A stretch of DNA of 41,297 nucleotides, from the NCBI GenBank assembly GCA_017431625.1, contig JAFRKQ010000030.1, positions 1 to 41,297 on the forward strand, given 5' to 3'. The stretch is from a bacterium (GTDB lineage: Bacteria > Patescibacteriota > Microgenomatia > UBA1400 > PJMF01). A program made the position numbers and the translations under genes. This document shows positions 1 to 41,297 of this stretch, piece after piece. Below the pieces are notes generated by a model. It was given only the letters and a program-made list of their open reading frames with translations, ran no database searches and was not told where the DNA came from. Position 1 is the stretch's first letter, and each line of letters begins with the position of its first letter.

Positions 1-2
1 AA

Positions 3-3000
3 GTTTTAGCTCAACAACAAATTGCGGCAGTGGAACAACGTCAACTTCAAGATCGTCTCGCTAGTCAAGCTCGAGGTGAAGCACAACTAACAGCTGTCAG
101 AGAAACTCCACCACCAACTGACACCGGTAGTACTCCCGGTCAAGACCAAATGGAAGCTTTTGCTGGCGGGGAGACATCATCTCAATCGTCAACATCAGCA
201 CCACAGACTAGTGAAGAATTGACACCGCCTACTTACTCAAATAACGCTTTAGATTTTGGCGATACGGCCACATCGGCGGCCGTACCCGCCGATCAATCTG
301 GGGCGGTGGACGCTCCGCCACTTGCGTCGGTGGAAGTAGAGCCTCGCGCCGCTGTTGGTGTTGAAGCGACGACGCTACAACCGGTGCAGACAGCCGAGTT
401 AGCGGATCACAATCAATCTGAAATTAACACTCTTGAGGGTCGTCAGCCACCGGACTTTTTTGAAAGTCAAGCTGGCACAGAGCAACAGTCAGCTGCGATA
501 GGTGGTAGTGAGTCAGCCATCGACTCTCGTGGAGAATTACATCAAGCCGATGTTAATGCTGCCGGTAATACGGGGGCCACTGAGTTTGACGGTACAAACG
601 CTCAAGCTCCAATCGAGGCAGCAACCGGCTATCATTTGGAAGCACCGGAAGCACCGGCGGAGATTGCCACGACTGGCAAGCTATCCACGGGTGAAATAAC
701 TGGTGACCAGTCGGGAGTACTACCGATCAGGTCAGCAGTGGACCTTGAGGGTGCGTCGGCAGCGTCACCAGTGGGGGAGGCAGCTCCTTTTGATGTGCCT
801 GCCTCGTCAGCAGCAGCAGCAGTTGAAGCAACGCCGACGAGTACGACCCCGCTAACAGCGGCAGCAGGTACTTTTGCTGGTTTGACAGGGTCATCTGTAG
901 CGGACCAAACGGCCGCTGACCCTAATATTGAGACTGTCGGTGGCGAGACTTCATCTTTACAACAGCATTTGCAACAAGTAACTCAGCAGCACGGTATTGA
1001 TGATTTGCGCCGAGAAGTCTCGTCTCAAGAAGAGATGCGACTTGCCCAGGGCGATATGGTCGATCAAATGTCAGCGGTCGGTACACCAGGCGACACCGAC
1101 CTTGGCCCAACGGAAATACCTACCAGCCCATTGGGAGAAAATATTGATGCGTCAGGAGTTTCTAGTGATAATGTGGCGGCTGCTTCTTTGTCGGGTGCAA
1201 CTGGTGCAGCCACTACGTCCAGTGGTGTGATTGATGCTAGTGATGGCGATTTGTTGACTGACCAAAAGGAATTACTAAATAATTTTTCGGGGCAACCGGC
1301 ACCTGGAGCGGCAGACATTGACTCAAATATAGTTGACAATCCTGATTTGACGGCCACTGGCATCACGACCGGTAGTACTCCCGGTCTGGAGGCAATAGCT
1401 CCTGGGGCTGACTTAGGCATGTCAGCTGATTTGACCGATGCGTCAACTACTATTACTTATGACGCCAACGGCGTGCCCACGCCACCAGAATCTTTGTCAG
1501 TTTCGGGACAGCAACCGCCTGTTTTTGGGGCCGATGCGGCTACTGGCGGGGGTAGCGATACTTTTGTTCAGGGTGATCAGATCGTCTATACGGATCCTAA
1601 TGGTTTGCCATTGACTGGTGTTAATCCGGCAGCTAGCTATAATACTGGTGGCAATGTTTTAGTTGGTGGCGAGGTGCAGACGATGGGTGGTCTTGATGGC
1701 GCTACGGTCGCCGGCGGGCAAGCAGCACCGATGACCCGCGTGCAAGCCATTCGCGCTCAATTACAAAATATGGACCAGCAGTCGTTGTCACAATTGCAGC
1801 AGGCTTTGGGGAGTAGTGCTGGAGCCAGTAGTCTGGGTGCCATCAATCTGACTGGTTTGGCCCCCGGACAGGTGATGGATTTTGGTGTCTCTCCTCAAGC
1901 TGGTATCTCTACCGATATGTTGGCTAGTGGTGAGGCGGCGAATTTCTTGTCTCAACAAACGGCTGACGGTCAAGTAGCTAGTTTTGTGCCCGGACACTTG
2001 ATAGCTGAATCGGCTCATGGAGCTGGTGCACAGGCTGCGGCTTATGACTTGGACGCACTAGCAAGTCGGCTAGATAACATGGCTGGCAGTCAGACGACAG
2101 CGGGCGTGATTAACATTCCTGGTTATGGTGACTTTTCTTACGCCGCTTTTATGCCAGCTGATGGTCAAATGTCGATGGCGGGAGGCAATGTTGGTGCTAT
2201 AGGTGGTGATGGTTTGGGTCAATCCTTTACTGCTGGTGACAATCCACCGCTATTTTCTGGCGAGGACGGGACTGCTTGGGTAGCACCCGACACGCCCAAC
2301 TTTACTGGTATGGCTATGCCGGCGGGTCTTGTGGGCGGTGAGGTAGGCACCGGTAGTACTCCCGGTGTTGGCGGGAATCCCGCTGGGGTCGCTAGCGCCG
2401 GTTTGGTGCCCATTCCGGGTACTTATCCTGTGCCGGTCAATGATGGTGCTGATGGTAGTATGGGCTTTGGTTATGTGCCTTCTCCTCAAAACATTGGCGG
2501 TGTACCAGCAGATTTTAATACAGCTGGTGGTTTTGGTTATCAGCCTAGCAATAATTATGGTGGCTGGGCCAACTATCCCGCCGCTGGCGCTGGTATCGGT
2601 GCTGGCGCCCTCATTCCGGGATCAATAATTAACGGGACCGGTAGTACTCCCGGTGGCTTCGGTGGCGGCTTTGGGGGTGGTGCTAATATTGGCACTGGTG
2701 TTGGTGGTGCGGCGGATAGTGTGGGTGGCAATGTTATTGATGGTGATGGTACTTCTGGCGGACTGACACCCGCTGATGGTGTCGCGGATAATTTCACCAT
2801 GCAACACCCAGAACTCGGTGAGAGTGGCTTGACACCGGGTGTGGATCCGCTAGCTCAGCCAGTTGAGACCACTGGCGCTTTGCCACGCGGCGACGGCACG
2901 ATGGATCCAGGACGCATGCTCGGGCAGGCGACTCGTGGGACCGCTGAAAATCTTGATCGGGGACTTAATCCTGCCCGTAATCTAGGTAGTAATCTTTTGA

Positions 3001-4370
3001 GTCGTCTGCGTCCAGCTATTGATGATCTTCGTGAACAGTTGGGTGATAATCTCAAAAAAATTGGGGCGCTTTTGAGTATGCTTGCGCCACTGGCCATACC
3101 TTTGGGGCTAGGGTCACTGACAGTGTTACTTTTTACTCTTGGCTGGACCTTGCTAGGTTCCTTTGGCGGTGGAGCTGGTAATGTTACCGGCTCGCTGCAA
3201 ACTGGTAATCAAGCCCCAGGTCCACTGGACATTAATGAATGTCTAACCATTGAGAAAAAAGGCGTTGCTGATCGTGAGATTTCGGCCAACGACAATGGTT
3301 CTAAAGTCAATAATCCCAATCCTAGCGGTGCTAGCGAAAAAGATAAAGGGGCGGAAGATAGTAAAGGGGTTAATTATGTTATCACCATTACCCCCAATAA
3401 AGATGGCACCTCAGAAGCCGTTGTCTTCTTTGATGATGATTGTAAAGATATTGTCAGCATCCAATGTAAGAAAAACGGTGAGGGCGGGTGTAGCAATCAA
3501 GAAAAAGAAATCGCTCAAGTGTGTGAAAAGCTCAAAGAAAAACTCTCGGAAAAAGACGGCAAGAAAGTGATTGACAAAGAAATTAAAATCACAATTGGCT
3601 ATGACTCGTCTACCGGTAATGATGTTATAGCGAATGAAGCAGGTGCCGTGAAATATACCGGCAAAGAAGATTATTCGATGATTAATACTATTTCTTTCAA
3701 GGCCCATTGTATCCGTGAATACACTGACAAAAAGACCGGACAAAAAAAGACTAAACAAGTGAATGTTAAACCATCGGCACGCTATCGGGTGTGTGTAGGT
3801 GATTGTAATGATGGTCTTTATTGTTGGCCGACCACGGGTAGAATTTCGCAGGGACCATTTAGTAGTTTTAGTCATAAAAATTATGATGCTGTTGATATTG
3901 CTGATAATAATGGCAATGGTATTTATGCACCTTTTGACGGTTCCTACTGTTACAAGTGGAACAGTGGTAAATCAGCACCCACTTGTCAAAATCTGAATGG
4001 CAGGACGGTTTGTACCAATGGTGGTGTCGGTTATGGGTGTTATGCTTATGCTACAGACAGCGTGAATGGTGGCACATATGTTTTTGGTCATATGAATCGT
4101 AGTGTGTGTGAAAAAATGTTGGGCAGTGCTGGTGGTAGTCACTGTCAAAAATTTGAGAAAGGACAGCGCATTGGTACTGTAGATCACACTGGTTTGTCTA
4201 GTGGGGCTCACTTACATTTTGGCTTTAGAGAGAAGAAAAGTCCGACCAGCGGAGTGACAAAATTGGAAGAACTCTTTAATAATAACCAAAAGGTCAAAGT
4301 GAATAGTAGAATTAGTGATGATTGCAGTAAGTATTGTACCGGTAGTAATTGTAATCCTCAGGGGTTTTGA
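3..4370 (+). CDS. Giant low-complexity membrane protein with C-terminal M23 (LytM-type) peptidase, 5' partial
   Basis: The frame is open to the window edge, so the true start lies upstream; an internal GTG at 30 is the first possible start seen. Residues (numbered from position 3) 1 to about 1010 are low-complexity Ala/Gly/Ser/Thr/Pro sequence without Cys. It contains four exact TGSTPG hexapeptides at residues 41, 456, 783 and 879. A hydrophobic stretch at about 1020-1055 is the only membrane segment. The part after it is Cys-rich and charged. The C-terminus (about 1270-1435) is an M23 metallopeptidase domain: H1291-x3-D1295, H1363 in a GHM motif, and H1403-L-H1405 supply the zinc ligands and catalytic His, so it looks active. 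M23 enzymes cleave peptidoglycan cross-bridges; a cell-surface or envelope-remodelling role is inferred. The next gene follows 2 nt downstream and is probably co-transcribed. Confidence 0.85.
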   Translation, partial: VLAQQQIAAVEQRQLQDRLASQARGEAQLTAVRETPPPTDTGSTPGQDQMEAFAGGETSSQSSTSAPQTSEELTPPTYSNNALDFGDTATSAAVPADQSGAVDAPPLASVEVEPRAAVGVEATTLQPVQTAELADHNQSEINTLEGRQPPDFFESQAGTEQQSAAIGGSESAIDSRGELHQADVNAAGNTGATEFDGTNAQAPIEAATGYHLEAPEAPAEIATTGKLSTGEITGDQSGVLPIRSAVDLEGASAASPVGEAAPFDVPASSAAAAVEATPTSTTPLTAAAGTFAGLTGSSVADQTAADPNIETVGGETSSLQQHLQQVTQQHGIDDLRREVSSQEEMRLAQGDMVDQMSAVGTPGDTDLGPTEIPTSPLGENIDASGVSSDNVAAASLSGATGAATTSSGVIDASDGDLLTDQKELLNNFSGQPAPGAADIDSNIVDNPDLTATGITTGSTPGLEAIAPGADLGMSADLTDASTTITYDANGVPTPPESLSVSGQQPPVFGADAATGGGSDTFVQGDQIVYTDPNGLPLTGVNPAASYNTGGNVLVGGEVQTMGGLDGATVAGGQAAPMTRVQAIRAQLQNMDQQSLSQLQQALGSSAGASSLGAINLTGLAPGQVMDFGVSPQAGISTDMLASGEAANFLSQQTADGQVASFVPGHLIAESAHGAGAQAAAYDLDALASRLDNMAGSQTTAGVINIPGYGDFSYAAFMPADGQMSMAGGNVGAIGGDGLGQSFTAGDNPPLFSGEDGTAWVAPDTPNFTGMAMPAGLVGGEVGTGSTPGVGGNPAGVASAGLVPIPGTYPVPVNDGADGSMGFGYVPSPQNIGGVPADFNTAGGFGYQPSNNYGGWANYPAAGAGIGAGALIPGSIINGTGSTPGGFGGGFGGGANIGTGVGGAADSVGGNVIDGDGTSGGLTPADGVADNFTMQHPELGESGLTPGVDPLAQPVETTGALPRGDGTMDPGRMLGQATRGTAENLDRGLNPARNLGSNLLSRLRPAIDDLREQLGDNLKKIGALLSMLAPLAIPLGLGSLTVLLFTLGWTLLGSFGGGAGNVTGSLQTGNQAPGPLDINECLTIEKKGVADREISANDNGSKVNNPNPSGASEKDKGAEDSKGVNYVITITPNKDGTSEAVVFFDDDCKDIVSIQCKKNGEGGCSNQEKEIAQVCEKLKEKLSEKDGKKVIDKEIKITIGYDSSTGNDVIANEAGAVKYTGKEDYSMINTISFKAHCIREYTDKKTGQKKTKQVNVKPSARYRVCVGDCNDGLYCWPTTGRISQGPFSSFSHKNYDAVDIADNNGNGIYAPFDGSYCYKWNSGKSAPTCQNLNGRTVCTNGGVGYGCYAYATDSVNGGTYVFGHMNRSVCEKMLGSAGGSHCQKFEKGQRIGTVDHTGLSSGAHLHFGFREKKSPTSGVTKLEELFNNNQKVKVNSRISDDCSKYCTGSNCNPQGF
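123..140 (+). repeat. 18-bp palindrome-like repeat, coding copy 1
   Basis: ACCGGTAGTACTCCCGGT, in frame inside the M23 gene and read as T-G-S-T-P-G. It differs by one base from the perfect palindrome ACCGGTAGTACTACCGGT found between genes at 7806 and 8379. Confidence 0.9.
1368..1385 (+). repeat. 18-bp palindrome-like repeat, coding copy 2
   Basis: Identical in all 18 bases to the copy at 123 and in the same reading frame (TGSTPG), although the flanking codons are unrelated. Confidence 0.9.
2349..2366 (+). repeat. 18-bp palindrome-like repeat, coding copy 3
   Basis: Identical 18-mer, in frame as TGSTPG inside the low-complexity part of the M23 gene. Confidence 0.9.
2637..2654 (+). repeat. 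18-bp palindrome-like repeat, coding copy 4
   Basis: Identical 18-mer, in frame as TGSTPG. A possible half copy (ACCGGTAGTAAT, same frame) occurs near the gene's end at 4338. Confidence 0.9.
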
Positions 4371-4372
4371 TT

Positions 4373-5401
4373 ATGAGTGATAAAAGCAAAAAGATAGTCA
4401 TTGTAATACTCACAATACTTATAGCCATAGTTTTGGCCTTGATATTTTATCGCAAGCATCAAAGTGAGCAGCGTGTGAGCCTTAACCAAGAATATTTTAC
4501 TCCTATTGACGATCAGAATGCTACTTTTATGGGAGCAACGTATACAGGTGATCTCATCACCGACTGGCCCAAAAGTCTGCCGTTAATTAATATTCGCACC
4601 GTCACTTATGATGATCTGGCAGCTAAAGTCAATGCTTATTGTCAAATCTATGATGCTGACGAATATGGTGAGTATTACGGCAATTTGTGCGATTATTCTC
4701 TTTATGCTGATGGTCACATTCAGATGATAGAGTTTAATACCGATCAAGCTGACGTATCGGGAGAAAACTCCAGTGCTTTAAGTCTGGAGAGAGCGACCCG
4801 TGCGGCTGACGCATTTTTAGCTAATTTCTACGGCGACAATTCACATTTGACGATGAGTAGTTTTACAGAACTTGTGTGTGAAGGTGCTAGCTGTTATTGG
4901 CTTGAAGATGAGTCACTACCGGCGAATGCTGTTGAGTTGACTTATTCTCGTCAATATCAAAATGTGCCTATCTCAACGCGCCGCGCTGGTGGTGATTACA
5001 TTTCGGTGCTCGTTGGCGCTAATGATCGTATTATCAAAGTCGAATTGGAAACTAATACTATTGACTATCAAGTGGAACCAGAGAGCTATCCTTTATTATC
5101 AATTAGCGAAGCGGTAGAAAATATTAATAACAATCAAGCAGTTTTATATGACTATGACGATGCTGACTTTTATGAAGATAACCCAAGTCAGACAGTCAGT
5201 ATTGACAGTTTATACAATCTCAATTTGAAAAGTGTCTTTTTGGATTATCAAATGAATGACCAGCAGACACAAACGGTCCCAACTTACGATTTTTTTGGCA
5301 CGGCTCAGGATATTAATGGCAACGTTATGAATGTAGTCATTTACACGCCCGCCATTCAATTTGAGGTTGCAAGCGACAATGGTAACGCTGCCTCAATTTG
5401 A
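4373..5401 (+). CDS. Membrane-anchored protein of unknown function
   Basis: 343 residues. ATG 4373 was chosen because AGGGG lies 8 nt upstream; an in-frame TTG at 4367 overlaps the previous stop codon. Residues 1-7 are polar and basic and 8-26 form one strong hydrophobic segment (IVIVILTILIAIVLALIF), giving an N-in signal anchor with about 315 residues outside the membrane. The rest is acidic and Tyr-rich with a few Cys (a C-x5-C in the CEGASC region). I do not recognise the family. It lies 2 nt after the M23 gene, so the two are likely co-transcribed and may act together at the cell envelope. The promoter of the next gene starts inside its last codons. Confidence 0.8.
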   Translation: MSDKSKKIVIVILTILIAIVLALIFYRKHQSEQRVSLNQEYFTPIDDQNATFMGATYTGDLITDWPKSLPLINIRTVTYDDLAAKVNAYCQIYDADEYGEYYGNLCDYSLYADGHIQMIEFNTDQADVSGENSSALSLERATRAADAFLANFYGDNSHLTMSSFTELVCEGASCYWLEDESLPANAVELTYSRQYQNVPISTRRAGGDYISVLVGANDRIIKVELETNTIDYQVEPESYPLLSISEAVENINNNQAVLYDYDDADFYEDNPSQTVSIDSLYNLNLKSVFLDYQMNDQQTQTVPTYDFFGTAQDINGNVMNVVIYTPAIQFEVASDNGNAASI

Positions 5402-5425
5402 CAAATACCAATTATATGATACAAT
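5398..5425 (+). promoter_or_regulatory. Promoter of the cation-efflux gene (leaderless)
   Basis: TTGACA (5398-5403), 16-bp spacer, TACAAT (5420-5425) preceded by TGA (extended -10). The start codon at 5433 is 7 nt beyond the -10 and there is no Shine-Dalgarno, so the mRNA probably begins at the ATG. Confidence 0.75.
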
Positions 5426-5432
5426 CAGCCCC

Positions 5433-6560
5433 ATGAAAACACTCACTCGTGATCAACAAATAGTTAGAGTCAGTATTTATGGCATTATTGTCAATGTGCT
5501 GCTAGTCATTTTCAAGGCCGCGGTGGGTATTTTTGCTGGCTCGATTAGTGTTATTCTCGATGCTGTCAATAACTCCTCTGATGCACTTTCGAGTGTGATT
5601 ACCATTGTTGGCACCAAGCTGGCACTCAAACGTCCAGATAAAGAGCACCCTTTTGGCTATGGCCGGATCGAATATTTTGCTAGTGTCATTATTGTGGCGA
5701 TTGTTTTGTGGGCTGGCGTCACTTCGCTGCAAGAATCAGTGAATAGAATTATGGTGAGTAAACCGGCGGATTATTCGGTGATTTCACTGGTGGTAATTGC
5801 TATCGGTGTCGTGGTCAAATACTTTTTTGGTCATTATGTTAAAAAACAAGGCGAGGTTCTTAATTCTGATAGTTTGACTGCTTCTGGTAGCGATGCTATT
5901 AGCGATTCCTTTTTGTCTCTAGGCACCTTGGTTTCGGCTTTGTTAAGTTTTGTTTGGCATCTGGACATTGAAGGTTGGTTGGGTGTGCTCATTTCGGTGA
6001 TGATCATTCGCTCGGCTTGGGAAATGCTCAATGAGACTTTGGATAAACTTCTGGGTTCACGAGCGGACAGTGAGCTTTTGTCCAAGATCAAAGATAAGAT
6101 TTTAACTTACAAACAAGTGGAGGGTGTTTATGACTTGACCCTGCACAATTATGGCCCCAATAAAATTATTGCCACTGCTCACATTCAAGTGCCAGATCGG
6201 CTCACAGCTCAAGAAATTCATCATCTTACACGTCACATTGAAAGCGATGTTTACGCCCAGTCGGGAATTATAATGACTTTAGGGATTTATGCCAGCAATA
6301 ATGATGGTCGCAGTGGTGAGTTGAAAAAAATGGTAGAATCGGCTTTGGCTGGCTATCCACAAATCAAACAAATGCACGGGTTTTATGTTGACGAGGCAAC
6401 CAAACACGTCTTTTTTGACTTAATTTTTTCTTTTGACGAGCCGGATCCGGGAGCCAAGGCCGATGAGATTATCAGTCAGCTCAAAAGTATGCGCCCAGAA
6501 TATGAGTATGACGTGATCTTGGATACGGATTACGATATCGAATCTGTAGACGAAAAGTGA
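5433..6560 (+). CDS. Cation diffusion facilitator (CDF) family metal efflux transporter
   Basis: 375 residues. ATG 5433 was chosen over an upstream in-frame start because of the promoter immediately before it. The first ~200 residues hold the CDF transmembrane domain with the family signature GSISVILDAVNNSSDALSS (metal-site N/D residues in TM2), the loop HPFGYGRIEYFAS and the TM5 segment SGSDAISDS. The cytoplasmic C-terminal domain follows, with a second similar ferredoxin-like segment near residues 290-370. Family members export divalent metals such as Mn, Fe or Zn by proton antiport. The TM5 site has Ser/Asp where Zn transporters have His-x3-Asp, so a Zn preference is not supported; the substrate cannot be set from sequence alone. 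It is transcribed from its own promoter and ends just before the convergent tRNA gene. Confidence 0.9.
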   Translation: MKTLTRDQQIVRVSIYGIIVNVLLVIFKAAVGIFAGSISVILDAVNNSSDALSSVITIVGTKLALKRPDKEHPFGYGRIEYFASVIIVAIVLWAGVTSLQESVNRIMVSKPADYSVISLVVIAIGVVVKYFFGHYVKKQGEVLNSDSLTASGSDAISDSFLSLGTLVSALLSFVWHLDIEGWLGVLISVMIIRSAWEMLNETLDKLLGSRADSELLSKIKDKILTYKQVEGVYDLTLHNYGPNKIIATAHIQVPDRLTAQEIHHLTRHIESDVYAQSGIIMTLGIYASNNDGRSGELKKMVESALAGYPQIKQMHGFYVDEATKHVFFDLIFSFDEPDPGAKADEIISQLKSMRPEYEYDVILDTDYDIESVDEK

Positions 6561-6597
6561 ACAAGTTGCCAAAAAACACCTGTAAATCAATAAAAAG

Positions 6598-6671
6598 TGC
6601 GCCCCCAAGGACTCGAACCTTGAACCGCCAAGGTATAAGCTTGGTGCTCTAACCAATTGCGCTAGGGGCGC
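6598..6671 (-). tRNA. tRNA-Ile with anticodon UAU
   Basis: The minus strand folds into a 74-nt cloverleaf: acceptor GCGCCCC/GGGGCGC (7 bp), D arm GCGC/GAGC with a 9-nt loop, anticodon stem CCAAG/CTTGG with loop CTTATAC, variable loop CGGTT, T stem CAAGG/CCTTG with loop TTCGAGT, and discriminator A73. Loop position 33 is T and 34-36 are TAT, so the anticodon is UAU, which reads AUA (Ile). CCA is not encoded. One D-stem pair (12-23) is a G-A mismatch. Most bacteria read AUA with a CAU tRNA modified to lysidine, so a UAU isoacceptor is notable. Confidence 0.9.
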
Positions 6672-6680
6672 ATTGACTGT

Positions 6681-6733
6681 ATTATATCATAGATTGGGCG
6701 AAAATTTGACATCTTTTCAAATTATGATACAAT
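6681..6733. promoter_or_regulatory. Divergent promoters: tRNA-Ile (minus) and acyltransferase (plus)
   Basis: Minus strand: extended -10 TGATATAAT (TATAAT at 6686-6681), 9 nt before the tRNA 5' end. Plus strand: TTGACA (6706-6711), 16-bp spacer, TACAAT (6728-6733) with TGA before it, the same arrangement as at 5398-5425. Confidence 0.7.
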
Positions 6734-6744
6734 ATGAGCTGTTT

Positions 6745-7806
6745 GTGAAAAAGATTATCAATAAAAAAGCATTGGCGACTTTGAAGGTGGGTCAGAAGCG
6801 TCTGGCTTGGATTGACGTGGCCAAAGGTTGGTGCATACTGCTAGTGATCTTGGGTCACCATCATTTGCTGGCAGATTATAGAGTTTATTTTTATTCTTTT
6901 CATTTGCCGATTTTCTTTTTTGTTTCTGGTTATCTGTTCCGCCCTTATGCTAGCAGTCGGATTTTTTGGCGCAAGAAATTCATGTCTTTGATCGGTACTT
7001 ATTTTTTGCTCGGCATCCCCCAGCTGATTTTTTATTTTCTCTATACTGTTGGTTGGCAAAACACTACTGGTACACTTATTTGGCAAAAAGTGAGTGATTT
7101 TTTTATTCAAAAGAAATTTTGGTCACTGTGGTTTTTGCCCTGTTTGTTTTTTGTCAACATGACTTTTTATTACCTTCGCCGCTGGTGCAAAAACAGTCTC
7201 AGTTTGAGTCTGTCAGTAGTCTTGCTGACCGCGATAGGTTTGACATATTACCAGCTGGGTGGACAAACTTTGCCGTGGAATTTTGACTCCAGCCTCACAG
7301 CTTTACCGTTTTTTTATTTTGGTTTTGTCTGTCATCATTATCACTGGCCAGCAGAGTCAAGAAGAAAGATTTCTTCGTGGGGGTGGCTGCTATTTTTGAC
7401 AATTGTTAATGTAGCAGCCGTTTATTTTTCGGTGAAAATCACTGGCCAATGTCTGGAAATGTTTTACGACCATTATGGCTATCCACCTTTGACCTATACT
7501 GCTGCCTTTGCTGGAGTGATCGTGGTGATTATTATTTCACAATTCTTTCCGTTTCGGTTTTTGCGTTTTGTCGGTCGTCACAGCCTGATTTTTTTTGCTA
7601 TTCACCAAAAAGTGATGATGCCTTTGGTTGAAAGCTTTTTGCGTCAATTCGCTGTTTTGGGTGAGCGCAAAAGTTTACCTTTTCAGCTGTGTGAGTATAT
7701 TTTGGTCATTGCCAGCTTGAGTGTGATTTGTTGGTTGTGGGACTGGTATTGCACTTACCGTCAGCAAAAAATGACGGCAGCAGCATCATGTCAACACAAC
7801 GAATGA
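6745..7806 (+). CDS. Acyltransferase family 3 membrane protein
   Basis: 353 residues from GTG 6745, chosen because the promoter's -10 ends at 6733; upstream in-frame codons would lie inside the promoter. Downstream TTG/GTG codons are possible alternatives. The N-terminal motif RLAWIDVAKGWCILLVILGH followed by FHLPIFFFVSGYLF is typical of the Acyl_transf_3 family (integral membrane O-acyltransferases such as OafA or exopolysaccharide acetylases); the conserved His is in LGHHH. About ten hydrophobic segments follow, and a conserved FAIHQ-type motif lies near the C-terminus. Such enzymes usually acetylate cell-surface glycans. The last base of its TGA is the first base of an 18-bp palindrome. 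Confidence 0.85.
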   Translation: MKKIINKKALATLKVGQKRLAWIDVAKGWCILLVILGHHHLLADYRVYFYSFHLPIFFFVSGYLFRPYASSRIFWRKKFMSLIGTYFLLGIPQLIFYFLYTVGWQNTTGTLIWQKVSDFFIQKKFWSLWFLPCLFFVNMTFYYLRRWCKNSLSLSLSVVLLTAIGLTYYQLGGQTLPWNFDSSLTALPFFYFGFVCHHYHWPAESRRKISSWGWLLFLTIVNVAAVYFSVKITGQCLEMFYDHYGYPPLTYTAAFAGVIVVIIISQFFPFRFLRFVGRHSLIFFAIHQKVMMPLVESFLRQFAVLGERKSLPFQLCEYILVIASLSVICWLWDWYCTYRQQKMTAAASCQHNE

Positions 7807-7823
7807 CCGGTAGTACTACCGGT
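7806..7823. repeat. 18-bp perfect palindrome, intergenic copy
   Basis: ACCGGTAGTACTACCGGT, a perfect inverted repeat without a spacer. It starts on the last base of the acyltransferase stop codon and lies 16 nt upstream of the MerR-gene -35. Confidence 0.9.
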
Positions 7824-7839
7824 CAAGGCAGTTTTTCAG

Positions 7840-7868
7840 TTGTAAATCACAGCTGTCAGTGTTATAAT
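7840..7868 (+). promoter_or_regulatory. Promoter of the MerR regulator gene
   Basis: TTGTAA (7840-7845), 17-bp spacer, TATAAT (7863-7868). A palindrome copy at 7872-7889 covers the expected transcription start, so a protein bound there could block initiation (possible autorepression). Confidence 0.7.
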
Positions 7869-7871
7869 ATC

Positions 7872-7889
7872 ACCGGTAGTACTCCCGGT
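7872..7889. repeat. 18-bp palindrome-like repeat in the merR leader
   Basis: ACCGGTAGTACTCCCGGT, identical to the four copies inside the M23 gene, but here non-coding, between the -10 and the Shine-Dalgarno of the MerR gene. Confidence 0.9.
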
Positions 7890-7906
7890 AGGAGAGAAAG
7901 GATGAT

Positions 7907-8368
7907 ATGGCTCCATCAAAAACAATTTGCAAGCCAGCTTATGGGATGAAAGAAGTCTGCGAGCAAACAGGACTTAATTACGAAACGCTCAAGTTTTATT
8001 GTAACGCCGGTCTGGTGCCTGGAGTGGAGCGTGATGAATACAATCATCGTCTGTTTACGGCTGAGCACGTTGAATGGCTCAAGAGTTTGCACTGCTTGCG
8101 CAATTGTGGTCTATCTATTAGTGAAATGAAAGAATACACCAAGCTATGTCTGGAGGGAGAAAGTTCTATCCCGCGCCGGCAAGAGATATTGCGCGGCAAA
8201 CTTAAAGTTTTACAACAAAAACAACAAGACTTGGAAAACAGTATGAAATACATTCACAAAAAACTGCGCTGGTATCACGAGGTGCAGACTGGCAAACGAC
8301 CTTATATCAGTAATTTACTTAAACTTTCTGGACTGATTGAACGCAATCGCCACTGGGGCAAAAGATAA
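7907..8368 (+). CDS. MerR-family regulator, AdhR/NmlR-like
   Basis: 153 residues; ATG 7907 has AAAGGA 4 nt upstream. Residues 12-80 are the MerR winged helix-turn-helix (YGMKEVCEQTGLNYETLKFYCNAGLVPGVERDEYNHRLFTAEHVEWLKSL in outline: helix-turn-helix, Tyr-Asn-His-Arg wing, second helix pair). A coiled-coil dimerisation helix follows at about 95-130 (LRGKLKVLQQKQQDLENSMKYI in outline). Cys63 in the HCLR motif sits where AdhR/NmlR-type sensors of aldehydes or electrophiles keep a conserved Cys; Cys67 is 4 residues on. The convergent cupin/CMD operon is the probable target, because its promoter has a MerR-type 19-bp spacer with a dyad matching the palindrome upstream of this gene. In known genomes AdhR-type regulators are linked to carboxymuconolactone-decarboxylase-like genes, which supports the assignment. 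The inducer is unknown. Confidence 0.85.
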   Translation: MAPSKTICKPAYGMKEVCEQTGLNYETLKFYCNAGLVPGVERDEYNHRLFTAEHVEWLKSLHCLRNCGLSISEMKEYTKLCLEGESSIPRRQEILRGKLKVLQQKQQDLENSMKYIHKKLRWYHEVQTGKRPYISNLLKLSGLIERNRHWGKR

Positions 8369-8378
8369 TTAAACGTTC

Positions 8379-8396
8379 ACCGGTAGTACTACCGGT
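8379..8396. repeat. 18-bp perfect palindrome between convergent genes
   Basis: ACCGGTAGTACTACCGGT lies exactly between the merR stop and the CMD stop, abutting the latter. It has no T-run, so it is not an ordinary terminator. Confidence 0.9.
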
Positions 8397-8720
8397 CTAA
8401 TCTGTCTCTCCATAAACCTCGCGCACAAGAGGAAATGCACTCCAAGCTTTAGGCCAGCCACAATAAAAAGCCAGCTGGGTAATTGTTTCGACTACCTCTT
8501 CGCGTGTGAGGCCGTGTTGTTTGCCCAACTGCAAGTGAGCTTTTAGCTGGGGATAAAGGCCAGCGGAAAAAAGTGCCGCGATGGTAATTAATGAGCGATC
8601 GCGAAGTGAGAGTTGTTGCTCGCGCGCCCAGACTTGTCCAAAAAGGACATCGTCATTAAGAGCCGCAAACTGTGGAGCTAAGTCTCCTAAATTATCGCGG
8701 CCAGCGGTTTGTTTTGACAT
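8397..8720 (-). CDS. Carboxymuconolactone decarboxylase (CMD/AhpD-like) family protein
   Basis: 107 residues. The core LSLRDRSLITIAALFSAGL...LKAHLQLGKQHGLTREEVVETITQLAFYCGWPKAWSA (outlined) is the CMD fold: a helical bundle in which the RDRSLITIA and GLTREEVVE segments are family hallmarks. No CxxC is present, so an AhpD peroxidase function is unlikely; the single Cys is in FYCGWP. Homologues range from gamma-carboxymuconolactone decarboxylase to stress-linked proteins of unknown substrate. It is the second gene of an operon, 24 nt downstream of the cupin gene, with GAAAG before the ATG. With the cupin and the MerR it forms a small module common near aldehyde or electrophile sensors; the reaction is not known. 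Confidence 0.88.
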   Translation of the reverse strand: MSKQTAGRDNLGDLAPQFAALNDDVLFGQVWAREQQLSLRDRSLITIAALFSAGLYPQLKAHLQLGKQHGLTREEVVETITQLAFYCGWPKAWSAFPLVREVYGETD

Positions 8721-8744
8721 GGTGGTCTTTCTGATTACTATTAT

Positions 8745-9173
8745 TTACGACAATGCTTGATAATCCTCATCGCTCACGCGCTCGAGCCATTCGGTTTGGG
8801 TATTTTCGCCTGGTACTTCGATGGCAACGTGGCTAAACCAAGTCTGGGCAGCAGCGCCGTGCCAATGCTTTACTTCTGGCGGAATGGAGATAACGCTACC
8901 GGGAGTGAGTTTTTGTGCTGGTTGACCCCATTGTTGATACCAGCCCTCACCAGCAATACACAGCAAAACTTGACCACCGCCTTTGGTAGCGTGATGGATA
9001 TGCCAGTTATTGCGACAGCCGGGCTCAAAAGTGACATTGCCAGCAAAAAGCTCGACTGCACTCATGTTGGTGAGTGGATTGAGAAAACTGCGACCGGTAA
9101 AAAACTGAGCAAAGCGATCATTGGGGGCACCTTGTCCAAAAAGGTTGTGAGTTTCAAATTGTGTTTTGTCCAT
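8745..9173 (-). CDS. Cupin-domain protein
   Basis: 142 residues, a single cupin barrel. Motif 1 is WHIHHATKGGGQVLLCIAGEG (outline): His-x-His supplies metal ligands and the usual Glu position is Gln. Motif 2 is GSVISIPPEVKHWHGA, with the third His. This arrangement fits the small metal-binding cupins found beside CMD proteins (the group that includes manganese hydroxynitrile lyases), but the natural substrate is not established. A 30-nt leader follows the -10 element; a weak GAAAG precedes ATG 9173. It is the first gene of the cupin-CMD operon and should be switched by the MerR regulator encoded convergently. Confidence 0.88.
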   Translation of the reverse strand: MDKTQFETHNLFGQGAPNDRFAQFFTGRSFLNPLTNMSAVELFAGNVTFEPGCRNNWHIHHATKGGGQVLLCIAGEGWYQQWGQPAQKLTPGSVISIPPEVKHWHGAAAQTWFSHVAIEVPGENTQTEWLERVSDEDYQALS

Positions 9174-9203
9174 TATTTGTCTTTCTAACTACCAATTGTG
9201 TGT

Positions 9204-9234
9204 ATTATACCAGCCGGTAGTTACTACCGGTCAA
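9204..9234 (-). promoter_or_regulatory. MerR-type promoter and operator of the cupin-CMD operon
   Basis: On the minus strand, TTGACC (9234-9229), a 19-bp spacer, then TATAAT (9209-9204) preceded by TGG. The over-long spacer is the hallmark of MerR-activated promoters. The dyad CCGGTAGTTACTACCGG (9214-9230) begins within the -35 and ends 4 bp before the -10, the same offset seen in mercury-resistance promoters. Confidence 0.8.
9214..9230. repeat. 17-bp palindrome variant (operator)
   Basis: CCGGTAGT-T-ACTACCGG has the same half-sites as the 18-bp palindromes but with one extra central base. Confidence 0.85.
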
Positions 9235-9338
9235 GAGAATTTAAACATCTTTGATCATCTGACAACATTTATCAACTAGCGTCTATTGGACAGCTAATTA
9301 ATATCACCAATAACTTTCAACTGCACTCATGGCTGTGA

Positions 9339-10184
9339 CTAAAGGGTTGTAGGCACAATCGTCGCATTTTGTTTGAAATCAATGAGTTTGGGAATTTTGG
9401 GAAGATGATTTTCGGGGCGGAAATCTTGCGCCACCTTTTTGTCTTCTACAAAACGTTGACCACCATGACGCATCAACCAAGCCGCTAACTCAAAAGTCTC
9501 CGCATTGGTTTTTTCTGCCGTAAAGTGATCACTATCGTGTTCGAGAGCCATCAATAAATTGCTGGCTTGATCGGCATCGAGCTCAAGCTCGGCTTGTTTG
9601 CAAAAACTACTCCAAAAAGTAGCATAAGTGAGATCTTTACTTAATGATATCGCGATGTCGGCGGGCAGTGGGCAGGGATTGGCATAGTCACTCCAGGTAA
9701 AATTTCGCTCGCTACGACTCCAGTAGTTGGCGGCAACACTCCCCAATGAATTAAGCTCAGCAGCGGAGCGGACATCAATGAGAAAGAAAAGATCATAATC
9801 AGTAGCTTGATAGGCAACTGGTAGCTGGCTAATATGAGCGCTTTCTTGACCGCGCTTGGGTTTGATAATCAGTGACAACTCGTCGTTTTGTTGATTGAGA
9901 TCAGAGACCACGCGTTCAATAGTTTGCGCGGGAAAGGGGAGAGTGATCACCAGATTCTCGCCGCTCAATTGGTTTTTGACTTTATTGATGCCGACTAAAT
10001 GCGAATACTCCACTACTGGTAGTGCTGGTGAGACGAGACTCACTTTTTTTCCTTGAGCGCGCAACCACAGATAGATTGTGGTGGCGACAGCTACCGCGGA
10101 AAAGTCTGCTTGTTGACCATAAACTACCAAAATTTGTTCGGCGCTATTAATTTTTTGCTGTAGTTTTTCGGCATCTAATGACAT
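9339..10184 (-). CDS. DHH-phosphoesterase-like protein with degenerate metal site
   Basis: 281 residues. ATG 10184 was chosen because AAGGA precedes it; an alternative ATG is 12 nt upstream. The N-terminus (ILVVYGQQADFSAVAVATTIYLWLRAQGKKVSLVSPALP in outline) follows the first beta-alpha unit of DHH-family NrnA-like nanoRNase/pAp phosphatases, where the usual His-x-Asn-x-Asp-x-Asp is replaced by GQQADFSA. A later FFLIDVRSAAELNSLG segment matches the DHH-motif strand, also without the His pair. It therefore probably keeps the fold without normal two-metal catalysis, perhaps as a binding protein. It is alone on the minus strand between the cupin promoter and rubrerythrin, with a 165-bp gap to the cupin gene that holds only that promoter. 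Confidence 0.55.
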   Translation of the reverse strand: MSLDAEKLQQKINSAEQILVVYGQQADFSAVAVATTIYLWLRAQGKKVSLVSPALPVVEYSHLVGINKVKNQLSGENLVITLPFPAQTIERVVSDLNQQNDELSLIIKPKRGQESAHISQLPVAYQATDYDLFFLIDVRSAAELNSLGSVAANYWSRSERNFTWSDYANPCPLPADIAISLSKDLTYATFWSSFCKQAELELDADQASNLLMALEHDSDHFTAEKTNAETFELAAWLMRHGGQRFVEDKKVAQDFRPENHLPKIPKLIDFKQNATIVPTTL

Positions 10185-10355
10185 TTTGTCCTTCATAATT
10201 TAGCTCTTTATTTTTATGTAGGTATAACTATCACAATTTTAGTAAAAAATCAAGACTTTGACAGTATCCTTCTTTGATGAGTTTTGACAAAAAGCTAACA
10301 AAAGTGTGTAAACAGTATCACAAAAGTGAGAGGGAGAATTTATTGTGGTCTGATT

Positions 10356-10414
10356 GCGGAGCTCCGCGCGTAGCTGTGCACTCCACTGCCGAGCTCCGCA
10401 CCGAGCTCGGCAGT
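10356..10414. repeat. GC-rich hairpin repeat, copy 1
   Basis: The 12-bp palindrome GCGGAGCTCCGC (10356-10367) is followed by an 11-bp stem ACTGCCGAGCT/AGCTCGGCAGT (10385-10395 / 10104+300 = 10404-10414) with an 8-nt loop. It is much richer in GC than its AT-rich surroundings. Related elements recur at 15651-15728. The 311-bp gap between the DHH-like and rubrerythrin genes (10185-10495) holds only this element and the terminator. Confidence 0.85.
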
Positions 10415-10437
10415 CGCATTTAATTTTAGTTAAGCAA

Positions 10438-10471
10438 AAAAATAACCTCACATTCACGTAAGGTTATTTTT
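10438..10471 (-). terminator. Terminator downstream of rubrerythrin
   Basis: An 11-bp perfect stem AAAAATAACCT/AGGTTATTTTT with a 12-nt loop, 25 nt beyond the rubrerythrin stop. A- and T-tracts on both sides allow it to work in either direction. Confidence 0.8.
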
Positions 10472-10495
10472 GGTATTAGATGATTTTTAATTGAT

Positions 10496-11143
10496 CTAGA
10501 TATTGTCGGCACTGATTTCAAAAAACGCCTGTGGGTGATTACATACGGGGCAAACCTCAGGTGCTTCCAAGCCCACTACTATGTGGCCACAATTGCGACA
10601 CTCCCAAATTTTGATGTCACCGCGTTTGAAAACTTCACCTTTTTGGATATTGGCCAAAAGTTGACGATAACGCTGCTCATGGTGTTTTTCGATTGCAGCC
10701 ACGGCGCGGAATTTGCGCGCCAGCTCAGGAAAACCTTCAGCTTCCGCAGTTTTGGCAAAGCCCTCATACATATCGGTCCACTCGTAATTTTCGCCAGCGG
10801 CAGCGGCTTCTAGATTTTCTGGTGTGTCACTAATGCCATTCAACTCTTTAAACCACATTTTGGCGTGTTCTTTTTCGTTGTCAGCGGTCAACAAAAACAA
10901 ATTGGCGATTTGTTCATAACCATCTTTCTTGGCTCGTGAGGCAAAGTAGGTGTATTTGTTGCGTGCTTGTGATTCGCCGGCAAAAGCAGCCTGAAGATTT
11001 TTTTCCGTTTGTGTACCAGCATATTTGTGTCCACCTTCGGGAACAATTTTGTCACCACGAGCTTTGCATTTGGGGCAGACGGCACTAGCGTGATCTGGAG
11101 CTTCAAAGACATCGCCACAAACTAAACACTTAAATCTGGGCAT
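10496..11143 (-). CDS. Rubrerythrin with two rubredoxin-like zinc/iron ribbons
   Basis: 215 residues. The order is: N-terminal rubredoxin-like CLVCG (6-10) and CPKC (about 23-26); ferritin-like diiron four-helix bundle with [28 protein letters not shown], the [10 protein letters not shown] helix and IEKHHEQRY supplying the Glu/His iron ligands; C-terminal rubredoxin ECRNCGHI and CPVC. Rubrerythrins reduce hydrogen peroxide using electrons passed through the Fe(SCys)4 centre and protect anaerobes from oxygen. Having ribbons at both ends is a known variant. AAAGG lies 6 nt before the ATG. It is monocistronic, with its own promoter and terminator, and divergent from uvrA. Confidence 0.95.
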
Positions 11144-11197
11144 GAAATTCCTTTCTGACTACTACTATTATATATAGTAACTGATTTTGATAGTGAT

Positions 11198-11225
11198 ATT
11201 ATACAAAAATAAACACAAAAGTCAA
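11198..11225 (-). promoter_or_regulatory. Rubrerythrin promoter
   Basis: On the minus strand TTGACT (11225-11220), 16-bp spacer, TATAAT (11203-11198). The leader of about 50 nt contains an AT-rich inverted repeat near 11160-11180 (ACTAC-TATATA-GTAACT) that could bind a regulator. Confidence 0.7.
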
Positions 11226-11256
11226 CTAGCAAAAGTGGTGATATATCAATTCCTAC

Positions 11257-11285
11257 TTGACGAAAATCAACAAAAGTGTTATAAT
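11257..11285 (+). promoter_or_regulatory. uvrA promoter, near-leaderless
   Basis: TTGACG (11257-11262), 17-bp spacer, TATAAT (11280-11285) preceded by TGT. ATG 11295 follows 9 nt after the -10 and no Shine-Dalgarno is present. Confidence 0.75.
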
Positions 11286-11294
11286 GTCCGCCCT

Positions 11295-12254
11295 ATGAGC
11301 AACAAAAGCATTATTGTCACCGGTGCGCGGGAACACAATTTGCAAAATGTCAATGTGGAAATCCCCAAAAATAAGTTGGTAGTTTTTACTGGGCTTTCAG
11401 GGTCGGGTAAAAGTTCGCTCGCTTTTGACACTTTATATAGTGAGGGTCAACGCCGTTATGTCGAGAGTTTGTCGTCATACGCCCGTCAATTTTTGGGTGT
11501 GATGAAAAAGCCGGATGTGGAAAATATTGATGGCCTTTCGCCCGCGATTGCCATCGACCAAAAAACTACTAGTCACAATCCTCGCTCCACGGTGGGGACG
11601 ATTACAGAAATCTATGACTACTTGCGTTTGCTTTATGCCAAAGTGGGTCACTTGCATTGTCCCAACTGTGGTCGAGAAATCTCGACTCAAAGTGTGGATC
11701 AAATTGTGGGGCATATCAGTCGTGAAATTCAAAATCGCTTAAGCGGTCAACAGGTGCGCCTCATGATTTTGTCTCCAGTCGTGCGTGATAAAAAAGGTGA
11801 ATTTACCAGTCTGCTCCAATCATTGCGCAAGCGCGGTTTTGCGCGGGTGCGTATCGATGGTCAAGTCTATGATCTTAATGAACGCATTGACCTTTTTAAG
11901 AATAATCGCCACACTATTGCTTTGGTCATTGATCGCTTATCCTTGACCAAACAACAATTTCGCGACAGTGAAAAATTCAAAAATTTCAAAACGCGCCTGA
12001 CAGCGGCGGTGGAAGAATCACTCAAACAAGCAGAAGGTTTTTTGATTGTCTCGTTTGTCAATGATGCGAGTTTGGATTTTCCAGACAAGCCTAAGGAAAT
12101 GGAAGACGTCCTTTTTAGTGAACGCTTGGCTTGTAGTTTTTGTGGCATTAGCGTGGAAGAACCTTTCCCACTGCTTTTTTCTTTTAATGCGCCCGCGGGT
12201 GCTTGCGAGACTTGCTCTGGCTTGGGGAGTTTGCTCCAAATTGATGTCAAATAA
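11295..12254 (+). CDS. uvrA: Excinuclease ABC subunit A, N-terminal part (ends at an in-frame TAA)
   Basis: 319 residues. It begins [19 protein letters not shown], with Walker [10 protein letters not shown] at 33-41, then the UvrB-binding and insertion region, the first zinc module (CPNCG, about 120) and a second Cys pair before [17 protein letters not shown]. UvrA recognises damaged DNA and loads UvrB in nucleotide excision repair. The frame stops at TAA 12252-12254, exactly where homologues continue from the GLG...D segment into the loop before SL..GA. The downstream frame resumes at the very next codon without a gap, so one sense codon seems to have become TAA. This could be a nonsense mutation, a two-piece UvrA or a sequence error. 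Confidence 0.85.
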
Positions 12255-14258
12255 ATGATTGCTCCCAATTTGACTTTGTCGGAAGGGGCAGTGATTCCTT
12301 ATGAACGCACGATTGCGAGCAATACTTGGTGGTCGCGACTGGTGCAAGTGGTGGTAGAAGATTTGGGCTATGATTTTCGCAAAACACCTTGGAACGAAAT
12401 GAGCGATAAAGCCCACGATATTTTACTTTATGGTAGCAACAAAAGCTACACCGTGAGTGGAGAAAATCGTTTTGGTGAGCCGACAAAAATTCGCGAAAAG
12501 TTTACGGGCTTTGTTAATGAACTGGAAACTCGCTATAATAGTACTGAAAGCGACTGGGTGCGACGTGAAATCGGCCATTTTATGAAAAACGAAATTTGTC
12601 CCGATTGTCACGGTCAGCGTTTGCGACCAGAAGCTTTGTCGGTAACTGTAGATGGCTTGAATATTGCTGAGGTCTGCAATCTCACCATAGAAAAAGCCAT
12701 TAGTTTTTTTGCGGGTTTGACAGACAAGCATTTGGTAGCTGATCGTGAAAAACTTATTGCCGAGCCAATTATCAAGGAAGTCAAAACACGCTTACAATTT
12801 TTACTCAGTGTGGGGTTGGATTATTTGACGCTGGCGCGACAAGCTAATACTTTGGCTGGCGGTGAAGCGCAGCGTATTCGGTTGGCCTCGCAAATTGGTA
12901 CTGGTTTGACAGGAGTACTTTATATTTTGGATGAGCCGACAATTGGTTTGCATGAGCGTGACAACAAACGCTTAATTGATACCCTCAAAATGTTGCGCGA
13001 CAAAGAAAATACAGTCATTGTGGTGGAGCACGATCGGGGGGTAATGGAAGCGGCAGATATTGTCTATGATTTTGGTCCCAAAGCTGGTCGTCATGGCGGT
13101 CAAATTGTGGCCAGTGGTACAGTCCAGGAACTTATGGATAATCCCCACAGTCTAACGGGCAAATATTTATCTCGGCGCAAACAAGTCAAAAGGATTAACG
13201 CGCCCATCACTAAAGAGAGTCAATTAATGGTAGCCGCCAAAAAAAGTTTGCGTGGACAAAAAATTGTAGTGCGTGGGGCCACGGGCAATAATTTGCAAAA
13301 TCTCACGGTGGAGTTTCCCTTGGGCAAATTAATTGCTCTCACAGGTCTTTCCGGTTCTGGTAAATCAACATTACTTTACGAAACATTGTATGCCAACTTG
13401 GGGATGTATTTGGGTTATAAAATTGATGACGTCGCCGCTGCGATCAAAGGCTTGGAAGTGCCCGCGGGTGTCAAACGTTTGTGTCTTGTTGATCAGTCAC
13501 CAATTGGCAAAACCCCTCGCTCCAATCCCGCGACTTACACCAAGATTTTTGACTATATTCGCAAGGTTTTTGCTGAAACTCCTGAAGCGAAAGTGCGTGG
13601 CTATGATGCTTCACGCTTTTCTTTTAATATCAAGGGCGGACGCTGCGAAGCTTGCCAAGGCGATGGACAAACAAAAGTCGAGATGCAATTTTTGCCAGAT
13701 GTTTATGTCCCTTGTGATGTCTGTCACGGTCAGCGCTATTCTGAAGAAACCCTCCAAGTCACCTATCGCGGTAAAAATATTGCTGAGGTTTTAAATCTCA
13801 CGATTGATGATGCTTACGAATTTTTCACTGGCCACACATCGCTGCGCGAAAAGCTCCATACACTCCAACTTGTTGGTTTGGGTTATATGACTTTGGGGCA
13901 AAGCGCCACGACACTTTCTGGTGGTGAAGCACAACGGGTCAAGCTGGCTAAGGAATTATCCAGCAATCGCACGGAGCACGTGATTTATTTGCTCGATGAA
14001 CCAACAACAGGCTTGCATTTTGAAGACGTCCAAAGACTCTTGTCAATTCTCAGCTCGCTGGTAGCGCAAAATAATACTGTCATTGTCATTGAGCATAATT
14101 TGGATATTATCAAAAATTGTGATTGGGTGATTGACCTTGGGCCTGAAGGTGGTGAAAAAGGTGGCCAGATCGTAGCCACCGGTACGCCCAAACAGATTGC
14201 GGCTTGTCCAGATTCTTGGACAGGTAAATTTTTGGCCACTGAGTTTGCCAGTGATTAG
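12255..14258 (+). CDS. uvrA: Excinuclease ABC subunit A, C-terminal part
   Basis: 667 residues in the same frame as the upstream part, starting with an ATG directly after its TAA (TAAATG). It holds the ABC signature LAGGEAQRIRLAS and Walker B ILDEPTIGLHERD of the first ATPase, then the second ATPase with Walker [16 protein letters not shown], zinc finger CEACQGDGQ...CDVCHGQRY, signature LSGGEAQRVKLAKELS and Walker B LLDEPTTGLHFEDV. Together the two parts give 986 residues, close to the normal UvrA length of about 940. No Shine-Dalgarno precedes the ATG, so if the split is real, translation would depend on re-initiation or readthrough at the TAA. The missing residue aligns with a Val/Leu position in other UvrA proteins (TTA to TAA would be one change). 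Confidence 0.88.
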   Translation: MIAPNLTLSEGAVIPYERTIASNTWWSRLVQVVVEDLGYDFRKTPWNEMSDKAHDILLYGSNKSYTVSGENRFGEPTKIREKFTGFVNELETRYNSTESDWVRREIGHFMKNEICPDCHGQRLRPEALSVTVDGLNIAEVCNLTIEKAISFFAGLTDKHLVADREKLIAEPIIKEVKTRLQFLLSVGLDYLTLARQANTLAGGEAQRIRLASQIGTGLTGVLYILDEPTIGLHERDNKRLIDTLKMLRDKENTVIVVEHDRGVMEAADIVYDFGPKAGRHGGQIVASGTVQELMDNPHSLTGKYLSRRKQVKRINAPITKESQLMVAAKKSLRGQKIVVRGATGNNLQNLTVEFPLGKLIALTGLSGSGKSTLLYETLYANLGMYLGYKIDDVAAAIKGLEVPAGVKRLCLVDQSPIGKTPRSNPATYTKIFDYIRKVFAETPEAKVRGYDASRFSFNIKGGRCEACQGDGQTKVEMQFLPDVYVPCDVCHGQRYSEETLQVTYRGKNIAEVLNLTIDDAYEFFTGHTSLREKLHTLQLVGLGYMTLGQSATTLSGGEAQRVKLAKELSSNRTEHVIYLLDEPTTGLHFEDVQRLLSILSSLVAQNNTVIVIEHNLDIIKNCDWVIDLGPEGGEKGGQIVATGTPKQIAACPDSWTGKFLATEFASD

Positions 14259-14264
14259 TCGCTC

Positions 14265-14292
14265 TTGACGAAATGACAGAATTGACTATAAT
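14265..14292 (+). promoter_or_regulatory. Promoter of the glycosyltransferase gene, leaderless
   Basis: TTGACG (14265-14270), 16-bp spacer, TATAAT (14287-14292), starting 7 nt after the uvrA stop. ATG 14299 follows 6 nt after the -10. Confidence 0.75.
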
Positions 14293-14298
14293 AATAGT

Positions 14299-15492
14299 AT
14301 GTCAAAAAAGCTCATTGTTGTATCTTCATTTCCTGATCAGGGAGAAATCCATTCAGCTCAAACTGTTGGTGTTGCTTCTTATACTAAGACACTGCTACAA
14401 GCGATGGCGGCGCAAAACCAATGGCGAGAGATTGTGGTATTGGCCGAAAAAATTCCCACTTATCAAAATTATCGCGAGGGAAATATTGAAGTGGAACGAG
14501 TGTGGGAACGTGGTAATTTGGGGAGTTTGTGGCGTTTGGCGCGTCGCTTGCAAAAACATGTTGACGATCAAGTGTTGGTGGAGTTTGAAATTAATGAATT
14601 TGGCAGTCCACTCGCAACTGTATGGTTTGTGCTGCTCTTGATTCTTTTGCGCTGGAGTGGGGTGAGGGTGACTTTGGTCATGCATCAGGTAGTAGGTGAT
14701 TTTGTGGCTTTGGAGGGTAAAAATTTCACCAGTGTTATCAAAAATCTAGTCAAAGAAATTTTGTATGCGTCAATCAAACTCGGTACTGATAAGATGATTG
14801 TCTTTGAACAAGAGCTTAAAAATTATTTAGGTGGTGATGATAAAATAATTGTTGTGCCTCATTTTGTCACCCCAGCGCCAGCAATCGATCAGGCCGCTTG
14901 CCGACAGGAACTTGGCTGGAGTCAGGATCAGCATTATCTATTGTGTTTTGGTTACATCGCGCCATATAAAGGTATCAGGGAATTATTGGAACTATGGCCA
15001 CAACAATTGGGGTCAGTTCATTTGATCATCGCTGGTGGCGCTAATCCCAATCATGCGGATAGTCCTCAAGTGCATACCTATATCAATCAAGTTCAAGAAT
15101 TGGCACAAGCTAAAGGAGTTGAGGTGACAGGTTTTGTGCCGGAGGAAAAAATGCCGCTTTATTTGAGTGCTTGTGACGCAATGATTTTTCCTTACAAAAT
15201 TTTTATGTCGTCATCGGGTCCACTTGCTTTTGCTTTTTCTTATAGTAAACCAGTGATTTTGTCAAGTGCCTTATCGCCATATTTGCAAACAGCCGATTTC
15301 GCCAAAGCGATTGCTGATCTTGATATTCGTTTGAGTGATTTTACTTATGCGCCCACTGCCCATGATTTGGAAAAAGTCATCAGTCACGTGCTTAATAATC
15401 GTGAGCAGTTTGTGAGCTTGAGCCAACACATGGCGGCCGCACGCTCGCTTGAACAAATAGCCGCCCAAACGTGGGAAGTGTTGGAGCAATAA
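14299..15492 (+). CDS. GT-B fold glycosyltransferase (family 4-like)
   Basis: 397 residues. The N-terminal Rossmann half opens with KKLIVVSSFPDQGEIHSAQTVG and a membrane-associating hydrophobic stretch (ATVWFVLLLILLRWSGVRVTLV in outline). The C-terminal half has the GT4 pattern: YLLCFGYIAPYKGIRELLE, VHLIIAGG, VTGFVPEEKMPLYLSACDAMIFPY and SSGPLAFAFSYSKPVILS, where the E-x7-E region is replaced by a Ser-Ser-Gly-Pro loop. It likely transfers a sugar from an activated donor to a lipid or surface glycan at the membrane face. The donor and acceptor are unknown. It is transcribed from its own leaderless promoter, and it faces the helicase operon across a 304-bp gap. Confidence 0.85.
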   Translation: MSKKLIVVSSFPDQGEIHSAQTVGVASYTKTLLQAMAAQNQWREIVVLAEKIPTYQNYREGNIEVERVWERGNLGSLWRLARRLQKHVDDQVLVEFEINEFGSPLATVWFVLLLILLRWSGVRVTLVMHQVVGDFVALEGKNFTSVIKNLVKEILYASIKLGTDKMIVFEQELKNYLGGDDKIIVVPHFVTPAPAIDQAACRQELGWSQDQHYLLCFGYIAPYKGIRELLELWPQQLGSVHLIIAGGANPNHADSPQVHTYINQVQELAQAKGVEVTGFVPEEKMPLYLSACDAMIFPYKIFMSSSGPLAFAFSYSKPVILSSALSPYLQTADFAKAIADLDIRLSDFTYAPTAHDLEKVISHVLNNREQFVSLSQHMAAARSLEQIAAQTWEVLEQ

Positions 15493-15650
15493 GTTAGCCA
15501 TCTGGATATCAAATTTTAAAAGAAAATGCACCAATGTTAGAAAACACACAGATAAAACTTTTTGAAGATAAAAAAGTCCGCCAATTATTCGCAAAACTGG
15601 ATCAATCAGCGCCTTAAATTAATAGAAATCCGTAAAGACATACACTCCAC

Positions 15651-15728
15651 TGCCGAGCTTTGCACTAATATGCATATCTCTGTGCGGAGCTCCGCAATGG
15701 ACTGCCGAGCTCCGCGCAGAGCTCGGCA
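15651..15728. repeat. GC-rich hairpin repeat, copy 2, in the convergent gap
   Basis: ACTGCCGAGCT near 15649, palindrome GCGGAGCTCCGC at 15684-15695, and the stem TGCCGAGCTC/GAGCTCGGCA (15703-15712 / 15719-15728) with loop CGCGCA. The same modules occur at 10356-10414. It fills the gap 15493-15796 between two converging genes; otherwise I see only AT-rich sequence there. Confidence 0.85.
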
Positions 15729-15796
15729 CTACATGTGATAGACAATTAATTGATGACGGGCACAGATTCATCGTAATTGATAAAAATGTTTGGTGA

Positions 15797-18700
15797 TTAG
15801 TCATTAGTGCCTATTTTTTCTTCAATCACTTTTATCAATCGTCTCCACTCTCCCGCAAAATCCGCCAACCAATTGCTTGACCACACGCGATATATCTCCC
15901 AGCCTTTGATGCTCAAAGTTTTGGGGCGGCCCTCGTGACTAAACTCGCCGCTAAAGTCATCATGATAGACACTCCCATCACATTCAATCCCGAGGATAAA
16001 TTGATTTTTGTTCGGGTCAAAAATACCGAGGTCAATTTTGAAGCCGACGAGTTTGATTTTTTTACCATCAGCATTTATAGTCATTGGCCAACCAATATTG
16101 GTCCATAGACACAATTGACCATTACTGATTCGTGTGGCAAAATGGGCTTGCAACAAATCATAAAGATGGCGTGCTAGTGGTGACTCCAACTCTTCGAGGT
16201 TGGGACTCAGCTGCTCATCTAAATAATGTCGATCGATAATTTTGCCAGTATTGTTGAGCAAAGACATCATAAGCTCACCACTTTTGGCGGCATTAGGAGT
16301 GGCTCCCGGAAAGTTGTATTTTTCACTTGCCTCCAACCATTGTCCACGCGAATTGGCCATTAAAATTGTTAGTGAACGTCGCTGACGCGTGACAGCAACA
16401 TTGAGCCTTTTGTAAGCGCCCGCTTGCTCTTTGAAAAACCATGTCGCGGCTGGATTTTGATAGTAATTAAAATAAATAATCGCGTGATCAGCTTCAATTC
16501 CTTGACAATTGGTGACGGTGGAAATAAGCAGTCGTCCGCTTTCCAAAAGTTGATAAAGAATTTTATTGTCGTTGGTGTTGGTGCTCAAGTATTGACGAAA
16601 CTCACGCTCACCAACATCTTGCTTGCGGGTGAAAAGCAAACAAAAACTAGACTCAGGATTAGTATCGAGTTTTTGTTTGATAATTTGCGCAATCACGGCA
16701 AAATTGTCAACGTCATTTTCGCCTAAGCTATCTTTGATAGTCAACGGTTGCGCCAGAGAGCGCGCCTCAAAAATTGGTTTGATGTCATAAGTGTCATAAA
16801 TGGCTTTGCGCGATGGCTCAAAAAGTAAATTGGATTCACTCCGATAGTGGACTTTGAGATGATAACTATGATCAATTTGTGCTTTAATGGCCAGATCCAA
16901 AATACTAGTCTCATTTTCAAGTAAATCATCGTCTAAATTTTCATCTCGCGCACCACCAAAAGCAAAACTCGTGGCCAATGTGGGCGGCATCTGGTGCGGA
17001 TCACCGACAATAATGGCTTGTTTGGAGCGGTAAAGCGATGGCAGGGCTTGACCAGGAAGAGTTTGTGAGGCCTCGTCAAATATCACCACGTCAAACATGT
17101 CTTCCCGCGCGTCTAAATATTTGGAAACCTCTTTGGGAGTGGCAATGACCACCGGGTAGGCTTGCAAAATGAGCTGGCTATTGTGACGGATTTTTTCCAT
17201 GACCCCTCGGCCTTGCTGCCAATTGTGAGGGGCTTTGAGTTTGATAGTTTCTGGCAAATAGTGTGTCAACAATTGGTCGAGGCCAGAAACAAAATAATCG
17301 CGTCGTCGCTGACGTTGTTGTTGGGCGTAATTAACAAAAAAGTCATGATCAATAATTGGTCGCTCGTCAGCCGGCAGTGATTGAAAGTAAGCCGTAACCA
17401 AATCATTAGTAATTTTGGCATTAAGATCACCCAAAGTAATGTCGTCTCGCAAAAACTCTTGAACATTGGCAGCATTGTCTGGCGTCAGCAATTCGCAGAG
17501 TGTATGTAAAAAACGTTGGTGTTTTTTGTAGGCATCAAATTGAGCGAGATTTTGATAAGCACGCAAACTGCGTATACGCTCCAAAAAATCTTGCAGCGTT
17601 TGTCCGGGACTCAGGCAATAAAATTCATCACTAAATATCCCCGCAGCTAGACTTTCATTGATGGCTGTTTGTAGTTGAGTCCAGCTTTTTGTTTTTACCT
17701 CAAAAACATTTGTTAGTGGTTGCCATGATGTTGGCGCTATCAATGTCGTTATGTTGATTTTTTCGATCAACTGGGCAAGCTTGGCAAGTGAAGTGACAAA
17801 ATCAGTTACATCAGTTTGTTCGCGCCAGAGCGAAGATAGCTGTTGACGGGCTTGGGTAATTTGTGTCTCAAAGCGTTGATTGTCAAGCTGAGTATTAATA
17901 TGTGTAATAAACTCACTGATGCTTTCTTGGCTAGCGATTTTTTTGTTGTCATTAATAATCGTTTGCAAAGACTGTAAATCGTGAATCATTAGTTCGGCTT
18001 GCTGTTGCCATTGGCTCAAGGTCCATGTTGATGGTATGGCGGCAATCTTAGCTGGTTGACTGGCATCATAGAGCTGACACAAAAGATGTCTCACTTTTTC
18101 GCGTTCACGGCTCGTGAAATTGGCCAAAGGATCAAGAGCAGTTTTTTTGCTGTGGGGTAAGGTCAACAAATCAGCTAAATCACCCAAGGTTAAATCAGTC
18201 TCACTGATGAGTGTCAACATTTGCGCTAAAAGTGTTTGTTGCTGAATCAGAGTGTCGAGATCGCGTTTGCGCAAACGTGGTTTGGTCTTTTTAATTTTTT
18301 CCGGAATACTAGTGAACACTTTATGCCACGCCGGTCGTTTCTTCCATGCGTCTAAAGACGTAATTAACTCTTGCAAGTCAGCTGCATGCAATCGGTACAA
18401 GCCAGTAAACTCAGTCAAGAGTGTCACCATGCTATCCAGTCCGCCAAAAGCAGCTGTAAAGACTTGAGACCAAATTAATTCTAAATCTATTCCTAAGTTT
18501 ACCAATTCATTCATCAGTGGTGGAATCGTTTGTAGTCGCGCGAGTAGGTCTTGCCAGGGTTTGCTATCATCAGTATTAGCTAATGACCAAAAAGTGTTGA
18601 CAAATAAATTATCAGTGAGACTATTGGTAATAGTTAGTGGTGCAATAGTCTGTTTTTGTTGGCAAGCATCACGAGCCGCAATGATGGTTGCTTGTAAGTT

Positions 18701-19570
18701 TTTGCTTGTGGTTTCATCGTTAGGCCAGCAATCAATTCTGATTAATTGAGTGAGTGGTAATAATTGACTTAGGGGTTTGAGAAAATTGTTAATGGTTATT
18801 TTTTGTGTCGTGCTTACATGGGTTAATGATTCGTTTGGAAGTTGAATCAATGCTGTTTCTATAGTCTGTGCTTGAGCGTGAATTGTCACTAAATCCAAAT
18901 TGAGATTGGTTGGTTCTAGCCATTTGATGACATCGTGGGGATGATTAAAACGTACAAAATCATCACTGTGATTTTGGTGGGAAAACTCAGTGAGCAGCTG
19001 GAGAATTTGACGCACTGGTAGCTCCTGAATTTTTTTGACAGTATCTGGTGTCAGTGTACGTTCACCAACAAAATGTAAGTAGTAGCTTAACAATTCATCA
19101 ATAGCCATGGGAGCATTATCGCCGATGCGTTCATTACGACTTTTATCCAAATGAGTATAGGCCAAGCGGTAAGGTGAAAGCGGCTCGCTATCTTGACTTT
19201 GATTGTGAAAACTGCGAATTTGCTTATTGGCCAAACGACTACGAGTATCGCGCAAGTAATGCAAACGTCGTTGCTGACTGTCGGTCAGCTGCCAACAAAA
19301 ATCCAAGAATGATAAGTGATTGCTGCCGAGGCGAAATTCGTTCTCAAGCTTGGCAATCATGCGACCAATCACTTGCAAAGCCTCAACGTTTTGACTGACA
19401 AAAAGAACTTTTTGACCACGCACTGCCAATTCAAAAAGCAGACTCACAATCAGATGTGATTTGCCCGTACCTGGTGGGCCGTAGACTACATTGATTTGAT
19501 CGCGATTCTCAAGCAGACTGTTTAAGACTTGACGCTGAGAGGGATCGAGTAAATTAATAGTTGGAGTCAT
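15797..19570 (-). CDS. SF1 (UPF1/DNA2-like) helicase with C-terminal Vsr/MTES_1575-type nuclease
   Basis: 1257 residues from ATG 19570, which overlaps the upstream stop as ATGA. Walker A GPPGTGKS is at 31-38 right at the N-terminus. A long, mostly helical insertion (about 200-800) separates it from Walker B DVVIFDEASQ (about 828), motif III GDPHQMPPT, motif IV VHYRSE, ISTVTNCQGIEADHAI (motif V) and NVAVTRQRRS (motif VI), i.e. a complete SF1 motor. The C-terminal about 120 residues carry FKIDLGIFDP...LGIECDGSVYHD...GWEIYRVWSSNW (outlined), the Asp/Glu/Asp-Gly pattern of very-short-patch-repair-like endonucleases often fused to such helicases. Related helicase-nuclease proteins are known in prokaryotic defence; a DNA-processing or anti-phage role is inferred. 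It is translationally coupled to the gene at 19567-20559. Confidence 0.88.
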   Translation of the reverse strand: MTPTINLLDPSQRQVLNSLLENRDQINVVYGPPGTGKSHLIVSLLFELAVRGQKVLFVSQNVEALQVIGRMIAKLENEFRLGSNHLSFLDFCWQLTDSQQRRLHYLRDTRSRLANKQIRSFHNQSQDSEPLSPYRLAYTHLDKSRNERIGDNAPMAIDELLSYYLHFVGERTLTPDTVKKIQELPVRQILQLLTEFSHQNHSDDFVRFNHPHDVIKWLEPTNLNLDLVTIHAQAQTIETALIQLPNESLTHVSTTQKITINNFLKPLSQLLPLTQLIRIDCWPNDETTSKNLQATIIAARDACQQKQTIAPLTITNSLTDNLFVNTFWSLANTDDSKPWQDLLARLQTIPPLMNELVNLGIDLELIWSQVFTAAFGGLDSMVTLLTEFTGLYRLHAADLQELITSLDAWKKRPAWHKVFTSIPEKIKKTKPRLRKRDLDTLIQQQTLLAQMLTLISETDLTLGDLADLLTLPHSKKTALDPLANFTSREREKVRHLLCQLYDASQPAKIAAIPSTWTLSQWQQQAELMIHDLQSLQTIINDNKKIASQESISEFITHINTQLDNQRFETQITQARQQLSSLWREQTDVTDFVTSLAKLAQLIEKINITTLIAPTSWQPLTNVFEVKTKSWTQLQTAINESLAAGIFSDEFYCLSPGQTLQDFLERIRSLRAYQNLAQFDAYKKHQRFLHTLCELLTPDNAANVQEFLRDDITLGDLNAKITNDLVTAYFQSLPADERPIIDHDFFVNYAQQQRQRRRDYFVSGLDQLLTHYLPETIKLKAPHNWQQGRGVMEKIRHNSQLILQAYPVVIATPKEVSKYLDAREDMFDVVIFDEASQTLPGQALPSLYRSKQAIIVGDPHQMPPTLATSFAFGGARDENLDDDLLENETSILDLAIKAQIDHSYHLKVHYRSESNLLFEPSRKAIYDTYDIKPIFEARSLAQPLTIKDSLGENDVDNFAVIAQIIKQKLDTNPESSFCLLFTRKQDVGEREFRQYLSTNTNDNKILYQLLESGRLLISTVTNCQGIEADHAIIYFNYYQNPAATWFFKEQAGAYKRLNVAVTRQRRSLTILMANSRGQWLEASEKYNFPGATPNAAKSGELMMSLLNNTGKIIDRHYLDEQLSPNLEELESPLARHLYDLLQAHFATRISNGQLCLWTNIGWPMTINADGKKIKLVGFKIDLGIFDPNKNQFILGIECDGSVYHDDFSGEFSHEGRPKTLSIKGWEIYRVWSSNWLADFAGEWRRLIKVIEEKIGTND

Positions 19571-20559
19571 AAAATTTTCTCCCACGCCCGATCAACATAT
19601 TCAGTTTCAAAACCTGTGACAATCCCCAACAAACTAAAATCCGGATCGACTTCCACCTTTTGAAAATCGGGGAAAGTAAGGATATTTAATTGCGCTGCCA
19701 ATGTTTGAATTTTACCGGTAAAATCATCATCTATGCTAATTTCTAGCTGACCCAACTGGCGACTAATTTCGCCATCGTAAATTTCTTGATCGAGCCAAAA
19801 ATTGACAAAGCCACTCGTTTCAATCGTGGCTGTTTGTTTTTTTTCGTCACAATGCTCGCAGGTAAACAAAAAGAGCGGATAATTTTTACATTCGCGCGCT
19901 GTCGTGGTGGCCACTTTTCCTATCACTAAATAATGCAGTCGATCGCCGTGGGTACGATACTGAATGTCAGTTTTTCTGATCATCTGTTTGATGTCACGTG
20001 CAATCAGTCGCTTTTGCAGACTGGCGCTGGCTTGGTGCCACACGGTCGCTTGAGCCAAATCTTGAAAATAGAATTCCGCTGCAAGTTCAGCTAAATGTAG
20101 CTGTTGTCGGTCGGGGCGACTGCTTAGAATTTGGATAATTTTTTTGCTACCCTCGGGAGTCCACACAAAACCATAGTCGCCACTACTTTTCCCTCGGCTG
20201 ATAAATATTTGTTTGATAGGATCGCGATCGTTTTCGGGTTGGCTGTAAGTGATCAGTTCGTCGCCATCGCTGATAATTTCTGGTTGTAAAGCTGTGGGTA
20301 CTGGCTGATCGAGCGCGAGCGCATGTGGTGGGAGATTGGGTAATGGCAAAGGTGCTTGTGCTGGTATCACTTCTGCTTTTTGCATTTTATCGGGAGTAAT
20401 TTTGGGTGTGGACTTTTTGGTATTGAGAGTCAAGGCCATCGTTGTGGCGAGACTGCCGCTTGATAAATTGCCCCGCAAGCTAACTAAATCTTGTCGGTAG
20501 CGACGAAAAGTGATTTTGGGATGATCAGTGTTGGTAGCTAAAGCATCAAGAGCACTCAT
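19567..20559 (-). CDS. Partner protein of the helicase-nuclease, unknown family
   Basis: 330 residues, first gene of the operon; its stop overlaps the helicase ATG by 4 bases. Residues about 55-110 are Pro/Ala-rich linker. The C-terminal about 220 residues look globular: a basic helical part (about 130-200), then KNYPLFLFTCEHCDEKKQTATIE, with a single C-x2-C, leading to a beta-rich end. The YPLFLF...FVNFWLD segment recalls the beta-rich domain that precedes the motor in many large single-chain SF1 helicase-nucleases (DUF4011-like), so this may be that domain as a separate subunit. The resemblance is weak and rests on pattern only. The start codon is 7 nt from an extended -10, so the mRNA is probably leaderless. 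Confidence 0.75.
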   Translation of the reverse strand: MSALDALATNTDHPKITFRRYRQDLVSLRGNLSSGSLATTMALTLNTKKSTPKITPDKMQKAEVIPAQAPLPLPNLPPHALALDQPVPTALQPEIISDGDELITYSQPENDRDPIKQIFISRGKSSGDYGFVWTPEGSKKIIQILSSRPDRQQLHLAELAAEFYFQDLAQATVWHQASASLQKRLIARDIKQMIRKTDIQYRTHGDRLHYLVIGKVATTTARECKNYPLFLFTCEHCDEKKQTATIETSGFVNFWLDQEIYDGEISRQLGQLEISIDDDFTGKIQTLAAQLNILTFPDFQKVEVDPDFSLLGIVTGFETEYVDRAWEKIL

Positions 20560-20566
20560 ACGACTA

Positions 20567-20575
20567 ATTATATCA
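20567..20575 (-). promoter_or_regulatory. Extended -10 promoter of the helicase operon
   Basis: TGATATAAT on the minus strand (TATAAT at 20572-20567), 7 nt before ATG 20559. No good -35 is seen. Confidence 0.65.
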
Positions 20576-20789
20576 TATCAAAGGCGAAAAAATGGCCACA
20601 GTTGTATATTTTTGGTCTTATTTTCTGGCCGATAATAATTATTATTGCAAGATTAACGCAAATTTATTAATAATATAATAATATAGGGTTAAAAACCGCA
20701 GCTTTTGCTGGTGATTGTGGGTATTTATAGAGAAAAAAATGGTCGCGAAAAATTATGATTACTTCGACTGACGGTCATTTTCATTTTAT

Positions 20790-20811
20790 TGCGGTAATTA
20801 TGCGGTAATAA
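20790..20811. repeat. 11-bp tandem repeat in an AT-rich gap
   Basis: TGCGGTAATTA followed by TGCGGTAATAA, two units with one mismatch. The gap 20576-20893 is otherwise AT-rich (ATTATTATT-type runs near 20630-20690) and holds no gene I can support. Confidence 0.7.
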
Positions 20812-20893
20812 TTTGAAAACATTTGAAATAGTTGCAGGGATAATCATCCGCAACGGTGACAACACCGATTATAAAGTAATTAGGAAGTCTAAA

Positions 20894-21316
20894 ATGACAC
20901 AAAGTCAAGACTCAAAGCGTGAGCGCAAAGATCATACGACGCTTAAAGCATGGACGGTTGGTCACGATCTGATCGTCCAGACAGACACTTTTTTACAGGA
21001 ATATCGTGATGATCCTCGGCTAAAGCCTTGGTGCGATGAACTGCTTATTACCTTGCGCGATAGCATTGTTCAGGTAATTGAGGGTTACTACAAACGTGAT
21101 ACTGCTGATAAGTGGCGTCGTTATGAAGCAGCTGGTTTTTATATCGAAAAGGCTCGTTATACCGTCAAGCTTGGTCAAGATTTGGGCTGGTGGCATCTGG
21201 AAGAGTGGCTCACCAATAGTGAGTCCTATCTCAATCTTGTGCGGGCGACTAGCTATTACCTTTATAAGGATTTGCATCCCAAGGTGAGCGACAAGCCAAA
21301 ACAGGAGATAACCTGA
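20894..21316 (+). CDS. Four-helix-bundle protein (S23/Avd-like)
   Basis: 140 residues from ATG 20894, which has AGGAAG 7 nt upstream; the frame is open further upstream but lacks a start with a ribosome site. Its pattern fits the four-helix bundle family known from 23S rRNA intervening sequences and from the Avd accessory proteins: LKAWTVGHDLIVQTDTFL (helix 1), LLITLRDSIVQVIEGYYK (helix 2, with the IxxxIxEG-like signature), RRYEAAGFYIEKARYTVKLGQDLGW (outlined helix 3) and WLTNSESYLNLVRATSYYL (helix 4). The family is small and often mobile; its function is mostly unknown, probably nucleic-acid or protein binding. No reverse transcriptase or diversity-generating element accompanies it here. It lies upstream of recA with a separate recA promoter. 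Confidence 0.7.
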   Translation: MTQSQDSKRERKDHTTLKAWTVGHDLIVQTDTFLQEYRDDPRLKPWCDELLITLRDSIVQVIEGYYKRDTADKWRRYEAAGFYIEKARYTVKLGQDLGWWHLEEWLTNSESYLNLVRATSYYLYKDLHPKVSDKPKQEIT

Positions 21317-21388
21317 GCTTTTGAAACTGCTATCAAAAATGCATTTTGTTGTGATAAAATCAGCAGGTAGGAGAACAAGAAAGGCAAC

Positions 21389-22453
21389 ATGAAAGATGAC
21401 CCGAAAGATAAAAAAACGTCAGCGAATGCACCAACACCAGAGACGGAGCTGAGTGCGGCCCAAAAGGCCAAACTCCAGGCCGTGGATGCGGCGGTCGCCC
21501 AGATTGAGAAGCAATTTGGCAAAGGCTCCATCATGAAAATGAATGAGGGTCTCAAGATGGCGAGTATTCCCGTGGTATCTACCGGCTCATTAGCACTCAA
21601 TCTTGCTTTGGGGGTTGGTGGTTTCCCCAAGGGGCGGATTATTGAGATTTATGGCCCCGAGGCTTCTGGTAAGACTACCATTTGTTTGCACGCGATCGCT
21701 GATGTTCAGCGCAAAGGGGGTGTCGCCGCCTTCATTGATGTTGAACATGCTCTTGATCCAGTCCGTGCGGAAAAAATCGGTGTAGATTTGTCCAAAATGT
21801 TTATTTCGCAGCCAGATTATGGTGAGCAGGCGCTTGAAATCGCGGAAACGTTGATTCGTTCTGGTGGGATAGATATCTTGATTGTAGACTCGGTGGCAGC
21901 GCTTGTACCCAAGAGTGAAATTGAGGGCGAGATGGGCGATCATCAGATGGGTGCCCAAGCTCGCTTGATGTCACAGGCCATGCGCAAACTCACGGCGGCC
22001 ATCAACAAAACCAAAACACTGGTGATCTTTACCAATCAGATCCGCATGAAAATTGGAATTATGTTTGGCAACCCAGAGACGACTACCGGCGGGCAAGCAC
22101 TCAAATTCTATGCCAGTCAGCGACTCGATATTCGCAAAGTTGGCAATATCATGGAAGGCGACAAAATGGTGGGTACTAAACATCGGGTGAAAGTGACCAA
22201 AAATAAAGTCGCACCGCCATTCAAAATCGCTGAGTTTGAGATGGACCAAAACGGTATCTCGTGGGTGGGTGACATTATTGAAATTGGTTCACAGTACAAT
22301 GTCATTGAAAAGTCAGGGAGCTTTTATAAGTATCAGGGCGAAGTTTTAGCTCAAGGCAAAGAAGCTACTAAAACGGCGCTTGCCTCTGACCCCAAACGCT
22401 TGCGCGAGATTGAAAAAGCTATCTGGGCAGAGATCAAAAAACAAAACGGCTAA
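21389..22453 (+). CDS. recA: Recombinase A
   Basis: 354 residues. Walker [10 protein letters not shown] is at 89-97, Walker B ([16 protein letters not shown]) at about 160-175, and loop L2 ends with [22 protein letters not shown]. RecA forms filaments on single-stranded DNA, drives strand exchange and activates SOS cleavage. The about 40-residue N-terminal extension before the usual [17 protein letters not shown] start is polar and low in complexity. AAAGG lies 4 nt before the ATG, with AGGAGA further up, and an extended -10 TGATAAAAT ends at 21360. No LexA box is evident. A terminator follows. Confidence 0.98.
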
Positions 22454-22476
22454 AGTGATCATCTGACAAGATAAAG

Positions 22477-22506
22477 GCGGTATTAGTGAGAGCTAGTACC
22501 GCTTTT
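22477..22506 (+). terminator. Terminator after recA
   Basis: A 10-bp stem GCGGTATTAG/CTAGTACCGC (one G-U pair), loop TGAGAG, then TTTT, starting 24 nt after the recA stop. Confidence 0.85.
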
Positions 22507-22554
22507 ACTATTGATAGCGATAAGTTGTGAATCACAAAGTGCGAATTTGTTCTC

Positions 22555-22583
22555 TTGACAGCAAGATCATTTTGTTATATAAA
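22555..22583 (+). promoter_or_regulatory. ruvB promoter, leaderless
   Basis: TTGACA (22555-22560), 17-bp spacer, TATAAA (22578-22583; an alternative register is TGT-TATATA at 22576). ATG 22591 follows 7 nt later with no Shine-Dalgarno. Confidence 0.7.
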
Positions 22584-22590
22584 CGCGCAT

Positions 22591-23583
22591 ATGCGTGCCA
22601 ATGTCAACCAACTCATCAATGAAGCCACACCGGAGGAAGAAGTCCTTTTGACTTCACTGCGGGCAGCAGCCTGGGAAGATTTTTTGGGTCAGGATGAAAT
22701 CAAACAAGCACTCAAAATTGGTACTCATGCAGCTAAAGAACGGGGTGAAGCCCTTGACCACACGCTTTTTTATGGACCGCCGGGCTTGGGCAAAACCACT
22801 TTGTCACATTTGATCGCCAAGGAAATGAATTCCAATATCCGCGTGACCTCGGGTACAGTATTGACCAAATCTGGCGATTTGGCGGCTATTCTCACGAGCC
22901 TTGAACCACGCGATGTTTTGTTCATTGATGAGATTCACCGTCTACCCAAATTGGTAGAGGAGACTTTATACTCGGCAATGGAGGATTACGCTCTTGATTT
23001 GGTGATTGGCAAAGGACCAGCTGCCAAAACAGTGCGTATTGATTTACCGCCCTTTACGCTAGTGGGAGCTACGACTAAATTTGGTGCGCTCACGGGGCCT
23101 TTTCGCGATCGGTTTGGTCTGACTTTTCGTTTGCAATATTATCCAGCAGAAAAACTCCAGTATATTGTCAAGGCGGCTGGCGATAAGTTGCAACTGGAGT
23201 TGGACGACAAAAGCGCCTTTTTGATCGCTAAGCGTGGTCGGGGAACGCCGCGCATCGCTCTCAAGCTCCTTAAACGGGTGCGTGATTTTGCTCAAGTAGA
23301 GCATGGTGGCCAAATTAATCCACATATTACTGACAAGGCTTTAGATTTATTGAAAATTGACACTCTGGGCTTGACACAGTCAGATCGCTTTTTGCTTGAA
23401 ACAATCAAAGAAAAATTTGGTGGTGGGCCAGTGGGACTTTCCACCATTGCCGCTGCTACTAGTGAGGATGAGACAACTATTAGTGAAGTCACCGAACCTT
23501 ATTTAATTCAAATTGGCTTTATCCAAAAAACGCCTAAAGGTCGGGTTTTAACTGACTTAGCTTGTCGACATTTAACGTCTTGA
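22591..23583 (+). CDS. ruvB: Holliday junction branch-migration helicase RuvB
   Basis: 330 residues from ATG 22591, fixed by the promoter before it. N-terminal arm LRAAAWEDFLGQDEIKQAL, Walker A GPPGLGKT at 62-69, Walker B LFIDEIHRL, sensor LVGATTKFGALTGPFRDRFG with the arginine finger region, and the C-terminal winged helix (GGGPVGLSTIAAATSEDETTI in outline). RuvB forms hexameric rings that drive Holliday junction migration with RuvA. Its family partners are not in the window. It follows recA, from which a terminator separates it, so it is transcribed independently. Confidence 0.97.
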   Translation: MRANVNQLINEATPEEEVLLTSLRAAAWEDFLGQDEIKQALKIGTHAAKERGEALDHTLFYGPPGLGKTTLSHLIAKEMNSNIRVTSGTVLTKSGDLAAILTSLEPRDVLFIDEIHRLPKLVEETLYSAMEDYALDLVIGKGPAAKTVRIDLPPFTLVGATTKFGALTGPFRDRFGLTFRLQYYPAEKLQYIVKAAGDKLQLELDDKSAFLIAKRGRGTPRIALKLLKRVRDFAQVEHGGQINPHITDKALDLLKIDTLGLTQSDRFLLETIKEKFGGGPVGLSTIAAATSEDETTISEVTEPYLIQIGFIQKTPKGRVLTDLACRHLTS

Positions 23584-23640
23584 GATAGCGATTGGTCTTG
23601 TTCACTGCTAAATTGCCCTCCAAAATGGTTAAGTTTGAGG

Positions 23641-23646
23641 TATAAT
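23641..23646 (+). promoter_or_regulatory. -10 element of gltX, leaderless
   Basis: Consensus TATAAT with the ATG at 23654, 7 nt later; no convincing -35 and no Shine-Dalgarno. Confidence 0.6.
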
Positions 23647-23653
23647 AAGCAGT

Positions 23654-25114
23654 ATGACGAAAAAAAGGACACGCATTGCCCCTTCGCCTACGGGCATTGC
23701 TCACATCGGTACTGCCTGGCAAGCAATTTTTAATCTCGGGATTGCGAGACAAAGTGGTGGCCAGTTTTTGATCCGGATAGAAGACACTGATCGCTCTCGC
23801 TTTGTGCCTGAGGCCGAGTCATTAATCTACGAGGGGCTCAAGTGGCTGGGCATTGACTATGACGAGGGCGGTATCAAAGGTGGTCCCTTTGCACCTTATC
23901 ACCAAAGTGATCGCTTAGACATTTATCACAAGTACGCGCAGCAGTTGCTTGAGAGTGGTTGGGCTTATTATTGTTTTGCTACTAAGCAAGAGCTCGAGCA
24001 AATGCGTAAAGATCAGGTGGCACGCGGGGAGTTGCCTCGTTATGATGGTCGTTGGCGTGATGCTGACCCCGCTGAGGTGCAAAAGCGTCTTGATGAGGGG
24101 CAGCCGCATGTCATTCGTTTGAAAGTTCCGCACGGACGTACGATCAGCTGGGAAGATCAAATTCGTGGCCATGTAGAGTTCCAGAGCGATTTGATTGATG
24201 ATCAGGTTTTAATCAAAGGTGATGGCTTTCCTACTTATCATCTAGCCGTGGTTATTGACGATCATTTGATGGAAATTAGTGATGTTCTGCGCGGTGAAGA
24301 GTGGATTTCGTCCACGCCCAAACATTTGCTTTTGTATGAAGCTTTTGGCTGGGAGCCACCACGATTTGCTCATATGCCTTTGATCCGCAATCGCGACAAG
24401 AGCAAGATTTCCAAACGCAAAAATGATGTCTCGATTTTGTCCTATCGTGACAAAGGCTATCTACCGGAGGCAGTGATTAATTTTATTGCTCTTTTGGGCT
24501 GGTCACATCCAGAGGGTAAAGAGATTTTTGATTTAGATGAATTTATCAAAGTCGTCTCACTTGATCGTGTCCAGAAAACAGGGCCAATTTTTGACACTGA
24601 TAAATTGGATTGGTATAACGGTTATTATTTGCGAAAGATGGTGGAAGAAAAAGGCTTGCCAGAGCTGGGCAAGCGTTTAGTAGCTGGTGGTTTTGTCGCC
24701 CCAGATTTTCCCCTAGAAAAGATGGAACAAATCTTGCCCTTAATTTATGAGCGGATTGTCAAACTATCAGATTTTGCAGAATTGACAGATTTTTTTTGGA
24801 AGGATATCGTTCCTGAAGCTCGTTTGTTGCTCAAAAAAGGTGATTTGGAATTAGTACAGGGGCAATTGCAAATTACCAAAGGTTTTTTGGAAACCATTCC
24901 GTGGGAGTTGGCTAAAATCGAAGATACTATCCGCACTTTGTGCGAGACTAAGTCTTACAAAAAGAGCCAATACTTTATGATGCTTCGTGTGGCTGTTACA
25001 GGTAAAACGGCAACACCGCCACTTTTTGAGACGATGCAAGTCATTGGTAAAGATCAGGTGCTAGCTCGTCTTGAGCATGCTATCAAGATATTAAAGGAGG
25101 CCGATGCTACCTAG
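23654..25114 (+). CDS. gltX: Glutamyl-tRNA synthetase
   Basis: 486 residues. Class I signatures: APSPTGIAHIGTAWQAIFN with the HIGH-type motif HIGT at 17-20, FLIRIEDTDRSR for glutamate/tRNA recognition, and KISKR (KMSKS-type) near 252-256. The C-terminal half is the all-helical anticodon-binding region of bacterial GluRS. The enzyme charges tRNA-Glu and, where a GatCAB system is used, also tRNA-Gln; which applies here cannot be told from this window. Its last 11 bases overlap the next gene, whose AGGAGG lies inside the gltX coding end. Confidence 0.97.
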   Translation: MTKKRTRIAPSPTGIAHIGTAWQAIFNLGIARQSGGQFLIRIEDTDRSRFVPEAESLIYEGLKWLGIDYDEGGIKGGPFAPYHQSDRLDIYHKYAQQLLESGWAYYCFATKQELEQMRKDQVARGELPRYDGRWRDADPAEVQKRLDEGQPHVIRLKVPHGRTISWEDQIRGHVEFQSDLIDDQVLIKGDGFPTYHLAVVIDDHLMEISDVLRGEEWISSTPKHLLLYEAFGWEPPRFAHMPLIRNRDKSKISKRKNDVSILSYRDKGYLPEAVINFIALLGWSHPEGKEIFDLDEFIKVVSLDRVQKTGPIFDTDKLDWYNGYYLRKMVEEKGLPELGKRLVAGGFVAPDFPLEKMEQILPLIYERIVKLSDFAELTDFFWKDIVPEARLLLKKGDLELVQGQLQITKGFLETIPWELAKIEDTIRTLCETKSYKKSQYFMMLRVAVTGKTATPPLFETMQVIGKDQVLARLEHAIKILKEADAT

Positions 25115-25583
25115 AAGTACGACTACCAGAGCCATTCTTCCTGGCGTGCGAGTGAATACAGGCGCGGCCAAGGAGACGTCGTTGATTGTTAATCATCGCA
25201 ATTTGGGAGCGAGGGGGGATTTGAGCCAGAGTTTTGGCTCAAATTCGGTGACTTCGCGCGAAAAGATGCAACTGCGTCATTTGATGGCCAAAACCAACTC
25301 TGAACTTTACGAAAATAATCCTGTCGCTCAGCGTCGAGTTCAGCAACAAATTGCCGAACGAGCGGGCGAACTTTATGGTATTGACCCCAAAAAACTGATG
25401 AATGGCGGTAGCAAAACTGTCCAAGGGACTTATTCGAGCACCAATGCTGGTGCTTCTAGCAATTATGGAGTCCGTATCCTTGGTAGCACGACCGCTCCCA
25501 CCAATAATCCGTGGAATACATCGACGACATTTAGTGTCCAAGACAAAATGCGCGCCGGCATTAATGCCTTGGGACATATGTGA
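25104..25583 (+). CDS. Hypothetical protein coupled to gltX
   Basis: 159 residues. The ATG overlaps the gltX end by 11 bases and a full AGGAGG lies 4 nt upstream, so translation is well supported. It has no signal peptide or membrane segment. Residues about 1-50 are polar and Ser/Thr-rich. A central helical part (SREKMQLRHLMAKTNSELYENNP then QRRVQQQIAERAGELYGIDP) is followed by a Ser/Asn/Gly-rich disordered tail. I do not recognise a family. Sequence between it and the next gene is short (39 nt), so it may be co-transcribed with the GalU-like gene. Confidence 0.75.
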   Translation: MLPRSTTTRAILPGVRVNTGAAKETSLIVNHRNLGARGDLSQSFGSNSVTSREKMQLRHLMAKTNSELYENNPVAQRRVQQQIAERAGELYGIDPKKLMNGGSKTVQGTYSSTNAGASSNYGVRILGSTTAPTNNPWNTSTTFSVQDKMRAGINALGHM

Positions 25584-25622
25584 TGATCGTGATAGGAATT
25601 GAAGTTATAAAGAAAGGTAAAA

Positions 25623-26522
25623 ATGAGTCAAGTCAAAAAAGCCGTCATCACTGATGCTGGTTTTGCCAGTCGCTATTTGCCGATCACCAAAACTATCCCC
25701 AAAGCGATGTTGCCTTTGGGCAATCGTCCGATTATGCAACTGGTGGTCGAGGAATGTGTAGAGGCGGGGATCGAGGAGATCGTCATAGTGGCGACAGCCG
25801 AGGGCAAACCGATCTATGAAGATTATTTTAATAATTCAGTCAACCGCATCCGCAAGCAGCTGGCCTCACAAGGGAAACAAGACCGCTATGAATCTGTCCA
25901 ACAGGTCCTTGATTTTCCCAAAATTACGGTCATTACTCAGGATCCAGCGCTGCCTTACGGTAATGGTTCACCGATCGCCAGCTCGCGCAAGTTTTTGACC
26001 AAGGAAGATGCATTTTTGGTGCTTTATAGCGACGACGTGATTTTTGGTAGCTCTGATGCTAAGGCTTTGATCGAGTCTTACCAAAAGCATCCCAATGCCA
26101 AAGCGATTATTATGGCTCAAGAAGTACCACCGGAAAAGGTAGATAAATACGGTATTATTTCCTTCCGCGATGAGAAGAAACGCCTACTGGGCAATATTGT
26201 GGAAAAACCAAAAATTGGCAAAGCACCTTCATGCTTGGCCTCTTACGGTCGCTATTTGCTCACCCCGGCAGTTTTTGATTATCTTAATGCTAAAAACACC
26301 GGTCTTGATGATGAGCTTTGGACAGTAGATGCCATTACCAAAATCGCTCAAAACGATGAAGTCATTGTGGAAAAAACTCGTGGTCACTGGATGACTACTG
26401 GCGATCCCGAAAATTACTTTATTGCACATTTAAATTACGTTCTTAAGCGTGAAAAGTACAAACAGCAGGTGATTGATTACTTTAATGAGTATCAAAAAGA
26501 AGGTCAAACGAAGAAAAAGTAA
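25623..26522 (+). CDS. GalU-like sugar nucleotidyltransferase (UTP-glucose-1-phosphate uridylyltransferase family)
   Basis: 299 residues; AAAGG 5 nt before ATG. The fold and order match GalU: KAVITDAGFASRYLPITKTIPKAMLPLGNRPIMQLVVEECVEAGIEEIVIV (outlined), then the LVLYSDDVIFG metal-binding strand, VEKPKIGKAPS, YGRYLLTPAVFDYL and WMTTGDPENYF. GalU makes UDP-glucose for glycans. The usual nucleotide loop P-A-A-G-x-G-T-R is T-D-A-G-F-A-S-R here; Arg and the PK..LP segment remain, but Gly and Thr are replaced. It may therefore use another nucleotide or sugar, or have altered activity. The gene lies upstream of secA, separated by 117 bp with GTTTAAC repeats. Confidence 0.85.
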   Translation: MSQVKKAVITDAGFASRYLPITKTIPKAMLPLGNRPIMQLVVEECVEAGIEEIVIVATAEGKPIYEDYFNNSVNRIRKQLASQGKQDRYESVQQVLDFPKITVITQDPALPYGNGSPIASSRKFLTKEDAFLVLYSDDVIFGSSDAKALIESYQKHPNAKAIIMAQEVPPEKVDKYGIISFRDEKKRLLGNIVEKPKIGKAPSCLASYGRYLLTPAVFDYLNAKNTGLDDELWTVDAITKIAQNDEVIVEKTRGHWMTTGDPENYFIAHLNYVLKREKYKQQVIDYFNEYQKEGQTKKK

Positions 26523-26541
26523 GCCGGCTATAATTGGCATT

Positions 26542-26574
26542 TTGTTAAACAAATGTTTAACAAACGTTTAACAA
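26542..26574. repeat. GTTTAAC repeats upstream of secA
   Basis: Inverted repeat TTGTTAAAC-AAAT-GTTTAACAA (26542-26563) and a third copy at 26566-26574. The two direct copies are 11 bp apart, the same spacing as the GTTTAAC pairs at 40307 and 41241, so a shared regulator is possible. Confidence 0.75.
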
Positions 26575-26639
26575 AACCAGGCGAAAAACGTGACAAACGC
26601 GATACAGAAAAAAACAAAAGTGATAAAACGAGGTAACTT

Positions 26640-29588
26640 ATGTGGCAATTTATAAATCATCTTTTTGATGATAACGCACGCACGCTGAAAAAATATCAGC
26701 TCATTGTTGATCAGATTAATGCGCTAGAAGACAAAATTAAGTTGCTTAGTGATGAGAAATTAGCAGCTCAGACCCCCAAGTTTAAGGCGATGATCACTAA
26801 AGCTCGACAAGACGGCCAGACTGAAGCACAGATTTTGGATGAGCTGTTGCCCGAAGCTTTTGCGACTGTACGCGAGGTATCACGTCGAGTTTTGGGGATG
26901 CGTCATTTTGACGTGCAGTTAATTGCTGGTATTGGTTTGCATCATGGCAAAATTACCGAACAAAAAACTGGTGAAGGTAAGACGTTGACAGTGACTTGCC
27001 CCCTGTATCTGAATGCTCTTTTGGGTAAAGGGGTTCACTTGGTGACGGTTAATGATTATTTGGCCGAGGTGGGTGCTGGTTGGATGGGGCAGATTTATCA
27101 TTTTTTGGGTCTTAAGACCGCGGTCATCATTCATGATGAGGCCAAAATGTATGATCCTGAAAGCCAAAATGCTGATCGTGGTGATGAACGGCTAGAGCAC
27201 TTCAAGCCTATTAGTCGTCAACAAGCTTATCGGTGTGATATTTTGTATGGCACCAATAATGAGTTTGGTTTTGATTATTTGCGTGATAACATGGTGCCTA
27301 GTTTATCACAAATGGTCCAACGTCAAGACACGCCACACTATTTTGCCATTGTGGATGAGGCGGATTCGATTTTGATTGATGAAGCGCGCACACCACTGAT
27401 TATTTCTGCCCCTGATAGTGAACCTACGGATAAATATGGCTATTACGCTCAGATGGTGACGAGTCTCGTGCGAGATACCGACTATAAGCTGGATGAAAAA
27501 GCTAAAACCGCTACCCTGACGGATTTGGGCGTCAAACGTATTGAACAAAAACTTGGCGTCAAAAATCTTTATGAAGAAAATTTTGACACGATTCATTATG
27601 TTGAAAATGCCTTGCGCGCGGCGGCGCTTTATCACCGTGATAAGGAATACATCGTTCGTGATGGTCAAGTGGTAATTGTGGATGAGCATACTGGTAGGCT
27701 GATGTATGGTCGGCGTTACGGCGAGGGTTTGCATCAAGCAATAGAAGCCAAAGAAGGGGTGAAAGTCCAGCAAGAATCGCGTACGTTGGCGACAATTTCA
27801 CTACAAAATTATTTCCGTATGTATGACAAATTGGCGGGCATGACCGGCACGGCGGGTACGGAGGCAGAAGAATTCCGCAAGATTTATCACATGGATGTCC
27901 TTATTGTTCCCACTAATAAGCCTCTGCAACGGGTGGATATGACCGACCTAGTTTATAAAACGGCGGCGGCCAAATACTCAGCACTTGTCAAAGAAGTAGA
28001 AGAAATTCATGCAACTGGTCGGCCAATTTTAATTGGGACCCGCTCGATTGATCACAACCAAATCATTTCGCGTCTGCTGGCTAAAAAAGGCATTCCTCAT
28101 GAAGTCCTCAATGCCAAAAACAACGAAAAAGAGGCCTTTATTATCGCTAAAGCTGGCGAAAAAAATGCGATCACGGTGGCTACTAATATTGCTGGACGGG
28201 GTGTGGATATTGTTCTTGGTGGCGCTACACCGGAATTAAAGGACTATCGTCTCAAACCTGGTGAGTATGATCAGGAAAAGTACCAGGCTGCCAAGCAAGC
28301 TTGGGAGAAGCGCAATCAAGAAGTGAAGGATTTGGGCGGCTTGGCAATTTTGGGTACTGAACGTCATGAGTCTCGTCGGATCGATAATCAGCTGCGTGGT
28401 CGCGCTGGTCGTCAGGGCGATCCGGGTACATCGCGTTTTTATGTCGCGCTTGAAGATGAGATCATGCGTATTTTTGGCGGTGAACAAATTGCCAAACTCA
28501 TGGATATGCTCAAAATTCCCGAAAGTCAACCAATAGAAGCCGGCATGGTCAATAAATCTATCGAGCAGGCTCAAACTAAAGTGGAAGGTTACTTTTTTGA
28601 CCAGCGCCAGCGTTTGGTGGAATTTGACGATGTCATGAATAAGCAGCGCGAAATCATCTATAAAAAACGTCGCCGTTATCTGGAATTGTCAGCGCGCGAT
28701 CTGGCTGAGACACCACAAAATGAAGCGGCGATCACCAAAGCGACTTTGACGGATGAAATTTTGGGTTACTTGGATGAGTTCATTGCTACTAGTGTGACAG
28801 CAGCCTTTGCCGCCGAGAGCTGGAATGAAACCAAGGAACAAATCATGCGTGCTTTGATTAAAATCATTCCTTTTGATCCACCCTCACAAAAAAATATTGT
28901 CGACCAGCTGGATCGGTGGGGACAAAATCCTGATACTATCATTAAGGAATTGCAGATGCTCGTGCGCAAGACGTATGAAGCGCGCCAGCAAGGTCTAGGG
29001 ACAGAGGTCACCAATGAAATCGAAAAACGTATGCTTTTGAGTACAGTGGATGAACTGTGGATGGATCACTTAGATGCGATTGATGATTTGCGCCAAGGTA
29101 TTTGGATGCGGGGTGACAAAAACACAGTGCTGGCTGAGTATCGCAAAGAGGCGTTCGCACTTTTTGAGCGGCTAATGGCCATGATCAAACAAACGGTGAT
29201 CGAGCGTATCTTCCGGGTGCGCGTCAATCCGGGCCAGCGAGTAGCGAGACCGTCAGTAGTGTCAATGACGGCTCAAGGCCCGAGTGAAACGGCTGGTCAG
29301 CTTAATAGCGGCCTTGATCCAGCACTGGCAGAATTAGCCAAAATGGATCTCGCCAACGATCCATTAGTCAAGCGTTTTAATGAACCGGCACCACCATCGG
29401 ATAAATCAAGTGGGAGTTTAGCGGCGGCTTTGCGCCGACAACAAGAGCGACAGCAAGCATCAACGCCAGCAAGTGATAAGGCATCTTCGAGGGCCGAAAA
29501 GGACATCTATGCTGGGGTTGGGCGCAATGATCCTTGTCCGTGTGGCTCGGGTAAAAAATTCAAAAAATGTCACGGGCGACCACAGTAA
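26640..29588 (+). CDS. secA: Preprotein translocase ATPase SecA
   Basis: 982 residues. Nucleotide-binding domain 1 with Walker A TGEGKT at 110-115 and DEADSILIDEARTPLIIS; preprotein cross-linking domain; helicase-like domain 2 with VATNIAGRGVDIVLGG and RGRAGRQGDPGTSRFYVALED; helical scaffold and wing domains; C-terminal zinc-binding CPCGSGKKFKKCHG. SecA drives Sec-dependent export through SecYEG, matching the many secreted proteins in the window. GAGG precedes the ATG. An acidic insertion (about 165-180, AKMYDPESQNADRGDERLEH in outline) is typical of a lineage variant. It overlaps the next gene as TAATG. Confidence 0.97.
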   Translation: MWQFINHLFDDNARTLKKYQLIVDQINALEDKIKLLSDEKLAAQTPKFKAMITKARQDGQTEAQILDELLPEAFATVREVSRRVLGMRHFDVQLIAGIGLHHGKITEQKTGEGKTLTVTCPLYLNALLGKGVHLVTVNDYLAEVGAGWMGQIYHFLGLKTAVIIHDEAKMYDPESQNADRGDERLEHFKPISRQQAYRCDILYGTNNEFGFDYLRDNMVPSLSQMVQRQDTPHYFAIVDEADSILIDEARTPLIISAPDSEPTDKYGYYAQMVTSLVRDTDYKLDEKAKTATLTDLGVKRIEQKLGVKNLYEENFDTIHYVENALRAAALYHRDKEYIVRDGQVVIVDEHTGRLMYGRRYGEGLHQAIEAKEGVKVQQESRTLATISLQNYFRMYDKLAGMTGTAGTEAEEFRKIYHMDVLIVPTNKPLQRVDMTDLVYKTAAAKYSALVKEVEEIHATGRPILIGTRSIDHNQIISRLLAKKGIPHEVLNAKNNEKEAFIIAKAGEKNAITVATNIAGRGVDIVLGGATPELKDYRLKPGEYDQEKYQAAKQAWEKRNQEVKDLGGLAILGTERHESRRIDNQLRGRAGRQGDPGTSRFYVALEDEIMRIFGGEQIAKLMDMLKIPESQPIEAGMVNKSIEQAQTKVEGYFFDQRQRLVEFDDVMNKQREIIYKKRRRYLELSARDLAETPQNEAAITKATLTDEILGYLDEFIATSVTAAFAAESWNETKEQIMRALIKIIPFDPPSQKNIVDQLDRWGQNPDTIIKELQMLVRKTYEARQQGLGTEVTNEIEKRMLLSTVDELWMDHLDAIDDLRQGIWMRGDKNTVLAEYRKEAFALFERLMAMIKQTVIERIFRVRVNPGQRVARPSVVSMTAQGPSETAGQLNSGLDPALAELAKMDLANDPLVKRFNEPAPPSDKSSGSLAAALRRQQERQQASTPASDKASSRAEKDIYAGVGRNDPCPCGSGKKFKKCHGRPQ

Positions 29589-31249
29589 TGATGACCACAA
29601 TTCATCACTATCGACAGTCTTTCATTTCATGGTATTTGCGAGTACGGTCTTGGTGCCAACACCACTCACTTGTTTTTTGGTCGAGTGTCTGGCTTGTTGT
29701 TGGTGGCCTTTTGGTAGTGATGTCGCGTTTTCAAGCCTTTCAATATGTTTTTAATGATGAAACCGATCATATAGCCGTGGGTTATTTTGTTTTCCGCTAT
29801 GGCCAACGTTTGTATCGGGATATTATCACGATACATCAGCCGTTGCCAGTGATCATTGGCGGTGTTTTTTCGCTTTTGGCTCGACGTGCCAATATTTACA
29901 CTTTTGTTTCTGATATGCGTTTATTGATGTGTCTGTATTGGTTACTGACAGGTTGGCTTTTGACTTGGCGCTTTCGTGGGCGTGGCTTTTTGGTTAGTGC
30001 GGCAGGGTTTATTTTGCAGCCGGCTTATTTCGGTTTATTCGTTTTGGCGGAAGCATTGGTATGGCCGGCGGTGGCTTTTTTATTGTTGACACTTGGAGAA
30101 AAATTGATACACAAAAAAACGTCTGTATATTGGCCAGAATGGTTGGCGGATCTAGTTTGGGGTGTGAGTTGTGGCTATCTGATATTTAATCTCTTGCCCA
30201 TGGCTCCTTTTATTATTGTGGCAACGTTGGCTTATTGGTGGCCCGCTCGACACAAAAAGCGTCAACTGTTCAGTAAAATCACTCGTGTTATGGCTGGTTG
30301 GTTGCTAGTAGCGATTGGCTGGAGTTTTTGGATCAGTCCGGCAGCGTGGTGGCAACAAACAGTGGTTAATTTTTGGCACTATTGGTCGGATGATATTTCT
30401 CTCAAGCCGCTAACGCTGGTGGCGGGTTATTTGACTCAGCTTTTTTATCCTTTCTTGTCAGCATTGTGGGCGTGGCCACGTTTGGACTTTTTGTGTTTGT
30501 CGCTTTTGATCGTGTATCCGCTTTATTATTGTTGGTGTCGCAAACGCCCGGTCTTTTGGCAATTAGTTTTTGGTTATTGGTTGGTGACTTTGCTTAACAA
30601 TCGTGTCAATATTCCCGATAAATCTTTGTGGGAGGGCTTTCATTTGTTGCCTTTTATGATTGGTTTGTTGGTGTGGCTGGTAATGGCTTGGAATTTGCTT
30701 TGGTCACAAATTGATAATCATTATCAAATTGCAGCAGTGATCATTACCGTAGTCTGGCTGTGGGGTGTGGGTGGCTGGTTGCGACAGCCAGCCAAGCGAC
30801 AAGAGACATATGAAATCAATTATTTACCCCAGCAGTCTCTTGTCAACGTGATTGAGAGTCTCAAAAAACCTGACGATCGCCTGCTTACTGGTGAGGAAGG
30901 CTATGGCTATCTTAATCTGCTTACAGATTTACCTTTTGCTGACGAGCAAAATTTTCATCTAGCGTGGTCATGGCGTGTGCCGAGCCTCAAATATAGCTTT
31001 TACCAGACTATGAGCGAAAAGCCGCCGGCCTTTATTTATTTTCCCAAGCTAACAGGACATGGTTTTCCTGACACACTGCGTCATCAGTGGCTACCAGCAT
31101 CATATCAGGTAGTGGTCAATCCTGGTGGGACAGGCTCAGGTCTTTTTGTCCATCAAAGTCGCGTCAACGAATTGTCTGATGAACAGATGCGGCGGCTAGA
31201 AGCGCTGCAATATTCGCTGGCGACAGTGAGTGCTGACTTACTTGATTAA
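29588..31249 (+). CDS. GT-C type membrane glycosyltransferase
   Basis: 553 residues. ATG 29588 overlaps the secA stop (TAATG), which indicates translational coupling; another ATG follows at 29591. There are about ten hydrophobic segments. The first lumenal/extracellular loop carries FNDETDHIAVGYFVFRYGQRLYRDIITIHQPLP (outlined), with the Asp-Glu pair and the Tyr-Arg-Asp...His-x-Pro pattern typical of GT39/ArnT-like polyprenyl-phosphate-sugar transferases. These enzymes move a sugar from a lipid carrier to an external acceptor. A soluble C-terminal part (about 430-553) lies outside the membrane. The substrate is unknown; coupling with secA suggests modification of exported material. Confidence 0.85.
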   Translation: MMTTIHHYRQSFISWYLRVRSWCQHHSLVFWSSVWLVVGGLLVVMSRFQAFQYVFNDETDHIAVGYFVFRYGQRLYRDIITIHQPLPVIIGGVFSLLARRANIYTFVSDMRLLMCLYWLLTGWLLTWRFRGRGFLVSAAGFILQPAYFGLFVLAEALVWPAVAFLLLTLGEKLIHKKTSVYWPEWLADLVWGVSCGYLIFNLLPMAPFIIVATLAYWWPARHKKRQLFSKITRVMAGWLLVAIGWSFWISPAAWWQQTVVNFWHYWSDDISLKPLTLVAGYLTQLFYPFLSALWAWPRLDFLCLSLLIVYPLYYCWCRKRPVFWQLVFGYWLVTLLNNRVNIPDKSLWEGFHLLPFMIGLLVWLVMAWNLLWSQIDNHYQIAAVIITVVWLWGVGGWLRQPAKRQETYEINYLPQQSLVNVIESLKKPDDRLLTGEEGYGYLNLLTDLPFADEQNFHLAWSWRVPSLKYSFYQTMSEKPPAFIYFPKLTGHGFPDTLRHQWLPASYQVVVNPGGTGSGLFVHQSRVNELSDEQMRRLEALQYSLATVSADLLD

Positions 31250-31292
31250 TTATTTCTGCAAAAATTGCGTGAATAATCTATTGCTTTTGTGT

Positions 31293-31298
31293 TATAAT
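31293..31298 (+). promoter_or_regulatory. Extended -10 promoter of the glycine-rich protein gene
   Basis: TGT-TATAAT, no clear -35. Transcription would start near 31305, leaving a leader of about 260 nt before ATG 31565, far longer than any other leader here. Confidence 0.6.
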
Positions 31299-31408
31299 AA
31301 AGAAGCTCTAAGTACAAAGAAGACCATAGAAAGGAAATAACAACAAGTTACAGCTCCATACCCCAAGCGTAAAACACAGGCAATTCAGCGAGCTTAGCTA
31401 AAATAAGG

Positions 31409-31528
31409 AAAAAAGCACATGACACAGTCGTGGGGGATTGTTTTAGCGGAAGCTCTGACGATTTCCTGGAGGTCTTCAATGGCTTAGAGCAACGACAGTC
31501 GTGTGCTTTTTTGCGGCTTGAAAAAAGC
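31409..31528 (+). promoter_or_regulatory. Structured mRNA leader with mutually exclusive hairpins (attenuator-like)
   Basis: Segment A1 AAAAAAGCACATGAC (31409-31423) pairs over 15 positions with B GTCGTGTGCTTTTTT (31498-31512), with one G-U pair. The stem continues with GTCGT (31427-31431)/ACGAC (31492-31496), and an inner arm GCTCTGA/TTAGAGC (31452-31458/31484-31490) encloses a 25-nt loop. Segment A2 AAAAAAGC (31521-31528) can instead pair with the GCTTTTTT part of B, enclosing GCGGCTTG. A GCGG/CCGC mini-hairpin lies at 31513-31534. A1-B ends in a T6 tract, like a terminator that A2-B would disrupt. I could not match it to a riboswitch class I know. The whole gap 31250-31564 holds this leader and its promoter. 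Confidence 0.6.
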
Positions 31529-31564
31529 AACCGCAGACATAAAGACAAGAAAAGAAAGGCAGAT

Positions 31565-32641
31565 ATGTCCAGATGTTATGGACGAGTCTTTTTGGCGGCT
31601 ATTTTTCTCCTCGCGGCAGGACGACTGGCATGGGCGGGCTCAGGCAATAAAACCAAAAAGCTGTCGGAATTGGCTGCTGGTCAGGTGGTGCGCATTGGTG
31701 GGGTTAGCTTTGTCAAAACCGCTAACAATCAATTGGTGGCCACCAGTTTGTGTCCACAAGGGAGTACCTACTCCAGTTTTTACAAGGGTTGTGTAGTCAA
31801 GACTACCGACTTTGCCTACACTGGCGGCGAGCAGACTTTTGCCGCGCTAGCGGATCACTATTATGTGTTAGAAGTATGGGGAGCAAGTGGCGGGAGTGCT
31901 CCTTATTCTCGTGGCGGGTATGGTGGTTACAGTATTGGAGTTTATAATAGTCAACAAAATATAAACCTTTATCTAACTATTGGTGGTATTGGCACAGATT
32001 CACAAGCTGGTTATAACGGTGGCGGTTTAGGAAAGGTGGGCACAGTTAATAAACAATTTGGTTATGGTGGTGGTGCTTCGCATGTAGCAAGGCGCTCTGG
32101 TCAATTGCTAACACTCATTGACTATCAAGATTCAATTTTGATTGTAGCAGGCGCAGGTGCAGGTGCGGCTGATTATCATAGATCATCTGTTGTTAATAAC
32201 GGTATTGGCGGCGATGGTGGTGGCTGGATAGGGAGACAGGGTGGCAGGGGAGGTAGCGATGGATATTTAGCAAGTGGAGGCAATCAGACAAATGCTGGAT
32301 ATTCGGAGATATCGGAGTCAACTATTGGCTCATTTGGCAGTGGTGGTAATGGTAAACCTAATAATTCGTCTGCTGGTGGTGGTGGGGGTGGTTTTTACGG
32401 GGGCGGAGGTGGGTATTGTTCTGGTGGTGGCGGTGGCTCTGGTTATATCGGTAGTTCAGCACTGCTGAGTCTCACTAATTTTCCCAAACATATGACCTGT
32501 TATGAATGTCTGGAGTCAACCGATAGTGCTACTTTAACATTTTCCAGCACTTGCGCCAGCGAAACGCCTACTGCTGATTGCGCCAAAGTCGGTAATGGTC
32601 ATGCTCGCATCACCCAACTCTCCGTCTATCTAGGCATTTGA
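31565..32641 (+). CDS. Secreted glycine-rich protein
   Basis: 358 residues from ATG 31565 (AAAGG 5 nt upstream; the frame extends further up but through the structured leader). Residues 1-29 are a signal peptide (SRCYGRVFLAAIFLLAAGRLAWAG). After a short basic linker and CPQGSTYSSFYKGC comes DFAYTGGEQTFAALADHYYVLEVWGASGG (outlined), the opening strand pattern of the Gly_rich_2 type beta-helical domain, followed by about 200 Gly/Ser-rich residues with loops such as GGGGGGFYGGGGG. The C-terminal Cys (CYECLES, CASETPTADC) could form disulphides. Such domains occur in surface or adhesive proteins; function here is inferred. Its long structured leader suggests controlled expression. Confidence 0.85.
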   Translation: MSRCYGRVFLAAIFLLAAGRLAWAGSGNKTKKLSELAAGQVVRIGGVSFVKTANNQLVATSLCPQGSTYSSFYKGCVVKTTDFAYTGGEQTFAALADHYYVLEVWGASGGSAPYSRGGYGGYSIGVYNSQQNINLYLTIGGIGTDSQAGYNGGGLGKVGTVNKQFGYGGGASHVARRSGQLLTLIDYQDSILIVAGAGAGAADYHRSSVVNNGIGGDGGGWIGRQGGRGGSDGYLASGGNQTNAGYSEISESTIGSFGSGGNGKPNNSSAGGGGGGFYGGGGGYCSGGGGGSGYIGSSALLSLTNFPKHMTCYECLESTDSATLTFSSTCASETPTADCAKVGNGHARITQLSVYLGI

Positions 32642-32676
32642 ATTTGCAGTCTGGTTAGTTTTCTTATTTCGTTTCG

Positions 32677-32709
32677 CTCCCTTATGTGAAAACATAGGGG
32701 AGTTTTTTT
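32677..32709 (+). terminator. Strong terminator after the glycine-rich gene
   Basis: An 11-bp stem CTCCCTTATGT/ACATAGGGGAG (one G-U), GAAA tetraloop, then T7. Confidence 0.92.
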
Positions 32710-32758
32710 GCCGGTGGTCATTTGGGTGTCGATGACAATCGGCAATGAAGTGATAGTT

Positions 32759-33043
32759 TTATTTAGCTGTCACCAGATAGATAATCAAGCCAATATTGAG
32801 GGCGAGTAGCAAGCCAATCAAAACCACTTGCCACCACTTCAGACCACCGGCACGATTTTTCCAGGCTGTCAGGCCACCAAATGCTGCTCCGATACCAGCG
32901 ATGATAGCCGCCAATATTTTTACGAAAGGCAGAAAAATCATCACGGGCGCGACCACAATCGCGTGGGCGGGTGGGGCACACATGAGCGGTACTATTATTA
33001 AAGCACTCAGCCACAAAACCATTGACCCCATTTTTCTTTTCAT
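32759..33043 (-). CDS. Small exported membrane protein, VirB2/TrbC-pilin-like
   Basis: 94 residues. A signal peptide ends near APPAHA (residue about 28). It leaves two hydrophobic helices, VMIFLPFVKILAAIIAGIGAAFGGLTAW and QVVLIGLLLALNIGLIIYLV (outlined), joined by the basic linker KNRAGGLKWW. This size, signal sequence and two-helix layout match VirB2/TrbC-like pilins, but short hydrophobic proteins are hard to assign and no VirB gene is in view. ATG 33043 lies 7 nt from an extended -10, so the mRNA should be leaderless. It is divergent from the dikinase gene. Confidence 0.7.
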   Translation of the reverse strand: MKRKMGSMVLWLSALIIVPLMCAPPAHAIVVAPVMIFLPFVKILAAIIAGIGAAFGGLTAWKNRAGGLKWWQVVLIGLLLALNIGLIIYLVTAK

Positions 33044-33050
33044 AATTGGT

Positions 33051-33067
33051 ATTATATCATGTATAAT
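33051..33067. promoter_or_regulatory. Face-to-face divergent leaderless promoters
   Basis: ATTATATCATGTATAAT. Read on the minus strand it gives TGATATAAT (TATAAT at 33056-33051), 7 nt before ATG 33043; on the plus strand TATAAT (33062-33067), 7 nt before ATG 33075. The two -10 elements share the central TCATG. Confidence 0.75.
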
Positions 33068-33074
33068 GAGTAGT

Positions 33075-34370
33075 ATGACACAAAAAAGTGAACGCGGTTT
33101 TTATGCTGGTGGGATGGCTGAGTTTGTGACCCAGCCTTCGGACCTCACGTATCAATATCTCCAGCGTTGGTTTACCGGTAATTCTGCTTACGGGCGAGCG
33201 ATGGAGATTTTGGGATTGCCCTGTGTCGCCTGTGAGCATTCTGTTTTAGTGCGGCGCGATGGCGAGCTTCTGGTGGATTTAAGTGTCGAGGAGGCGACAG
33301 TGTATGCATCGACTGTGTTTGTTTATCGCACTCAGACAGATGTCAATACAGTGCCCTCAGTCGCCCTTGACTGGCACAAATGTCTTCGCCCCTCTTGCTG
33401 GTGGGGTACTTGGCGACTGCTAGCAGTCCAAACTAGCTGGCTTGCCGGCCCGTATCAAATAGTCGCCCGACTACAAGAGACTCTAACAAATCTTCCCGCC
33501 ATCGATCCAAGCAGCCCAGACCAATACATCCAAGATCAGCTCTTGCCAGTGGTGATTACTATTGGTTTGGTGAGCGAATATCTCACCCAAGCTCTAGCGT
33601 CAGAGTGGAGAGGCGAGGAGTTGACTGCCGTCCAGAATTACATCAGTCAGCAAATCGCCGCCACCGACTGGTTTTTTGCGTCCATTGCGGCGCGAGGTCA
33701 AGTGAAAAACGGGACTCTCACACTTAGAGACTATTTACGACAATATGGTGAGCGGGCCGATCGTGATTTTGAACTCACGCTGCCGCGCTGGCAAGAAACT
33801 CCTGAAAAAATCGCGGCCGAAATCAACAAGCAGCGTGTAGTTACTCCCACCACTTCACCTTCTTTTACCTTGCCTGCACTTCAGGCGCGACAAAAAGAAC
33901 TCGTCGACGCGGTGATTGCCGCGCAGCTTTTGCGCACGCAGGCCAAGAAACAATTGCTACATGCTTTTGCTTTGTTGCGACAATCATTGGGGCTGACACG
34001 GACACAGAAAGAAGAGCGTCATGTCAAACCTATCGCTAGTGCAGTGTCTTCGCCGATGCCAGCCTCTGGCCAGGGTCTTACAGTTTTTGCAGGTCAAGTG
34101 ACGGGACAAGTTTTTAATTTTGGTCACAATGACACAGACATACCCGCGGGTGACATCATTGGGATTTTTCCCAATGCGAGTCCGGAATTTGCTAGTGAGT
34201 TTACTAGGTGTCAGGGGCTCATTTTCCAGCGCGGTGGCCAAACTTCGCATGGCGCAATTGTCGCTCGTGAATTTGGTATTCCCGCGCTGATTGATCCGCG
34301 CGCAGTGGGCATCCCCGATGGGAGTCGCTTACAACTGGACGCGGGGGCGGGCGTATGGAGGCTTTTATGA
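33075..34370 (+). CDS. Dikinase-type protein: substrate-like domain plus C-terminal phosphohistidine domain
   Basis: 431 residues from ATG 33075 (leaderless). Residues about 1-320 are mostly helical and include LRDYLRQYGERADRDFELTLPRWQETPE (outlined), which follows the YGHR...ELELPRW pattern of the middle domain of rifampicin phosphotransferase and PEP-synthase relatives. Residues about 345-431 are a PEP-utilising mobile (swivelling phosphohistidine) domain: FQRGGQTSHGAIVAREFGIPAL with catalytic His392. In the usual enzymes an ATP-grasp domain comes first; here it is encoded by the next gene. There is no PEP/pyruvate TIM barrel, so it is not a normal PEP synthase. A phosphotransferase acting on an unknown small molecule is inferred. 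Confidence 0.85.
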   Translation: MTQKSERGFYAGGMAEFVTQPSDLTYQYLQRWFTGNSAYGRAMEILGLPCVACEHSVLVRRDGELLVDLSVEEATVYASTVFVYRTQTDVNTVPSVALDWHKCLRPSCWWGTWRLLAVQTSWLAGPYQIVARLQETLTNLPAIDPSSPDQYIQDQLLPVVITIGLVSEYLTQALASEWRGEELTAVQNYISQQIAATDWFFASIAARGQVKNGTLTLRDYLRQYGERADRDFELTLPRWQETPEKIAAEINKQRVVTPTTSPSFTLPALQARQKELVDAVIAAQLLRTQAKKQLLHAFALLRQSLGLTRTQKEERHVKPIASAVSSPMPASGQGLTVFAGQVTGQVFNFGHNDTDIPAGDIIGIFPNASPEFASEFTRCQGLIFQRGGQTSHGAIVAREFGIPALIDPRAVGIPDGSRLQLDAGAGVWRLL

Positions 34371-35170
34371 ATCAAGTCATTTCTTTAGCGAGCTTGCCAG
34401 ACAATCAAATGTCACACTCGGGCGCGAAAGCAGCGCATTTGGCCACCATGATACAAGTGGGTTTGCCAGTGCCACCAGGATTTGTGATCATGATGGAGGC
34501 TGGCGCAGATGAACTCTCAACACTAGAGCCAGAAATTTTCGCTGCCTGGGATCAGCTGGGTTTGCAGCTGGCGGCGGTGCGGTCATCAGCTGTTGGTGAA
34601 GATGCGGCTACCACTTCATGGGCGGGACAGCTACATACTAATTTGGGAGTCGGGCGGGTGGAACTTTTATCACATATCCGTCAGTGCCATGAAAGTGTTC
34701 ATCAAGCTCACGTTCGCGCCTATGGCGCCAAAATGCACACTGACAATATCCAAAAAGTTGCTGTCATTGTCCAGTCTTTGGTGATAGCGGAACAGGCTGG
34801 TGTCCTTTTCACTGCTCATCCCGTCACTGGTGAGCGAGACATTATGGTCGCGGAAAGTATTTTTGGACTGGGTGAGTTGCTGGCGCAGGGACAAGTTGGT
34901 GCTAGTCACTATGAGATGACTCACGATGGCCAATTACTATCCACCATTGAGTCCGAGCAAGATCAACAACTGACAATTATTAATAACCGGTCGCAAATTG
35001 TTGCCTTACAGGCTGGCACGATTCCTCGCTTGTCGGCGCCACTGCTCGAAAAGCTAGCTGCATACGGTCGGCAGATTGAGACACTTTTTGGCGGACCGCA
35101 AGACATCGAATGGGCCCTAGAAAAAAATAAAATTTGGATCCTACAAGCTCGCCCTATCACCACTCTTTAA
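34367..35170 (+). CDS. Stand-alone PPDK_N-type ATP-grasp domain
   Basis: 267 residues. ATG 34367 overlaps the previous stop (ATGA), with GGAGG 5 nt upstream; an in-frame ATG at 34355 is less likely. It is a complete pyruvate-phosphate-dikinase-type ATP-binding domain: GAKAAHLATMIQVGLPVPPGFVI, AVRSSAVGEDAATTSWAGQ (Arg72), VLFTAHPVTGERD, ESIFGLGE and the closing DIEWALEKNKIWILQARPIT. In the usual enzymes it uses ATP to phosphorylate the swivelling His on the same chain; here the His is on the protein encoded just upstream, so the pair should work as one split enzyme. The gene ends 14 bases inside the convergent gene at 35157-36242. Confidence 0.92.
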   Translation: MNQVISLASLPDNQMSHSGAKAAHLATMIQVGLPVPPGFVIMMEAGADELSTLEPEIFAAWDQLGLQLAAVRSSAVGEDAATTSWAGQLHTNLGVGRVELLSHIRQCHESVHQAHVRAYGAKMHTDNIQKVAVIVQSLVIAEQAGVLFTAHPVTGERDIMVAESIFGLGELLAQGQVGASHYEMTHDGQLLSTIESEQDQQLTIINNRSQIVALQAGTIPRLSAPLLEKLAAYGRQIETLFGGPQDIEWALEKNKIWILQARPITTL

Positions 35171-36242
35171 TGTATTCAAGATAACCAAAGCCTTCGTGCT
35201 GGTGTCCATCGTGTGTCGCCGTGCCTTCCACGAGTTGCAAGTACCAGTGCGTATTGGCGCGATTGCTTTTTGGGAGTGAGTTGATAGTATTGAGCTCAAG
35301 CTGAGAGACAATTGGTAGCGGCAAAACGGCATGATAGTGAGTGGGTGGTACTTTTTGGTCTAAATCAAGATCCACTTGATCAATCCGAGTGATTTGACCG
35401 GCAGGATTTTTCCAAATCCCCAAGCGGTGGGAGTCATAAACAGGTGTCGGTGTGTCTACATCCGTCACGTCAATATGATAAAAGTTGCCAGCCTCATCCC
35501 AAAACATCGCGTACATTGATTCCAGTGGTAGGTGAGTGTTGGCAAATTGGATCTCGTCGGTATTCATTGAGTATATTTGTGTGTATGCGACCTTTGCTGC
35601 CATCGTTCGTCCACTGATAGTGATCGTTCCATGACTGCTGGAAAGGAATTTGGTATAGCCGGGCCAACTGCGCACGGTCATTTCATTTTCGAGCCGATCG
35701 GTGGCAAAATTAATTGACCAGCCGTCAACTATCGCTTGACCAGAAATAATTTCTCCCGTGACACGTGACTGCTCAATGCCGATCTGCCAAGCGGTAATGA
35801 CGCTATCGCTGGCAACTTCGGCCTGACTCGTGAGAGTGTCATCATCTGCTCGTCGCCACACCTGACCGTCAAAAAAGTTCACGTTGGAGCTTTGAGCAAA
35901 AACACTTTTGCCCATTTGCTGACGATTACTATTGATTAGTAAAATTTGGTGTGGACTTTCCTCGGTGATGAAAACCAAAGTATCGCTGAGATAATGGTCA
36001 TCCACACGTCGTGTGTAAGGATAATAATTGACAGTGGTCTGATTATTCGTTTGCCCTGACAAAAGCGGCAGCGTAAGCGGTGATGGATCTGAGGAAGCAG
36101 AGAGGTCACTAAGTCGCCGACTGATGGCCACACACAAAGCAACGCCAATTAAAACAACAGCACTGCCTAATAAAATAGCAATTATCCAATTGGCCCAGTT
36201 GTGTTTTGCTGGTGTTTCTAAGTTTTGGTTTTCTACCATCAT
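35157..36242 (-). CDS. Membrane-anchored protein, possibly lipocalin/CrtC-like
   Basis: 361 residues. ATG 36242 lies 6 nt from TATAAT (36254-36249), so it is leaderless; a second ATG follows directly. Residues about 17-40 form one membrane anchor (WIIAILLGSAVVLIGVALCVAI). The outer part is rich in beta strands with many Asp/His/Trp: ITAWQIGIEQSRV, GWSINFATDRLENEMT, WYLQLVEGTATHDGHQHEGFGYLEYI. The order (short strand motifs, then an end GxGYLEY) resembles CrtC/AttH-type lipocalin-like proteins. This is a weak, pattern-level match. Its 3' end overlaps the ATP-grasp gene by 14 bases on the opposite strand. Its promoter region is duplicated upstream of the gene at 39039-39647. Confidence 0.7.
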   Translation of the reverse strand: MMVENQNLETPAKHNWANWIIAILLGSAVVLIGVALCVAISRRLSDLSASSDPSPLTLPLLSGQTNNQTTVNYYPYTRRVDDHYLSDTLVFITEESPHQILLINSNRQQMGKSVFAQSSNVNFFDGQVWRRADDDTLTSQAEVASDSVITAWQIGIEQSRVTGEIISGQAIVDGWSINFATDRLENEMTVRSWPGYTKFLSSSHGTITISGRTMAAKVAYTQIYSMNTDEIQFANTHLPLESMYAMFWDEAGNFYHIDVTDVDTPTPVYDSHRLGIWKNPAGQITRIDQVDLDLDQKVPPTHYHAVLPLPIVSQLELNTINSLPKSNRANTHWYLQLVEGTATHDGHQHEGFGYLEYIKEW

Positions 36243-36281
36243 GACATCATTATAACACGCTCCTGATTGAAAGCGAGTATC

Positions 36282-36356
36282 AAAAATCATTTACCATTAA
36301 TGTGTGGACAGTGTCTAAATAATTGGTCTATCTGACAGTAAATAGACATCGTCATT
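36282..36356. repeat. Intergenic repeat unit, copy 1
   Basis: A 75-bp segment matching 38291-38365 at about 62 of 75 positions. It includes the hairpin GTCTAT...ATAGAC (10-nt loop) and lies between the membrane gene at 36419 and the promoter of the gene ending at 35157. Upstream bases including CATGACATCATTATA recur at 39645. Confidence 0.75.
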
Positions 36357-36418
36357 TGACAAGTGGCCCTACTTAAAGTTATTAAAACAATACAATTAAT
36401 GACAATTTGTCGTTGCTA

Positions 36419-37030
36419 TTACCAATACCGAAAAGGAATAATTTGACTCGCAAAAATAAATGTAAGTGGCAATACAAACCAATAGACAAATGTGCGCAAC
36501 CACATTATCCACGTTTGCAGTTTGTCTGCTTTGGTGAGCGCAGTTTGTTGACGAAATTGTCTTTGTTTGCGTGCTGGCAATACCGCATCATATATCATAG
36601 TCACGGTGATTGCTAAAAGTATCAACCAAACCAGTAAATACTGCAAAACAAAATATTCTAGCCCTCTCCACAAAAGAAATCCTCCAAAAATGGTCGCCAT
36701 GACAATAGCGAGTGTTGTTAAGATAATTTGACACCAACGTAAGAACCAGTGAACATTGACTGTGACTTTCTCGTTTTGCGACCACTTCTTCCAGATAGCA
36801 CCGATCACTATTATCACCAAGAATCCAATAAGATTGCCAATAATTACCGCGTTTCCAGTTAAGAAGATGATCTGACCAACGAGTCCGCTTGTGCTATATA
36901 TCACTCTTAATCCCTGGAGATAGGAATCGTGTGGCATGAGCGCGCGTGCCGGAGTCGTCATCATCGCGCTAGCGGCCGCCACTATCAGTCCCGCCACGAA
37001 TGCTTTTTGTTGCCAAGTGTTTGATTTCAT
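36419..37030 (-). CDS. Duplicated four-TM membrane protein, copy 1
   Basis: 203 residues; AAAGG 4 nt before ATG 37030. Signal peptide MKSNTWQQKAFVAGLIVAAASAMMTTPARA. Then there are four hydrophobic segments (about 52-78, 95-117, 120-143 and 178-195 regions) with the linker VNVHWFLRWCQIILTTLAIVMATI between the second pair and the basic amphipathic ARKQRQFRQQTALTKADKLQTW. I know no family. It is about 60 percent identical over long stretches to the gene at 38431-38979, including the leader, so the two are recent duplicates. Like VirB2/VirB6-type proteins they are small exported multi-helix proteins, but no function can be given. The promoter is the minus half of the palindrome at 37111-37130. 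Confidence 0.75.
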   Translation of the reverse strand: MKSNTWQQKAFVAGLIVAAASAMMTTPARALMPHDSYLQGLRVIYSTSGLVGQIIFLTGNAVIIGNLIGFLVIIVIGAIWKKWSQNEKVTVNVHWFLRWCQIILTTLAIVMATIFGGFLLWRGLEYFVLQYLLVWLILLAITVTMIYDAVLPARKQRQFRQQTALTKADKLQTWIMWLRTFVYWFVLPLTFIFASQIIPFRYW

Positions 37031-37110
37031 TTTACCTTTCCGCTGGTGTTCATTGTTGTTTTCATTGTCATTTTTTCATCTCACAAATCGCGTACTATAT
37101 TTAGCTTTCA

Positions 37111-37130
37111 TATTATATCATGATATAATA
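37111..37130. promoter_or_regulatory. Palindromic divergent promoter
   Basis: TATTATATCATGATATAATA, a perfect 20-bp palindrome made of two extended -10 elements (TGATATAAT) facing apart and sharing TCATGA. The plus copy is 6 nt from ATG 37136; the minus copy serves the membrane gene ending at 36419. Confidence 0.75.
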
Positions 37131-37135
37131 ATAAC

Positions 37136-38182
37136 ATGAAAGAAAAAAGTACTGTCAAAACACATTTCTCCATAATCATCATCGATAAGCATCATCTATG
37201 GAGAAACGTCTTTTTAATTATTACCATCGTTATTGCACTCCCAATCTTGATTTATGCGCTATCTATTTTTGCCTTTGATCGCAATCTTATTAAATATCAT
37301 GGAAAAAGAGATGTTAAAACTATAGAAAGAATTTTAAACCAACTAAATCGAGCCTATCTCCAGTTCGAAGAAAATGATCGGCATTACTTGGCGTTTATCA
37401 TACGAGACAGTCACGAGTTACTGTTTAAACAACGATTTAATGCTGCCAGCTCGAAATTGGTTATTACCAACATTAACATTAAAAACGTAAAGTACCATAC
37501 AGACGGCTCTCTAGATATAGATGTGGATTTTAAACCTATTATAATTAGACCATTTATTGTCACTTCAGTTTCGGCTTCTCGTGTTGTTGGACCCATTATT
37601 AGCGATCAAGCATTGATCATAATTCCAATTGACCGCGCTATTAATGATTTGCAAGTCAATAATTACACATATCATGAATTTGACGGCGGCTGGTTTGACG
37701 ATCAAGATAGCACTGTTTACATCGATAAAAACCTTAATACCACTTCGTCTATGACTACCGTACCAGAAAAAGAATATGATGAAATGCTTGCATATGCTAA
37801 ACAAAACAATCTCGGTAGTATTCAATTAAGCCAATCAAAGGAATGGCGATCGAGCGGGAACGCTCAAGAACTTTCAATTTATTTCCTGCAGGATGATAAC
37901 GATAATCTATCTACGCAATATACTGTATTATTTCATTCTAATAGTGTGGGCATGAAAAGATTGCGTCTCACTTCGCAAAGTCAATGGCAAGATTTGTACG
38001 AATATTTATGTCGTCCTTATTCCTCTAATCAAGTGGTGAAAGTGACATTGCGAGGTCATATCGTGCAACCAAATGATCACCAAGCTGATAATTCTGCATT
38101 GACATTGAAAGTATTAGATTTATCTAATGATCGCGGCCGTATCCGATCATTGATTGACAATCTATTTATGAAAGATGACTAA
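37136..38182 (+). CDS. Membrane-anchored protein of unknown function
   Basis: 348 residues; ATG 37136 is 6 nt from an extended -10, thus leaderless. One membrane helix at about 22-45 (NVFLIITIVIALPILIYALSIFAF) after a basic N-terminus, then an outer domain rich in Asp/Asn and Ile with alternating strands and no Cys apart from one near residue 299. No family recognised. The AT-rich coding sequence and unusual context (inverted between two copies of a duplicated gene) suggest it was inserted into the duplication unit. Confidence 0.75.
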   Translation: MKEKSTVKTHFSIIIIDKHHLWRNVFLIITIVIALPILIYALSIFAFDRNLIKYHGKRDVKTIERILNQLNRAYLQFEENDRHYLAFIIRDSHELLFKQRFNAASSKLVITNINIKNVKYHTDGSLDIDVDFKPIIIRPFIVTSVSASRVVGPIISDQALIIIPIDRAINDLQVNNYTYHEFDGGWFDDQDSTVYIDKNLNTTSSMTTVPEKEYDEMLAYAKQNNLGSIQLSQSKEWRSSGNAQELSIYFLQDDNDNLSTQYTVLFHSNSVGMKRLRLTSQSQWQDLYEYLCRPYSSNQVVKVTLRGHIVQPNDHQADNSALTLKVLDLSNDRGRIRSLIDNLFMKDD

Positions 38183-38290
38183 TTCTACATCCGCCTGACT
38201 TCACATTGTACTGTTACTCATCAATGCATGCTAATATCTCAATCATTAAAAGTAAATGATCAAATTGCTGCCAATTATGACCGCGCGCCA

Positions 38291-38365
38291 AAAAATCATT
38301 TACCATTTATGTGTAGACAGCATCTAAATTTTTAGTCTATCTGGCGACAAATAGACACCGACATT
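38291..38365. repeat. Intergenic repeat unit, copy 2
   Basis: Matches 36282-36356, with the same GTCTAT...ATAGAC hairpin. It lies just beyond the 3' end of the second duplicated membrane gene, mirroring copy 1. The gap 38183-38430 holds nothing else I can identify. Confidence 0.75.
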
Positions 38366-38430
38366 AATGATCGGCTGCGTCAATAGAATGTTGATGAGAC
38401 TTTATGATGATAATTGCAACTCTGGCGTCA

Positions 38431-38979
38431 CTAGTAAAATATATATTGAGATACCATTGGCAGAATTCCCCAATAGACAAGTACCCGTAGCCACATTACC
38501 CATGTCTGGAATTTGTCTGCTTTGGTGAGCGCAGTTTGTTGACGAAATTTTTTCTGTGCGCGCATCGGCAATACCACATCATATATCATGAGCGCGAGCA
38601 TTGGCAACAATATTGGTAAAATCAGGATACTAGATTCTGGCCTCATCAACAAAAGAAATCCTCCAGAAATGGTCACCATAACGATAGCGAGTGTTGTTAA
38701 GACAATTTGACACCAATGCAAGAACCAGTGAACGTTGACCGTGATTATCTCGTTTCGCGACCACTTCGCCCAGATAACACCGATCATCATTATTGCTAAA
38801 AATCCAATAAAATTACCAGCAATTAATACATGTGCAATGTTAGTTGTGATAGACCTAATATTATGTAATGGGTCGAATAGTAGCACGTTAGCATGTGCCG
38901 GAGTTGTCATCATTGTGCTAGCGGCCGCTACCATCAGTCCTGCCGTAATTATTTTTTGTTGCCAAGTGTTTGATTTCAT
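38431..38979 (-). CDS. Duplicated four-TM membrane protein, copy 2
   Basis: 182 residues from ATG 38979 (AAAGG 4 nt upstream; the frame extends upstream only from a TTG inside the leader shared with copy 1). Begins MKSNTWQQKIITAGLMVAAASTMMTTPAHA, and shares VNVHWFLHWCQIVLTTLAIVM and the FRQQTALTKADKFQTWVMWLR segment (outlined) with copy 1. It has four hydrophobic segments and a shorter first loop. Function unknown. The conserved upstream bases (GAAAACAACAATGAACACC, then the ribosome site) show the duplication covered the leader as well as the gene. Confidence 0.75.
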   Translation of the reverse strand: MKSNTWQQKIITAGLMVAAASTMMTTPAHANVLLFDPLHNIRSITTNIAHVLIAGNFIGFLAIMMIGVIWAKWSRNEIITVNVHWFLHWCQIVLTTLAIVMVTISGGFLLLMRPESSILILPILLPMLALMIYDVVLPMRAQKKFRQQTALTKADKFQTWVMWLRVLVYWGILPMVSQYIFY

Positions 38980-39038
38980 TTTGCCTTTCTGCTGGTGTTC
39001 ATTGTTGTTTTCATTGTCATTTTTTACCAAGACTTGAG

Positions 39039-39647
39039 TTAAAGTAATATTATAAGTATAAATTCTTCAACGAGATTCAAACAGATCCACAATATCAATG
39101 TTAGCAGAATAGAAATAATGGTCGCTACAAAAACTAGTCGCTCTCGCTTGGGTGTGATTTTCGGACACTTTGTAATGTTTTTGTTAGCTTGCAGCGTCAG
39201 CATGACGCAAGTCAATGTCAATAAAATCATTAAGCCGAGAGATAAGTTTGCTGGGGTAAAGATGAACTTAAAACCGTCCGTATTAACAATCCATATTAAT
39301 ATTATCACCTCAGGAATTAGCAAGACAATAAGACTAAATAAACTCAAGTAATTTGCAACTAATCCAGCAAGTCTATAATAAGAAAGCTTTTGGGACGTTT
39401 TTAGGTACTGGCAACGATGAACTATCAGAACAATCAAATTAGACACAGCCGAGAGTACGTAAACTGCTATTATAAAATAGCAAATTGGACGAAAATGCAG
39501 CTTTTCCAATTTTAGTCTTGCTCTGGCTAAACAACCAGTTCCGCAACCTTCGGCAGTAAAAGCCCGGACTTTACTCACTGGCATAACCGTCAGCTGAAAA
39601 AACAAAAAACTAGATAATAAAATCAATGATCACCACTTAAATTTCAT
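39039..39647 (-). pseudogene. Four-TM membrane protein with an in-frame TGA near its start
   Basis: The leaderless promoter TATAAT (39659-39654) places the natural start at ATG 39647, reading MKFKW then TGA (39632-39630) then SLILLSSFLFFQLTVMPVSKVRAF. The TGA interrupts an otherwise good signal peptide. An intact 195-codon frame remains from TTG 39626. It encodes a Cys-containing loop (AEGCGTGCLARARLKLEK) and four hydrophobic helices (about 47-68, 90-115, 125-145, 170-192). No family recognised. The promoter is a copy of that of the gene at 35157-36242. Either a TTG rescues translation or the gene is decaying. Confidence 0.6.
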
Positions 39648-39704
39648 GACATCATTATAGCACGCATCAGTGTGAAAGTGACCATCAAAAATCGTTTGCC
39701 ACCC
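39645..39704. repeat. Intergenic repeat unit, copy 3 (promoter part)
   Basis: CATGACATCATTATAGCACGC, then ATCAAAAATCGTTTGCC, matches the promoter and adjoining bases at 36239-36296. It supplies the leaderless promoter of the gene at 39039. Confidence 0.65.
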
Positions 39705-39823
39705 CTGCATAAACAGTGTCTAAATTTATGTCCAGACAATTGTCTGATAAAACATTGCTTGCGCCATATCCTCCAAACTCCCCAATCATGTGTTATAATA
39801 CAGTCAATAGTAAGGAGGTAGAT

Positions 39824-40255
39824 ATGAATTATCGCAAATTTGGTGACACGATTATTGCTCGTCTTGATAAAGGTGAAGAAATATTGGCTGGTATCCAGCA
39901 GATCGCCCAGAAAGAAAAAATCAAGTTGGCTAGTGTCCGCGCTTTGGGCGCGACCAATGATTTCGCCGTGGGCGTCTACAAAACTGCCGAGAAAAAATAT
40001 TACAGCAATTCGTTTAGCGGTGACCACGAAATTGTCTCGCTCACAGGCACGATTAACACTATGGACGGTGAGTTTTATACCCACATCCATATGAGTGCAG
40101 GCAATGACCGTGGTGAAGTTTTTGGCGGGCATCTCAATCGCGCCGTGGTGTCGGCTACTTGCGAAATGGTTATTAATATTATTGACGGCCGCGTTGACCG
40201 AGTGTATGATGATGAGATTGGCTTGAATTTGTTTGATTTTGAAGAAAATAGCTAA
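39824..40255 (+). CDS. PPC/DUF296 domain protein
   Basis: 143 residues from ATG 39824, with AAGGAGG 6 nt upstream; the frame is open upstream through the promoter. Single-domain prokaryotic PPC (DUF296) protein: LDKGEEILAGIQQIAQKEKI, LGATNDFAVGVY, THIHMSAGNDRGEVFGGHL, with His-x-His and the GGHL His as probable metal ligands. Prokaryotic members form trimers and some are linked to DNA-binding AT-hook proteins in plants, but here there is no AT-hook and the function is unknown. An extended -10 (TGT-TATAAT, 39794-39799) precedes it. This is the one gene in this part with a full Shine-Dalgarno. Confidence 0.88.
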   Translation: MNYRKFGDTIIARLDKGEEILAGIQQIAQKEKIKLASVRALGATNDFAVGVYKTAEKKYYSNSFSGDHEIVSLTGTINTMDGEFYTHIHMSAGNDRGEVFGGHLNRAVVSATCEMVINIIDGRVDRVYDDEIGLNLFDFEENS

Positions 40256-40261
40256 GAGTCA

Positions 40262-40332
40262 AAATTACAAAACAGCCATTTTTGTCACCAAAAACCAGAA
40301 GTAGACGTTTAACACGCGTTTAACAAAAAAGT
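40262..40332. repeat. 71-bp direct repeat, left copy
   Basis: Matches 41196-41266 at about 63 of 71 positions. It ends in GTTTAACACGC-GTTTAAC, two GTTTAAC boxes 11 bp apart, followed by six A's. The two copies flank the toxin-antitoxin module. The gap 40256-40507 holds this repeat and the antitoxin promoter. Confidence 0.85.
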
Positions 40333-40450
40333 GATCAATTTATTGCAAATTACAGGTGTGCACGAACAAGAAGGAATTTGTCACTCTTGAATAGGTAGCG
40401 ACTGAAATTATTGGTATTTGTTCTCAATTGTAGTGGTACTATATACACCT

Positions 40451-40479
40451 TTGGCCTGATGGAGATTTTATGGTATAAT
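40451..40479 (+). promoter_or_regulatory. Promoter of the toxin-antitoxin module
   Basis: TTGGCC (40451-40456), 17-bp spacer, TATAAT (40474-40479) preceded by TGG, giving an extended -10; ATG 40508 lies 28 nt further, after an AATGGAAG ribosome site. Confidence 0.7.
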
Positions 40480-40507
40480 ACAACAAAGGTAATAATGGAA
40501 GAACATA

Positions 40508-40765
40508 ATGACAAAACTGGCCTTAAGACAAGAGTTATTGGCATTAACTAATAATTTAACTACTGAACAACTGAAGCTGGTAGTTAAGTTTGTTTATCGT
40601 GTTCAAGAAAAAACAGCGACAACTACGGTCAAGCATTCATCAGCTTATCAAGATTTGGTAAAAATGATTGAAGCGAGACCAAAATCAGATTTTCACTGGA
40701 GCGATGATTATAAACAGGAATTAAATATGGCTTTGGAAGAGAAATATGCACAGAATTTTACTTGA
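40508..40765 (+). CDS. Antitoxin of a PIN-domain toxin-antitoxin module
   Basis: 85 residues. The N-terminal half (ALRQELLALTNNLTTEQLKLVVKFVYRVQ) is helical; the middle is Ser/Thr-rich; the acidic C-terminus (HWSDDYKQELNMALEEKY) has the look of a toxin-binding tail. It overlaps the toxin start by 20 bases in another frame, the usual layout of VapBC-like pairs. I do not recognise a specific DNA-binding motif such as AbrB or ribbon-helix-helix, so the antitoxin family is not set. Confidence 0.75.
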   Translation: MTKLALRQELLALTNNLTTEQLKLVVKFVYRVQEKTATTTVKHSSAYQDLVKMIEARPKSDFHWSDDYKQELNMALEEKYAQNFT

Positions 40766-41163
40766 CACCAATGTCTTGCTGGATTTTCTCCTCGAAAGGA
40801 ATCATTATTATCCAGAGTCAAAGAAAATATTAGACGCCTGCGATCGCGGAATGTTTGTTGGTTATATGGCTGCGCATTCGGTTCCAAATATGTTTTTATA
40901 TCATGGGCCGTGATCATCTAATACGCAAATACCGTCGGGAATTATTAACAAAGCTTTGCGCTTTCATTAAGGTATCAGATGTTGGCGGACAAGAAATCAA
41001 AGCGGCTTTGGCAGATGAACAGTTTATTGATTTTGAAGATGGTTTACAGTATCAGTGTGCACAAGTAACAGCTGTTGATTTAATCATTACTCGCAATACC
41101 AATGACTTTATCGCTAGTGAAATTCCAGTATTGACACCAAGCGAATTTGCAAACAGTATTTAA
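40746..41163 (+). pseudogene. PIN-domain toxin with a +1 frameshift
   Basis: The first frame (ATG 40746, MHRILLDTNVLLDFLLERNH...GYMAAHSVPNMF) holds the N-terminal PIN motif with Asp7 and ends at TGA 40911. The continuation is one frame over: YIMGRDHLIRKYRRELL..., ending with the PIN C-terminal motif AVDLIITRNTNDF and the usual VLTPSEF tail. Removing one T from the T5 tract at 40893-40897 joins both into a normal 138-residue PIN protein. PIN toxins are RNases. As read, the toxin is truncated. Confidence 0.88.
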
Positions 41164-41195
41164 CCGCAAAAATAAATAATAAATACTGAGATCTT

Positions 41196-41266
41196 AAATT
41201 ACAAAAACACCATTTCTGTCACTAAAAACCAGAGGTGTACGTTTAACACGCGTTTAACAAAAAAGT
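41196..41266. repeat. 71-bp direct repeat, right copy
   Basis: Matches 40262-40332, including both GTTTAAC boxes 11 bp apart. A TATAAT at 41287-41292 suggests another promoter at the window edge. Confidence 0.85.
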
Positions 41267-41297
41267 TAAATTGTACAAATTTTGTCTATAATGTAAA

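Follow-up and report, generated by a model that had tools for sequence, protein, structure and literature searches.

An 18-bp palindrome, equal to the predicted operator of a MerR-type regulator minus its central base, is dispersed between genes and, in frame, inside them. The data support copying of the in-frame 18-mers at the DNA level, an in-frame dispersal of a shortened operator that is unusual. In our best reading, to which we give a probability of about 55%, an ultra-short palindrome arose from the operator of a regulator gained by horizontal transfer, became dispersed, and is tolerated in disordered protein segments and at gene ends.

Distribution of the 18-mer

The window, that is, the whole 41,297-nucleotide stretch of DNA analysed, belongs to a genome of 1.137 Mb in 32 contigs. 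The preliminary description of the window had staked a DNA-level explanation on a genome-wide number of copies above chance, and pattern searches bore this out. About 14 even-spaced copies of ACCGGTAGTRCTMCCGGT were found, plus one odd-spaced site at 9213-9231, and the reversed 18-base control gave no match in the whole genome. Likewise, with up to 3 mismatches allowed, the pattern did not occur in 100 shuffles; a reversed control that used a shorter pattern, a 16-mer, again with 3 mismatches, gave 8 matches. The even-spaced copies in the window, with their host gene, are as follows.

3 to 4370, plus strand: 3' portion of a giant gene whose product is a long disordered protein with an M23 peptidase domain at its C terminus (Pfam PF01551), assigned with the help of a contig overlap
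123 to 140, plus strand: C-type 18-mer coding TGSTPG; it lies at the 3' end of a segmental repeat of 241 bp whose other copy carries C5:929
710 to 727, minus strand: degenerate copy with three mismatches (ATCGGTAGTACTCCCGAC as read on this strand), translated as QSGVLPI in another frame
1368 to 1385, plus strand: C-type 18-mer coding TGSTPG
2349 to 2366, plus strand: C-type 18-mer coding TGSTPG
2637 to 2654, plus strand: C-type 18-mer coding TGSTPG
7806 to 7823: perfectly palindromic 18-mer overlapping the stop codon of an acyltransferase gene; the palindrome extends to 22 bp, TGACCGGTAGTACTACCGGTCA, at 7804-7825
7872 to 7889, plus strand: C-type 18-mer in the MerR leader, directly downstream of a TTGTAA-17-TATAAT promoter
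8379 to 8396: perfectly palindromic 18-mer lying between the MerR and CMD genes, whose 3' ends converge on it

As first described, the C-type sequence ACCGGTAGTACTCCCGGT recurs at 123, 1368, 2349 and 2637, each time in frame as TGSTPG, the identical 18-mer lies in the MerR leader at 7872, and perfect palindromes are present at 7806 and 8379. A further site, described as a 17-bp variant at 9214, is present as CCGGTAGTTACTACCGG, but it is odd-spaced, with one extra central base, and forms part of a 19-bp site at 9213-9231.

Outside the window, copies were located at C5:929, C5:2513, C20:15007, C20:15067 and C26:25002, the last overlapped by C26:25014 in a tandem ACCGGTAGTACTACCGGTAGTGCTACCGGT between convergent genes, so that the 14 copies are spread over four contigs, of which two are neighbours. 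Coding copies number nine, all in disordered segments: the giant M23 gene, which extends from contig C5 into the window, has seven and the linker of dnaA two; the others lie in gaps between genes or overlap a stop codon. Eight of these nine are read in the same frame, and the five of C-type all have one orientation. Three subfamilies can be told apart: the C-type occurs in the M23 gene and also in the MerR leader, the A-type in the MerR flanks, C5 and C26, and the G-type in dnaA (in both orientations) and C26. The half-site CCGGTAGT is kept in nearly all copies, and the copies cluster around the MerR gene.

The MerR locus and its predicted operator

The following features make up the MerR locus.

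7907 to 8368, plus strand: NmlR/AdhR-like MerR regulator (Pfam MerR_1)
8397 to 8720, minus strand: carboxymuconolactone decarboxylase-family gene, CMD (Pfam CMD)
8745 to 9173, minus strand: cupin gene with a predicted MerR-regulated promoter (Pfam Cupin_2; a homologous cupin adjoins MerR in locus L083)
9213 to 9231, minus strand: predicted 19-bp odd-spaced MerR operator ACCGGTAGTAACTACCGGC in the promoter of the cupin-CMD operon

The regulator scored 72.1 bits against NCBIfam NF041849 (NmlR), below the cut-off of 175, and is classed from its sequence as NmlR-like, not as an NmlR equivalog. Its homologues at 42-55% identity were found in Firmicutes and Synergistetes, while no comparable homologue was detected in 89 relatives; the same genome holds a 35%-identical paralogue. 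This second NmlR-like MerR (L068:4261-4710) has its own dyad, TGTAGTGTATTATACTACA, directly upstream.

MerR-regulated promoters have 19-20-bp spacers between the -35 and -10 boxes (PMC9909328), and the dyad centre of odd-length sites of the CueR/CadR type lies 7 bp beyond the -35 box, counted from its 3' end (PMC5045206). The site at 9213 obeys both rules. On the minus strand ahead of the cupin gene it lies in TTGACC-19-TATAAT, with hexamer matches of 5/6 and 6/6, and its dyad (TTGACC, followed by GGTAGT, a central A and ACTACC) is centred on the 7th base after the -35 box. It alone among the 15 copies is surrounded by a MerR-type promoter.

The same operator was recognized in other phyla. In nine Firmicutes loci with a clear dyad (L081, L082, L084, L086, L087, L090, L094, L095 and L096), the MerR homologues are preceded, at a distance of about 50-60 bp, by CCGGTAGTTACTACCGGTCAA or close variants. 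The upstream regions of these nine genes contain CCGGTAGTWACTACCGGTCAA or a close variant, and the other loci keep a weaker version. All of these operators are odd-spaced, and the recognition-helix region LNYETLKFYCN is conserved among the homologues. Several loci have divergent aldo/keto reductase, cupin or CMD genes as neighbours. The donor-type Firmicutes genomes contain no more than 1-2 promoter copies each; in one of them, the second copy lies in the promoter of a gene for an FMN reductase, putative from its sequence. By this conservation, 9213-9231 is the predicted operator of the adjacent NmlR-like regulator, and this part of the finding is an ordinary MerR operator of an already known type. 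The earlier proposal of a link to MerR therefore holds in so far as the operator is conserved across phyla, but the operator proper is the 19-bp site, not the 18-mer.

In Bacillus subtilis, AdhR controls adhA, yraA and yraC, the last being a carboxymuconolactone decarboxylase gene (PMC4776306). The 9213 site resembles NmlR/AdhR operators in the type of regulator, the 19-bp-spacer promoter, the palindrome on the spacer and the CMD-family target. It differs from them in the operator sequence, CCGGTAGTWACTACCGG, and in the extra even-spaced copies outside promoters and within genes.

None of the 14 even-spaced 18-mers has both boxes in the -35/19-bp/-10 geometry; the best -10 match among them is 5/6 at 17 bp, at 7872, where the -35 box is poor. 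Since these copies lack that geometry, binding of a regulator inside the coding region, as suggested earlier, found no direct support. In the Firmicutes loci the MerR-leader operator has the same place as the 18-mer at 7872. In addition, three of the extra copies have kept the TTG of the -35 box in front of ACCGGT, against about 0.4 expected, which fits derivation from the operator.

It would be possible, but in our view unlikely, that all copies are functional MerR sites forming a wider network or a decoy array, with the acquired regulator bound inside the M23 gene, in dnaA and at gene ends in a roadblock, decoy or nucleoid role, and that their DNA is kept by selection. The near-constant half-site, the identity of the copies and their clustering around the MerR gene would fit such sites, as would the even-length sites of some MerR-family subfamilies (PMC5045206). 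However, every extra copy lacks the central base that all homologous, odd-spaced operators possess, and the extra copies also lack the promoter geometry. The C substitution common to coding and non-coding copies speaks for copying rather than repeated selection. Moreover, a Fur-box-like family of similar copy number in this genome is variable and mostly intergenic.

Copies within the M23 gene and dnaA

Contig C5 supplies the missing 5' part of the M23 gene, its reversed sequence overlapping the start of the window by 66 identical bases. The joined gene measures 7029 bp, or 2343 codons, and six of its seven copies share one frame (five TGSTPG and one TGSTTG), the seventh being the degenerate copy in another frame. 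The host segments are rich in Thr, Ser, Gly and Pro.

The five TGSTPG copies use identical codons at all six positions, including the rare ACC (14%) and CCC (13%). With the peptide fixed and the codon use of the gene itself as background, this exact codon run has a probability of 3.7e-4 per copy, and the identity of five runs one of about 1.5e-12, or about 7e-10 for four independent runs, two being shared through the segmental duplication. Five identical runs with two rare codons imply that the 18-mers were copied as DNA. The occurrence of the C, A and G subfamilies at both coding and non-coding sites is likewise the pattern of DNA copying. The earlier argument from exact identity to spread at the DNA level instead of protein selection was thus upheld by the codon statistics, by subfamilies in both orientations and by the absence of the 18-mer from relatives. 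That TGSTPG and TGSTTG are useful linkers, kept by peptide selection or reached by low-complexity convergence, with DNA identity arising from codon bias, would account for the strong preference for one frame and for the composition of the host segments. Against the rare codons and their joint probability, and with the same 18-mer untranslated at 7872, 8379 and C26, this explanation is scarcely credible. The frame bias (8/9) and the single orientation of the five C-type copies nevertheless count against our best reading, as they also fit peptide selection or local intragenic duplication.

The 241-bp segmental repeat stops one base past the 18-mer, so that recombination at the site is possible. 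The 18-mers could, on this basis, be recombination junctions, short homologous or site-specific sites at which disordered modules would be exchanged, duplicated or lost in frame; direct repeats within a single gene and frame, with a frame-keeping length of 18 bp, would suit such a role. Yet flank homology extends beyond the 18-mer in only one pair of the copies, and the dnaA and intergenic copies do not fit, which makes this account rather improbable. Comparable identical repeats were absent from the M23 homologues of ten relatives.

The two C20 copies encode TGSATD and TGSTTG in the DnaA linker, between the N-terminal and AAA+ domains. This linker is 11 aa longer than in a same-genus genome, which is without the 18-mer. 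Separately, a GTTTAAC palindrome family recurs beside several genes (window 26541-26573 and 41200-41280; L016:3661-3683 and 9835-9908), with one copy near dnaA.

Absence from relatives

Among the genomes searched, the 18-mer is confined to this one: it was not found in 89 relatives or in 374 genomes of the class, where the few near matches were single and of a different form, nor in viral contigs. Allowing 2 mismatches, the operator had scattered matches in 380 genomes of the phylum, at a frequency not above that of a control pattern, and seven loci examined from these matches contained no MerR homologue.

The comparison with relatives proposed at the outset hence confirmed the absence of the 18-mer but showed no empty site in a close relative. 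The same-genus genome (G001) is 76% complete, has 50-70% protein identity and is not syntenic at the copies; between it, G003 and our genome, dnaA was comparable with an unalignable linker, and the other loci were not syntenic. No obvious target-site duplication flanked the 18-mers, and the relatives compared are distant. Of the suggested mobile or maintained repeat, DNA copying and a dispersed distribution stand; mobility itself is suggested by distribution, with no empty site shown.

A possible route from operator to repeat

In our best reading, the MerR regulator, its cupin-CMD target operon and the cognate odd palindrome TTGACCGGTAGTWACTACCGG would have been acquired together by horizontal transfer, which is the probable source of the regulator. 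At 9213-9231, the working operator, MerR would occupy the 19-bp spacer within the cupin promoter and, on a thiol or electrophile signal, would distort the DNA and activate that promoter. A shortened form without the central base (ACCGGTAGTACTACCGGT) may then have been copied as DNA around the genome, from operator to repeat. It would have reached the leader of the MerR gene, the flanks on either side of that gene and, further off, the M23 gene (seven copies, one pair via segmental duplication), the dnaA linker (two) and the convergent intergenic region (the tandem). Copies would persist where 18 bp, or six Thr-Gly-Ser-rich codons, are harmless, as presumed for disordered protein segments and gene ends; the length keeps the frame, and one frame of the 18-mer has a stop. 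Recombination, slippage and hairpin-templated insertion are candidate copying processes.

More tentatively, and with somewhat less than an even chance, the binding site of an acquired transcription factor became a self-dispersing 18-bp palindrome that enters genes in frame and adds Thr-Gly-Ser-rich hexapeptides to disordered segments, that of DnaA included. If so, the spread of operator DNA can extend to coding sequence and change proteins, even DnaA. The operator would give a very short dispersed palindrome a traceable origin, with its ancestral form readable in other phyla, and a compact case for asking whether a transcription factor or a DNA repair or recombination process drives copying.

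The positions of 7806, 8379 and C26 at gene ends, and RNA folds of -9.1 kcal/mol (-19.9 for the C26 tandem), could instead point to 3'-end hairpins, terminators or mRNA-stabilising stems, with a coincidental likeness to the operator. A terminator was rejected, as no T-run follows 7806 or 8379 in the sense direction, the only match being on the minus strand at 7804-7825. Hairpins also leave the coding copies and the identity to the MerR operator unexplained, and we regard them as highly improbable. With only about 14 copies in 1.1 Mb, the family is furthermore unlike known abundant uptake sequences, and an uptake sequence was discarded.

Comparison with known palindromic elements

Rickettsia palindromic elements (RPE) occur in intergenic positions as well as within protein genes, where they are in frame (PMC2229807). 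The 18-mer shares this placement, but RPE measure 105-146 bp, as compared to 18 bp here, and the 18-mer matches the operator of a regulator. REP/BIME with a RAYT transposase, and IS200/IS605 ends, are likewise short dispersed palindromes, and near-identical dispersed copies, as in MITE, REP and RPE, are present here. A search of the Y1 family found no dedicated mobility enzyme, that is, no cognate transposase with matching ends: the sole Y1 transposase gene (contig C24) resembles IS200, has unrelated hairpin ends and lies near no 18-mer, and a RAYT/REP origin was rejected.

The PstI palindromes of Neurospora, 18-mers, are organellar short mobile palindromes. GC clusters of yeast mitochondria are described as short mobile palindromes in a published account (PMC4478555). 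Both resemble our 18-mer as very short palindromes dispersed at tolerated sites; they differ in being mitochondrial and of another sequence, with no operator origin known.

Other palindromes and repeats in the genome

The Fur-box-like palindrome serves as a control: its roughly eleven copies vary between sites, and most of them are intergenic; at least two lie within long reading frames. It is thus a binding-site family of similar number without the exact identity or coding bias of the 18-mer. One copy, ATTGATAATCATTATCAAA at 30710-30728 of the window, lies inside a 560-aa membrane-protein reading frame.

GAGCTC-centred hairpins of 60-90 bp form a second dispersed family (window 10355-10420 and 15640-15730), a shorter copy of which (L080:4570-4595, contig C24) lies about 1 kb from the IS200-like Y1 transposase gene. 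At 36239-39701 of the window, short membrane-protein genes are duplicated in tandem (79-89% DNA identity in pieces of 75-371 bp). Finally, a 30-bp perfect palindrome, GACACTGTCTAAAATATTTTAGACAGTGTC, is located at L015:4377-4406, upstream of an ABC-2 type transporter gene.
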